Source of the DNA: Calocera cornea HHB12733
Lineage: Eukaryota > Basidiomycota > Dacrymycetes > Dacrymycetales > Dacrymycetaceae
Length of the DNA stretch: 64,000 nucleotides
NCBI GenBank assembly: GCA_001632435.1
Contig: KV424075.1
Location: 1 to 64,000 of the forward strand
Direction of reading: 5' to 3'
In this document: in pieces, positions 1-64,000 of the stretch
Layout of the letters: every line of letters begins with the position of its first letter
Numbering within the stretch: the stretch's first letter is position 1
The notes under the pieces: generated by a model
Told to the model about the DNA's origin: nothing
The model's input: only the letters and a program-made list of their open reading frames with translations
Databases searched by the model: none
Translations under genes and position numbers: made by a program

Positions 1-8
1 GGCCCGGG

Positions 9-143
9 AATGCGGCTCCGGCATGTTGAGAGGGCGTCAGGGATTGCCTGGGTGCACAGCCCCTCGGGGGCTCCGGGGATGCGGCTCCGGCATGTTGAGA
101 GGGCGTCAGGGTTTAGCCCTCGGCATGCAGCCCCAGTGGGGCC
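9..143. repeat. Two-copy ~69-bp GC-rich tandem repeat
   Basis: A block beginning TGCGGCTCCGGCATGTTGAG at about 11 recurs almost unchanged at about 80, a period of 69 bp. A third, diverged part of the unit follows near 120-140. The window starts inside this array, so its true copy number is unknown. It lies left of the first GGCCAGCC-type motif and may be outside, or at the very edge of, the transposon described below. Confidence 0.7.
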
Positions 144-1036
144 CAATAGTTGATGTTCAGGAAATATTAGGAGTGTCGTATATGAAAGTTGTAGGAGTGG
201 TGTGAATGGAATTCTGGGTAAGCAGGGCTTACACTTTCCTTTCCCCTTCTCGTCGAATACTTCTTCGACGTGAGAGTCCTTCGCCTCTTCTCTTGCCAGA
301 GCCTGCCACCGATAGTATTAGAAGCAGTTGCGGGATTCCAGCATATATTACGCACATCAATGTATTCGAACAGCCCCTGTAGGATTTTCTCCATTCGCCT
401 GGGACGTCGTCGCGTGGGCTCGCTCTTCCCAGACTTCCCTTGTGCAGCCAGGTTAACACGCTTATTCTCTTCCATATCGGCCAGCATGGCTTCCTGTCCG
501 ATCTGTCAGCCATCCGGCTGGCCCGCCGTTAGCAGAACTCCTTAGCCTCACCTGGAGGCGCGTGGCAAAGACGTCGACGGCAAGCGCCATCTCTTCCTGA
601 TATTCGCCGTTATCTCCGCCAGCAACAGTCTCTGCTGCCTCCCCTGCTTCTTCCAATCAGATCGGTTGCCATCGAAGAAGTCTGACCGCACCTTGTGCCG
701 CAGATACTCTGGCATCTTGCTGTTCGGACATCGTCTGTTCTCTGAGTTCTGATAAAGGGTGCTACTCAGCGGGGTTCCCTGCACGCGCCTTCTGCACGCG
801 GAAGGCCGGCCAGCCGGAAGCAATCTGTGCCCTGAAGCGCGTTCCCTCATAACGTCCGCGCCGTCGATTGCACGCATCTCCATCTCTCCTTCTTCCCCTC
901 TCCTCTGTACAACACATAGCATATATCCCCTGGGGCCGACTGGCCCCGTATATCAACCACACTTTCATTCCCCTCCCCGCTCTCCATTCCCATCCTCTCT
1001 CCCTCCCCATCTCTGGCAGCCAGCCGGCCGACCGTC
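144..1036. other. Non-coding left flank and upstream region of the first element gene
   Basis: No convincing coding sequence is visible. The stretch is AT-richer from 144 to 500. The dispersed GGCCAGCC-type motifs begin at about 516 and recur at 808 and 1018. An AT-rich CATATAT box near 920 sits about 115 bp before the start codon at 1037 and could act as a core promoter element (inference). The left boundary of the mobile element should lie here or beyond the window. Confidence 0.5.
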
Positions 1037-3402
1037 ATGCCACCCAGGTCTTTCAAACCGTCTCGCTTCACCCACCGACTCCGCTCCCAGACCGAGTCCG
1101 ACGGGCAGACTGACGACGCCCACGACAGCCAGCCGGCCGGTGGTGACAGTGAAGAAATGCCACCCCCGTCACCTCCTGCCCCGCCGCGTTCTCTGACGCG
1201 TGGGCATCCTCCCGCTCCCGCTGGTGGTGCTCCCATCCTGTACCCGGTCCCTGCATACACGTACCAGCTTCGTCCTCGTCCCTCTCGCCCTCCTTCTGCT
1301 ACCGACGAGCCGAGCGGTGCCTCCTCTCGCTTGCTGTCGACTTCGCGCCAACGTACCCACTCGAACCCCACGGGCGACAATGACCATCAAAGGCCGGCCA
1401 GCCGGCAGGACACCCCTCGGCCCCACGAGCGCCAACCCTCGCAGGATGTACCACGTCGGCCCACCCCCGCCAACAATCTCAACTCTCCCTACTCTGCTGG
1501 TGGTCACGCTGGTCAACGCACTGAGTGGGGCTTTCATCTGGCCGACGACACATCATCCGTCACTGGGACGACGACGGCCGCTGCGCGGCACTCTATGGCT
1601 CCTTCGGGCGCGGCTGGCCAGTCAGCTGATGGGTCGGCCCCTCCAGGCCCCAACCCTCCCACTCAACGATTGACTGTCCCCTGGCAGTTCACCTTGCAGG
1701 CGGACGCGGCCTCGACGACGGTGACGCAATCCACGGCCCGACCTAATCTGGCTACTCCCAAGCCCTCGGCCCGCCAGCCTGCCTCCCCCGCCCCGCCGAC
1801 GAACGCTGCTGCTACTGGTGATGGCTCCGTGCGCATGGTCAGCTTCGAAGAGTGGGATGTGCTCACGCGCGCCCGGCCGGCTGGCCCATGGTCCCTCGAT
1901 TGGTGGCCGGAAGGCCTCCCCTACACGCCGCCCGAGCAATGGGGCACCCGTCATTTCTGGTCCGGGGAGCTGCATCTCGACTGGAACGATCCCAACTCGG
2001 AGGACCCGTGGATCCCCTGCCCCCACTGCAAGAAGTCGCATTGGTTCATCTCGACGCAGAAGAACCCCGGAGCCAAGTTCTTCAGTAAGTTCACGTGCTT
2101 GTATGCCAGCCAGCCAGCCAGCCGTTAACTAACTGCCATTGCAGAGTGTCCCTTCAACAGGCATCCCGAGGACTGCAGGATGTTCAGTATGTACGGCCGG
2201 CCCGCCGCCTCATGCCTATGCTGACTATATGCGCCTTTTCCCGTAGGTTACGAGGGCCCTCTGCGCGCCGATGGCAAGATTAAGCTGGGGACTGTCTCCT
2301 TCCCGCCTGGGGAAGAGCCTGATCGTTATCCTCCGGCCAACCTGATTGTTCGTCCCCCGGAGCGCATCGATCCACGGATCGCATACATCCGTGATATGCG
2401 CAACCGCGAAAATCAACGGCGTTACAATGAGCTGCAAGAAACGTTCAGACAGGCCCGTCTTGAAGGTGAGCGCATCCGCGCTGAGCATGCTGCCCGGCAG
2501 GCCGGCCAGCCCGCTGGCCTACCTGTCGATCCCACCATCGGTCCCGAACACTACGACCCTGGCGAATCGCCCCTTCCCGTCCCCGTCGTTCAGTCGCCTC
2601 GCCAAATGGAGCCGCCCTCGCCCACGCCTGTTATCGCTCCCCGCTCAGCCCGCTACTCGGCTCCTGCACTCCGCCGCTCGAACACCGCCGCCTTTCGCAA
2701 CCAGGTTTCGGAGATCATGGGCGCTCCTTACCCCGTCGATACTTCTCAAGACCTTCGCCCAACGGCTGGCCAGCCGTCGCACCCACCCCAGCCCCAGGCA
2801 CAGGACATAGGCATGGACGTCGAGGACACACAGTCGCACACCCGCAAGCGTGTCGACAAAGGCAAAGGGAAAACGGCTGAGAAGCGTCCTGCGGAGGGAC
2901 AGCCAGAGGATGCGCCTCCCGCGCAGCGTCCACGCCAGGTATGTCTACTGTAGCCCCGGCTGGCTGGCTGGCCGTCGTGCTGATCGTTCTCCCAGGGCAC
3001 TTCCGACCGTTCGTCCGACCACGGTGCTCCTCCCACAACTCCCCGTGGGCCGCGATCCTGGCATGGTTCTCATACATGGCCCATCGGTGTGGTATGTTCC
3101 CTCTCTTCCCTTCTGCGGCCAGCCAGCTGACCGCTCTCTAGGCGCCGGATCCCGAATACGTGCGCCGTGATCTTGCGGCCCTGGCCTCCCTGCCCGGACC
3201 TGAAACCCGCCTCACCATGCTACACCTTGCAGCCAGTATCTTGGCCGACGCGAACGTCCTCCCTGAAGAGACTCGCGCTGCAGTCGAAGGTGCTCTCAAC
3301 CATGCGATTGACGAGGAGGGGCGACGTCTCCGTGAGGAGGCGGCGCGCCGCGAGTACGACGAGTGGGCTCAACGCAATCACCGCGCTCCGCCCCGTGAAT
3401 AA
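1037..3402 (+). CDS. Element-borne proline-rich protein with GRF-like zinc cluster
   Basis: Five exons (1037-2084, 2145-2186, 2247-2938, 2996-3091, 3142-3402) join in frame to 712 residues, with canonical GT-AG introns of 50-60 nt. Residues 1-300 are proline/serine-rich and look disordered. Around residues 328-360 there is a C-x2-C-x19-C-x8-C cluster with the context NPGAKFFKCP between the second and third cysteines. This strongly resembles the GRF zinc finger (family signature C-x2-C, then N-P-G-R-x-F, then C and C), a single-strand nucleic-acid binding fold. A basic Arg/Glu-rich helix follows, then a Lys-rich patch near residues 540-580, then a helical C-terminus. The invariant Arg of GRF is Ala here. 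A DNA-binding accessory role in transposition is inference. Confidence 0.7.
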
Positions 3403-4285
3403 ATGCTCTTCGACTGACGTTCGGCCGGCTGCCCCACTCTCTTCCCACCTTACCCTCCACATCTCGGCCGGCTGGCCTACCCTCTCTTACCATTCATTAC
3501 TTTCTCGCTATTCTTTTCCTCTGCACTAGGATGGTTCAAGCAGCAACAATTCCGGCTACAACAATCACCCGGACGGACGGCTGGCCCCAAACCATGACTC
3601 TCCTTTTCTTCGGCCCCAACGTATATACTCGCGCAGATGCGCATCTCTACTCTGATCAGCTGGATCTTCCTTCGTCCGCCGCACGACCCTTCCCCCAACC
3701 CTTGCTCAAATTGTTATCACCCATCGGCGGGCGTCGACTTCCACCTGTATCTCGTCTCGACTGCACTCACGACCGGCTGGCCAGCCGCACGATTTCCTCC
3801 GCCAACCCTTGCTCGAATGATTGCTCCACTATCGGCTGGCCAGCCATCATCTGTATCCACGAAAAGCCAACCCAAAAAAATCGTACCATTCCCCCCTCCC
3901 GTTGATGTATCGCCGGCTCGGCCGATGATGCTGCTGCTGCTGAAAGTCTGTGTTGCCGCTGAGTAGGGCAGTCGTATGTTGTTATTCTCATTACGCTCTG
4001 TGGGACACTCGTAGATAAGTACATCGGGTTCTCGTGTAGGATCGACTAGGTAGACCACAATCAAATATGTGAGCGGAATTTCGGCCAGCTGACCGGCCGA
4101 CCGGCAGGTGGAGGTAGGACGCGTAGCGCGACGCGCTTCGTGTATGTATACTCTCACGTGCGTGCACTGGAATGTCCCCATCCATTCGTAGTCTGCTTGC
4201 AGGCTACCCCCCTACATTCCGTCTGTTTCTGGCCGGTTCTTGAGTCTTGTCCTGTCGCAATCTCCTCTCAACAATCATATTCATC
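3403..4285. other. Spacer between element genes, motif-dense
   Basis: No plausible gene. The spacer carries at least seven copies of the GGCCAGCC-type motif (near 3422, 3467, 3579, 3776, 3834, 3912 and 4082), the closest packing in the element. It contains polypyrimidine-rich DNA and probably includes the terminator of the upstream gene and the promoter of the downstream one. Confidence 0.6.
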
Positions 4286-7200
4286 ATGGTGCTTGCCGAG
4301 TTGGGTATTAATCAAGACCTGGCTCCTGTGCGCGCGGCTACCAAGGTGTCGCGCCAGACGCAGCCGACTGCCTGCCAGCCGGCCGATAGCTCCTTGCCCC
4401 TTGACATCGGCTATGCCTTCCCAGCACGTACGCGCCATTGCGCTTCGCTACCAGGTGCCTCATGGTCTGAACTGCGTGTATACAGACTCGACGCCCCGTC
4501 ACGATGGAGCCGATGTGCCTCCCTCGCCTGCGGACCTTGGTGCGCCTTCTTTCCATCCTCCTTACCTCGATCTCTTATTGACTCATTAAACAGCTGGCCA
4601 GACGGCTGGCCAGCCAGCCCCGGCAGCCCCTGGGGCAGCGTCACAAGATATTCTTCACTACTGGAGGTCACACCACGACTCACCTCATGCTCGCTCCTTC
4701 GTTCCAGAAACACCTGGAGCCTGGCTGGGGGCTTCGATGTCCTCCTATGATGTCTCGACCGACATGATGCTTGAGGGTTTGCACTCCGACTCCTTCTCCA
4801 GCCTTCTGGCCGGCCAGCCTCTCCCACCTGGTGGCAACAACGCTAGTATTTCGGATGTGGCACGAATGATCACTGCGGACGATTTGGAATCTCTATTGCG
4901 TGATCTGCCCGTATCGCAAGACCGGGGATCGGACAGCAGCTACTCAGCATTCCTCAAGGATCTCCCGCCTCTTTTCGTCACACATGGGATGGCTGGCGAG
5001 GGTGGTGAATCGGGTCCGCCGGCTGGCCAGCCTGATGCTCCTTCTTCTCACTCAGAGCCGTCGCGGCCGGAAGGCCACGACATGGTCAACGCCGAGCCGT
5101 CCCGCGCCCATGCACCGCTGGTACCGGAATCGTCCTCAAGCGGATCAAGCCCGAACCTCGCCGCCTCTCACACCACGCCGGATCACAGCCCCGAATCTTC
5201 CTCCACCGGCAAGGGTGAATCTCCCTCTGCAGCGGCCCTAGTCGCCGCTGATGAGTCTGGCAACCCCTTTTGGGACCAGATCATGGAATCCAGCTTTGAA
5301 GATGACGACGAAGATGGGCAAGCGATCGCCGAAGCGTTCAAGAAGCGAGCCAAGATCATTTGCTCGACTTATTACAAGGATATGTTTGGTCATGCGAGCG
5401 GAGCCCTCCCTCCGGACAGCCGGACGGCCATCAAGTTCTGCCGGCAAATCACCCGGGGCTTAGTAGAGTTTCTTTGCCAGCACTACAACCTGCAGCAGCA
5501 ACGTGTCTGGAAGGAGATAGGTGCATTTGTAGGCTGGGCACGATCGATCAATGCATGGAACATGTTCCAACGGAAATGGAGAGACGAGTTGCCGAAAGGG
5601 CGTAAGTGGTTTCCTCCATTCGGGCGCTGTATCTGATGACGTGACTGGTAGAGCCATTCAACAGCGCGACTTGCCGGGCTGCCTATATCGAACAGGCAGC
5701 TCAAGATCCAGTTGAGCTCCATGCTCGTTTATCTGCGTGGCATGAGGCGCACATGGCCCCAGATGGTCGGGCCGTCCAGCCGGCTGAACGCCGCAAAATA
5801 ATGGCAGACTTGCTGAAATGTACTACTCATATGGTAGGGTCGCTGTCATTCTCGACATAAGGGACAGACGTACTGATAACTATATCAGTATTCTATGTAT
5901 GATCGATGTTGCGATATCGGCGCCCGGGTCGAGATTGGCTCTCTCCATCCTTTGGATGGAGCCGATATGTACCACGTCTACGAAACTAAGCGCATGCAAG
6001 GGGTACGCAGTTCTCCACTGGCCTGACAGTGGCAACAGCTAAGCGCCCTCCAGTATACAGAGGAAGCGTATCGACGAACCGCCGACGGTTGCAAGATTGC
6101 ATGGGTATACTTCACAGCGTATGGCCAGCCAGCCGGCCACCCACTCCTCAGTATGTTCCCACGCTCATTGAGACTGTAGGAAACAAGCGCATGGTCTAGC
6201 AAACAATCCCCCTCCAGAAGCTGTCGATCGCCGCCGCCCAGAGAATCTGAAGATCGCTCGCGAGGACATTCAGAGAACGGGCAAACGATTACTCCGTACG
6301 TGCTCCCGCTCTGATTTGTTACTGCTCCCGCTAACATCCAACGGCTCGGCTACTGTAGATGAAATGAAATTGCTGTCGGATCCTAACGCCGTCCAGCCGT
6401 CCAGCTGCCCATGGAGTGCCCGCTGGCTGCAGTTCGCCATGAAACACAAATGCACCATCCTTAACTGGCCGGCGGATGCGCCTTGGCCCCACGAGATTCG
6501 TAAACAGCTGCAGAATAGCGTCGAAGAAGAGCTCGTGCCCATCTGGCGCGCATTCACAACTCAGAATCCTGCGCTGGCTGTGCGTGTCGAGCTGTGGTCT
6601 AAAGGTGCGTGCTTCCCTGGGGTGCTTTCCTTCGGAGAGAGATATCTATTGACCTTGCTTGGCATTGCAGACGCGATACAGGATCCATTGAAGCACAATC
6701 CTCCCTTGATCGTACGGCCGGATGGCCAGCTGTGGACGTACCGAGATGAAGAACATCGATCGAGAGATTCAGATGATGATGATGCTGAGCATCACTCGGG
6801 CCCTCCGGCTAGTACAAGAAAGAAGCATGACGAAGAGGCCAGCCGCCCGGCCCAACGACCGAAAGCCAGGCATGCCGCGCGCAAGGCGCATCAGGCCATC
6901 ATTAACCCATCGCCTTCAGCCCTCGTGTCGCAGCCTGACGTCCCGCGCGGAGGAAATGGCGAGTTAGGGCCGGCTGGCCAAGCGGCAGAGCTTCAGAACG
7001 GGCTTCATTCCAATACATTGAAGCGCAAGATCTCCGATATTCTCGAATCACCGGAAGAGGATCTCCCGTCGGCACAGGAAGCTGCATTCGAGCAGGACAA
7101 CGGCGGTTGGCCAGCGCAGCGTACAGATGATCAACGGAAACCAGAACCCCCACGATCAAATCCATCACCTGCCGGGTTGCATCAGTCTCGCAGAGCACTG

Positions 7201-7824
7201 TCTCCGCCAGCCGGCCGCAATGAGCCCGGCACTTATCCGTGGCCGGCAAGGATCAATCAGAGTGATCTCGACACCGATCATGAGCAGCCTTACATTGGTC
7301 GAACGATGCCACAAGGTTGGGGACATGGGCCCCCCTACATCCGACATCGTGTGGAGTCGGCGCGCCCAGCAACAAGAGCTCCTTCTCCTTCTGCCGGCCG
7401 GCGGGCCGACCACACTGATCCTGTGCCGGTGTTCCCGGGTCAGGAACAGGAAGCGCTGCACGAGCGGCGCTACCCCCCGCCGCGTGATGCTCCGTCCATG
7501 CGAAGCCAGGGGCATGCCTATGACCACGATTGGTATGCTGCCAGCCGGCCAGCCTCTTCAGGAAGGATTGCCATTCCTCGGCCAGACGAAGGTGTAATCG
7601 CACCTTCCCATTATCAGGGAATGGGGTCGACCGACAACGGGCGATATTCGCAAATGACGGCCTACCCCCATGTCCAGTATCCATATCCCCCTCCTCGACC
7701 GATGCCCCCACCGACTGCAGAGGCATCTCCACGCCATCCGCCTCCCACCTGGACTCGGAATGTTTCCCCGACGCCCCAAGGGCGCTACTATGGTATTGCT
7801 ACAAGTAGAGGAGACCCTCGGTAG
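4286..7824 (+). CDS. Element-borne 1,050-residue protein, HMG-like Trp-rich segment
   Basis: Exons 4286-4345, 4425-4539, 4594-5601, 5652-5833, 5889-6002, 6039-6150, 6200-6295 and 6359-7824 join in frame to about 1,050 residues. One intron (6003-6038) would be only 36 nt, and an optional 66-nt in-frame intron lies at 6605-6670. The N-terminal ~340 residues are acidic and Ser/Pro-rich. Residues ~375-450 form a compact predicted helical segment with Asn-Ala-Trp-Asn-x-Phe and further conserved-looking Trp residues, reminiscent of HMG-box start regions. The C-terminal ~450 residues are basic, Pro/Arg-rich and disordered. I do not recognise a defined family. A chromatin- or DNA-binding passenger is the best guess. 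The frame survives eight exons, so the gene is probably functional. Confidence 0.6.
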
Positions 7825-9070
7825 GAGACGATGGAGTTGGGTATGATCTTGTGACCCGTTATTCTCGTAGTTTTTAAATGCAATGTCATCAAAATGTCCT
7901 TTGAGATGGCCAGCCGGCCTGCCAGCCACATCGCGGATTGATTGCTGCATGGATGTACTTCGCAGATGAGCCATTTGGCTGCGCACGTTCACCAAGTTGA
8001 GAGCAACACCTTGATTGCTCTACCATCAAGGTACCATTGGGACGCCCCGACCCATGAACGCTGTGCCCATCCATGACGATAATAGCTTGAACTCGGAACT
8101 TGTTTCAACTAGTTTGTGTCGGTTCTCTATAAGGTCCTCTGCCGCGACACAGCCGGCCAGCTGGCCCCATCACCCAGTGCTGGACCCATCGGATGGTTTC
8201 AGTTGTGCACGAACATCGCCAGTGTATTCGCTACCGTTGGTAATGGCTTTGTTCGACTGAACCCGGCCGGACGGCTCTGAACTCATCGCATCCTTGCGTA
8301 GAAAAGAGACCTCAGCATGGCAAACGTGTTATTGTTGCTTGGGCTGCAACAGGCTCCAATGCCTCCACTAATAGTTGAATCACTAGTGGGAAATACTGTA
8401 GTCTAACTGGCTGACACCTGTACTTCTCCCAAGCTCACTCCAACCTTCGCACTCGTTCCCTTTCCTAGCACATGTGTGATGACAACGCCTCCGAACCGAG
8501 CATCGGCAACCAGATTGAATCTGACCGAACCGCCCTTTAGCCAACATTGCATTACTCGGTGGCCAGCCGGCCAGCTGGCTGGCCATCATCAGATCCCAAT
8601 ATACAGAGAGAGTGCAAGTCGAGAGTACACCTGCTAGACATGCTTGACACCACCAACGCCTACTAATTGATCGGGCTCAATGACTATATTGTTAATGATC
8701 CTCTCGAGGACTTCCAACATGTGCTGGCTACGGACAGAATACTTGACACGACATATACTTCACGCAGTGCAGTCAATTACGGGTAGCAGATCACGGTTGG
8801 CTGGCCCGCCGTGGGCAAGTAGCTATAGAATGTGGGCAGCTTGAGCTCATAAGCCATGTTATCTGAGGCTCGTTTGCCTTTGAACAGCCACGGCGCATGT
8901 GGCCGCAGTTTCGGCACTTACTTCCACACACGATGAGGATGTATCCACAATCGTTCGCGGAACCACAATACATTGAATGTCTGAACATTGTTTTTCCCGG
9001 CAGGTTCGCTGGCCGGCCTGCCGATTTATAGTAGTTGTAACCTCGCAACTAAGAAATACGGCCCGGGACC
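7825..9070. other. Intergenic spacer within the element
   Basis: No supportable gene on either strand. The stretch is AT-richer than its surroundings but still carries GGCCAGCC-type motifs near 7910, 8153, 8265, 8563, 8798 and 9005. Their presence in non-coding DNA shows the motif is not a coding artefact. It separates two convergent genes (the plus-strand gene ending at 7824 and the minus-strand gene ending at 9071). Confidence 0.6.
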
Positions 9071-10165
9071 TTATTCAACCTCATTCCCTTCGACAGTCTC
9101 CCAGTCTGACTCCGGCCCCTCCAGTGCTGTCCCCATGTCCCATTCCACAGGTCCACCGCGGAATGATATCAGTTGAGCCAAAAGTAGACCAGGAAAGTCG
9201 TGCTCCATCCACTGATACCGGGTCAGCCCATGTGCTTCACCTACTTCGTACCAAGCTTGAACCAAAGGTGGGGTGAATCCGACCGGCGGTAGCATATGTG
9301 CTTCGTGGAACGAATACGGGGCCGAGGAGATCGGGACCACCAGATTGGTCAGGCGCTGAGTTTGCTCTTCCTTCCATGCTTCCAAGGCCAGCCGACCGGT
9401 AGTGCGAGGGTCGTGCAGCATACACACAACGTGAAGCTCGGGTATATAGACAAAGACCTGGCTGATCGCGGTAATCCATGTGCCTCTGCATAGTATTTCA
9501 CATCAGACATGGTGATTTGCCGGCCGGCCAGCCCGCGGAACGTACCGATAATACATCCCAGCGTGCTCCAGGTCGCAAAGCGCATTGGAAAATCCTGGGA
9601 ATCGACGTGGAGCCGGTCCACGAAGTCGCCCTTGTGTGATCAACATATGTCGTTGGAGAGCGGTGTAGACGAAGAACTCATTGTTCCAAGCATTCTGAAA
9701 GCCTTCAACGGGGACTGAGAATGCTTCTCCACAGAGGGAGATGGCGGGCGAAGGTACATGAGCCAGGCCGGAGCTCAATGACTGAGGGTTTCTGAACGGC
9801 CAGACCTCGCGTTCAGGTTGGCGCTGAGGACCGGTTCCAGTCGCACCGTATGTGAAAGAGAGGCTGGCCAGCCGTGCATCCGTCCACAAGACCTCTTCCT
9901 GCGTACGATCGTCCACCAAATACCAATCCCGTATAATGAGAAGGCGGAGCCACGTCTGTGGTTGCGATCCAAGAGGGAGCCATCTTGGGCTGTCACAATA
10001 TAGCTGGCCAGCCGGCTCAAAGTCGACTTGGGTACACGTCGGAGGGATCGTTGCTGAAGTGGTCATGGCAGACGATGCGACAGGTGAAGCTGGGGGGAGA
10101 TCGGCCTCCCTCTGCTTGGATATGAGCCCAACAGTGGCCAGCCGGCCGGCTGGCTGCTCCATCAT
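9071..10165 (-). CDS. Element-borne unknown protein, 344 aa, divergent from transposase
   Basis: Two exons on the minus strand (10165-9546 and 9485-9071), joined across a 60-nt GT-AG intron, give 344 residues in frame. The start is a Met-Met pair just 20 bp from a palindromic repeat array, with the transposase transcribed away on the other side. The protein is globular-looking, rich in Trp, Tyr and Phe, with an acidic C-terminus. Segments around GEAFSVPVEGFQNAWNNEFF and YIPELHVVCMLHDPRT look like folded core. I do not recognise a family. The HxD/H/Arg signature of TET/JBP dioxygenases, which are often linked to KDZ elements, was looked for and not seen. A regulator or accessory transposition factor is possible but unproven. 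Confidence 0.55.
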
Positions 10166-10183
10166 GCCTATAATGCGGAATGT

Positions 10184-10328
10184 CGCGCCAGATCTGGGCA
10201 TGGTGTGCCAGATCTGGTCATGGTGGACCAGATCTGGTCGCGGGTGACCAGATCTGGTCGCGGGTGACCACATCTGGTCGGACCCTGTCAATGTCAATGA
10301 GAGATGACAAGCACAACCAGATATGGTC
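10184..10328. promoter_or_regulatory. 20-bp-period CCAGATCTGG palindrome array in divergent promoter
   Basis: The hexamer AGATCT or a one-base variant, centred in the palindrome GACCAGATCTGGTC, starts at 10190, 10210, 10230, 10250 and 10270, exactly 20 bp apart. A sixth, diverged copy is at 10320. The best copies are perfect 14-bp palindromes. The array fills the ~125 bp between the start of the minus-strand gene (10165) and the likely transposase start (10291). This geometry suggests a multimeric operator or transposase-binding region shared by both genes (inference). If translation starts at the upstream ATG at 10180, the array would be partly coding. Confidence 0.6.
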
Positions 10329-13300
10329 ATGCCGTGCGTGCGTTGGGACCATAAGCGACAACCCGCTGTCCGGCGGTGATGGAAAGCACGCCCCCCAAAC
10401 TCCCGTTCATTCTCCAGCCAGCCGGCCCAACACGGTCGCCTCAACCTGGCGCACTTCCCCTTCCATGCCCAGCAGGCCATACACGTTCATTTCTAGAAAA
10501 CGACGACGTCCAATAGAGGATCCACTAGAAGCCAGTACTCCGCAAGAGGTGCCCCATAGAGCGCGGGAGGGGGACATCAAAAGACGGCGGGAGAAGGCGA
10601 TTAGGCCGGCTGGCCACACGCTCCCATCCTTGGAGCCTGGATCGCAGTACATTGGGGGAACCAGATTCGAAATTCCGGTCGAAACAAGTAGTCTCTATGC
10701 ACCCGAGAACGAAGAATGGGAGCAGGTGTGGGAAGACGTGGCTCCAGCAGCTCCGGCAGGCCAGCCAGCCCCCGGCGCACGCTATGCTGCTCAGAAAGCG
10801 CAGACATATCTTCGATGGCTAGCTGCTCTGCCTCAACTGCTCGATAGTCTTCGAGAGGTTTATGCGACCACGGATGGATTTAGAATTCCTCGTCCGTCCA
10901 TACAGGTCCAGAAATGTGATGAGCGTTGCCAAGGGGCTCGAGTGCATACTGTTGAGTGCGTGACATTCGAAGGTGCGCTGGCATTTTCCGGAGAAATGGT
11001 GGGTAGAATGCTGACAGCCGGCTGGCCACAGGTTGCGACCAACTGCAAATATCGTACTGCGATGAGCATCCTTTGGCTAGTAGCCTTGTTCTGGCTGGTG
11101 TTTGGCCGAGCACCCCTACGAAAGCGAAGATCGCATTCAGTCAAGGCCTGCTGCTGCACTATTTGCACTTGTACCGGACGTGCGCCACACCGCTGGATGC
11201 ATTCTGTGAAGGCTTGCGAAGGAAACACGGAGAGCATGGATGGTTCTATCGCGACTCTGTGAATGTGAGTAGTGCCCCGTGGGCCGGCCGGCCAGCTAGC
11301 TGATCCTGGCTGCCAGCGAGTGGTGTTGCGAGATCCATGGAGACGAAGCTTCGCGAGCGCCGCCCTTTGGTACGAATTGGTGGATGTAGAGTGGAACCGA
11401 CGCTTGCTGAAGATGATCGATGCCTATCACCTAGCCGAAGAGACGCAGCCGGCAGATGGGACAGAGGCAGCCAAGCCTAGGCAGCGAGGACGCGCATCAC
11501 ATCGATTGAGACGGTATTGTCCGGCATGCTTTGCGCAGGAAACGTGGGGTCAGCCGGCAGTCCAGTAAGTGGTGATTGCAAGGGAGCTCGACTGTCGAAC
11601 TGAAGTGCGGACTAGGGGGCCAGATGTGATCGTGTGCGCGGATGGGAACAGGCAGCTGCGCCGCTTCCGGGGGGGCGGGGAGAGCATCCCCGTGTATACC
11701 CCTGAAATCTTCATGACAACGGATGCGGTGGACGCTGTGGGCAGAGACATGGCTCGCTTGCGAGCCGGCCGGCCAGCCAATCATAGGGCAGCGCGTTTAA
11801 GCGCCGAGGCGCTGGAACGCTGCAAAAAGTCGTTCAAAGTCGCGGACGAGGAAGCCGCACTAGTGAACGAAAAGCTGTTCGATCCAACGGGAGTGGTTGT
11901 CTTGCTCTGTCGACACGATATCCCCCTCTTTGCCTGTGACATCACAACACCAGGTGAACAGCAGAAGTATGTCGTTGCAATGCTCTTGGAGCTCCTGAAA
12001 GAGCTGCCGGACCAAGCCACAGTCGGCCTACTGTACGATATTGGTTGCCAGCTGGATCACAGCTCCCGACTGGTAAGCAGCATGACAGGCCAGCCAGCCG
12101 GACGGCCTTGGGTAGACGGCTTATCAAGTATTTTCTAGTATGGTTATTTGGGAGAAGCATTCCCTCGAATCATCATGGGATGCAGCGTTCTACATGCATA
12201 TGGGCATGAATGGGCATGCCAAGTTGCATACCATCCACGTCGAAGAGATGGGTTTGGTCTGAGCGATGGAGAGGGGAGTGAAAGAGTATGGAGCCGCACT
12301 CGCCGGGAGATACCAATTCTGCGCCGGGCTGATGTACGTTACCTGGCTTGGTTGAACAGCGGCCAGCCGGCCGGAACGATACATATGCTAACGGCCGAAC
12401 AGAAGTCACGTCGTGTTATGGCACTGGATCGGAAATTTCGACATTGCGGTGACACCATGAAGGAGAATCTGGGGCGATGGTTCAACCAGAAGATGAAATT
12501 GCTTGCGCTTCATCGTCATCGTGCTGATCGGCTCATCCAAGACAGCGGACTGACAGAGCAAGAGCTTGCAGAGCAGCACCGACTTCAGGTGGAGCAGCCG
12601 CAATCCAGACAGTCCGGTGAGTGCGTTTGAGAGGTGGACGGCCGACCGGTCTAAGGGCTGGACAGAATCGGTGAAGGCCATCGAGGGCAAGATCGACATT
12701 TACAAGCGTTTGCAAAGCGAGATGCTCAGAGTGGAGACCATCATCAGAGAAGCCCAAGCCAGCATAATCCAGCTGCACGGCCGGACAGCCAACCGTGCCG
12801 CATTTGATGGACTCAATGACAGCCATGCGGAGCTAATGAAGAAGGGAGAACAGCTGTTTACAGAACTTCATATTGAGCAAGCTTTCCCAGAGTTTCGGGA
12901 TGTGTCAACCGTCTTCCTTCATTATCTTGTCCTGGCTAGGCAAGAGAAGATGAACATTCGCGAGCGCGTGATCGGACATATGTGGGAGTTAGCTCGTCTC
13001 CATCGTGCAAGAGGCGGGGGACGTGAACCGCTAGGTAAGCGCCCAGCTGGCCGGCCACGTGGAACAAATGTCCTCATGGGAACTCAGGGACTAAGCTTAG
13101 GGACCAGATCCTGCGAGGCTACGGGCCTCGTTGGAGTACGACTCAAGCGGCCATTCGGCGATATAATGGATATGTCGACTCGCTAGAGAAGCACTTCAAC
13201 CCTGCTTGGAACATCCCCCTTCCCTTGAAGCTCAATCCAGATAGCCTGGAGAGCCCGACCGAAGATCACCATTTATTGGACGACGTCTGGTGGCCGGCCG

Positions 13301-15832
13301 TCCAGCCACCCGCGGCGTGGGTGACGAACGAGGATGTGCGACATGGAGTGACTGGTTGGCTCTTGAGAGCCAGGTGCAATGAGGAGGAGAGAAGACTGGC
13401 ACGAGAAGCGGACAACGTGATGCGATGGTGGCAGGAAGAGAGGCAAGCGTTGAAAGATACCATTGCTCAATGTAGTGGTGCGTCTATTGCAGCCGGCTGG
13501 CCATCTGTCAGGCTCAATACTGTGATAGTGCAAGGCGATGTATTGCGCTTGCAACGTATGCAGATGCAACATACCCATATTCGGCAGAAATGGACGTGTC
13601 GCGCGCTTCCAGAAGTAAAGTGGAGGCGCGCGATCGTTATCGATCAGAAGCTGGCCAGCCCAGGGGTCAGCCCGAGCAGCGCAGACGGAGACCCTTTCAC
13701 GTTTCTTCCACCCCTCACCCCAGCTAGTCGGCGGTGGAACAACAACAACAACATACAGACGCCGAGTACAAGCATGGATCCAATCGAACTGGGAAGGATT
13801 GCTGCTGCGAGGACGCAGCGCTGGCTGCAAGACCAAACCCGCAACGCCCAGCCGGCCCCGCCGCCCTCCCCCCCACTGAGCGTACTGTCACCGCCTACTC
13901 CAGCCATGGCGACAGCCTCAGCATCGCCGTACCGTGTTCCACAGCTAGGTCCGAGCTATCAAGACTGGCCGGCCGGCCAGCCTGACCACGAGGACGCGAA
14001 CTGGGAAGAGGAGCTATCCGACAACTCCGATGCGTTCGATCGAGTGATGGGCGATGCAGACGTGGCAGTGGAGGAGCTGGGTGGCACGGTCATGGACAAT
14101 GCCGTGAGAGGGCAACGGAGGGGATTGTATGCTGAGGAGGAGGTGGAAGACGAAGATATGGAAGAGAAGGCTGATGAGAGGGTGACATACGGCCAGCCAG
14201 CCGACCCACGATCGCACTCAACGTCACCCCCATGGCCGCCTCCTGGGTCGTCACCCCCATGGCCGACGCACACGTCGCGAGACCGTTCGCGCTCACCGTC
14301 TCCTCCTTGGCCACCTGTACCAGCACCCGGGAACGTCACTGCACGGAGATATATTCCCATACCTGCGTTGCCGCCCATGACTGTCCCACCATATGTTACG
14401 AGCCCACCCTCTCGCGTGGCGACACCGGGTTGGCGACCTGTCCGGCTCGAAGCTCTGTTCCCCGATTCCGTCTTCGGTCCTGCAGTAACACCTGAGTTGG
14501 CCGGCCGGCCCGCGGCTCCTGGGGAGCAAGAGCAACACATGACCTCTGCGCTGCTACGACGCATAACACGTCCGAGGCCAATCTTCGCTGACCCTCTTCC
14601 TTCGCCGCGATCGCTCGAAAACCGCGTGTCGTGGGATGTTCCCGACCCGAGCGACCATCCGAGCCGACAGGACAAAGTCCAGGCTGCTGCTGATGTGATG
14701 GATGATGTGATGGACAAAAGGGAAGGGTCTGACGTCGAAGAGGAGGTGGTGTTTCTGGGGAGGGGAAAGAAGAGTCCAGACCGTGCCACGAAGAGAGGTG
14801 GGAGGCCGGCCAGCCGGCCTGCCACGAGTTCGGCTGAACTGGTGACCGACCCAATTGGCAGCAATCAAGGACAACAGCCGTCCGGTGGCAATCAAGTCCC
14901 CGACACGGATCCTATGCAATGGTTGGCGTCGTCTGTGAAGGATACACCTGCGCCCGCAAGCTGGGAGACAGTTCCCTACCGGTGCACGCGGCTTGGGACA
15001 GAGCGACTGACATTGGACAACAAAGCCCAGATGATTCTGTACAAGCACAACGAATGGATAGATGATCAAATCATCTCAGTCTTCGGCAAGCTTTTCGAGG
15101 AAGGCCAGCCATACGAGTGGTTTGAGAATGCGGCTCCAACCGGCCTGCCGGCTGTCCGCATACTCGATCCACACACGCTGACGGACCTTGCGTTTATCAA
15201 GGACGACCGAGGCAAACAGTTCTGGTTCGACAAGTACTTCGCTTACGCGATCCCGAAGGAGTCGCCAGCCGATGAGGTATGCGGTTCCACCTAACCTGGC
15301 GGCCAGCCAGCTGACCAGCCGATGTAGCAGAAGTACGATCGCCTGTACAGTTTCAGCCGGCCGATCTGGCTGTTGCCGCTGCATGACGCCCATAACTCTC
15401 ATTGGATCCTCGTCAAGGTGGATTTCGAGACGGAGACTATCTCGTTCTTGAACAGTCTCCGAGGGTGTGGCTCGCACAAAAAGTATCGAGAGGTAAAGCA
15501 CGTTGCATCCTGCTCTGGAGCATCCCTGATCCACGGGCAGTGGGTTCGAGATTGTATTGTGAAGGCACGCGAAGTAGCGGGTTTACCAAACCCCGGCTGG
15601 GCCGGCTGGCAGTACCGGGATGTTCAAGTACGTGCCCCGACGGTTCCAGATGAGGACATACTAACCAAAGGACTTGCAGGTGATACAACAGAACAATGGC
15701 TACGACTGTGGGGGATGGCTGATCATGAACGAGCTGAGCATATGTAAAGGATACCAGAGGAGTGGAGGGCCGAGCGCGTTTGCATTCCGACGGGCAATGT
15801 TCAACCTAGTGATGACCTGGGCGGCTGTATGA
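10291..15832 (+). CDS. KDZ transposase fused to a Ulp1-type (C48) cysteine protease
   Basis: Twelve exons (10291-10972, 11032-11264, 11317-11564, 11616-12072, 12139-12333, 12403-12616, 12666-13034, 13088-13477, 13529-15276, 15328-15492, 15541-15627, 15680-15832) keep one frame for 1,646 residues. Residues ~205-240 hold the Cys cluster typical of KDZ N-termini (C209, C213, C223, C229, C237). The RNase H-like core shows D397 in CADGN, D529 in YDIG, the signature LHAYGHEWACQVAYHPR and E585/E588 in SDGEGSER. After a ~700-residue Pro/acidic linker, a Ulp1 domain has H1537 (SHW), Q1600 and C1606 (QQNNGYDCG). N1554 sits where Asp is usual. In-frame ATGs at 10180 and 10465 are alternative starts. Two separate genes remain possible, with a second start near 13770, but the frame is continuous. 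Likely the mobilising enzyme. Confidence 0.85.
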
Positions 15833-16059
15833 AGAAAGGGTCCAGGGGATACATTCATAACTATGTGTTACAAGTGATTTGTGTGAACGATGGCGTGCGT
15901 AGCCAGCTGGCCGGCCGGCCGCACAGCAGAGGAACGTGGGACGGACGCCACGATAAGAAAGAGCGCGAAGGTCAAAGCCAAGGACGCTGCCGAACTTGCA
16001 ACCGCAACAGCGGCATGAGGTGGAGACAGATCTCGCTACCACGGCCGATCAGCCGGTGG

Positions 16060-16695
16060 GTTGCTTTGAGAGATGAACTCAGAGTGCTGCTGCACGATAT
16101 CCTTGATGCGCTTCTCCTCGAGATACTCGCGCCCCCCGGCTTGAGGCAGAGGCGGATCTGCGGACGACAGCCGGCCAACCGATGAGCTTGATGCGCTTCT
16201 CCTAGTGGTACTCGAGCTGGTCCTCCCTGAGAAAGAGGAGGATCTCGGTACCACGGCCGAGTGGTGGGTTGACGGTATCGTGGGTGATGGTGAAGGTGCC
16301 ACGGGCGGCGGACGCCCAGAGATATTGCTCGTCGTCGTTGTGCTTGGTGATGACCTGCACACGGTCCACAACAAGGTATGCCGAGTAGAAACCGACACCG
16401 AATTGGCCGATGCAGGAGACTTCGGCACCGACGGACATGGCCACCATGAACGCCTTGGTCCCAGAGTTTGTTATCGTGCCGAGGTTGTTCGCGAGTGCAG
16501 CCTTGACACTGCCGAGCCCGTGTCACGGATGGAGAAGGCCTTCTCCTTGTGAGGCCAGCCGGATGGCTGGCTTCCATAAACGCCTGGGTCCCAGACTTTG
16601 CGATCATGGTGAGGTTGCTCACGAGGTCGGCCTTGGTCATGTCGATACCCGTGTCACGGATTGAGCGAGTGTTGTCGCCCGTGTCGAGATTCGAG
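16060..16695 (-). pseudogene. Tandemly duplicated Hsp90 N-terminal fragments
   Basis: On the minus strand, pieces of the Hsp90 ATPase domain are recognisable. One copy (16695-16570) reads SIRDTGIDMTKADLV, then KSGTQAFMEA. A second copy of the same stretch, frameshifted at its start, continues through the Hsp90 signature [14 protein letters not shown] and [10 protein letters not shown] to DQLEY (16550-16205), where a stop codon follows. A third short piece repeats EYLEEKRIKDIV and HSEFIS (16135-16065). GGCCAGCC-type motifs sit exactly at the junctions, near 16555 and 16172. These are non-functional shards of a host gene, most likely captured by the element. The parent Hsp90 gene is not in the window. 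Confidence 0.8.
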
Positions 16696-17012
16696 GGGAG
16701 CGCGTCCTCCGTCCGACAGGATTGACGAAAGAAGTGATCTGGATAACACGGCCAAGTGGTTCGTGACGCAGCAGGTGTAGCCATTCGGTTCAAGCTGACG
16801 TAACGACCCGGGGCAGCCAGCCAGCCGGCAGGACGATGGCCGGGAATGACACCAATCACGCTCGCGAGGCGACCGGGCGAGTACGATCCGCAAGCGACGC
16901 GCGAGAACAGTGCCGCGAGCAAGACGGGACTGCGAGCACGCGTCGCTGCCGCGCAAGAGGGAGTAATCGGATGGCCAGCTGGCAGGGAGATGGGGCAGAC
17001 CCCCCATCAAGG

Positions 17013-17845
17013 ACAACGTGAAGAAGCACTCCGAGTTCACCTCCTAACCCATCCAGCTCGCCGTCACCAAGGAGGTCGAGAAGGAGGGCGAGGGCGATGA
17101 GGAGGCCAGGAGGACGAGGGCAAGATCGAAGAGGTCGATGACGAGGACAAGAAGAAGACCACGACGGTCAAGGAGAAGGTTGTCGAGAACGAGAGACTCA
17201 ACAACAAGACCAAGCACCTCGCGCCCGCGAATCGCTCGCGGGATAACGCCGGGCGAGTAGGGCTGGCCGGCCGTGGCGAGAGGGAGTGGTCGGACAGCCA
17301 GCCAGCAGGTAGCCCCACCACGACAAGGACATCATGAAGAAGCACTCCGAGTTCATCTCCTAGACCACCCAGCCCGCCGTCACCAAGGAGGTCGAGACGG
17401 GGTCAAGGACGATGAGGAGGCCAAGGAGGACAAGGCTAAGATCGAAGAGGTCGATGACGAGGACAAGAAGAAGACCAAGAGCGTCAAGGAGAAGGTTGTT
17501 GAGAACGAGGAGCTCAACAAGACCAAGCCGTTTCGCACTCGCAAGCCGCTCGCAAGCCGCTCGCACTCGCGAGCCGCCCGCGAGCAGAGAGCTGGCGGCC
17601 GTATACTTGACCGCGCTGCGGGAAGAGGGAACGGGAGGGCTGGCCAGCCATAGGAAGCCGAATCAGACGCAGCAGGGCCAAGAGCAGTCAACCGTCCAAG
17701 GTCGTTTCGAACGCAGCGAGCCAGCCGGCCATTCGTGAGAAGATCGAGAGGGAGGGTGAGTGAGGAGGAGGAGGCTGACGAGAACAAGGTGAAGACCGAG
17801 GTGGTGGACGAGGAGGACGAGAGGGAGGTGGGAGCTGCAAGTTGA
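17013..17845 (+). pseudogene. Repeated Hsp90 charged-linker fragments, opposite orientation
   Basis: On the plus strand, two ~215-bp copies (17013-17235 and 17325-17545) encode the Hsp90 stretch KKHSEF, then AVTKEVE, an acidic linker with KIEEVDDEDKKKT, then VKEKVVENE. Each carries a stop codon right after the KKHSEF piece and small frameshifts. A third, weaker copy of the acidic linker lies at ~17740-17845. GGCCAGCC-type motifs separate the copies (near 17265, 17292, 17640 and 17725). The linker follows the N-terminal domain in real Hsp90, yet here it is inverted relative to the 16.06-16.70 kb shards. An inversion or independent capture therefore took place. Arg-rich GC repeats near 17530-17580 are low-complexity filler. 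Confidence 0.8.
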
Positions 17846-17977
17846 CGAGGGGAGTGCTTGGCCGCGAGGGGGGGGGGAGGACCCTCTGGCGGTCAAACAC
17901 TGTGCAATAGCCGGTGAGGAGACGCGAGGAGGACGGATGGCCGGATGGCCGGCAGTGAGGGCATACGGCAGATCGGC

Positions 17978-18098
17978 GACCAGATGTGGCGAGAGAAGAT
18001 GACGCAAGACGGACGAGGGCCCAGATCTGGTCCACGTGCGGCCAGATCTGTTTTTGGTAAGTGGTCCGCAGGCGACCGCATCCCGGCCAGATCTGGTC
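17978..18098. repeat. CCAGATCTGG palindrome cluster at right edge of the element
   Basis: Four copies of the palindrome seen in the 10.2-kb array recur, with cores starting at 17982 (AGATGT variant), 18023, 18044 and 18089. Spacing is looser here, about 41, 21 and 45 bp. The cluster lies just past the last GGCCAGCC-type motif (~17937), where the character of the sequence changes. It may be a subterminal transposase-binding region marking the right end of the element. No matching cluster was seen near the left end. Confidence 0.55.
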
Positions 18099-18109
18099 GG
18101 GAAGGACCC

Positions 18110-19741
18110 CTAACAGGCCCGTCGCGCGCCCGCGACGAGAAACCCCTAATAGGTCCCATCGGTTGGCTGCCTAGGGTGGGAAGCTCCAGATATGCTGTTA
18201 TCACATGGCTGCTGCCCCGCGGAGGAAACCTTGGGGTGTCTTGATTGATTGATTCCGGATTCCAGAACGAACGTTGAAGTAGTTGCGGGCTGCGTGCGCG
18301 TATGTATGCCTGGCTTTCTCTCCTCCCGGTCTCGAGCATGCGGTTTTCCAAGCGGGAAATTGTGCGGATCAGCGATTCGCATCTCGCGCATGGCTTAATA
18401 GACCGCGGGCAAGATTGTCAAGGGCACACAGGCTGTCCGAATCGAACGAGAGCACACACCCGCATCTATGCGCCGCCCTGACTCACCCTCGTCTCTGGCC
18501 TTGGACCAGGAGCGTCGCCCTGGTAGAGCGTCCGCACTGGTAGTACCTGGCTGATCGCATGTGAATACGCTTCATGGCCTTTGGTTCTGCAGATTAGATA
18601 TTTCTCTCGGCTTCCGAGCTCGCCGAGTGTAACACCAGATGGGCCAAGGGGGTAACCCTGCCGACAAATTAAAAGCTGAGCCATTGTCGGAATAGTCAAC
18701 AGGTGTGGCTACGATTCTACGACTTTCTATACAGTACAAGTGATTAGGTGGTCTGGGGCCAAGGTCGGAGATTGTTGCCATGTTGGCTGGTGCTAAAAGC
18801 GTGCATGTACTGTATGCCAAACGGCTGAGCATGAGTTACGTGAGTGAAAACTCTGGCTCAAAGCTAATATATGGGCCAAGAGTTACCTGCTCCCACAGTA
18901 CTGGTACCTATGAGACCGAGTGGACTTGGTTACTATCCTGAATCGCCCTCCAGACGGATCGCGATACCCACTTGGAGCTTAGGAGCCATCCGAGAGAAAC
19001 CGACGTTGGACGCGGCTGCTGGACGGGGACGACCTCCATACACATTTGGGGGCAACCCAGGGAAACAAACGGTTTTCCCGGACAAGCATGCTATCCATTA
19101 GGACGACATTCGATGCCGGCGAGCGGTTGATCGAGGGGATCAGACAGAGCGATTGGTGGGATGGCGGCGACAAGACTCGGCCCACCGGAAAAGGTTGATG
19201 CGCTTGGTCAGAGCCTGGGTGGAAGGTCCCAGAACCTTGTTCTCGGCGAATAATACCCGGTCGCGGCCGAGAGAGGTACCCAGTTGAGACTGCGCAGCCG
19301 AGACCTGCGTCGGTTGTCCAAGTTCACCCGCAAGTCGCCATGTTTGTTGAAATATGCCGGGCTATTATCGCACGCTCAATCTGGAGAATGAGCCTTTGAC
19401 ACTGCCGAAGGGGAGAATCTGAGTTAGCCAGAAGAAGGAGATGTACGGGAAGGGGGGACAACTCAATTGTCCAACACGTGTTCGTGTTGTTTGATCTCCG
19501 AATGACTGCAAAAGAAGCGCGAGATACAGAAGGGCGGTGCCTCGTTGCCAACCCTACTTCGCGGAGTTTGAGAACATAAATATTTCACAGGAATGACTGT
19601 AAACAGGCTCCCGCCCGCCCGCCTGAGGGCTTTCTCAAACTCCCCCTCGAGCAGACGAGCCCATTTTCTAGCGTCACACTGGGTCACCGCTGCGGAGAAA
19701 AGTTGGAGTCGCAGTACTGGACGATTGAAGAACCAGCAGCT
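18110..19741. other. Intergenic region right of the element
   Basis: I see no supportable gene. The sequence lacks the dispersed GGCCAGCC motif. It includes a short GATT triplication near 18242 and an AT-richer part from 18560 to 18900. The distal ~250 bp should hold the promoter of the gene starting at 19742. Confidence 0.5.
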
Positions 19742-22427
19742 ATGCCGTCGACTTCCGACTGGAGCATGGATAATTACGTGGGTGACCTGGATCCCTCCCA
19801 TCCTTCCCCCAGCAACTTGCCTTTCTCCTTCGAGGTCGGACAACAACAGCACATAAGCAGTTTGTCTCCACCACTGCTGCCCGATCCAAGGGCGGCTCGC
19901 TCTCAAGAAGGCTCGAAAATCGCTTCGACGTTTTTCCCAGGCCCCACCAACCGGAATAAGGGAGTTACACTTCTGATTGGGGAAGTGAGTGGATGCGCCT
20001 CCGGCGGTAGTCTGGGCCCCACCGCTGGCAAGTCCATCGTAGCACTGGGTTCAGGTCAGCTTTGCCACACGTCCGATCTGTCAACATCTTACGACATGGT
20101 TCCAGAAGATCATAAAATTGATTCGCCGAACATATTCCAGCAGGAGACAAGTGTGTCACGCAGTTCAAGTACTGAGATTGTTGGCCGCGATGGTGCTAAT
20201 GAAAGCCCTACCGTCGAGGACTGGTTGATGGAAGCGATTCACGCATTGTAAGCCTTCGGTTCTCTTCATCAAAACGAGTCGTGATGATCTGACCGAGCAC
20301 GTACAGCTTGGTAACTAAAGGGTGCTATCACGCGGCACAAAGCGTACGAGAGGCGACGTCTCGTGTACCTTGCGGCACTGAAGACACGGGAATGCAGAAC
20401 AATCTGCCCGGGCTTCTGCAGCAAGGATGTCATAGAGGAACCCTATACGACGTGAGCGGCTATAGTTTGCCACCAAAATATTGTGTCTCACCTTTGTTTC
20501 TTGCTCTAGTGTTTCCACCACCTTTGCCCGGCAACGCCATCGCCAAGTCCACAGATGGGACAATGTGTTCACAAAGGCGTTTCATTCCATGGCGGATCGC
20601 ATAGCCAAAGTGTGGTATCGAACAACATCGGCGTGGCCGGTGGAGGGATGTCCGCCGGGATTGACATTGAGAAGGAGTTCGCGTTCTCGAATACCGGGGG
20701 TGAATGCCATGATCCGATGTTCGGTGGGTGGAGCGTTTGCATTACGGAGGCACATGGAGTCGGTACGGGCTCTCGCACCTCGCATGGTGGTAAATCCGAG
20801 ACACCACAGGGAAGAGGGCCCGGGTCAAAGGATGACGAGATAGAGCGACGGGAGGAGCAGGTCAGTGCCCCGTAACCATCGATAACCGCGGATTGCTAAT
20901 GTTTAGACTTCTGACTCTTGTCCCTTTCCATTTTCGGCCACTCCGGTATTGCCTCCTCTTGCGGCTGTGTCGACACATTCCACGACGTTCTTCTACGTTG
21001 TTCCCGTTCTCTTGATCTTCGCGATGCTTTTCTATGTGCTTGCGCCTGGCTAGGCTCCTGGAGGCGGTATCGGCCATATCTCCGCCGCGGCTGACAGCGC
21101 CAATTCGGGTATTCTGCAACTGTCGACGCAGTCTCTTCCATTGTCCGAGGAGCGACTTTCGTTGTCGAACGCAAAGATCCACAATGGAGTCGAGCGGCGC
21201 ATTGCTCGTGGAGACGACCTTGCTGCGTCCGGGTCGACGGGCCATGCAAGATCTGACAACGAACTGTCTAGACTCCGCCTGGATGACAGCGGACAAGGAA
21301 ACCCGCGGTCTCCATCCGCGGACTTTGCAATTGGTCCAGCGAGGGCCGTCGAGCCTTTGTCGAGCGCATCTCTCGATGGATCTCAGGCGATTGATAAATG
21401 TGCCTATCAAGCTGCAGAGCTCGTTATTCTGGAGCAGAGACCCTATTACTCGATGACGGCAACCCGCCCGCACACACCTTCTGGGTCCGACCTTGCGCCT
21501 CAGACGGGTATTCTTCAGCTCGGTTCTTCTCGCCAGTTCAAAAGCGGGCGGGCGTCTTCTAGGCTCCCTTCGTCGCCGCCATATGCACGCGTAGACATCG
21601 GACCATCGAGCCCTTCCTCGACATTGCGTAATGATGGAGGCCAGCAGAAAGGAGTGGCCAGAACCCAACCGAATGGCAAGGGTAAGAAGAGACTCCAGGG
21701 ACGGCGCACATTCCCCGCCAACTCAGATGAGCGATGGAAGGGGTTCAATGCTGCCGACTTTTATCGCGCATATAGCGATGACGAGATGCGCCATTTTGCC
21801 ACGGTTGGGCACCCGGGACTGCCGATTGTTCCCATGACCACTCATGTCACTCCTATTACTTCCCTCGACGCATCTGGAGCACCTGGTGACTGGCATGCCT
21901 CCCCTTCTCTCTCGCACACTCCGCTTGCCATGGAACCCTTTTCATACCCTGCCGACATATCAGGGCAGACTAGTCCAACAGCGAGTTCCGAGCCTGTCAC
22001 GTTCCCGTTGCAATACTGGCAGGATTTGGCGAAGGAAACCACGGCGAATTCGACGAGCTCTTCCATGTTTCCCGCTCCGACGGCCACCCAACCATCACTC
22101 TTGTCTAATGCCCCAGTCATCCCCTACGCTCCCCCACAGCCAGAATCACCGCAGCTTCCGCCTGACTGGTTCACGATATTCGGCGACGCTCCTCAGAGCG
22201 AAAGCTACCTCGGACACCTAGACACTCATCAAAACGGCAACGACAACAATAAAGTCGAAAATCTTCAAAACAGCAACTTTGCTGATCCGCAAAACCGTCA
22301 ACCGAACAGTGAGCCAGACTCACTCGAAGTGCAATGGCAGCAGTCTCTCGCGCACTTCGAGCAGTTCCTCCAGTCCTCCGATATCGCCTGGGTCCAAGCA
22401 GCTCATCCGATGCCTGGTCTGATTTGA
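19742..22427 (+). CDS. Unknown low-complexity protein, paralogue of the 25.4-27.6 kb gene
   Basis: A multi-exon gene. Exon 1 runs from ATG 19742 to a GTAAGC donor near 20248. Further exons follow around 20308-20452, 20512-20860 and a short one from ~20925. The last exon runs from ~21054 to the stop at 22427. The protein is about 750-800 residues, Ser/Pro-rich and mostly disordered. It has one conserved block near the middle of the last exon: GKGKKR, then RTFPANSDERW, DFYRAYSDDE and LPIVPM. The same block (TFPARPDTRW, DFYKEHRADE, PPIVPM) occurs in the minus-strand gene at 25373-27589. No known domain is recognised. Exon borders in the middle part are uncertain. Confidence 0.6.
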
Positions 22428-22646
22428 GCCGTTTCCGCCCGCGATCTATAGAGCGGCGCCCGATCTATCTCTCGATCCAGTTCTCTCTTAGTTTCCTCTT
22501 GTTTTAGGATACATTCGAAGTTATTCTCTTTTCTTGCTTGTTCATTGATCGAGTGTGCGTTTAGTGATACAGTTGTGACTGGGCGCTATGGCTGCAGTAA
22601 GTGCTTTTTGCGGGTCGGACTTCATCGTCAGTCATCTCCAGTCCCT

Positions 22647-24941
22647 TCAGGATTCAGGAGGGATCAGTCCCTTCTCTTCCCTCCTGCCCCCTTCCAGCTC
22701 CTCAATTGCCCGCATCAACGCCCAGCACACCTCCTCCCCCACCCTCGAGTCCCTCTCATAGCTCGGATGGGAAGTGATGAACTCCCTCATCCACCTCGCG
22801 TTCGTCTTCAGTTCGCCCGAGGCACGGCGTGAGATGAGGGCGAGATAGCGCTGGAGTTGGTGGAAGGTGTCCGGTGGGCAGGCGACGGCTTGCAGGTATC
22901 GGTGGATGAGGCCGATCAGGCCGGGGGTGTCGTCCTGTCGACAGATCAGACTTTGCTACAATACCGACGTAGGAGGACGGACGGTGCCATTGATGATCTC
23001 ATCCACCGTCATCTCCTCACACTCATCGTACACGCTCCCCTCCCCACCCTTGCACCCCCTGTCATTCGCACCCACCTTTACGTCCTTCCTCCACCAGAAC
23101 CTCTCCCCCTGCACCGCATCCCTCCTCACAGCCCGCCTCATCCCCTCGTCCACCCTGCTCAGCGGCACATACAGCTCCACATCAAAGTGCAGTATCGACC
23201 GCGAGAGGAGCACGACGAATATGCACAGCGCGGCGTTCTCGAAGTCTGTCAGCTGCGCTTCGCATGCGCGGAACTCGATCCGCCAGCCGGTGGAGCCGTC
23301 GGGTGCGGCGGGCTTGAGGCGCAGGGTTTGCCAGTTGGTCGAGAGGATATTCTGTGTGGGCGTTAGCGCTGAGCCCCGAAGTGGAATGGGAAACGCAGCG
23401 CACCTCAAAATGCCGCAAGTCGCACTCATCCGCCTCCTCCAAGCTCTCCTGCAGCACAACCAGTGCGTCCCTCACAAACAGGTGGGCCACATGCCTGGCC
23501 ATGCACTCGTCGACCCCTCCCTCCCTCAGCATCGCATACGCGCGCTCGTTGATAGGCAGAGGGAGGTCAGAGTAGGCGGGCTTATTGGTTGGGGAAGAGG
23601 AAATGTACAGCGAGGAGGAGTCGTAACGCGATTTAGGGAGGAGCTGGTAGCCCTCTGTCAGCGGCTGCTCGCGCACACCTCGCGTTCAGATCTATTGCGT
23701 ATGAATGAGCCAGAGGAGTAAACACACCTTGAGGCCCATCTCCTCCTCCGTCCGATCATCCACCGCCTCCCGAATGACGTCCCACCTAGCATCCACATCC
23801 GCCAACCACCCCCGATGAGCCGGCGATGCCGCGCTCAGGGCGAGCATCACGGGTGCGAGGGGCAGGAGCGCATCGTACAGTGTCCTAGCAGCGGAGAGGT
23901 CCGGCGCTTGCAAAGTTGTTTGAACACAGCAGCAGCCGGCGCCGAAGGCGATTGCGTCCATGTGGATGTAGCCGGGGGTGAACGTTTTCCTCGCCTCTGC
24001 CCTTGCCATCAGCGTCGCCGCAACCACCTCTGCTTGAAGAACGGCGCACCCTCATCCCCGGCATACAGCTCCCTCGCCTGCCTCTCATCCTCGAACGGCC
24101 ACGGCGTCCTCACATCCCTATAAACGGGCACCTTAACCTGCACCCTCCTCCCCCTCCTCCCCACCACCGCCTGCCCCAGCGCGCCATACCTCACATGCGC
24201 GTTGACCACCGCATCCGGCAGCCAAAAACTCTGCAGCACCGGCCCGCCCGGCTCGTACTGCGGCTCCGACCACCTGCCCTCAGCGCCAAGCCGCGGGAAC
24301 GAGGAGAGGGTGAGAAGCGCCTCGGAGGGTGAGAGGTGGGCCTGGATGAGAGCGCGCCGGTGGGAGAGGTCGGGCTCGATTTCCAGGAGGGAGGAGAGGG
24401 TGGGTCCGTACGCCTGTCCGGGGGACGTCTCGATCATGTACGAGCCGTATTCGGGGTCGAACTCCGGTGGGGGGCGGCTACCATACCAGGACACTTGGAT
24501 CAGTGCCCGTTCCCGCGCTCCTTGAACCCACTGGAGATGAGGGCGAGGAACAGAGAGGGAAGACGCACCACCCATAATGGGACCCGTTCATCGCCCCCCC
24601 GTTCGCGCCTGCAGACTTGAGCACACCGATGAGCTCGTCCTGCCCGAGCGCGAGCAGCGCGAGCTTCTTCTCATCGTCAAAGCGGACGACCATGCTCTCC
24701 AGCTACAGCACCATCTCATCAGCCACCATCTTACCTCCAGCCCCGGCCCGGCCCCGGGGGTCGCAGAGAGAGGGCAGCGCACCTCATCCCCCCAGGTCAA
24801 CTCCCTCCCCCCCACCTCCAGCGCCCCGGTGTTCCTCTTCCACGTCTCCAGGAACTGCTTGATCCCCCTCTCCCGGATATGGTCTGAGAGCTCGCGCACG
24901 CGCGACCAGGGAAGCGGGGTGCCTTCGTGTAGCTGGCCCAT
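22647..24941 (-). CDS. GCS1: Glutamate-cysteine ligase catalytic subunit
   Basis: Catalyses the first, rate-limiting step of glutathione synthesis: ATP-dependent joining of glutamate and cysteine in the cytosol. The N-terminus (MGQLHEGTPLPWSRV, then GIKQFLETW and TWGDE) matches the eukaryotic GCS family start, which fixes the ATG at 24941. Next come VVRFDDEKK, a segment with PEYGSYMIE and TPG-like residues, then the hallmark MDAIAFGAGCCCVQTTLQA with the Cys run, and ALSAASP. The C-terminus (near 22647) ends after LMRAIEELEGG. About six short introns interrupt the gene. It lies tail-to-tail with the 19742 gene, only 219 bp away. Exon joints were inferred by conservation and not all were checked base by base. 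Confidence 0.9.
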
Positions 24942-25372
24942 TGAGGGGTGGACCGGGGGAGGCTGGGAGGGGGTTGAGGGCGATGTAGTCAGGAGGCCAG
25001 ACGGGGAGAGAGGGGATAGGATATGAGGATATATGCGCGGTCAGAGTGAGCAGGAGCGTGGCTTGGCTGCCCGCTTTATATTCTTGCGAGCCCATCAACG
25101 CGCCTCTGTCCCCCGGGAACGCGAACGACGCGAACAAGTGGGGACCACACCTTGCACAACTATGACGTAGCGCGCCTTCTCCCAAACGCGCCCCTTTTCA
25201 GGCGCATACACAAACGTCTGTCGCAGTTCTCACATGAACATGCCACCTGGCGTTTGCGGGGTACCTTCCCGCCGGCTATTTTTCTAAACGAGTGTGTATT
25301 CGGCTGTGTAATCAAGTGGTGGTACAAGGGTAATAAGTTGTCCGACAAGTCCATCAGTCCATGAGGTCCATT
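24942..25372. other. Upstream region of GCS1
   Basis: A non-coding stretch of 431 bp between two minus-strand genes. It should contain the GCS1 promoter. The distal part is AT-rich near 25270-25350. No specific element could be assigned. Confidence 0.5.
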
Positions 25373-27589
25373 CTACTGCCCCCGCCCCCGCCCTTGCCCA
25401 CCCCCACGGCGGGCAGCGAGCCGCATATGCGCATCCCAACCCATCGTGGAGAACGGCTCCTGCGCACCCACAGCGATGAAAAAGGGCTCTGAGTCGAACT
25501 GCGGCTGCTGCTGGATCTCGCTGATTTGATCTTCGTCGCCCAACTGCGGCTGCTGGGCGGGCTGATCCTGGGTGAACACGCCGGGGTTCGCGAACTGCGG
25601 CTGCTGCTGGACCTGGGTGAGGTGGCCGGTGTCGGCGAACTGCGGCTGCTGCGCTGGCTGATTCTGGTTGAACACACCGGGGTCTGCGAAATGTGGCTGC
25701 TGCTGGAGCTGGTTGATTTGGCCCGCGTCGGCGAGCTGTGGTTGCCCACCCTGCTGCTGGACCTGGTTGAATACCCCGGGATCGACAAACTGTTGCTGCA
25801 GCTGAGGCTCGGTAGATGGGCCAGTACCCGCTTGATGTTGAAGCGGCTGAGGTTGCGTCGATGGACCCGAGGCCCCGAACTGCTGGTGCAGCTGGACCTG
25901 GGTAGACGGACCCGTATCTCCAAACTGCTGGTATGACTGGGGGGCCACGGTACCCAAGTGGGAGGAGGGCGGAACGTAAGGAACGGACGATTCCGAGCCC
26001 GAGGGGACATCGGGCACGCCTCCCTGGCGCAGGAGCTGCCAGTTCTCCGCCGACATCGTCCGCTCAGTGCGGAACTGTGGGTCTTGCAAAGGCACCATCG
26101 GAGACTGATACAGAGTGGGATCGAAGAAGGAGAGGACATCGTCCCAGGCCGGGTTGGGGGAGAGGTTTCCGTGTAACTCAGTCTGTAGGTCGGAAAAGAG
26201 GTGAGGGGCGTGCCACTGAGGTACCGAGGCGGAAAGCGGCGTCTGTGAAGCCATCGGCAGGGAGGAGGCGGGCATTCCGGGAGCAGACACCGGAGGAGCA
26301 GATTGCTGAGCGAGCTGCGCGCTGACGTAGCTCTCCAGTGGTAAGGGCACATCCTGCAGACCGGCGACCCCGTTGGGATCATTGGCAATCTGGGACCGAA
26401 TCCACGTGTCGTAGTTAAGTACCCCGGCAAGGTCGCCAACAGCGTAATCCGCAGAGCCCATGACGGTGTCGACGGGCGAGTTGCCGCCATGTGCCTGTGC
26501 TAGCGAAGGGCCAGGGCCAAAGTTGTGGACTTGGTGGTTCGGGAGCAGCTGGAACTCCTCCGCTTCGACGATCGCCATCTCTCCAGCGTCCGGTGCCTGT
26601 TGGTCGATCTGATCCTCAGCCATCGGGACGATCGGAGGCGTGAGTCGTTTCATGCCCGTGACCTTCATGGCCTCGACCTCGTCTGCCCGATGCTCCTTGT
26701 AGAAGTCGTGCAAATCTAACCCAGGCCAGCGCGTGTCCGGTCTTGCGGGGAATGTGAGGACATCGTCGGCCTTCTTAGGGCGGCCGCTTTCAGCCTGAGT
26801 GTTCATCTCAGTCGCCTTTCCTTTGCCCTTACTCCGGCGTCTCTCGAGCACGGCCTCGACAGCCTTTCCCTTTCCCTTGTTCCTTGTAAGGTCATCTTCC
26901 GGCTCGACCCCTTTGCCCTTGTCGATAACACCTGTTTTGAGCTTGGAAGTCGTCACGCTTTTGCGTTTCGAATACCGACGAGTGATGCGTCCTGCGATGC
27001 TCACGTGAGCTCTCCGGGTTTGCGAGTCATCAGCAGGTTGAGATCCCATACCAGGTCCGCTCGTGGTCGATGCGCTAGCGGTCGAGCTCGACACACCCAG
27101 GTCTGGACGGAGGTGGCTATGAGACGCGTGCGCGTGATGAGGGTGTGCGGCACTGGCGGTTATGGTCGGATCCGACGCAGATAATGGCAGGCGAGGTCGT
27201 GATGAGCCGGGCCCGGGAGGCTGCAGAGGTAGTCTGTTCGTGCCTTCGGTTGGACTCTCCTCCATGACAGTCGGAAGCTTGTACATGTGAAGGCCGCCAG
27301 ATGCCGTATTCGCACGCTGCCTTCCCCCATCCGGCCTCCCTCTGGGATCACGCGAAGAAGGCTGCGACAGACCGTCCGAGGTATTAGGCCGCGAGGACCC
27401 TGCCCCAGAAGTCGACGCCGACGCATTCGACTGAGAAGCGGAGTAGAAGAGCGCTTGGCGCTCTCGCTCCTCCTCGATCAGGTCATCGACAGCGCGGTTG
27501 TGAGCATGGTCCGCGGAAACAGTACGGCGGTGAGGGGAAGTCAAGTCCACGAGGATTGGATTGCCGCGGGAACCTGAGCCGGAGGCCAT
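25373..27589 (-). CDS. Unknown 738-aa protein with Q-rich tandem repeats
   Basis: A single open frame of 738 residues from ATG 27589. The N-terminus contains NPILVDLTSP, a good SUMO-interaction-like hydrophobic motif. Residues ~210-290 are Lys-rich (repeated KGKGK). Then comes the block shared with the 19742-22427 gene (TFPARPDTRW, DFYKEHRADE, PPIVPM). The last ~200 residues are Gln/Pro-rich with a repeated unit of roughly 20 residues built on QQPQFADPGVFNQ. The composition is prion-like. No catalytic domain is visible. The two paralogues flank GCS1, suggesting local duplication. The role is unknown; a nuclear or condensate-forming protein is speculation. Confidence 0.7.
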   Translation of the reverse strand: MASGSGSRGNPILVDLTSPHRRTVSADHAHNRAVDDLIEEERERQALFYSASQSNASASTSGAGSSRPNTSDGLSQPSSRDPRGRPDGGRQRANTASGGLHMYKLPTVMEESPTEGTNRLPLQPPGPGSSRPRLPLSASDPTITASAAHPHHAHASHSHLRPDLGVSSSTASASTTSGPGMGSQPADDSQTRRAHVSIAGRITRRYSKRKSVTTSKLKTGVIDKGKGVEPEDDLTRNKGKGKAVEAVLERRRSKGKGKATEMNTQAESGRPKKADDVLTFPARPDTRWPGLDLHDFYKEHRADEVEAMKVTGMKRLTPPIVPMAEDQIDQQAPDAGEMAIVEAEEFQLLPNHQVHNFGPGPSLAQAHGGNSPVDTVMGSADYAVGDLAGVLNYDTWIRSQIANDPNGVAGLQDVPLPLESYVSAQLAQQSAPPVSAPGMPASSLPMASQTPLSASVPQWHAPHLFSDLQTELHGNLSPNPAWDDVLSFFDPTLYQSPMVPLQDPQFRTERTMSAENWQLLRQGGVPDVPSGSESSVPYVPPSSHLGTVAPQSYQQFGDTGPSTQVQLHQQFGASGPSTQPQPLQHQAGTGPSTEPQLQQQFVDPGVFNQVQQQGGQPQLADAGQINQLQQQPHFADPGVFNQNQPAQQPQFADTGHLTQVQQQPQFANPGVFTQDQPAQQPQLGDEDQISEIQQQPQFDSEPFFIAVGAQEPFSTMGWDAHMRLAARRGGGQGRGRGQ
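25450..25930 (-). repeat. Coding tandem repeat (Gln-rich units) in the 738-aa protein
   Basis: On the minus strand the unit QQPQFADPGVFNQ and variants (FVDPGVFNQ, HFADPGVFNQ, FANPGVFTQ, QFGASGPSTQ) recur at ~60-70 bp intervals through this stretch. They differ by point changes, so the repeat is old enough to have diverged. It keeps the reading frame. Confidence 0.7.
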
Positions 27590-27830
27590 CCCAGCGCTTG
27601 GAAGTCGCGACCCGCCATGCTGGTTGAGCCATTTAGGTCAGAGCGATCACAGGGGAATGAAGAACGAAGACAATGGATGGTGGTGGTGGTCGGACGAGGA
27701 AGTAATTGAGAAGGCAGAAGACGCGTGCAGAAATCATCAGTTCTCTTCCGCGGACTTCTCGAAGATGGTCTACTGACCCTGTCTCTCCCTTCCGCGGCTT
27801 CCTTCACTGCTCCTGCCTGTGCCTGGAACT

Positions 27831-28904
27831 TTACTTGTCAGACGATGAACCACGCTGAGACACCAGAGGACGCACGCCAGAGGACGCAACGGCGACCTGA
27901 CCAGATGAGCTGGCGACAACCGCGCGACTGCTTTCTGCCTCGGTCGTCTCCGGCTCCTCTACGTCGTCTGTACACGTCGCCTGACGCATACGCGCCGCAG
28001 GAAACAATTTGACTCGGCAGTACTTCTCGAAAGACTTGGAAGACGTCATTATTATCGTCCGTCAGACCTGGTGGCATGCTCACGTTGTACATCGCGCCAT
28101 GCTCCGTTGGCGGCCACGGAGGCGGTGGTTTGGCCATCACCTCCCGCTCCGTGATCTCCATCTCCCGGCGGATGAACGCTGTCTTCCGAGGACCGCGAAG
28201 CGTGCCTAAAGCTTCCTGCTGAAGAGCCTTCGCAGTGCTGAACCAGCGCCTCTTGACGAAGCTAGGCAACTGTCAGCGCCAGCTTCCACTGCATGCGCAT
28301 TGACCTACAACTCATGGATCGACTCAACTAGCAGCCTGTCCACGCCAAGCCCAGGGCACGCGATGTCCATATCCGCATACTCCCTGAACAACGTTGCATT
28401 ATTGTCACCCATGAAAGCCGACAGCAACGCCTCGCTGTTCTCTTTGGTCTCGGGCGGGGGCGGCCGATTGGCGTGTGAGACGGAGGTTACCGAGGTCGCC
28501 TTGGTCGGAGGCTCGCCAGAGGACAAGGTGATCTCGGGTGGACGGGGTGCGTTGCTCTGGCTAGACGAAGCGGAGGTGTCGACATGCAGGGTTGGGTGCG
28601 GCTGGTGGGGCTGCAGCGCATGAGTCGCCATGTTGAACGGCTTCTGCGCTCCGGAGCCGTCCTGCCGCGCCGGAGCCTGGGACGAGGAGCTGCCGGACTG
28701 GTGGTACGTGAACGGGACGCTGTGTGCGGCGCCACCATGAGTCATCGGGGGAGGAAGGAGCTGGCGAGGGGCGCCGAAGCCAGGTATATGCGCCCCTTCC
28801 TCGCCTGTGGGGGGCATGGGAGGTCGCTGGGGGTTGTTGTTGTCGTTGTTGTTGTTGTTGTACATGCTCAGGAGGGCAGATGTATGCGCGAGAAAGGTAT
28901 GCAA
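27831..28904 (-). CDS. Unknown Asn/Pro/Ser-rich protein
   Basis: The first exon starts at ATG 28904 (or at 28862, giving a start MYNNNNNDNNN) and runs to a GTAGGT donor near 28312. Splicing to an acceptor at about 28262 gives EFFVKRRWF and a basic helical segment, then EREVMAKPPPPWPPTEHG. The poly-Asn start corresponds to a GTT repeat on the plus strand (28845-28861). The C-terminal ~70 codons are ambiguous. One frame ends at 27838. A better-looking acidic Ser/Val-rich frame ends at 27831 but needs an extra short intron. No family is recognised. Confidence 0.45.
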
Positions 28905-29609
28905 AAAGCGTCTCTGCTCGACTGTGGTCTATGCAAGATGGCGGACGGAAAGAAGGGGGAGGGAAGGAGGAGGGGCAAGGGGAGGGGGCACTGGGGCACG
29001 AGTGGTCTGATATTGATATCCCCCCCGTGGGCACCTTCCTTTTCCGGCGAAGCGCGATGGGCGCAAGTGTGGTTCTGCGACAATCGTGACTTGCCAATGG
29101 TTCGCGCTTCTTCCTTCAACATGTCACACCTTCGGGCGAGGGCTCGAGGGCGATCGAGACATGCACGTGACGCTTCCTCGCCCGCTCGTCTTCCCTGAAC
29201 AGCTCGATGTCTTGCCCCTCGGCTTGGCATCTTCCTCTCCCATCAAGTCGCCACATTACTTTCTTCCCGTCACTATCTTCCGTCACACACTAAAGAAGAT
29301 ACATTGTTCCTCCCTCTGAGCAGGAAGCAGCACACGAAGACGATGTGCAAAAGGGTGTACATTGCATGTTTCTTGCCAAGCCCACGATCCGCGCAAACAG
29401 TAACTTAGCAAGGGTATCCTATCCTACCTCATCAGTCCTCATCAAGTATGTGTACACCCCGTGGCCACCCAGCCCCCGAGCGCTGTCTTCCGCGCCCCAC
29501 CAACGCGCGCTACTCATACACCCTCTCGGCAAAGCAGGCCGCGTTGCCCTCACAAGCCAAGCGCCAGACAACCAGACAGCCAGACAGCCAGGCAACCAAG
29601 CGGAGCGGG
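28905..29609. other. Intergenic region
   Basis: No supportable gene. It lies between the start of one minus-strand gene and the end of another, so it should hold the promoter of the former and the terminator of the latter. A short CAGACAGCCAGACAG-type repeat is seen near 29570-29600. Confidence 0.5.
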
Positions 29610-32327
29610 TCATCGCCTCTCCCGCGCCTCAGCGGGCAGGAAGCTCAGCGGGCTGGCAGCCCTGGGGGTGTCCGGCTCCTCCTCGATCTCCCCATCGTCC
29701 ACGCGCTCCTCCTCCGTCCCGAGCTCCGGCAGCCAATGCACGTGCCCGCCATGCTCCTCCTCGTAGAAATGATGGTGGTGGCTCTCGTTTGCCCAGTCGT
29801 CTAGCCCCGGGCTCGGGGGCGGGAGGGAGAAGGCCATGGGGTGGCCGTGCGCGTCCAGGACCGAGCTCGTGTCGCCGTCCTCGGAGCGGTCGAACTCGTG
29901 GTCGTGGTCGCGGTCGTGGCTCTGGGAGTGGGAGTGGTTGTGCGAGCCGTGCCGGTGCCCGAGCCCCTCGCGCTCCTGGACGAACATGGGCTCCGCCGTG
30001 GGGAGGGAGAAGGCCGTCTCCTCCTCCTCCTCGATGACGCCGCGGCCATCATGGTGCTGCCTGACGCGGGAGCGGGAGCGCCCGCCGGCCGGCCGCTCGG
30101 GGACAGAGCGCGTGGTGGCCTTGCGCCGGGGGAGCTTGGGCCGCGAGACGGGGTAGGGGAAGCCGTCGCCCGTCTCGTACGTGGAGAACCTGCGCACGCG
30201 CGGGCGCGCCGGGCGGGTGGGCCGCGGGGTGGGAGGGGCAAGCGGCGCGGGTCCGATACCGGAGCCGACCATGCCCTCGCCCTCGCCTGCGGCCTCCTCC
30301 TCGTCTACGTCCTCCTGGGAGGACTTGTCCTCGTCTTCCGAGTCGTCCGAGTCGGGCGAGCCGGGGCGGGAGGCCGTGGGCGGCTCGTCCAGCGAGTGCT
30401 CGGGCATGGGCAGGCGCACGAGGAAGGAGGTGAACGTGCATACGGCGCTGCCTGGGCGTCAGCACTGAGGTTCCCAATCGCCCTCTGAACGACCCACCAG
30501 AAGATGAACACGGCCCGGAGCGCATAGGCGTAGCTCTGCCTTGCCTCCTCCCTAATCTCGTCCGGGAGCGTCAAGACGATCTTGGCATCGTGCCGAATCT
30601 GCGTGATGATCTACCCGCGCCCAACAACATCTGTATCAGCGAAATGTGGTGCAGGCACTAAGCAGGGAAAGACGCACGGAAGCAGCGTCAGGCCCAGTGA
30701 TGCGCGCCTCGAGCTGGTTGAACAGCAGGCTCTGGAAGATGGCCGCGCCGAAGGCGACGCCGCAGACCTGGCCGATGCACCTGAAGAGGCCTGCAAAGCC
30801 CGTTGCTACGGCCACTTGGCTGCTGCCAACCGAGGCGAGTAGCGCGACTGCACAGCCCCCCCGCCGGCAGTCAGTTACTTGCTCGGTTTGAGGAAGGGAG
30901 AGGGCGCACTCAGCGTAGTCTGGAAGACGACCGCGTTCCCAAACCCGAGGGGCACGATACTGAGCCACTGCCAGACCTCGGGCGTCCTGGAGTTCATGAA
31001 CGAGATGCCGACCGCCGCAAGGGTGGGCACGATGCCAAAGATGTTACTGAGCGTCTTGTACTTTCCTGTGCGGGACATTATCCAGCCGGCGAAGAGGGAG
31101 CCGGTGGAGGAGGCGAGCGCGTTGGGAAGAAGGTGCATGCCCGCTTCGCCCGCGGACTTGAGGGCGACGGTCTCGAACCATACTGGGAAGTAGAAGCTGC
31201 GAACCACGCTTCAGCCCGTACCTGGGGAGAAGAGAGGGCATATATGGGGGCTTACGTGACGCCAAAGTTGCACACTGCTACGAGGAAGTTGTTCCCCGCG
31301 ACGATCATGGGTGTGCGCATCTTGAGGAGCTTTCGGCTGAGGACGGGCTCGGGCGACACGTACAGCTGCGTGAGCACGAAGAGGATCGCGAACGCCACGG
31401 TGAGGCAGAGGGTGGCGATGACCTCCGGGGAGGTCCAGGCCTTCTCCGAGTTGTACTTGAAGGAGAGCATGAGCAGGAGGTTGAGCACGGCCACGAGGAG
31501 CGTGGCGCTGCCCGCCCAGTCGACGCGCTTGGCCATCTCCCACGTGCTGGCGCCCTTGCCAGGCGTGTAGTACTTGTTGTTCCACGTCGAGAGGGCAAAG
31601 CTGACGGCGAACAGGGGGAGTTGGGCGAGAAACGCCCACCGCCAGCCGAACCGGTCTGCCATGTACCCGCCGAACGGGCCACCGAGCCCTGTGCCCGCGC
31701 CGTTGAACACGGCGGAGATGCCCTGCAGCAGGGAGCGCTGGCGCAGCGAGAAGAGGTCGGCGGCGATCACGCTACTCGTGATGCCGAGGCCGCCGCCGCC
31801 GATGCCTGCGATCTGCGGGGTGTCAGCATATAAAGAGACGTGAAGGCGGGGAAGGGACGCACGAAGCGAGCGACGATGAGGCCCTCGAGGCTCGTCGCGA
31901 ACCCGCACATTGTCGTGCCGATCCCAAAGAGGACGAGGGCGGTCAGATTGGCCCACTTGCGGCCCATGATATTGCACAGGCGTCCATACAGCGGTGTGAA
32001 CGCTGTGGTGGCGAGCAAGAAGCTGGTGCCGAGCCACGCGCTCTGGTTGCTCGCGCCGAACGAGCTGGAGATGCTGGACATGAGCGTGGCGACCATGGTC
32101 ATGTTCAGGCTCGCTAAGCTCGTCGCGGTCCACACGCCGATGAGGAGGAGGACCTTGTTGTGGGTGGGCAGCTCGAGCGGGGAGATGCGCTTTGGGTGCG
32201 CGGCGTGCTCGGCCTTGCCGGCTTTCCCGTTGGGTGGGGCTGCGGGGGCTGGGGTGGTGGGGTCGGAGGCTGGGGGGAGGAGGGTGCTGCGCTCGGTGGG
32301 CTCGGGGGAGGAGGTGTAGCGGGTCAT
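29610..32327 (-). CDS. MFS transporter, vacuolar Fnx/Vba-like, with long His/acidic tail
   Basis: The N-terminus MTRYTSSPEPTERSTLLPP contains an acidic dileucine signal (ERSTLL) typical of vacuolar sorting. The membrane part begins NKVLLLIGVWTATSLASLNMT and contains SAWLGTSFLLATTAFTPLYGR and IMGRKW (MFS motif A). Next are GIGGGGL, GGPFGGYMADRFGWRW and later helices, about 14 in all. This fits the DHA2-like fnx1/Vba family of vacuolar basic amino-acid transporters. Short introns near 31.8, 31.2, 30.9, 30.6 and 30.45 kb are needed to join exons. An unusual ~265-residue cytosolic C-terminal tail follows (30.42-29.61 kb): first acidic, then Arg/Pro, then His-rich (HNHSHSQSHDRDHDHE, HHHHFYEEEHGGH). 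The substrate is inferred from family only. Confidence 0.8.
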
Positions 32328-33657
32328 TGTGGTCGTCTGTGTGGCCTAGTGGTGCGTTGCTGCTCTTGCGAGCCGTGGTCTGGTCGAGGAGGGAGTGAGG
32401 TGTATGCGGAGAGAGGGAGGAGGAGGAGCGGGTGATGCGTCCGTGACGTGCTTCAAATACCGGCAGAGGCTACGCTCGGCAGCCTCGTTTCGCGCCGTGA
32501 CCGAGCGGGGCGGGGCGTGGGAGAAGAACGAATCCGCGCGAATTGAGAGGGCTCCGGTCTGGACCACGATAAGACCGGCTCGAAGAGGATGACGGCCTGA
32601 GCTTCTTGGCTGCGAGCTGGTCTGTCCGCCCGCCCGCTTGCTTGCTCGCTTGCTTCTGGATCTGGCTTCGGAGGAGCACCGTCGGGGTGCTGCGAAAGAA
32701 GGGGCGACGACGCGAGTGCACAGCTCGGAGGGGGAACGTGATTCTGACAGTAGTGACAGTCGGTCACGCCTCACAATTCACTGCTGCCGTGTTGCCGTGC
32801 TGCCGTGCTGCCGTGCTGCCGCGCTGCTGTGACGCGATGGTGAGACGGCGCAGACGCGTCAGGCACATCACTCTCGATCTGAGTACTGCCATACAGTACA
32901 CGTTACCACGCTCCTGCAGTAGGAAAGCACCGTCTACAGACTCCAAGACCCACCGCGCCCGCCGAGCGCCCCAGCGCGCTCCAATAGCAGCACTCCACCC
33001 ACCACCCACCGCGCCCTGACCCTTCCTTCCGTCATCCCCATCACCCTCTGCCCCATTCTCCCACCTCCCTGATGCAGCCTGCTGATGGCTGATGGCTGAT
33101 GGCCCGGGGTGATCTGACAACTCGCTGTTCCCTCATTGGGTGTCCCTCCTCCGAACCGCCCAAGCCAGGAAGCTGGGAAGTGACGTCCGAGTCGGAGGCC
33201 CAGGGTGCCTTATCGCTATGTATCATCTCGATCCGGCCCAGGTGGGTGCGCTGCACACTCGGGCTGCCAGTGCAGTGCACGGACGGCCCAGCTTCGCGCC
33301 CGATCCTTCCTGCACGGGTTCTCGGGAAGACCGTAAGGGGCGCCAAACCAGATCGTTATACACTAAGTATTATCTACTTCTGCGACCGACCGACCGACCG
33401 ACGGACCCTACCCTCCTCAAGCTCAAGCTCTGTAATCTACGCGCTATCTGCGATGCGCACTGCACTCTACGCTCTCCGCGCTCCCGGCATTATTACTGCA
33501 CGAATGCAAGTCTATACAGATCCAAGGGCGTCGCGTGCCCTCGCAACACGCACGGACGGACGTCGACCTCCGGGCCACACACGCCCGTCCTGCCGCCCCA
33601 TCCCGCGTCGTCACCCAGAGCGCTGCCCAGCGTCCCACCCCCCGCCGGCCCCGGCCC
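32328..33657. other. Intergenic region, low-complexity
   Basis: About 1.3 kb without a supportable gene. It contains a GCCGTGCTGCC-type short tandem repeat near 32785-32825, a GACC tetranucleotide run near 33385-33410 and pyrimidine-rich DNA. It is flanked by the 5' end of the MFS gene and the 3' end of the carrier gene. Confidence 0.5.
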
Positions 33658-34876
33658 CTAGCTCAGTGCCCTATAAGCCAGCTCAAACGCGATGAACGTT
33701 GCGCCATTCGCGAACGGGCTGCGGAGCAGCGTCGGCCCGAGGCCGCGCGTGAACCCGCGCACGCCCTCGGCGGCCCAGAGCTTGCGCGCGCAGTCCAGCG
33801 TGCCCTTGTACTGCCGCGAGGCGCCGAAGCTGTCTGTTTGGATGCGCGACTTGAGCACGTCGAAGGGGTAGATTGTGGCCCATAGCTGTTGCGGGTGGGT
33901 TAGCATGAGCTGGGGAAGTGCGAAGGGAAGGGATGGGATGGGATAGGATGGCACGCACAGCGTAACCAGCAGCAGCGCCGAACCCGACCGCCCAAAGCGC
34001 AGGCACCTCCTCCCTCCTGCACCGCCTGAGCCGCATCTCCCGCTGCATAAGCGTCTCGTACGCCCAGAAGTACGCGCCGTACCCGACGCCCTCGCGCAGG
34101 AAGGTCGGCACCTGGCCCTTGTATATCCCCGCCAGGCCGTGCTGCGAGTAGATGGTGCTGATCGCGCCCCAGGGGCCTTTGTACAGGGGCGCGCTCGCCG
34201 GCTGAGTCTGGAGTCCTGCACACACCGTCAGCACCCCGCTGCCTATGCGGCCAAGAACCCAAGAAGCCAGAAAGAAACCACGCACGAATCCTGATATGCT
34301 CCACGGGCCCGCTCACAACCCCATTCGCCAGCCCGGCAATAGCCCCAGCCACGAACAGCTGCCCAGCGCCCAGCTCCTCCCCGCCCGTCCCGCCCCTCCC
34401 CGCGCGCAGGTTCCGCTCCGCAAACGTGCGCTTGACGGACTGGAGCGCTGCGAACTGGATCGACACGCACACGCCGATGCCGAGCAGGGGCGTGAGGGTG
34501 CCCTGCGATGCGCATGTTAGGACTGCACAGTACTTGATGCAAAGGGGGGGGGGGGGGGGCGGACCTTGTAGAATGCCATAGGGCCTTCGTTGACGAAGAT
34601 CTTGCGCGCGCAGTCGCCCATCCCCGCGTACGTGCCCGCCGAGGCGGTCTGCATCCTCTACTCCGCGTGCGTCAGTTCAGTTCAGTTGCATGCCTTTCCC
34701 GCGGGGGGGCACAGCAGGCCACCGGGCCAACGCACCACTTTGACAATATCGAACGGCTGGCCCACCAGCACCTGGGCGATCCCGCCCGCCGTGCCCGCCG
34801 TGAGGTCCTTCGCGGTCTGCGCGAGCGCCGAGTCGTCCCGCAGGATCTCCTCGACCGAGTCGAGCCCGCTAGCCAT
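33658..34876 (-). CDS. Mitochondrial carrier (SLC25), Ymc1/Ymc2-like
   Basis: Start ATG 34876 (MASGLDSVEEIL). Three carrier repeats are visible. Repeat 1 has TAGTAGGIAQVLVGQPFDIVK. Repeat 2 has GAIAGLANGVVSGPVEHIRI, then LYKGPWGAI and GIYKGQVPTFLREG. Repeat 3 has ATIYPFDVLKSRIQTD and GFTRGLGPTLLRSPFANGA. The protein ends RALS at 33658. The P-x-D/E-x-(I/V)-(K/R) signatures (PFDIVK, PVEHIRI, PFDVLK) are all present. The pattern resembles fungal Ymc1/Ymc2 and acylcarnitine/ornithine-type carriers of the inner membrane. The substrate cannot be read from sequence. Several short introns interrupt it; one contains a 16-nt poly-G run (34544-34559). Confidence 0.88.
34544..34559 (+). repeat. 16-nt poly-G run in an intron of the carrier gene
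   Basis: A homopolymer of 16 G (plus strand), corresponding to C on the coding strand, lies in an intron of the mitochondrial carrier gene. It is much shorter than the 45-G run at 47947-47991 but of the same kind. Confidence 0.85.
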
Positions 34877-35520
34877 GCTATCCCGTTCGGTCCTGTTCGT
34901 TCCTGCTGAACTGATCTACGAGGGTTCACAGGGTGCTGGTTCTATGCTAGCCAAGACAGGGGCGGGGGGCAGAGAGCAGGCGGGAAAGCAGGAGAACAGG
35001 CAGACAGGCGAGTGGCCGACGAACCCACCGGTGGAGAGGCGGCCTTTCAGCAGGTGGAGAAGGCCCTAATGCGCGGTAGGGCCCGGTGCAATACAGTGAG
35101 CTACTTTTTGTGCCCGTGAACCCGCGCGCATTTGAAATGAGCGACTCGAGTGGACCCTGGGTACCGGGGCGGGCTGACTCGATTGGGAAGGCTGCCGAAG
35201 GTGGGACGGGCTTGGCATATGAGAGGGGAGGGGAGGAGCCATCGGTGAGGATGGGATTACTGTGGAGTATCATGCGGCTGGTGTGGCATTGTTAATCTCA
35301 GCTGCGTCGACTTGGCATCAGTATACTGTACCGTGATGTTGCGCGATGGCTTGTTGATGCAGCGACAACGCATACATGCTGCCACCATGCGGCACTTGAG
35401 GCTCGGCGTGTGCGCGTGAAACGGGTATGAGATTTGTTGATACAGTGCCAGATACACCTATTAGGGGTACATATGTTCCACCGCGAGCCGTACTATAGTC
35501 TATGTCGTTGATCGGAACGA
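34877..35520. other. Intergenic region
   Basis: No supportable gene in 644 bp. It separates the 5' end of the carrier gene from the 3' end of PPG1, both on the minus strand. Confidence 0.5.
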
Positions 35521-36787
35521 TCAGAGGAAATATTCCACCTGCAGGCCGGGCCATCAGGACTTCTCGCGACTCGGAACATAACGCAAGAAAGCGCACCTTC
35601 ATCATCGAAGCCTGCTGAGCCTGCTGCGGGCCGTCCCGCTCGTTCTCCGGCGCAGCCTCAAACACGTTGAAGTGCATCTCCTGTCCCGGGCCGATCTCGA
35701 GTATGCTCGCCGAGTTCCCGCACCGGTAGCAGTAGTTCGGCGCGCTCCACACCGTGCTCAGCCGGTTGTCGAACGACACGCTGAACCCTTCCATGCACAG
35801 CTGGTGCGCGCGCAGGATGTGCGACATGTGGTTGATCTCGAGGAACTTGCGTACTACCTGAGAGCCAAAGGTGTACCCTGCCCCTCGGGGCGAAATGGCA
35901 AAGTCTTCCTTGTCGGGGTCGGGGTCTGACCACACCAGATCGGCCATTGGCCCTTCGTGGGGTATTTCTGAAGGCAACTCGTCAGGGGAGGCTTCTTCCC
36001 AGTGCACCTCACTGTGCTCACCTCTAAATCGGTCCACGACCTTGATCTGATCTATCGAGTGTATCGATGGTGATAGCCCTAGCGGCGGGTCAGAGGGGCA
36101 CGACTCAGACCCACTTCTTGGCATCACGCACCTCCATGCACACAGAATATCCGATCATCGATGACCACGCTCAGCGTGAGGAAGTCGAACATGTCCGTAA
36201 AGTATATCCACACGTTCGGGTTGCCGTACTTTCGTATGCACTCCGTGTAGAACCCGTACGTCTGCATCGCCATCAGCACGCATTCTGAGGTACCGACAAG
36301 CAAGCGGTAAGCGCACCTGTGTTACGGCCCGCGACTCGTGGTTCCCACGGATGAGCTGTACTCGGTCGGGATACCGCAGTTTCAAACAGGTGAGGAGGGT
36401 GATCGTCTCGACGCTGAACAGGCCGCGGTCGACGTAGTCCCCTGTCTGCATGTAAGCACCCAGCGTGCACTCAGATAAGGACACGACGGGCCGAGAAAGA
36501 GATAGTTCGTATGTGGGCTGTACCCTCCTATCCTGAAGATCTCCACAAGGTCATAGAACTGCCTGCGCGCGCATAGTGCATCAGCAAACCCGATCGCGCC
36601 GCTAGACAGTAAGCAGAGCGCACCCATGGATATCCCCCACGACAGTGACAGGCGCCTGGATATGTACGACGTTGCTCTCGCGCATGAGCACCTCCTTCGT
36701 CTTCTCGCATATCTCGCGGACGAGCGGCTCGCCCAGGAGGCGCTTCTGCAGCAGCTGCTGGATGCAGTGGTCCAGGTCGAACGGCAT
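35521..36787 (-). CDS. PPG1: PP2A-like Ser/Thr protein phosphatase catalytic subunit PPG1
   Basis: Start ATG 36787 ([18 protein letters not shown]). All phosphatase metal and catalytic motifs are present: [35 protein letters not shown] and, downstream, [10 protein letters not shown]. The run [17 protein letters not shown] and [10 protein letters not shown] fits the PP2A/PP4/PP6 group. The divergent start and the lengthened C-terminus ([12 protein letters not shown], then Gln-rich) fit fungal Ppg1. The last exon is only 18 bp (35538-35521) and encodes VEYFL, preserving the YFL tail that is carboxymethylated in PP2A-type enzymes. About seven introns. PPG1 regulates vesicle and far-complex-related signalling in yeast (family knowledge). 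Confidence 0.9.
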
Positions 36788-37276
36788 CGCGTTGGGATGC
36801 CTTGTTGCCTTTTGTGCGGGTAGCCTTAGATACTCGATAAACGATAGCGATAGTTGAGAAAGATGGCGGCGATGTCTGTGATAAGGGGATCGGAGAGATG
36901 GGAAGGAGGAGGGAGGTGACAGCTGGGTGAAGCAGGTAGTAGGTCGCGTGCGATATTACCCAGCGGCGTTTCGAGTCAGCAAAGGGGGAACGCACCGCCG
37001 AGGTGATCGGGAACGCGGGTGGGTGATCGGACAGCCACTCGGATTATCTAGCGTCGGATTTAATCTCAGGTGGTTTCCCGGCTGCTCTGGCGTTTCTACT
37101 TATGGAAAGGGCTGGGAGTGGCCGTCCTGTCCGGGGCAATGAACGTGCATATGCAGTAAAGATAGAGGTCTTATTCATTCATGACACTGCAGTATTGTAC
37201 ATCCAATCCGTCATTCACATCCGTCCCTTGACCTCTCCTGGCTGCCTGTCAACAAGGCTCCACGGCGGCTCGTCGC
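36788..37276. other. Intergenic region
   Basis: 489 bp with no supportable gene. It contains the PPG1 promoter on its left side and the terminator of the CoA-binding protein gene on its right. Confidence 0.5.
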
Positions 37277-37752
37277 CTACTGACCAATCTGCGCCAGAAC
37301 AGCAGCTCCGTCCCTGAGGATGCACGGCCCGCCGTAGATGACCTTGTCCTCCAGACCCGCCTCCTTGATGTACTCCGCGCAGGCCTCGTCGCTCGCGCCG
37401 GGCTGGATCCACACAGTGTGGATGCCCAGCTCCTTCGCCTCCTTCAGCACGCCCAGGGTCACTTTGGCGGGCGTGATCACGCTGATGGAGGTGGTCGTGG
37501 GGGAAGGGAGCTGGGAGAGAGACTTCAGGGCATCGACGCCCTCGATGGACGCCTCCTTCGGGTGGATGGGCGTGACAGGCTTGTTGTGAGAGATGTACCA
37601 CATAAACACCTATAACATCATCAGCATCAGCCCGCACAGAAGGGGGACTAAAGCGATCGACGCACCTTGTTGCCGAACTTAGACTTGTCGTTGCTAGCGC
37701 CCACAACGGCGAACGCGCTCGCGTTGAAGAACTCCTTCTGGATGGCGGTCAT
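37277..37752 (-). CDS. CoA-binding domain protein (YccU-like)
   Basis: Two exons on the minus strand. The start MTAIQKEFFNASAFAVVGAS at 37752 is followed by NDKSKFGNK, then after a ~70-nt intron VFMWYISHNKPVTPIHPKEA. Later come SVITPAKVTLGVLKEAKELG, TVWIQPGASDE and GGPCILRDGA, ending LAQIGQ at 37277. This is a stand-alone Rossmann CoA-binding domain of the YccU/succinyl-CoA-ligase-alpha type, about 140 residues, its usual length. An upstream in-frame ATG at 37863 is possible but adds a poorly conserved extension. The enzymatic role of the family is not established; it may bind CoA derivatives or act as a regulator. Confidence 0.85.
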
Positions 37753-38740
37753 TGTCGGGTATGGAACGTACGAGTGGGTTGTCCTTAGGACTGTTCGTGG
37801 AAATAGGAATGCGCGGGGCGTGCGTCGAATGAAGTGATGTGCAGCAGGTGCGAGGGCAAGCATTTATACGCGCGGCGCCGCCATGTATCGGATGGATTGC
37901 GTTGCGCTGTCGCTGCTCCAAAAGTGGTTGCGAGGTGTTGCGGTGCCAGGATGACAGAGGCGCTGTCGCACCCTGGACCCCTAGGGCGCATGAACTCCCG
38001 CAAGGCCTGAATGCGCCGTGGCTGTGGGCAGAGTCACCGCCTTGGCCCCTCTCACGCTGGACGCAAGGGGTGAAACGCTCTGCTCATCAGCGGGGTCTTC
38101 GAAGCGGGAAATGCCCAGCGAGGACGCATGGGGTTGTCTGACAATGCGCGTAGGCTGTGGGGATTATTGGCAGGGACGCCATGGGTGCGGTACGTTGAAG
38201 CGCGCACTGCGGCCTAGTCCAACAGCCGCGCGGAGAGGGGAGACATTATAGCGATGGGTGACGGGAGGCGCGCGCTGGGCAGGGACATTGGCCCTGTATG
38301 CTGGGCGGCGGCAGCCAGAGTGAAGGTCAAGGTGGAAGGTTATCTGATGTCTTTGAGGCACATCCGCTACGGTTGACGCCTAGATAATGAGTGCTGTAAC
38401 AAAGCCGATAATGCTGGGACTATTAGGACAAGAAAGAACAGACGGTCAGGTAATAACAGTTTGAATGAACTGCTGCAATGAGGATTGATGAGCCACCCAT
38501 TGATCCGATGCCGACCAGAGAGACATTCCACAGAGTGGAGCGGGGGATTCCAAAGATAGCCCGACACCGTCTCCACGCCGGCTCACGTGCTCCCGATCGG
38601 TCCCTTACCGCGGCTCGCCCGGAGATCAGGCCGAGCCAGCCTGCGCCCCACGTGCTCCCCCGTTCCTCGACGTTGTTCAGCAGCGACGACCTTTGTCTGG
38701 ACGTTGCTTGGATATTACTGAACCCTCGGAGTATAGCAAG
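37753..38740. other. Divergent intergenic region between CoA-binding protein and alpha-mannosidase
   Basis: About 990 bp with no supportable gene, between two divergently transcribed genes. It should hold both promoters. No specific sites were recognised. Confidence 0.5.
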
Positions 38741-41700
38741 ATGCCTTGCGGACACGCACACCACCAGAAGGGCTACGCAGAGCTCAACTTTGCCGCTCGT
38801 ACGTCCTTGTCCTAGTCTATTGCGCTGGCTGCCGGCCGCAGACAACGCCGCATATAGCCTGCTCGCTGACTGCATCCCGCAACAGAGCCAAAATGGATCA
38901 AGAGCATCACCTCGGGCCGGCTGGACCAGTTCTCGGGCGGGTACTTCTCCTCCATCAACCTTTCCTCCGCGCAAGTCAAGCACCGCACGGACGACCCGAA
39001 GAACGTTAAGCTTGAGGTTTGGTCCGCGCCGGGGAGGACGAAGCCCGAGTTCGCAGAGGCGATCAAGCAGGAGTTCAGGCCCGCGAAGAAGGGCGAGTCC
39101 TTTGGGCCGTCTTGTGAGTAGCATATTGTATATGTACATATTGCTGCCAGGGCTGACATGCGTGGCTTGCAGGGGTACGCCGCCGGGTTGGCCTTGCACA
39201 GACCGTTCTTAACCATTCCTAGACAAACCACTGGTTCCGAGTGACCCTGAACGTCCCTAAGGCATGGGCTAACGAAGAGCGAATTCAATGTATGTCGACT
39301 GAGCAGCGATATTGCGTTCAATGCTAACTGGCTCTCAGTTGAGTTTGATCCTGGCTGTGAGGTCAGGCATATGTCCCACTTCTACTTTGCGGTTCTTCTG
39401 ATGCACGTGTACAGGCCATGATCTGGACCAAAGATGGTCTTCCCGTACAAGGCATCACGGGTGGGAACGACGGTGACCGCCGGGTCGACTACATCCTCGA
39501 TGCCAAGGCGAGGAGCTCGGAGCACCTGTTCTACATTGAGGTACGCTACTAGGGTGGCTGGAATAAAGGTGGTCTCTGATGAGGACTTAGTCGAGCTGCA
39601 ATGGCATGTTCGGCATCAATGGGATCAACCCTCCTGATGTGAGTTCCATTGACTGTGCCAGGGCTTTGAACTGATGAATACGCGCAGGATAACCGGTCGT
39701 ATGGCGTATGTATTTCTGCATCTGGTATCTGCCAGACACCGACTGATGCTCTCACAGCTCGCCTCAGCCGACATCGTCGTCCCTAACATGTCTGCGGTGG
39801 CGCTCCTCCGCGACTTCCAGACGCTCAAGGAGATCCGCACGCACATCACGGCCGAGGTGCACCTCTCGCACCACGCGCAGTGGGTCGCGAACGAGATCAT
39901 GAACGTGTGGCAGAAGGGCGGCGGGGCGAGCGGGCTCCTGGGGAATGAAGAGCTGCTTAAGCTTGTCGAGGAGTGCAGGAAGGTCGGCGAGGAGATCTTC
40001 GGACAGGGGTGGAGGGAGCAGAAGGAGAAGGTCTATGAGGGCAAGGAAGTCCAGGTTTGGGGTATCGGGCATTGTACGTGTTCTCTCTGCAGGTCTCGTG
40101 CCATACGCTGATCACATGTTAGGCCACATCGACACCGCCTGGCTCTGGCCCTACAGCGTGACGCAGCAAAAGGTCGCTCGTTCCTGGTCGACCCAGGTCG
40201 ACCTGATGGAGCGCTACCCGGAGTACCGCTTCGTCGCCTCCAGTGCGCAGCAGTACAAGTGGCTCGAGGAGCTCTACCCTCCCCTGTTCGAGAAGGTCAA
40301 GGCGAAGATCAAGTCCGGGCAGTTCCACACGATCGGCGGTCAGTGGCTTGAGAGCGACGTCAACATGCCCTCTGGAGAGGCACTTTGCAGGCAGTTCCTG
40401 TACGGCCAGAGGTACTTTGAGAGCAGGTTCGGCATTAGGAGCGTCACGAGCTGGCTGCCGGACTCGTTTGGCTACACGGGTAGCTTGCCCCAGATCTTGA
40501 GGCTGAGCGGTATGAAGTACTTCTTTACCCAGAAGCTGAGCTGGAACAACATGTGAGCACAGGCGGTGATTACCCTAGGATTTGGAGGATTAACCGTTCC
40601 ACAGCAACCGCTTCCCTCACTCCACCTTCAACTGGGTCGGCATTGACGGCTCTCAGGTGCTCGTACACATGACGCCGGTATGTTTTCGTCATAACCGCTC
40701 CTCGCCCCGCTCATGAGCGTCCAGGTGGATACCTACACCGCGCAAGCCACAGTCGAGGATGTTCGAAAGGGCATCACCGGCCATAAGAACCTGGAAGTCA
40801 CCAACCAGTCCCTGCTCGTCTTTGGCAACGGTGACGGCGGTGGAGGGCCGCTCGAGGCGATGGTGGAGAACCTGCGCCGCATCCGTGCGGTGGCGAACAA
40901 GTATCGCGAGATCCCTATTGTCAAGATGGGCAACACCGTCGAGGAGTTCTTCGAGACGGTCGAGGCGCAGACAAATGAGGGAAAGAACTTGCCCAACTGG
41001 TTTGTGCTCCTGCGATCGTACCGAACTGGATGGCTGAGGGGGGAACAGGCACGGCGAGATGTACTTCGAGTTCCACCGTGGCACCTACACGTCGCACGGC
41101 TCCATCAAGAGGGGCAACCGCAAGTCCGAGATCCTGTTGCACGACATCGAGGTGCGCTGACTTGGCCAACTGTCTGAATGATGCTGACGTTTCGCGCGTA
41201 GTATGTCGCTACGCTTGCTTCGCTCTTCGGCACCAAGGGCGCGTACACATACCCGAAGGACAAGATTGACCCTCTTTGGGAGGACGTTCTGCTCAATCAA
41301 TGTGAGCTTTACACGGCTAATAAATGTGTAGCCGTCTGACGCGGTTATGCAGTCCATGACGTGCTGCCTGGTTCTGCCATCGGAATGGTGTATGACGACG
41401 CGGAGCGCATCTACGCCAAGGTTGCCAAGAACGGCTCACAGCTCCTTGATGAAGCTGTCCAGGCGCTCTTCAAGAGCTCTGCGCCTATCAGCCCGACGGC
41501 TCCGTTCACGCATGCCAGTACCAGCAAGGGCAAGATCATCGCCATCAACACGCTCGGGAAGCCGAGAAGGGAGGTTGTCGAGATCAACGTCAGCGGAAAG
41601 GGTGCCGATGTCCTCAAGAGTCAAGCCGTTCAGATCTCCAAGAGCGGCGAGAAGGGATACGTCTTGGTCGATGTCACCGATGGTGTCGTAGGAGAGGTTA

Positions 41701-43092
41701 AGGGGATGTTTGCCGATCTCACCCCCGCAAGTGCACACAAGACACCCGAGGGCGACTACGTTCTCCAGAACTCGAACGTCAAGATGACCTTCTCGAAGGG
41801 TCGCATTGTCAGCCTGTACGATATTGCGCTCAAGCGTGAGCTGATTCCCGAGGGCTTGACTGGCGGTCTGATTTACTTCAACGATCAACCTGGGTACTGG
41901 GATGCCTGGGATGTCGAAGTGCACCATCTCGAGGCACCTCACCCCGTTGCGTTCGAAGAGTTCGCCATCACGGAGAACGGACCCATCCGCGCTCAGCTTC
42001 AGACTCGCGTCAAGATTGGCAAGAGCACCATCGATATGTCCATTTCCCTCGACGCCACTCCCGGATCGCTCAAGGCTGATGCTCGCTCTGCCTTCCGTTT
42101 CGATGCTCGTGTCGATTGGCATCAGCGTCACGAGATTCTGAAGTTCGAAATCCCGCTCGACATCCATTCACCTAATGCGAACTTCGAGATGCAGTTCGGC
42201 TACGTGGGTCGGCCTACGCACAGGAACACGACTTGGGACATTGCGAAGTTTGAGGTTCCCGGCCACAAGTGGGCCGATCTGTCCGAGTTTGGCTACGGTG
42301 TTGCACTCTTGACTGAGAGCAAGTACGGCTATTCTGCGGACGGTCAGTACATGCGGATCAGCTTCCTGCGTGGCTCGACGAGTCCCGACGCAGAGCAGGA
42401 TCAGGGAGAGCATACATTCTCTTGGGCTGTCTACCCGCACGTCGGCAGTCTCGGAGATGCCGATATTCCTGGCGTCGCACGCGAGTTCAACTACCCCTTG
42501 CATCGTACGTATTCCTACTTCCATGTGCATGGCGTTGGCTTATTTCCGTTTCAGTCCGCTATATCCCCGACAGCTCGTCGCTGTCGAGCATGACTGCTCT
42601 GACCAGGGAGGTACCATTCTCCGTGGAGGGGGCACCGGGCGTCATCATCGACACTGTCAAGCGCGGAGAGGATGACAAGTTCGACAGTCATCACACCGGT
42701 GCTACGACCATTGTGGTTCGTCTGTATGAGGCGTATGGCGGCCATGCTACCGCCAAACTGCGGATGTGAGTACAACGGCACCCTGTTCTTGTCCGTTCTG
42801 ACGGGTATAGATCGAGCCGTGTACCTGTATCAAAGGCCAGCATCACGAACATCTTGGAAGACGAACTCACTCCCCTGGAGCTGTCCCGTGCGCCGTCGGC
42901 GGGGCAGGGTGAGGACACCATCCTGGAACTCCCCTTCCGCGGCTTCCAGATCGTCACCGTCAAGCTCACGATCGACGCTGGTCTGCTCTCGAGGCCCTCG
43001 AGCGAGTCGGGGTGAGCCTGGTTCGCTTGCGTTCATCCCTCCAAGAACCTCGCTCACACAGCGTTTCAGGAGCCCAAGTAGAGAATGGGTAA
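38741..43092 (+). CDS. AMS1: Alpha-mannosidase, GH38 (vacuolar/cytosolic AMS1 type)
   Basis: Hydrolyses alpha-mannosides, acting on free oligosaccharides and in the vacuole (family knowledge). The start ATG 38741 gives [18 protein letters not shown]. Splicing joins [20 protein letters not shown]. Catalytic and zinc-binding motifs are clear: [33 protein letters not shown] and [20 protein letters not shown]. The C-terminal beta domains run to [10 protein letters not shown] at 43092. The gene has more than ten short introns, and a probable 2-nt micro-exon at 39173-39174 is needed to keep the frame. The length, roughly 1,100 residues, is normal for AMS1. No signal peptide is seen, consistent with the unconventional Cvt-type delivery known for yeast Ams1. 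Confidence 0.93.
39173..39174 (+). other. Probable 2-nt micro-exon of the AMS1 gene
   Basis: The exon before ends FGPS plus one T, with a good GTGAGT donor at 39114. The downstream exon begins ACAAACCACTGG after an acceptor near 39228. Family conservation demands SWTNHW, so codon TGG needs two G's between. Exactly GG lies between a TTGCAG acceptor (ending 39172) and a GTACGC donor (starting 39175). Confidence 0.6.
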
Positions 43093-43346
43093 AGGTTGCA
43101 AGAGGGTCTGTATGATGCCGATGAACGCGTTGAAGTCCAAAAATGCCAAAATCTTCCATAGCTACATGTTGTCGACTCGATATGACCATTGCATAACCCA
43201 TGTCAGTTAACACCTAGTGTGAACAGGAAGCAGTCTAGGACACATCAATCCCAAAGCAGTTGAGGAACGTTATGCACAGGGTAGGGTGCGAACGCTGAGC
43301 AACGGAATCAAATGGCACCACGCATTCTCATTGCAAAATGCAACTC

Positions 43347-43428
43347 AGGTCATGCCGGGATTCGAACCCGGGTTGTGGGAAATCCAACTAGTCAAAATCC
43401 CACGTCTTAACCTCTGGACGACACAACC
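43347..43428 (-). tRNA. tRNA-Gln(TTG) with a ~10-nt intron
   Basis: On the minus strand, GGTTGTG at the 5' end (43428) pairs with CATGACC at the 3' end, with two G-U wobbles and discriminator U as in eukaryotic tRNA-Gln. The D arm is GTC/GAC with AGAGGTTAA in the loop. The anticodon stem TGGGA/TCCCA closes a loop with TTTTGA, giving anticodon TTG. About 10 nt (CTAGTTGGAT) sit one base 3' of the anticodon, the canonical intron position. The T arm is CCGGG-TTCGAAT-CCCGG, with a perfect B box. The mature length is 72 nt. Confidence 0.9.
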
Positions 43429-43569
43429 TTTCAGACCGACGGCTCCAAACTTGAGCCCATGTACCGCTGGCACGACACAGCCACTCCGACGGGTAACTGT
43501 TGCGGGGAACTCTGTGCCGGCTTTGTTCGGAAGTCTTTCCAGCAACGGCCATCTACACAGCGAGAGACA

Positions 43570-44310
43570 ATGTCGGGCGACCTCGTGCTGTACGACGTGT
43601 ACTCGAAGCTCGATCCGCCCCAATGGTCGTCGAACGCGTTGCGCACGCGGCTCGCGCTCAACTTCCTCCAACTGCCCTTCGACACCGTCTTCCTCTCCTA
43701 CCCAGACATCGAGGGCCACCTGTCCAAGCTCGGGCTCGCGCCGAACAGCCCCCCGCCGTACGAGGCCCGCCCGCGGTACACGCTCCCCGTGATCAAGGAC
43801 GGGGACAAGTTCGTCAGCGGCAGCTTCGAGATCGCCCTGTACCTGGCGAGGACGTACGCGGCGCGCGGGACGCGCACGGCGCTCTTCCCGCATAACACCG
43901 TCCCGCTTGCGCGGCTCGTCGCGGACTACCTGAACGACAACGTGCTCTCGCACGCGAGGAAGATTGTCCTCCCGCGCGTGCCGACGTGGCTCGACGAGCG
44001 GGGCGCCGCCTACTTCCGCACGACGCGGCGCAAGTGGCTCGGTGTCCCGCTGGAGGAGTACTACTCGGGCCTGAGCGAGCAGGCCAAGATCCGCATGGAC
44101 GTGCTCAGGGGGCTCGACGGGATCTCCGCCATGCTGAGGGATCACCCCGAGGGCCCGTTCTTACAGGGCGAGGAGTGCGGGTACGCCGACCTGCAGATCC
44201 TCGCCGTCATGGCTTGGATCAAGCAGGGCGACCCGGACACGTGGAACACGGCCCTGGAGAGCCCGGAGATGCGGGCGCTCTGGGACGCGGGGAAGGCGTG
44301 GCTCGCTTGA
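43570..44310 (+). CDS. Glutathione S-transferase-like protein
   Basis: An intronless 246-residue frame. ATG 43570 (MSGDLVLYDVYSKLDPPQWS) is preferred over an upstream in-frame ATG at 43459, which overlaps spacer next to the tRNA. The N-terminal thioredoxin-like half contains SSNALRTRLALNFLQLPFDT, then the cis-Pro region YTLPVIKDGDKFVSGSFEIA, matching the GST V-P-x-L...G-x-x-x-x-S/E-S pattern. The C-terminal half is all-helical, with GYADLQILAVMAWIKQG near the end. It resembles the fungal GSTs related to bacterial etherases (GSTFuA-like), implicated in detoxification of wood-derived compounds; the exact class is uncertain. Confidence 0.85.
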   Translation: MSGDLVLYDVYSKLDPPQWSSNALRTRLALNFLQLPFDTVFLSYPDIEGHLSKLGLAPNSPPPYEARPRYTLPVIKDGDKFVSGSFEIALYLARTYAARGTRTALFPHNTVPLARLVADYLNDNVLSHARKIVLPRVPTWLDERGAAYFRTTRRKWLGVPLEEYYSGLSEQAKIRMDVLRGLDGISAMLRDHPEGPFLQGEECGYADLQILAVMAWIKQGDPDTWNTALESPEMRALWDAGKAWLA

Positions 44311-44360
44311 TTAGCAGTAGCAGATGTAACGTAAACATGAAAGTACAAGCCGGACTCCGT

Positions 44361-46331
44361 TCAATGTTCCTGCATCTGCATGTCCGAGACATCGCCGGCC
44401 TTGTGGTGCAGCTTGCTGCTCGTCGGCGAAGTGGGGCTCTGCTGGACACCCATCCTGGGCGTCTTGGGCACGAGCGTGGGCGAGCTGAGGAAGGGCGAAA
44501 CCAGGCCCTCGACAGCTTCCTCGCCGCTGTCGAGCGTGATGACCTGCGCGTCTGCGAGAGGCAGCATGGGCTCATCGTCGTCCAGGGTAAGATCGATCAC
44601 ATCTCCTCGCGCCCGCATGTCAGCACGACGAGTCAGCCGAGGACAACTGCACATACCGGAATTCTCGCCAGTGGGGACCGCGCCCAGCACACCCCGGATC
44701 ACATCCTCCACATCGGGCAGCGTCCCGTCGGAGGAGGACATGGACGCGGACCGGCTCGGGAGCGGGCCGCGGGAGGAGATGATGCGCCGGATGGTGGGCA
44801 TGGACGGTGGTATTGGTCTGCCGGTTCCTTGAGCGGGCTGGCGCGAGCTGCCGGTGGTGCTGGTGGTGCGCGGGTGGGAGGCGCTCGATGTGGGCGTGGT
44901 GAGAGCGGGCGGAGGGGCGCGGGAGCGGGCCGCGCTGCTGTGTGAGGTGGGTTTCTTGGGAGAGGAAGGTTTGGTAGGCTTGGCAGGTTTGGTAGGGGAG
45001 CAGAGCGCGACCGGCGCGCGGGTGGTGCGAGGTCCTGCAGGGGTGTTTGTGCTCGTAAAAGGATCCCTGCGGGCCGTCGCTGATGCAGGATTAGGGAGGG
45101 CCGGAGCAGCATCAGAAGCGCGAGGAGTAGCGTTAGCATCGGGCGGCTGGCGAGCGGCAGCATCCGCCCCGCGCGGCCCAGCGCTGGGCGGCGCCTTCAC
45201 AGGCGTGTTCGGGTCGTCCAGCGCGCGCAGCAAGCGGGAGGCAGCTAGTACCGCTGGGTCCAGTTTCGCACGCACGGTCCAAGGGGTGGCAGCAGGAGCG
45301 CGGGCGGAGTGGGCGGCGCGCGGGGTGGAGAGCGGGCCGAGGATGGGGATGGGGAGGGGGAGGGGGTCTTCGTCCTCCGAGTCGAGCGTTATGGGGTCGA
45401 GCGAGGAGCCGAGGGAGGGGCGCGCTCGGACCGGCGAGCAGGAGGTGAGGGGGGCGCGCTGCGCCTCCGGGTCCTGGGCGGGGAGGGGACGGGAAGGGGC
45501 GAGAGCGGAGGCGGTGGGCCGGGGGGAGGAAGCATATGTGCGCGAGGCGGGCGGGGGGGGGGGCAGGGCGGGAGAGGGGAGACGGGGACGGTGGGGCGGG
45601 GCCAAGCGGGGTGGGGAGAGGCGGTGCGTGGGGTGTGGCGAGAGGGGCGAGGGGGTGCGCGGGAGGGGCGAGGTCGGCACAGATGAGAATGATGCGCCCG
45701 CGCGGCGGCGGGGCGACGGCGATCGTTCCGGAGAAGTGAGGAGCCAAGCGGGCGGCGGGTCCGGAGGGAACGCAGGCGGAACCGGCACCGCCGACGCATC
45801 GCGAGTCGGGAACGCGAAGCGTCTCGCACCCGTGCCGGTGCCGGTGGGCGTCACGGGCCGCTCGTACGGCGAGATGCGCACGGGGCGGAAGTGCTGCGAG
45901 AGGGTTAGGGGGACTGGCCGCCTAGCGGTGGTGCTGAGAGTACTGGCAGGGCCGGGCGGTGGCCGGCTTGATCCTGGCCCAGCAGCGATGGCCGGCTGCG
46001 AGCGAAAGCCGGAGGGCGTCGTCCCGCGAGAGGAGAAGATCTGGCTCTCCTCCTCCGAGTCCATGAAGATGTCTACATCCTGGTCCTGGTCCTGGTCCTG
46101 GTCCTGGTCCTGGTCCTGGTCCGTCCCGGCCTGGGAGTCTATATGCGGGTTTACATTGAGATTAGATATTACTAGGAAGAAGGGCGGGGGAGGGGGAGGA
46201 GCGGCCTACTGACCCGTGTCCTCGAGAGGGGTCCAGGTCGAGCCTAGCGGGTCGGAGGGCTCGGCGGGGTAGGGAATGGAGGGCGCTGCGGAGGGGGCGC
46301 GCATCCATGCTCCGAATGCGCTTTGTGGCAT
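44361..46331 (-). CDS. Disordered Pro/Ser-rich protein with several SUMO-interaction-like motifs
   Basis: ATG 46331 (MPQSAFGAWMRAPSAAPSIP) is joined by an intron (~46214-46138) to an exon that opens with a (Asp-Gln)7 run and MDSEEESQIFSS. The rest, to 44361, is one open frame. The protein is about 625 residues, strongly Pro/Ser/Arg-rich. Three short hydrophobic-acidic motifs fit SUMO-interaction motifs: DPITLDSEDED, GDVIDLTLDDDE and QVITLDSGEE. No RING finger or other folded domain is visible. A SUMO-dependent scaffold is inference; the role is unknown. A shared promoter region of 337 bp separates it from the divergent Vps3844-type gene. Confidence 0.65.
46078..46122 (-). repeat. Hexanucleotide coding repeat, (Asp-Gln)7
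   Basis: Seven tandem TCCTGG/CCAGGA hexamers lie in the second exon of the SIM-rich protein, encoding alternating Asp and Gln on the minus strand. The perfect repetition suggests a length-variable site. Confidence 0.9.
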
Positions 46332-46668
46332 CTAGTGAGCGGGTGTGATGAGAGGGTCACGTGGGGATGAAGACAAGACAGAGGAGAGGGGGAAAGGAGG
46401 TATGAGCGGAAAGGGGAGTATCCAGCGAGACGGGTATGAGCAGGAAGGGAAGCGAAAGGGGGACGGCGGGAAGCCGCGCGGGGCGAGAAGCACATTGTGC
46501 TCAGCAGCCATGTTCGGGCAACTTCCCGCTTCTGTCTCAAAGAGGCAACCATGGGCGGCTGTGCTGCGACGATTGGTTCCGCGACGTCACTCGTCCGCGC
46601 CCTTTCAAGTTGCTCCGAGTGTACAGTCGTGCATCCGTACTGACCACGCACGACGGGCGAGTGCAGCA
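46332..46668. other. Divergent promoter region
   Basis: 337 bp between divergently transcribed genes (minus from 46331, plus from 46669). Purine-rich on the left. No specific regulatory sites could be assigned. Confidence 0.5.
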
Positions 46669-47897
46669 ATGGCCCTCCTCGCCCTCCTCCTCGCAGCGCT
46701 CATCCCCGCCGCCCTCGCAACCGCACCCACCACCCCGCCCCAGCCAGGCGCCATAGTCTACCTCCACCCCCCGCCCCCGCACATCCACACCCGCCCAGGC
46801 CGCCCCGCCCTCTCCCCCTCCCAAGCCCACGCCGTCCTCTCCTACCACATCGGCCTCGACCGCTGGATCGCCCTCAAGCAGAGCGGACAGTGGATCGACG
46901 AGCTCGTGCGCCCGCCACAGGCAGAGCACGGCGACATCGTCAGCGCTCCACACGCCGGCCTGCTCCTGCTCGTGGAGAGCGATAGCCCCGACGGTGCGTG
47001 GTGCTTCGAGCGTGTGTGTGTGTGTGTGTGCCGGATCCGGGCTGACACGCAGCAGAAATACTGCCGCGCCAAGAAGCAGCATTCACGATCCCCTTCTCCC
47101 TCCCGCGCGCGACGTACACCTCCCTGCTAGCGACGTACGCCGCCCGCCTCGCCCTCCTCTCCCCGACCGCGGCATTCTCAACAGCGTACAACGCCTCCTC
47201 GCGCCCCCCCGCGCCCCTCCTCGCAGCACTCGACATGCACCCCTCGCCCGCGGCGCAGCGCGTCGAGCAGGGCTTGCAGAAGCTCGCGGCGTACGCGGAC
47301 TGGGTCGACGCCGGCGGACCCACGGGCGGCGTCGTGGAGCTGCGCGGGCTGGGGCAGCTCAAGACGGAGAACGAGCGGGCGTACGAGGAGGCGCGGAGCG
47401 TGCTCGACGCGGCGCTCACCGTCGTAAGTACCTTGCTACAAACCCCAAACCCGTTGAAGGCCTGCTGATGGGCCCGTGCGCAGCCCGCCCTGGCGAACCA
47501 CAACTACGCGCTGCTCGTCCTCCCCGCCACCTCGCCTGCCAACCCGCTCCTCGCCCAGTCCTCCTCCTCCTCCTCGTGCTACACCACCTCCCAGTCCTGC
47601 GAGTCCTCCACCTCCTCCTGCTCCGGGCACGGCCACTGCGCCTCAACAACGCGGGCCGGGCGGACCTGCTACGTCTGCACGTGCTCCAAGGCGCTCGCCC
47701 TCGCGGGGCAGACCACCTCCTGGGCGGGCGACAAGTGCGACAAGGTCGACATCTCCGGCAGCTTCACCCTGTTGCTCGGCGCCACACTCTTCATGCTCGC
47801 CCTCGCCGTCGGCAGCGTCATGCTGCTCTGGGGCGTGGGCGAGCAGCCCCTGCCCAGCACCCTCTTTGGCGCCCCGCCGGGGACGAAGCGGGAGTAG
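46669..47897 (+). CDS. Vps3844-family membrane protein
   Basis: Three exons (46669-46993, 47080-47423, 47484-47897) give 360 residues. The first ~19 residues (MALLALLLAALIPAALAT) are a signal peptide. A lumenal region follows. The C-terminus carries the diagnostic Vps3844 module: Cys-rich EGF-like CYTTSQSCESSTSSCSGHG and CYVCTCSK, then WAGDKCDKVDISGSF, a transmembrane helix (LLLGATLFMLALAVGSVMLL) and the short tail GVGEQPLPSTLFG. Fungal proteins of this type are ER/vacuolar-sorting membrane proteins of poorly known function. Intron 1 contains a GT microsatellite. A striking poly-G run lies 50 bp past the stop codon. Confidence 0.88.
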
Positions 47898-47945
47898 ACT
47901 GTGGACTGCAGACCTGCAGCACTCGGATGGCGGGGCGACGACAGG

Positions 47946-47946
<1 letters not shown>

Positions 47947-47991
<45 letters not shown>
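47947..47991 (+). repeat. 45-nt uninterrupted poly-G tract
   Basis: Forty-five consecutive G residues on the plus strand lie between the stop codon of the Vps3844-type gene (47897) and the stop of the convergent SDR gene (48232). If the 3' UTR extends through it, the mRNA would carry a G45 run able to form G-quadruplexes. The exact length may be affected by sequencing of a homopolymer. Confidence 0.9.
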
Positions 47992-48231
47992 CTGTCGACA
48001 GGCCGGCTCCTAACTTACACGCACGATCCAATATACGCAGTTCTTTATGGCTCAACGAACACGGACACAGTACATCCTCCCTCCCGTTGCACCGTGCACC
48101 GGCCGTGCCCGCTGGTGCGAACGTTCTTCCACGCCACGCCGGAATGTCCGCCGAGGGACAACGCGTTGCATTCCCCGCGGCTTTCTCTCTGCATCCCCGT
48201 GCTGCCCTCCTCCAGTATGTACGAATCTAGC

Positions 48232-49343
48232 TTACTTGCGCATGTACGGCGCGCCCTGCACGCTGTCCCACGTGAAGAACTCGCCGCTGAGCTCCTTCGC
48301 GCCGTTCACAGCGAGGTTGGCAAGCACCTGTCGCCCCATCAACCGAACAATCAGCAACATTCCCGCACATTCCCGCGTCTTCCGGGCGGGAGGGACAAAG
48401 GACGATGACTCACGTAGCCGCAATCGAGCGGGTTGACCATGTTGGGCTTGGCGCCCACGAAGAACGCGTGGTCGTCCGGCTTCATGGCCGTCGCGCCCAT
48501 GCTCCCGCGGATGCGCTCGACCATCTGCCCGTGCGCTGTGAGACCAGGCTGTGCGTGATTTGCGAGTGGGGAGGGAAGCGCTTACCCCCGTGTCGGCCAT
48601 GCCTGGGCAGACGGCGATGGAGGTGATGTCCGGCTCCTCGGTGGCGAATGTCCTGCACCCCTCCGCCTCAGCGTCTGCGTTGCCAAGCTGAGCTGATAAG
48701 GCCGGCCAGGCGCACCCACCTAGCAATCGCGTTCTCCGCGGCCTTGCTGGCATTGTAGCTCGCCCACGCGCCCCGCCGCTTCGTCGCCGCGCTCGAGCTG
48801 GTGAACACGACCCGGCCCTTGTTCGCCCGCAGCGCAGGCACGGCAGGGATCAGCGTGTTGAGCAGCGCGAGCACGTTCACGTTGAACACCTTGCTCCAGT
48901 GCGCGGGCGTCGACGCCGCAATCGTCGTCAGCTCGCAGACGCCCGCGTTCAGCATGAGCGCCGTGGGCGAGGGCTCGAGCGCGAGCGCCTTCAGCGACGT
49001 CGCGGGGTCCGTGCTGTGCAAGGGGTCAGGGATCCACGGGAATGGGAGGGGAGGGGACGGGGACGGGGGGGGCGTACATGTCGCCCTCGACGATCTGCAG
49101 GGCCTCGCCGTGCTTCGCCTTGAGCTTGTTGATGCCCTCGCTGAGGCTGATATCGATCGCGACGACCTTTGCGCCAAACTCCTCCAGCAGGACCTGCGTG
49201 ATGGCCAGGCCGATGCCACTGCGCCGCGGGAACCCTGGTCAGCTGCCAGATGAACGACCCGACGGGACGGGCGCTAAGCAGGCCTCTGAGGGGATTACGT
49301 ACTTCGCTGCGCCGGTCAGGATGATCCTGGGCTGGGTCGTCAT
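48232..49343 (-). CDS. Short-chain dehydrogenase/reductase (classical SDR)
   Basis: Start ATG 49343 (MTTQPRIILTGAAK), then an intron, then GIGLAITQVLLEEFGAKVVAI. Together these form the TGxxxGIG cofactor-binding motif of the Rossmann fold. Further landmarks are LMLNAGV (NAG), VFTSSSAA (catalytic Ser) and YNASKAAENAIA (catalytic Y-x3-K), then TSIAVCPGMADTG. It ends PYMRK at 48232. Four or five short introns. The family oxidises or reduces alcohols and ketones with NAD(P)(H); the substrate cannot be predicted. It resembles the fungal SDRs of the benzil-reductase/YIR035C-like group, a tentative placement. The length of about 260 residues is normal. Confidence 0.87.
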
Positions 49344-49917
49344 GTTCCTGGCTAGCGGTCAATACGTTATTGGGGGGGAGGGGACAAAGGAAGGCCAATC
49401 ACGCAATCGCTCAGGAGCTAGGGGAGGGCTGCAGGTGCTGGTGCTGGATGGAGATTGAGTGTCCTGCGCCGGGCCCTTGTCCGAACGCAATTTAAGCCGT
49501 GGCGATCCTCGCACTCCGACCCGATATCCGCTGCGCTGCGTGTGGCCATGTTTTAGATTACGAAGCGCCTGTGGCCGAGTCCTCCCACACGCCCGTCTGC
49601 CGGAAAGGGAAAGGGGACGGAGGGAGGAAATATCTGAATTGATTTGCTGAGATTTCACGCACATTGCGTTACCATCGCCCTAATCATGGACCTTATCGGC
49701 CGGCGCCGCCCGCCGGATGCGGCACTCGGCGCGTGATGGGCCGAACGTGATCGGCGTGCGCTCGATCGCCGCGAGAGGCACATGAAGAGCACAGCCACTC
49801 GTGGGACGAGCTTTGCAGGCACGCGCATCGGCTGCTCCTGCTGTGGCAGCATCAGCATCCCAGTCGCTCCGTGCTAGTGACCGCTGCAGCGGGTGCCTTC
49901 GCTGTCTGCCACACATC
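49344..49917. other. Divergent intergenic region
   Basis: 574 bp between the SDR gene (minus) and the FMC1 gene (plus). No supportable gene. It must contain both promoters. Confidence 0.5.
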
Positions 49918-50443
49918 ATGTCCACACCCCGATCGCTCTACCGGTCTATCCTGCGCGAGCTGCGCAAGTCCGTGCGTCCTCCCTCCTTCCCTCCTGCCCC
50001 TCCCTACCTGCTCTGACACGCCCTCCTCCTGCATACAGGCGACGACCCCGCGCGCCCAGCGCTCCCCAGCGATCGTCCTCCACCTCCGGCGGGTGTTCAC
50101 CGCCCCCGGCAAGACGCCGCAGGCGCTGCTGGACGATGCGCAGAACGCGCTTACGTTCCTGCACAGTCAGCGGACGTACAAGGTGCGTTCTGTCGCTCTT
50201 CTCCCCTCTCGCCCCCCCGTTCCACGCGCATCAGCGAAGCTCGTGCTGACCGCCGCCCGGCCACAGGAGCTCCTAGCGCGGTACAGCCCGCTCTCCGACC
50301 TGACGCCCGAGGAGCGCGTAAAGCTCACGGCCCGCCGCGTCGGGCTCGACACGCCGAGAGAGCACGATCCGCTCGCCCCGGGCCCACATCCGAATCCAGG
50401 GGTGCCGGACATGGCCACTGCGCTCGGGCTGATCCGTAAGTGA
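49918..50443 (+). CDS. FMC1: FMC1-like mitochondrial LYR protein (ATP synthase assembly)
   Basis: Exons 49918-49971, 50039-50182 and 50267-50443 encode 124 residues. The start MSTPRSLYRSILRELRK carries the LYR tripeptide followed by basic residues, typical of the LYR/Complex1 superfamily. The spacing and the later segments (HLRRVFTAP, then LLARYSP and ERVKLTARRVGLDTP) match the FMC1 branch, which in yeast helps assemble the F1 part of ATP synthase with Atp12. A GTAAGT donor overlaps the last codons, so an additional 3' exon is possible. Size and exon structure are normal for the family. The small basic protein would act in the matrix. Confidence 0.8.
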
Positions 50444-50788
50444 CTGTGACTGAGCGGGCGGGGCTTGGTGGGAGAGTTGGGTGGATTGGGTGGATTGGGA
50501 CGGGACGCAGGGCGAAGGCTCCCAGTCGAGGACTGCTGCTGCTATGTGCAGGTGCCTGAGTGCTGGGCTGCGCCCTGCAGGACCGCTTTGCACCTGGGGG
50601 AGCAAGCACACACCGCACATACCCTGCGCCTCACGACGAGGAGGCGGAGAACGGGCAAGGAGGAGGAGGAGGCATTCTTATTTCTCGCATCACTATTTAG
50701 CTACAGATAAAAACCCCAGTTTACACCTGCTGCCGGCCGATCAACCCACATGCACTATTACGGAGCGAGAGCGGGGGGCGGAGGGCGC
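50444..50788. other. Convergent intergenic region
   Basis: 345 bp between the 3' ends of FMC1 and the glyoxalase I gene. It contains three short GTTGGGTGGATT-type repeats near 50476-50500 and no gene. Confidence 0.5.
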
Positions 50789-51626
50789 TCAGGGCTTGGT
50801 CGGGTAGCCGATGATCTGGGGATGGGTTAGGGGGTGTCTGAGGGTGTGAAGCAGGGAAAGGGCGTACCTCGACCCAGTAGCTATATGCGCGCAGAATGGG
50901 AGCCTGGTCAGCATAGTTCCAAGTGGGATAGGGGGAGGGGGGACGCACCCGTCGGGGTCCAGGGCAAAGGCGATGTTCTTCATCCTGCCGTCGGAGAGCT
51001 TCTTCTGGAAGGGCACGCCGAGCCTCTCCAGGCGCGCGCACGCCGCCTCGACGTCGGGCGTCGCGATGCACGTGTGGCCGAAGCCGCGGCCGGGCTCGGC
51101 GTTGCCCGAGGCGTAGCCCTTGAAGGACGCGTCCGACTCGGTGCCGTGGTTGTGGGTGAGCTCGAGGAGGCCTGCGAACACGAGCACGGTCAGATCAGAT
51201 CGGATCGGGTGCATGCGGGGAACAGGACGCACCCTCGCGCGCGGAGCGGTACTTTGCCTTGTCCTCTGCGGTGTCGACGCCGTTGGAGGTGTCGTAGGCG
51301 AGGAAGTAGAGGGTGAAGTCGCCGCCCTTCATGGTGTCGATGAGCTCCATGCCGAGGATGTCCGAGTAGAAGTGGAGCGACGCCTTGGGGTCCTTGACGC
51401 GGATCATCGTGTGGTTGAACTGGGCATATGCGGTCAGTCAGTACCAGTAGCGAGCAGGGTGGTGTGGTGGGGGAGGAGGGGCGCGCACCCGGTAGCCGGC
51501 AGTCTCAGCTGAAGCAGGCATGTTGGATGCGTATCTGACGAAGCGGGGAATGGCACGGTGTGCGGGGCGCGGGAGGAGGCGGGGACGGAGGGCGGTGAGC
51601 GGTGAGCGGGCACAGGAGGGGAACAT
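50789..51626 (-). CDS. GLO1: Lactoylglutathione lyase (glyoxalase I)
   Basis: Converts the methylglyoxal-glutathione hemithioacetal to S-lactoylglutathione. This is the single-domain form, ~150 residues plus a leader. The core [11 protein letters not shown] (ATG 51521), [71 protein letters not shown] and [13 protein letters not shown] contains the four metal-ligand positions (His in NHTM, Glu in LELTHN, His in GHTCIA, Glu in WVEIIG). An upstream in-frame ATG at 51626 adds [20 protein letters not shown] and further Arg/Ala residues, which look like a mitochondrial targeting leader. Dual localisation by alternative starts is possible. Four short introns. Confidence 0.92.
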
Positions 51627-52564
51627 GCGCTGTTCGGGGTCGGCGGTGGGCCGTCCTACTTGTACTCCTGTGCGTCGTGGGCCAGCGGGGGCACCACCCA
51701 GAGGGCGACACGCTGGTCACGCAGGTGGAGGCGCCCGGACCAATGATACCGCGCCGCGGGGTCGGGGTCCATGGCAAGTGCTCACCCACCGGCTTCTCTC
51801 CGAGTCGCCAAAGTCAATCCACTCTACCACGCCCACATCCATATCCATATCCATATCCATATCCATATCCTCCCCTGCCGGCTCGTGAATACAGCGAATG
51901 CCCGTGAGTGGACGGCGGACGAGCGAGACACGCCTGCACCCCCTACTTAACCCAGTGGAGGCTCCCAAGCCCATCCATCCGCCACCTGGTGACTCTCCCG
52001 GCAAACCAAGCGGCACACTACGCGCGCGTGGCAAGGCGCCTCCACCTTTCTCCTCCCACTCCCACTAATGCCCTCTTGTTGATTGACCGCCCCCTGACGA
52101 ATCAGGCTTCCTAAAGGGATCAACGGCATCCACTGCATCCACTGAGATCCATGAGATAGACAGGTCAGGGAGATAGGCTTGCCCGGCCAGTGATGCTTCC
52201 CAAAGCCCTTTGGTTCACCCGGGTGGCGCACGGCGTCAGTGCGGCCTCCAGCCTGAGCAGCGTGACAGCTGAGGCACGCCTCGGCGCTATGGAATCCCAT
52301 GCGTGTACTCGCAAACCCTTGGCGATCGCGATCGCGATCGATAGGCGCCGTATCCGGGCACTTTTACTATGCTGAACAACCCACAACCCACAACCAACGC
52401 CATGCGGGCTACATATCTTATTATTGCAGCCGACCTCGATCCGGCACATTGTGATTTGGTTTCTTTCTTCGTCGACTCGGACTGGGACTTGCCAATGCTA
52501 CAATGGATAATACAATGACATCCCCGTAGCCAGCTCGGCCGCTGTCCGCTCAAGTTCGCTGAGC
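51627..52564. other. Intergenic region with ATATCC microsatellite
   Basis: 938 bp with no supportable gene. It contains the promoter of the glyoxalase gene, the ATATCC repeat at 51837-51870 and GCGATC repeats near 52323-52340. The 3' end of the ERCC1 gene follows. Confidence 0.5.
51837..51870. repeat. ATATCC hexanucleotide microsatellite
   Basis: Five perfect tandem ATATCC units (51841-51870), preceded by a partial unit, lie about 210 bp upstream of the first glyoxalase start codon. Confidence 0.9.
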
Positions 52565-53861
52565 TTAGTTCAGATCCAGCTCGATATCCCACTCCGGGCT
52601 CTCCCTCCCCTTCCCCCCGCCAGTAGCCCCTGCAGGCGCGCCCTCCACCCGCGCCCGCTTGGCCGGCGGCTCATCGTCGTCACTACTCTCCAACTCCAAC
52701 TCGAGCTCGTTCCGAACCTGAGCGGCCGAGGCTGGCTGGGCTGCCGGCGGGAGCGGGGGCGCAGGCGAGCCGTCCCTGTCTGCAGCTTCGTCAGAGGGCA
52801 GGTCCAGGTCCAGGTCCAGGGCGTCCCATTCCGGACTGGGCGCTCTCTGCCTTCGCGCGCCATTCGCAGGGGAAGGCGCAGCCGGGGCCCGCACCCCCTC
52901 CTCCTCCTCAGGCGTCGGCGGCTCTGGCTCTGGCTCTGGCTCGGCCGGCGTCTCCCCCCTCCGCGCCAGGGCCCCCGTCCCCCCCGCCTTGCCGTTCCTA
53001 AACGGCCTCTGGAACGCCTCTGCGACTCTGCGACTCTTGACCTCTCCAAACCCGGGGCAGGCGAGCAGCTGCTCCACACTGGCTTCCGCCATCTCCTTCA
53101 CGCTGCCGATGTTGCTGGAGAGCGTCGTCACGTCCGTCCGGTTCACACCGCGGATCGAGGTGAGCGCCGCGCGCAGGAGCGACGCGTAGTCCTTGTCCAC
53201 GCGCTCTTTGATCCGGTCCGGCGGCCGGTGCTCGAACAGCTTGTAGGTCGAGAGGTACAGCCCGGCTTCTTCTGCGCTGCGGGCGGTCAGTGAGGGGTAC
53301 AAACCAGAATATGGGGGGGGAAGACGCACGTCCAGGCAACCATGATGGTCAGGTTGTTGATCAGGCACACCTTTGTGAGCTCGCGGATCGGCTCCTCGTG
53401 CTCGCTCTACCGCACCACCGCGCCTGTCAGCGCCCAAGCAGCGCCCCAGCACCCAGGGTACGCACCACATCACACATCATCAGCAGCACCCTGAGCTGGT
53501 ACCTGCCCTCGAGCTTGGCGATCCTGGAGTGGACGTACTCGGGGTGCAAGCGGTGGTACCGGAGGCTGAGGAAGAGCACGCCCGTCGTCGCGCCCACCTG
53601 GTAGTCGGGCACGACCTGCCCGTACTCCCAGGGCACGTTCTTGATGCAGTCCAGCACGGGGTTGCCCCGCTGGCACGGGTTCACGACGATCGACTGGGTG
53701 GTCCCGCCGGCGGGGCGGCGGGGGAGGACGACGGGTGGGGGTGGGCGGAGCGGGCGGGTGGGGTTGGTGCTGGTGGATGCGTGGGGGGTGGCGGAGCGCG
53801 CTGCGGCCAGGGAGCTGCTGTTCATCGTCGGCGTGCTCGAGCAGGGCAGGGCATCTCCCAC
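52565..53861 (-). CDS. RAD10: ERCC1/Rad10 subunit of the XPF-ERCC1 structure-specific endonuclease
   Basis: Partners XPF/Rad1 in nucleotide-excision and crosslink repair. Start at 53861 or, better, at the internal ATG 53825 (MNSSSLAAARSATPHAS). The central domain is clear: VVNPCQRGNPVLDCIKNVPW, DYQVGATTGVLFLSLRYHRL, HPEYVHSRIAKL and LRVLLMMCDV. Next come helices SEHEEPIRELTKVCLINN and GLYLSTYKLFEHRPPD. The C-terminal tandem helix-hairpin-helix follows (NRTDVTTLSSNIGSVKEMAE, QLLACPGFGEVKSRRV). An extra ~150-residue acidic/Pro tail ends DIELDLN at 52565; such tails are seen in fungal homologues but vary. Three short introns. Confidence 0.92.
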
Positions 53862-54117
53862 AGAGCACAGCCCAAGTCAAAGAGTCGTTCAGCTTGTCAT
53901 GCACGCAGGGCCCACTCAGTCCATGACGCCGATCCTCCCACGCGCGCGTCCCCGGAAGCAGATGCGCATCCCCCTTCTGTTTATGGGTCACCACCCAGGG
54001 CGCGCCTCGCGTGCCGACTTCGCGAGCATTCCGGCCCAACCCCTCTCCTCCTCCTGCTCGCTCGCTGTCGCTGGCTTTCCGCCCTCTAAAGCTACGACGG
54101 TCCGAGGGTGAGACAGG
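53862..54117. promoter_or_regulatory. Shared divergent promoter of ERCC1 and the 54.1-58.8 kb gene
   Basis: A 256-bp gap between divergent start codons, probably containing both promoters. A CTCTAAAGC segment near 54083 is a weak AT-rich spot. Head-to-head arrangement of two nuclear-looking genes hints at coregulation (inference). Confidence 0.45.
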
Positions 54118-57100
54118 ATGCCGATGCCGACCCCGCTCGACCGGAGTCTCAGCAGGGGGAGCAAGAAGCTCACAGACTTCTTCCCGTCCTCCCAGCCCGC
54201 CCCCGCCTCAACCTCCCACCCACATCCACCACCACAGCAGTACACCTTCTTCGCCCGCCCAAAGCCAAAGCCGAAGCCGAAGCCGAAGCCGGAGCCGCCC
54301 TCTTCCCCGAACAAACCGCTCCAACCAGCCCCAGTCCCGTCGATGCCCAGGAAACTGCCTAGGCGCCCGCCGCCTCCTCAGGCCGGGCCGGGAGCAGGCC
54401 CAGTGCGCAGGAAGCCCACCACCACCGGTACTAGTGGCACAGCCCGAAAACCCGCCGCCTCCCCAGCAAACACCGTCATCTCCCTCTCCTCAGGCGGCGC
54501 ACCCTCCGTCATATGCCTCCTCAGCGACAGCTCCGTCGTCGATCTCTCCGCACCGTCGCCCGCCCCGCTGGGCAGAGGAGCGAAGGGGAGGAAGGGGGAT
54601 GTACTCGTGGTGGACCTCACCCTCTCGTCCGGCAGCTCACGGCGTTCCACCCCTGCTACGGCACCCCCAGCTGGACCTCACGACGACGACGACGACGACG
54701 ACGACAGCAGAGGGCACATATCTTTCTCTCCGTCCAAGCCACTCCAAGCGAACACAGACAGGCAGTCCTCCTCCCCGCTCAGCACCCCGCCGAGCTCGCC
54801 CAACCCCTCCCCCGGCCCCTCCCACAGGGGCAAGGCGCAACCGAACCTGCCCGCAGACCCCGGCCGCCCCTTCGCCTGGGCCGCCCGGGGCGAGCCGTCT
54901 GCCCCCCCTTCACCAGCACCACCAGCACCGCTCAAGCCAGCATCGCCAGAAGCGGAGCAGGAGCAGGAGAAGGCGCCGCGCCGCCTGACGCGCACGACGA
55001 GCCATCCGTTCGCCTGGGCATCCGCTCGCGCTCTGGCCTCTGCCACCCCAACCCTTGTGCCGACAACGTCGATGAGGGAGGGCAAGCCCGCTCGCCGGCT
55101 CACGCGCACGACAAGCCATCCGCTGACGTTCGCGGCCGTCCACGCCCTCTCCCTCTCCTCCGCTGGCCCGTCCATGCGGCCCATCCCCCCGATCCCCGAG
55201 AGTGCCTCCCAGCGCACGCTGCGCCAGCCAACCCCGCATACATCGAGCCAGGGCGCCTCCCGCCCCATCCCCCCTGCCAGGCCTAGTGCCAGTGCTCGTG
55301 CCACCCTCTCCCCGGCCCTCCAGCGCAGATGGGCACGCACCAAACCGCCCTCCGCCTCCCACCCGCTATTCGCAGCCCAGGCCCGCAAGGGCAAGCCCCA
55401 CCCCACCCCAACCCGCGGGAGCGGGAAGAGGAAGCGCCCCGCCCGCCCGTCGACGTCGGACGAGGACGAGCGGGAGGAGGAGGCGGACAGCGGGGACGAC
55501 GACGACGACGACGACGACGGGGATATGGGCGAGCTCATCGTCGCCCTGCCCCCGCCCAACGTCGTCCCGAAGCCGCAGAGCCCCGTCAAGCCCAAGCCCA
55601 AGCCACCTTCTACGACCGCCTCTGCATCTACATCTACCGCTGCTCATTCCTCGTCCTCAGCCTCAGCCTCGGCCTTCCCCCCAGCCCAGTCAACAGCATC
55701 AGCCCTGGCGAGCAACTCCCTCTCCCCGGCATCGACAATCTCCCGAGCGTCTCCCTCCAGGCCGCCGCCCAGCAAACGCGCGCGCTGGAGCGAGCACGAG
55801 CGGGCCGGGCCGTTGAGCGGGCTGGGCCTTCCTGCTACGCCTGAGCGCGGGTCTGCCTCCAACCTCTTCTTCACCCCTTCGCGTGCCTCTCCATCCAAGC
55901 CCCTCTCCACCCCGCAGATCTCTCCATCCAAGCCCCTCCCCACCCCGGCGCGCTCAACGCCGCTCAAGCCCTCCCCCCACACACGCACCCCCACGCATAT
56001 GCCTACGCACGCGGTCGCGGACAGCAGGGACGAGGTCCTCCCCAGCTCGCAGCGCGCCGAGGACGGCCTCGAGGGCGCGTTCTCATCCCCTGCTAAGAGC
56101 CAGGAGGCGCTGCTGCCCACGTTTGGAGGAGGGGACGACCGCGGTTGGAACGACCCGGGCGGGGACTGGGACATGGACATGGACGTTCCCCAGCCTCAGC
56201 AGCAGCAGCCCGAGCCCGACTCCGGCTCCGGCGGCTGGCCGACACAAACACACACAGCAGCGCATACATTCCCCTCCCCCTCCCCCTCCCCTGCGCACGC
56301 GGCCCGCTCCCGCATGCCCTCCGCCTCGACCCGCTCCATGCGCTCGATGGACGAGGTAGAGGTGTCGCTTGCCCTGCCGGTGCTCTCTTCTTCCCCTGCT
56401 GCCAGCGCGCCGAGTGAGGAGGTGCTCACCCCTGGGGAAGGGGGGAAGAAGGGCGCGGGCGCGGCTGGGTCGCCCGGGCGCCCCCTGTCGAAGGAGCAGG
56501 AGCAGGAGCAGGAGCAGGGCGTGGACGCGCTCCCCGGGCCTGCTAAGGAGCTGACGAGAGAGCAGCTGAGGGAGCAGCGCACGCGGGAGATCATCGCCCA
56601 GATTCGGGAGAAGGCGAGGCTCGATGTCGGGCGGGAGGTTGCTGAGGAGGAGGGGCAGGGGCAGGGGCAGGGGCAGGGGCAGCTGGACCTGGATCTGGAT
56701 CTGGAGTCGGACAGCGAAGAGCTTGAGGAGCCCGAGGATGTGTGGAGCAAGGCGCTTGCTGAGGGCGGGAGGGCGAAGGGGTGCGTTGGATCTCCTGTAG
56801 CACCGGCACCAGGAGAGAAACTGACGATGCGGATGGCGTTTGGCATTTGCAGGACCGGGTCCACCTCTGCCCATTCGAGAGTGGAGGAATCGCCCAGCTC
56901 CCCGCTCACGACACCGCCCACCTCCCCTAGCCCGCCGCGCCGCACACGGGCCAACGTGCACCTCGCCTCCCCCACGCCCGCTAGCAAACGCCCGCGCCTC
57001 TCCGGCCCCTCCCCTCCCACCTCCTCCACCTCCGCCTCGCTTCAGCAGAAGAAGGACAACACCAAGTCGAACCGCGAGCTGGCCCGCCTCCTGCGGCAAG

Positions 57101-58799
57101 CTGAGAATCGCGAGCGCTTAGGCGTGACGGCTGCTATCCAGCGGGCGGAGGAGCTCGTGAGCCGCTCCTCCCTGCCGGAGTCGTCTCCCGAGCACAAGAG
57201 CCGGAAACGCACCTTCTCCCAGAGCTCTGGCGGCTCGCAGGAGGCCGGCAGCGCAGGCAGCGTAGGGGCCGGGCCGGCGGGGCTGGAGCACCTTGGCAAG
57301 GATAGGGAGGAGATGGTGCGCCTCTTTGAGCGCGATCGGGCGGAGCGGCACGAGCTCTTGCTCAGGGAGGAGCACGGTGGTGCCGGCAGCCGCGCCTTCT
57401 GGGACCGCACCGCCGCCCCCTCCAGCACCTCGAAAACTCGCGCGGGGAAGGAGGACTGGTCGGTGCCCCAGTGGAAGGAGGACGAGCTCATGCGCGCTGT
57501 CGTCAAGGCGGTGCAGCAGGGGGACGCTCAGGCGCTCACGAGTGTGCTGTACTGGCTGCCGATGCCTGGGGAGGGGGGGCCGGAGCTGGAGTTGCTGGGA
57601 GGGTGGTTGTTCAGTGTCGGTGCGTTACCTGTGCTATCTATCTCTTGCGTGGAGCCCATGGGGCTGATGGGGACGTAGCTATGCGGCACTCGGAGCCTGC
57701 GATCGCTCATACCGCTTACGCCCACCTCCTGCATCTCGTCTCCTCCCGCCAATGCCGCTTGCCGCTCCCGACCATCCTCTCGGCATGTCGCGCCATCGGA
57801 GTGGTCAACACCGCCCTCACACCCTTCACCGCCCTCGACGAGAGCACAGAGTCCAAGCCCCTGGCGTGGAACCGCGAGCGCGCGTGGACCTTCACCTCGA
57901 TCATGTGCGCGTTCACCCGGGCGCATGTGTTGAGCGGCACAGAGCTGGTGGACATGTTCCTCCTCCTCCTGCTGGTCGCTATGGACCCTGTGACCGCGCC
58001 CGAGCTCAAGAATGATATCACTTGTGCGCTTGAGGATGCGGTGAAAGGGGATGCGGTGGATGATGCTACTGTGTGTACTCCTGTGTTCTCCTACGTGGGT
58101 CTTGTGCTGATATCCAGCAGTGCTTGGTCATTTGCAAGCGGACTACCATCCTCATCGCCGACTGGACCATGGCGCAAAAGGCGCTCCTGCTCTCGCTCTT
58201 CCCGCGGGGTCAAGACAAGACAATGATCATGGCTCGGTGGCTTGCCGTGGATGTGCTCCTAGACGGCGCTATCAAGGCACTCGACGCGGACAGCTATAGA
58301 AAAGCGCCCTCACTCTCGTCCCTCCTGGACCTGATCGACTACCAATCTCGCTCTTCACCGTTCGGTATCCATTCTGAAACGGACTATGAGCGGCTGCACT
58401 TGGTCACACAGATCATGGAAACTGCCCTTACGCACCTGCATTCATACCTTGAGGAGCGGGAGAACCACAGCAAGCTGCAGGCGCTCGCCGAGGAGTTATT
58501 CACTGTCTATACCAAAATCAGTAAGCTCCTTGGTGGCATGTGCTGAACTCGAGCTGACTTGCATATCAGTGGATAGCCGTGCCGCGCATCTAGAGCGCAC
58601 AGAAGCCAAAGACGCCCTGCAGCGCCTCAGCATGCGGCTCCGATACAGCATTCCCAAGTCTGCACCGACTGTACAAGCTAAATTACCTTTCGCATTCAAA
58701 GCCGCCGCCACCTCAGCCCCTACCGCATCTACCAAGAGCACCGTCACACATGCCACGCAGTCGAGGATGCCGCCGCGGCCGAGGCGGCTGGTCGCCTGA
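54118..58799 (+). CDS. Very large disordered protein with PIP-like and SIM-like motifs, helical C-terminus
   Basis: Exon 1 (54118-57619) is one open frame of 1,167 codons. Further exons begin at ~57673, ~58121 and ~58570 and end at 58799, for a total near 1,480 residues. The N-terminus has RGSKKLTDFFPSS, resembling a PCNA-interacting (PIP) box without the leading Gln. It is followed by hydrophobic-acidic or Ser patches TVISLSSGG, SVICLLSDSSVVDLS and VLVVDLTLSSGSS that resemble SUMO-interaction motifs. An internal repeat RRLTRTTSHPFAWASARAL / RRLTRTTSHPLTFAAVHAL lies at 54980-55150. A Glu/Gln-rich helix near residues 780-840 may be coiled coil. The C-terminal ~450 residues look helical and folded. 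No family is recognised. The motifs suggest a genome-maintenance scaffold (inference). Confidence 0.7.
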
Positions 58800-59167
58800 A
58801 GATGTCTCATATCATCGCATTGTCCCTCGTCATACCCAATCTCGCAACTGTACACCATTTTGCTCTCTGTCGCACCTTCCGTCTCACGCAAGCATCGTCA
58901 CCGTATTGTCATTCTTAATATCCTCACTTCGTTTTGTCAGCCACATACCTGTCATAGCTTTGCAACATATGTACATTGATAGAGGAATGCCAGCAAGCCT
59001 CCCCACCGTCATCGCGCCGAATGGCTGGACTGCTTCAAAGAAGGCGTGCACACAGAATCTCGTAACAGCCATTCCACCGCTTCTCTCTAAACCGCCGCGT
59101 ATTGCCAGTCAGCTCGTGCTCAACTGTCCAAAGACTAGTTCATAACTGAAATTGGCTGTTGTGAGCG
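58800..59167. other. Intergenic region
   Basis: 368 bp, AT-richer than neighbouring coding DNA. No supportable gene. It contains the terminator of the upstream gene and the promoter of the GT47 fusion gene. Confidence 0.5.
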
Positions 59168-62100
59168 ATGACTTCCGATAGAGCAGGTGCGTGGGGACCC
59201 GCCGCGAAGGCGCCCGTGCCGCGTCGAGGTCCGCCGAAGAAAGTCATCGGCGCGAGAAGCCACAGGGTGTTCCGCTACGGCATCTTCGGCCTTTGCCTCA
59301 TTGTCGGCCTGGTCTTTGCATCTGTAGAAGCATCCCTCAGCATATCCCGGTGACAGCCGTGCTGACCAGCGATATCTGTAGGACTTCTCCAAGTTCAAGA
59401 TAACAGTGCCGCAATGGCCAGCCACCCTGAAGGAGAAGTACGAAATGAACCAGCTGCAAAAGCCGCGTATGCAATTGGATAACCAGGATGCGCATATTGT
59501 TGGACCGGTGACGAACGGGCGCGTGGTCGTCACTGGCGGAGGCGGCATGATAGGTAACAAATAAATTCCCTCCCAAGTGATATAGCTCATGCCAGAATGC
59601 CGTGTAGGAAAACATCTTATTCGCCGCCTTCTGGGCGCATCCACGCCAGTCACGGCCGTCGACTTGATCTTCAATGACAATGAACTGGAAGAGCTCTACG
59701 AGGCGCAGCCAAAGGCACGCAAGCTACTCAAGATCGTGCGCGAAGACATTCGGAACCCATCATCTCTGCACAAGGCTCTCACGTCTGATGTGGCTGGTGT
59801 CGTCCATCTCGCAGCCGTATCACGTGAAAGCTGGTGCGAGGACAATCAAGCCGACTGCTTCGACGTCAACGATGGCGGCACTCAAGCTGTTCTCTCTGCC
59901 CTTGATGCGGCGAAGAAAGGCGGCAACCGGCCGTGGCTTGTCTTCGCCAGCGATCGGCGCGTATACGATTCACGAGCTCCACACCCTGTGCAGGAAGATG
60001 CTGCGACGAACCCCACATCCCCTTTAGGCATCTCGAAGCTCAAAGCAGAAGGGTCGATACAGGCACACCTCATCGGTATTGCAAATAGCGGTCGTGGGGT
60101 GATGCATGCCATCACTCTCCGCCTGTCCGACGTCTACGGAAGTGTGTACGACCATGCTGATCGGCTCGTCGCATCAATCGCATCCCCCGCCATGACTCAC
60201 CTGCCGGTGCAATACATCAATTCGGAACACAAGGTAAGGATATTGAAGAATGGGCACGTATTCGATACTCACAGCATTGTAGCTGGACCTGGTTCACATC
60301 GATGACTGTGTGGACGCGTTCCTTCTGGCCATGAAGCGCCTTACCACTTTGGCGAAAGACACACGTCGCACTTCGCCAAGGACCACTCACGACATCTACA
60401 ACGTTGCCGGCGTCCGCTCTGCCACGGTATCTCAGTTGGTTGACAAGGTGTTGCACCTCACACGCTCCAAGTCCCCCATCCTCCAGCTCGAATCTGCCGT
60501 GCAAACGCAGGGCAACTACCAAGGCAGCATCGCGAAGGCGATCCATGGGCTCGGCTTCCGGAGCAAGGTCTCGCTGGATGATGGGCTGCTCCGGCTCATC
60601 GGCAGCTACCTCGCCCGGACGGAACAGTTCCTCATCGACAGGATTGACCAGACATGCTACGCGGCATCGCCGCACCCGGAGATCAACTCGCGCGTGGAGA
60701 AATTGGACGGCTGCATCGTCCACGTCAGCGCGGATGTCTCGGGCCTCCTTGGATCTCTGAACGCATATAGCGGTCATTGGCAGGTGGACGACGATCACCA
60801 GGCTACACGCATTCTCGCGACCGTCCGGTGGGCGGACGACTCCCGCTGGATGCTCTCTCTCCAGAATAGCGAGGACAAGGTGGAGTTCTTCGGGCTGAGG
60901 AAGGGGCAGACAGACGATGCCAAGAACATGCACGATCCGGTATTCCACAGCGAGGCGAGCGAGCAGTTGATAGAGTGGGAGCTGGAGACCGACGCAGAGC
61001 GTGCAGCGGTCAAGCTTGTCGTACCTGGCACCGAGCATCAGCTGGGACCTCCGCCGTACTTTGGCGGGGAGTTCACATGGATCTCCAGGAGCGCGGATGT
61101 CTTTCCGTGGCGCCTATCTCCTTTGTGCTGTCCCGCCTCTGAGCCGTGGCCATTCACAGCCGAAGATCGTGAGATAACTCGTCTCCTCTCGAGCCTCTAC
61201 TGACCATCGGATAGCGCTGGATCATTCCATCGAGTACCTCCGTGTGGCAACCGAGGACCACTTCGCTGCATCCATCCCGAAATCGCGGTGCGACCGGCTC
61301 TCGCGCGCGCTCGAGCACGTCGGAGAGCAGCTCGGCACCCTCTCACTTGGCCTACTTGACGACGACTTGATCTTCCGCAAAACGAAGCTTGGGCCGGCGT
61401 CCGGATGGGTACAGGCACAACTCCCCGCGTGCACGAATATATGCGATCATCCGGCGGTGTGTGTGGACACTGGCGACTGCCAGTGCGTGCTCTCGACCTG
61501 CTCGGTGCAGAAGCGCTTCCCGTTCGTGGCGGCCGCGAACTCACACAACGTCTCCTTTTCCTCCCCTGGCAGAGAGGAACAGAAGCCCGACAGCCACCAC
61601 CTGGAAACGCGTCCGTCGATCGAGCCGTGGATGACCATCCTTCGCCCGCAAGCGCGTCAGTACCTCCTCTCGCAGCCACCCTTCCCCAACGTGTACGTCT
61701 CCCAGTTCACGGACTCGGCGAAGCAGTGGATCTCCGAGCAGGCAAAGCCCTTGCATGAATTGGATGAGAAGAACTGCTTCAGTGCGGATTCGATGATGGA
61801 GCTGCTCGTACGGGAGCAGAGTACTGCGCAGGCTGGACAGGCCGATCTGTACTTCCTCCCGAACTACCAGGCGCGGTATGACGGGCTGTGGCACTATGCG
61901 TGGGAGGCGCTGAGGAAGAACGTGCCGAGCATGGATCCTCACAGGCTCATCATTCCGTTCACGCACGATTTCGGTGCTTGTCGTTCCTTTGACGTAAGTG
62001 GTTCAATGCGTGTGCTTTCCGGCTGGATAGCTGACGGGAGATATGTAGTTCTCGCTCTGGAACTTGAGGCACCATGCGAGGCGCGATCCGTCCACGAGGC

Positions 62101-62880
62101 ACGTCATCGCCTGGAGCGTGAACGGCGATCTTAACAGCGTATGCTACAAACCCTTCCAGGACGTCGTGTAAGCGCGCTCTTTTCCTTCCGCTCTGTCCCC
62201 ATCTAACCCATACTAGCATCCCCCCTCGCACCTGCAACACCCCCGAGCTATTTGAGAAGTTCCGCAACTCGGCCAACGTGCGCCCCGCAAGCGAGCGGAA
62301 AACCCTCGCGGCCTTCACGGGCACCTACTGGGGCGTGGGCGGCATAACTCGTCGAAAGGTCGTCTGCAACCGCTTCCAGTCCCGGCAAGTCAGCCCTGCG
62401 CTCCAGTCTCAGCATGAGCTTAGGACGGTATGGGGCTCCTATGGGCCATATGGCACGTATCTCGAGGTATTGGAAGACACGATCTTCTGCCCTGTTCCAG
62501 AGGGAGTTGCGGGGTGGTCACCCCGGCTGGTGGACGCAGTGTACGCGGGGTGCATCCCCGTATTCATTGGGCAGGCTGCACAACATCCTTTCCACGACAT
62601 GCTTGACTGGGCCCAGTTCTCGGTCACGGTAGACCGGGAGAATCTGCAGCGGCTCGAGCGTGTCCTCCTGTCATATACGATGGACGAGGTGCTGGAGATG
62701 CAGCGCAAGCTCATGCTCGTCAGGGAGGCGCTCGTGTACCCTCTGGATGGGGAGGCGGCCAGTATGGGAGAGACAGAGGAGAGGGGACCAGAGTGGTGGG
62801 CGATGCACGCGAGCAGGATGAGGTGGCTCACGAAGTATCCCGGGCCGGGGGTGGTCGACAGGCCTGATGGGCTGCTCTGA
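59168..62880 (+). CDS. Type II membrane fusion: NDP-sugar epimerase-like SDR + GT47 (exostosin)
   Basis: Start ATG 59168 with a basic cytosolic stub (APVPRRGPPKKVIGARSHRV) and a signal-anchor helix (YGIFGLCLIVGLVFAS). Residues ~100-370 form an extended-SDR domain: VVVTGGGGMIGKHLIRRLLG (Rossmann TGGGGxIG), VVHLAAVSRESWCEDNQADC and ALRLSDVYG-type segments, then LDLVHIDDCVDAFLLAM. The usual catalytic Y-x3-K is not obvious. A beta-rich linker follows. A C-terminal exostosin domain has YFLPNYQARYDGLWHYAWEA, PHRLIIPFTHDFGACR, VVIPPRTCNTPELFEKFRNS, TFGTYWGVGG-like residues, LEDTIFCPVPEGVAGWSPRL and DAVYAGCIPVFIG. Likely Golgi. It probably makes and transfers an unusual sugar (inference). About seven introns. 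Confidence 0.82.
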
Positions 62881-63756
62881 GTGGAGGTCGCCGCCCCGGA
62901 ATAGACGACTGATGAACGGACTGTCGTTGCTTGGTTTAGCCTGTAGATGTACGAGAACGGAAAATGGATTGCTTCCAAGTTCCGCCCTTCAAGCTGTCGG
63001 CTCGGGCTCAGCCGCGAGGAGCGGCAGTGGAAATGTATGTGCACGTGACACCCTCGACGCGCCGTGCCTGTCGTGCAGGTATGGAATGCTTTACGATTAG
63101 TTGACTTTTGCGCCCGATCCCATCCAGTTTGGCCAAGGACCCCGTTCAAGTAGGGTCCGGTGAGTTGCCAAAGTTCCCCTGAGCGGAAACCATTGTCATT
63201 TATGGCCAAATCATTAGACCATAATCATGTGATAAATCTCCCACCCATATTACCCTATTATTGTATTTTTTCAATGATGAACGTTGCATAGAAGAGCCTA
63301 CTATACTGGGCTGCACTGTTTCAGTCACCGGGACCAATGGGGAGCCTTCGGAGTTAATTGTTTGGGGTGTGGATAAACAATCGGAGATATGATTCAGCGC
63401 AAACATGTTGTTGCATGTTGTGATTTCAATTCACTTATAGGCTGCTTCCCACATTTACGGAGAGTCTGAGGTGGTGTCAAATGCTTGAAATAAAGCAGAT
63501 ACATCAACAAGTTTAGTCTATTATTGTTATATTCTAAGGGGGCCGTGGCTGCTGGCGGCGCACCACATGTGCATGACCCTGAGTCCGCAACAGGGGTCCA
63601 CGCACCATTTTGCAAGTAATCGAAAAGCATTCTATACGTACTCGGACAATCTACTGCCCGGCCGTCTTCTCGACGGGCTTTGCGACAGACGGCAAGGCGC
63701 TCCCCCCTTCTCGCCAGACTTCTTGCAATCTCCTGCAGGACCTCATCAACGCCAGC
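62881..63756. other. Intergenic AT-richer region
   Basis: No supportable gene. The stretch 63190-63540 is clearly AT-rich for this genome and could be a decayed repeat. Nothing specific is recognised in it. Confidence 0.45.
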
Positions 63757-64000
63757 TTAGCGCGCATATTTGCATAGCGGAGGGGGGACGGGCGTACCGG
63801 GCAGCTCGCGTTGTCCTGTCAGGTCGCCAGGTTTGAGCGCCAGTCCGATGACTCGTAGAGCGCCCGTCGGCGATGACTCCTGAGAGTCGGGCAATACAGA
63901 CGACCTGAGTGCAGCAAGCCCCAGAACATCCGTCCCACGTTCCGGCAGGACCAGCGATGCCTCTTGCGAGTCGGGTAATACAGGGGTCTGGCGAGCAGAA
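63757..64000 (-). CDS. Possible 3' end of a minus-strand gene, cut by the window edge
   Basis: On the minus strand one frame is open from the window end to a TAA at 63757, about 80 codons. It looks protein-like and contains two near-repeats, LPDSQEASLVLPERG and LPDSQESSPTGALRV, then LALKPGDLTGQRELPG. The composition differs from random GC-rich frames. No family is recognised. It could also be a chance frame over the local DNA repeat. Confidence 0.3.
   Translation of the reverse strand, partial: SARQTPVLPDSQEASLVLPERGTDVLGLAALRSSVLPDSQESSPTGALRVIGLALKPGDLTGQRELPGTPVPPPLCKYAR
63870..63983. repeat. Imperfect ~30-bp direct repeat
   Basis: GCGATGACTCCTGAGAGTCG (starting ~63870) and its continuation GGCAATACAG recur as GCGATGCCTCTTGCGAGTCG and GGTAATACAG from ~63954. 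The spacing is about 84 bp, a multiple of three, consistent with a coding repeat on the minus strand. Confidence 0.7.

What the first reader, a model, noticed from the sequence alone, without database searches (positions are those of the whole stretch)
516..17950. An evenly dispersed GGCCAGCC/GGCCGGCC palindrome marks an 18-kb element
Seen directly: about 80 short, imperfectly conserved GC palindromes (core GGCCAGCC or its complement, often extended to GGCCGGCCAGCCGGCC) occur across 0.5-17.95 kb in exons, introns, spacers and gene shards, and stop abruptly. By eye the mean spacing is about 220 bp with no gap much over 400 bp, more regular than random placement would give. This is not a tandem repeat, a MITE or a known terminal structure. 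It behaves like a dispersed address label comparable in logic to DNA-uptake or chi-like sequences. Inference: it may be a binding, methylation or nucleosome-phasing mark by which element-encoded proteins (GRF-like, Trp-rich, KDZ-Ulp1) recognise the whole element and its cargo. I know of no described fungal system like this.
Basis: partly seen in the sequence, partly recalled or inferred. Interest (0 to 1): 0.92.

Follow-up and report, generated by a model that had tools for sequence, protein, structure and literature searches.

The report
Fungal transposons barcoded by dispersed palindromes
In one fungus, several families of large jumping genes carry, spread through their length and even inside their genes, a short mirror-image DNA word that differs from family to family and appears to be kept by selection, as if each family marked its own DNA so that one of its proteins can recognise it.

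Summary
The window (Calocera cornea HHB12733; Dacrymycetes) holds a KDZ DNA transposon with 71 palindromic GGCYRGCC-type sites at 516-17730. GGCCAGCC/GGCTGGCC occurs 52 times, against a mean of 1.4 in shuffles and 3 in the other 46 kb. Density is similar in genes and spacers, captured HSP90 shards have sites at their edges, spacing is more regular than random, and sites stop before the terminal inverted repeat. A complete sister copy (18,511 bp, 140-bp TIRs, 8-bp TSD) shows the same. Seven copies, 62-83% identical, keep the positions (67-100% against about 20% by chance) and the GC core, but not the exact letters. In one dead fragment the core's excess conservation is gone.

Other KDZ families here carry different dispersed palindromes over all the element DNA read (TCATGA/TGATCA, TCYRGA, TAGnnCTA, CGKMCG). 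One is a collinear sister that keeps the presumed TIR-type motif but lacks this label. Three families avoid sites with two weak half-sites, which points to a dimeric reader.

Best reading: a family-specific cis-label read by an element-encoded dimer, probably for anti-silencing, like Arabidopsis VANDAL/VANC but spread through exons too. Reader and function are inferred. My searches of open papers found no such report.

The parts
1..18178 (+). KDZ transposon copy; the 5' end is missing at the contig start, the 3' end is the TIR
   Evidence: Collinear with the complete copy C42:11880-30390
516..17730 (.). 71 dispersed RGCY-grammar palindromic sites (core GCYRGC, YR = CG, CA or TG)
18012..18178 (-). 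3' terminal inverted repeat, free of the dispersed motif, with CCAGATCTGG at 18021 and 18087
   Evidence: 82.8% identity over 169 bp to the C42 TIR region; 0 sites
10188..10257 (.). cluster of four CCAGATCTGG palindromes in the spacer between the divergent minus-strand gene and the KDZ gene; presumed transposase/promoter motif, distinct from the dispersed label
1037..3402 (+). gene 1, about, spliced; GRF-type zinc finger encoded at about 2010-2190
   Evidence: spliced exon translation hits PF06839 at E 0.0041, 17.6 bits, below the cut-off of 25.9
4286..7824 (+). gene 2, about; protein with a nearly invariant region of about 85 aa, candidate label reader (inference)
   Evidence: no Pfam or PDB match
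9072..10067 (-). gene 3, about; unknown function, similar sequence in C42 and in the CGKMCG sister element
10465..15832 (+). KDZ transposase region (PF18758 at 11623-12330) followed by a Ulp1-type peptidase (annotated protein P0001 spans 12457-15829)
   Evidence: the start at 10465 is my reading of the sequence
16016..17901 (.). captured shards of the host HSP90 gene, 75-90% identical to C9:231901-233000, with label sites at shard edges and in the linkers

Best explanation
Shown: most of the KDZ transposon loci read in this genome carry a short palindromic word of their family, dispersed over the part of the element examined. In the GGCYRGCC family, where compartments were examined, it lies in exons, introns, spacers and beside captured cargo but not in the TIR. 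In the two families with several diverged copies (GGCYRGCC, TCATGA/TGATCA), word presence and position are kept while the exact letters drift. Inferred: the word is the binding site of a dimeric DNA-binding protein encoded by the same family (best candidate in the window: gene 2, 4286-7824). This protein coats the element from end to end and keeps it active against host silencing, a sequence-specific anti-silencing label as in VANDAL/VANC of Arabidopsis. Even density would be needed because the effect acts locally. A family-specific word limits the effect to its own kind and spares host genes. The Ulp1 domain fused behind KDZ could be an effector (deSUMOylation); this is speculation.
For: (1) Family specificity: gapped-palindrome scan of whole or partial elements: GGCnnGCC 88 against 13.7 expected (window, 1e-40), 78/14.8 (C42), TCATGA 54/7.5 (C81), TCCGGA 38/5.4 (C35), TAGnnCTA 40/1.9 (C103); six controls best 1e-4. 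The 14-mer CATGATCATGATCA of the second family has 117 matches genome-wide (both strands; neighbouring ones overlap) against 5 for the reversed control, and 96 of the 100 listed rows lie in five KDZ loci. (2) Boundaries: motif density drops at both edges of the C35 element and at the one edge read of C103, C81 and C42 (other edge of C42). (3) Selection: conserved positions in 7 and 4 copies, no circular shift of 500 reaching the observed value in any pair; core kept 0.827 against 0.649 for control GC dinucleotides; second family 0.887 against 0.751. In a truncated relic the excess is gone: 49/76 against 217/362, while the live pair has 67/76 against 270/385, p = 0.0005. (4) Dimer logic: weak-weak sites avoided, 10 against 54.6 expected (p 4e-23), 2 against 13.3, and 0 against 3.6 in three families with different letters. 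(5) DNA level: all three reading phases in exons; introns and spacers included. (6) Decoupled from the presumed end motif: the collinear sister element C3 shares CCAGATCTGG and genes 2, 3 and KDZ, but 0 of its 28 words have a counterpart in the window copy and 2 of 36 the other way. (7) Elements of the GGCYRGCC, TCATGA, TCYRGA and TAGnnCTA families show little CpG decay (0.83-1.00), while a retroelement and one of two Plavaka loci do (0.69, 0.58).
Against: No protein-DNA binding, methylation or expression data. KDZ loci with no label (CpG o/e 0.90-1.10) are not CpG-decayed either, so item 7 does not discriminate; the second Plavaka locus is also little decayed (0.82), and the two other word-bearing KDZ families (TGCnGCA, GCAnTGC) are decayed (0.45-0.76; doubtful L022 0.16). 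8 of 29 KDZ loci read show no clear label, so it is not needed by every KDZ element. In the relic whole sites are still found near the old place in 7 of 13 and 6 of 10 cases (live pair 9 of 13 and 9 of 10), so the contrast rests on the core letters and is small in number. The structure model of gene 2 is worthless (mean pLDDT 36). In L007 the half-site rule fails (5 against 5.9), and the TC context outside the elements also shows some depletion of TA (2 against 6.4, p 0.002). The spacing is not regular in C35, L003 and L007. The copy-to-copy comparisons are not independent of each other. One species only.
Confidence: 0.5

Rival explanations
1. The label serves transposition: the transposase or an accessory protein coats and compacts the long element (about 10-18 kb) so that both ends meet, or marks it as a substrate.
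For: Long elements; similar density throughout; KDZ protein encoded by the element; in the window copy the TIR is the only compartment without sites.
Against: The TIR and the spacer before the KDZ gene carry a different palindrome (CCAGATCTGG) that the sister element with another label shares, so the presumed transposase site is decoupled from the label. KDZ elements without a clear label exist.
Confidence: 0.17
2. The words bind host factors (transcription, replication, nuclear positioning or repair), which the elements exploit.
For: Palindromes could fit host dimeric factors; dispersed binding sites could open chromatin. Inference only.
Against: Several unrelated words in one host; a sister element has changed the word completely; the long forms of two words are rare outside these elements.
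Confidence: 0.12
3. Self/non-self marking: a family-encoded modifying enzyme or nuclease uses the palindromes to distinguish its own DNA from competitors or from unlabelled DNA, restriction-modification-like.
For: Short palindromes like type II sites (recalled resemblance); family specificity.
Against: No methylase or nuclease domain found by Pfam in the ORFs scanned, which were read exon by exon and not for every element; restriction logic normally selects for avoidance, not enrichment.
Confidence: 0.08
4. RNA-level function: the words act in transcripts.
For: On the element's plus strand CA outnumbers TG (71 to 42 in the window, 83 to 36 in C42).
Against: Similar density in spacers, in genes and over the minus-strand gene; both strands' forms are accepted. 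Which stretches are transcribed is not known here.
Confidence: 0.07
5. No function: mutational spread (slippage of 4-bp or 6-bp units, insertion at junctions, CpG decay).
For: Long slippage-like runs exist (C42 13338; C64); some sites sit at junctions of captured HSP90 shards; the TGCnGCA and GCAnTGC families lie in CpG-decayed DNA.
Against: Core conservation above control in live copies, absent in the dead fragment; half-site rule; regular spacing in three families; family confinement.
Confidence: 0.06

Closest known systems
VANDAL transposons and VANC anti-silencing proteins of Arabidopsis (PMC5735166, PMC10398659; passages seen)
   Same: Short family-specific motif at high density inside the element, different in related families; element-encoded protein reads it; effect extends over the whole element.
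   Different: MULE, not KDZ; there the motifs lie in tandem arrays of noncoding regions in one orientation, and the two coding-region probes tested lack the motif; here they are palindromic and dispersed through exons, introns and spacers. No reader or effect is shown here.
KDZ (Kyakuja-Dileera-Zisupton) transposons of fungi, e.g. KDZ1-3 of Cryptococcus (PMC12810828, passages) and TET/JBP-bearing transposon lineages including the KDZ group (PMC12730594, passages)
   Same: KDZ transposase, TIRs of more than 100 bp, 8-bp TSD (4-8 bp in KDZ2 and KDZ3); about 9-11 kb there, 18.5 kb here.
   Different: In the passages that I retrieved from those two papers no dispersed internal palindromes are described. 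No TET/JBP gene was seen in the labelled elements; the genome search gave only 2 sub-threshold hits, on C49 and C100.
DNA uptake sequences, Chi and similar genome labels of bacteria (recalled)
   Same: Short dispersed word that labels DNA as self.
   Different: Those label a genome, not one transposon family, and are not palindromic pairs of half-sites; eukaryotic setting here.
Subterminal transposase-binding repeats of CACTA and hAT elements (recalled)
   Same: Short repeated word bound by an element protein.
   Different: Those cluster near the ends; here the label covers the interior and is absent from the TIR.

Membership tests
KDZ transposons | KDZ transposase domain | tested here: met
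   PF18758 E 6.8e-24 and 1.8e-14 on two window ORFs; 137.1 bits in the genome search, the match read through one stop codon
KDZ transposons | TIRs and 8-bp target site duplication | tested here: met
   Sister copy C42: 140-bp TIRs 100% identical and TSD TAGTTGCC. The window copy lacks its 5' end; its 3' TIR is present. A TIR search in the C35, C81 and C103 stretches gave no TIR pair
KDZ transposons | CxC zinc cluster before the KDZ domain | tested here: inconclusive
   No CxC hit in the ORFs scanned, read exon by exon; C. viscosa relative P0010 has CxC1 at 25 bits, under the cut-off of 26.9
VANDAL/VANC-type anti-silencing system | family-specific short motif concentrated in the element | tested here: met
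VANDAL/VANC-type anti-silencing system | MULE-type element | tested here: not met
   KDZ domain and 8-bp TSD; no MULE model was searched for in the genome
VANDAL/VANC-type anti-silencing system | motifs as tandem arrays in noncoding DNA | tested here: not met
   Similar density in genes and spacers (2.9-6.8 per kb), 10 of 13 sites of the P0001 gene in exons
VANDAL/VANC-type anti-silencing system | protein that binds the motif and removes silencing | not testable with these tools
   needs DAP-seq, ChIP and methylation maps
   no VANC sequence was compared; Pfam gives nothing for gene 2
Tandem repeat or MITE | adjacent copies or terminal inverted repeat units | tested here: not met
   Mean spacing 246 bp, unrelated flanks, 8-28 bp sites

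The most novel reading that the evidence does not exclude
Fungal KDZ transposon families carry a general whole-element cis-code: each family writes its own palindromic word about every 85-370 bp through genes, introns and captured host DNA, a family-encoded dimer reads it, and word and reader switch together when families split. This would be a eukaryotic self-address system for mobile DNA, possibly extending to Plavaka elements.
Probability: 0.4. Interest if true: 0.94.

Novelty: new variant of a known kind. Interest (0 to 1): 0.88.

Why it matters
How large transposons tell their own DNA from the host's and escape silencing is known in motif-level detail, as far as I know, mainly from VANDAL elements in Arabidopsis. 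Here one genome offers several families with different words, a collinear sister element in which the word differs, and a dead copy as a neutral control, so motif-reader co-evolution becomes directly testable. It also means that protein sequences of these elements are partly dictated by a DNA-level label: the word is read in all three phases inside exons.

Tried and rejected
Rejected as explanation: chance or composition; common host word; tandem array. Nucleosome phasing as the general account is disfavoured by family-to-family spacing differences.

Weak or negative: the ACGT-type words of L016 and L018-L021 are little above controls and not clearly better conserved than control words; I do not count them, and L017 has no word. 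L005 and L006 have none. L016 and L018 (1e-5.3, 1e-5.4) do not exceed the best of 37 overlapping chunks of unrelated window DNA (TGTACA, 1e-5.9); neither do L022 (1e-5.0) and, by this scan alone, L023 (1e-5.3), which is a G-family copy by its 14 RGCY sites. The TGCnGCA and GCAnTGC families lie in CpG-decayed DNA and may be inflated. One of two Plavaka loci has CTGnCAG 15 against 1.9, 14 of the 15 outside the stretch that matches the transposase model, so perhaps subterminal; the other has nothing clear, nor has the retroelement locus or the two TET/JBP-like loci. One control chunk that seemed positive (GWCGWC) is a GAC run. CGKMCG words of the C3 element do not sit at the places of the window's words (9 of 28 within 20 columns, 6.0 expected, P 0.13).

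Led nowhere: peptide footprints could not be used (123 proteins held, those of 300 aa or more scored; even P0001 scored low); viral-contig scans found no relatives; PDB searches of genes 2 and 1 gave nothing better than E 0.93 and 0.25; AlphaFold of gene 2; TIR search by script in C35, C81, C103; the pattern TCTAGAGCTCTAGA was a poor choice, 4 against 4 in control. One search stopped with an error at its TAGnnCTA control (none of the four forms occurs there); the spacing part was redone, the CGnnCG control was not run.

Not checked: C79, one of 31 KDZ loci, was not read; C13:273824 was judged from pattern places only. The place lists are capped (100 rows).
Full report
What is there. The window is contig C162 (68,282 bp) of a 32.1-Mb, 302-contig genome. 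A database protein 98% identical over 97% of a window ORF, on a contig of the same length, names it Calocera cornea HHB12733 (lineage). Bases 1-18178 are a KDZ DNA transposon whose 5' end is cut off by the contig start. The KDZ domain lies at 11623-12330 and a Ulp1-type peptidase follows (P0001, E 5.4e-9). Three further genes (about 1037-3402, 4286-7824 and, on the minus strand, 9072-10067) have no Pfam match over cut-off in the pieces scanned; gene 1 has a sub-threshold GRF zinc finger. A sister copy on C42 is complete: 11880-30390, 18,511 bp, 140-bp TIRs without a mismatch, 8-bp TSD TAGTTGCC. It is collinear with the window copy.

The observation. GGCCAGCC/GGCTGGCC occurs 52 times in 18 kb, 3 times in the remaining 46 kb, and 1.4 times (maximum 5) in 200 shuffles. 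Merged into sites there are 71, at 516-17730. Density is 2.9-6.8 per kb in every gene and spacer and 0 in the TIR. In the annotated gene P0001, 10 sites fall in 3,069 exon bases and 3 in 304 intron bases (3 of its 6 introns). The 10 exonic sites are read in all three phases. Spacing is more regular than random in both copies (0 of 5000 simulations).

Grammar. The sites are runs of RGCY units; the core is GC-YR-GC. Over seven copies (two long, five of 3.4-3.7 kb) the junction is CG 183, CA 235, TG 110, TA 10, against 54.6 TA expected if the two sides were independent (p 4e-23). The same rule, at least one strong half-site, holds with other letters in TCYRGA (CG 38, CA 38, TG 36, TA 2; expected 13.3) and in TAGnnCTA (AT 10, CT 15, AG 8, CG 0; expected 3.6, p 0.003), but not in CGKMCG (5 against 5.9). 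Outside the element the GC context shows no such avoidance (8 against 9.3); the TC context shows some (2 against 6.4, p 0.002). I read this as the footprint of a dimer that tolerates one poor half-site.

Selection. Seven copies of this family are 62-83% identical around KDZ. Their sites coincide within 15 columns in 67-100% of cases, depending on the pair, against 16-23% expected, and none of 500 circular shifts reaches the observed value in any pair; the second family's four copies give 57-100% against 14-20%. GC core letters are kept in 2977 of 3600 comparisons (0.827) against 0.649 for GC dinucleotides outside sites and 0.57 for flanking G/C. The YR letters change as freely as flanking ones (0.607 identical) but stay pyrimidine or purine in 0.90. 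These comparisons use all ordered pairs and are not independent. In the second family site letters are kept in 1525 of 1719 (0.887) against 0.751 for matched words. A truncated fragment on C13 (about 313.3-316.4 kb) that covers only the 3' part of the element serves as a natural control: there core letters are kept no better than control letters (49/76 against 217/362, p 0.27; 36/61 against 234/385, p 0.66), whereas the window and C42 copies over the same region keep 67/76 and 54/61 against 270/385 and 288/414 (p 0.0005 and 0.0009). Whole sites near the old place survive in the relic in 7 of 13 and 6 of 10, in the live pair in 9 of 13 and 9 of 10. Numbers are small, from one relic.

Other families. 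One search finds KDZ matches at 31 loci by my count; I read DNA of 29 (28 from L003-L028, L031 and L032, plus C42). Twenty carry a clear word: GGCYRGCC in 7; TCATGA/TGATCA in 4 (a fifth, C13:273824, by pattern places only); TAGnnCTA in 2; TCYRGA in 1; CGKMCG in 1; TGCnGCA in 3; GCAnTGC in 2; a further locus (L022) is doubtful, and 8 show none or only weak words. Some of these are near-identical pairs (L011/L012 99.97%, L014/L015 99.8%, L004/L008 99%), so they are not independent. The TGCnGCA and GCAnTGC words lie in CpG-decayed DNA and are the least certain. Probabilities for long stretches are 1e-19 to 1e-40 in five elements against 1e-4 at best in six control stretches. The word stops at both edges of C35 and at the one edge read of C103, C81 and C42 (C42's other edge). 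The 14-mer CATGATCATGATCA has 117 matches in the genome against 5 for the reversed control; of the 100 rows listed, 96 lie in five KDZ loci and 4 at three other places. Regular spacing also holds in C103 (CV 0.40, 0 of 3000) and C81 (0.59, P 0.009), not in C35, L003 or L007.

A word switch. The C3 element shares with the window copy the order of gene 2, gene 3 and KDZ, with 33-67% protein identity in the coding-frame pieces matched, and the CCAGATCTGG palindromes found in the window's TIR and in the spacer before its KDZ gene (4 half-matches in L007). Yet its dispersed word is CGKMCG, seen throughout the 7.4 kb read; 0 of 28 of its words have a counterpart in the window copy and 2 of 36 the other way. 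So the label differs while gene order and the presumed transposase motif are shared. This argues that something other than the end-binding function reads the label.

Cargo. The tail 16016-17901 contains shards of the host HSP90 gene (79-90% identical over the five longer blocks; host copy C9). The 1.1 kb of host gene read has one RGCY word; the tail (15834-17900) has nine sites, at shard edges, in the linkers between shards or just before the first shard. At 16553 the site can be aligned to host sequence with a 2-base gap and a substitution, so that site may have arisen after capture. Whether sites were gained or shards were placed between them is open. HSP90 fragments also lie near two other copies (C64, C61).

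Who reads it. Gene 2 products from three copies (44-46% identical to P0125 overall) are almost invariant over about 85 residues in the C-terminal part of the annotated products, which is what one expects of a reader of a fixed word. There is no domain match and no usable structure, so this is a candidate only. No relative outside C. cornea was found by one search, in which only the 7,992 candidates sharing most words were scored (2 proteins).

Silencing. The genome has cytosine-methylase matches at C104 (48 bits) and, weaker, C177, and shows CpG loss with TpG/CpA excess in a retroelement, one of two Plavaka loci and some KDZ copies (down to 0.16), but little in the families with the best labels (0.83-1.02). 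This fits escape from methylation but does not prove it, since unlabelled KDZ loci are not decayed either.

Known systems. VANC proteins bind short family-specific motifs in noncoding tandem arrays of VANDAL elements, and their effect spreads over the element (PMC5735166, PMC10398659: passages). The logic fits; the architecture differs. KDZ elements with TIRs over 100 bp and 8-bp (or 4-8 bp) TSDs are known (PMC12810828, passages; PMC12730594, passages). Searches of the open paper library listed nothing that I recognised as this pattern; that library lacks most subscription papers, and I did not read the 2014 PNAS paper on KDZ elements (recalled).

Limits. One genome; about 252 kb of it fetched besides the window, in part overlapping (my sum over L001-L063); no second species at DNA level; no experiment. 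The step from label to anti-silencing is inference by analogy.

Noticed in passing
window 10188-10257 and 18021-18096; L009, L013, L023-L026, L007: A second palindrome, CCAGATCTGG (or its half CCAGATCT), clusters in the TIR and in the spacer before the KDZ gene; probably the transposase or promoter site.
   Followed up: partly
window 16016-17901; C64:134626-135221, C61:52588-52785: Captured shards of host HSP90 in or beside several copies of the family.
   Followed up: partly
L060 (C91:82001-85000): A Plavaka transposon locus has AACTGTCAGC-type words (CTGnCAG 15 against 1.9), mostly outside the transposase core; a second Plavaka locus has nothing clear.
   Followed up: partly
L004, L008, L022, L060, L061: CpG loss (o/e 0.16-0.69) with TpG/CpA excess in some transposons, as expected from cytosine methylation.
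   Followed up: partly
L011/L012, L005/L006, L014/L015, L020/L021: Near-identical KDZ loci on different contigs (99.3-99.97%): recent copies or separately assembled haplotypes.
   Followed up: no
L057 (C13:313.3-316.4 kb): Truncated 3' fragment of the GGCYRGCC family, used as neutral control.
   Followed up: yes
window 54682-54705 and 55495-55518: GAC tandem runs that mimic a GWCGWC enrichment.
   Followed up: yes
window 18500-30000: TGTACA 7 against 1.2 expected outside the element, unexplained.
   Followed up: no
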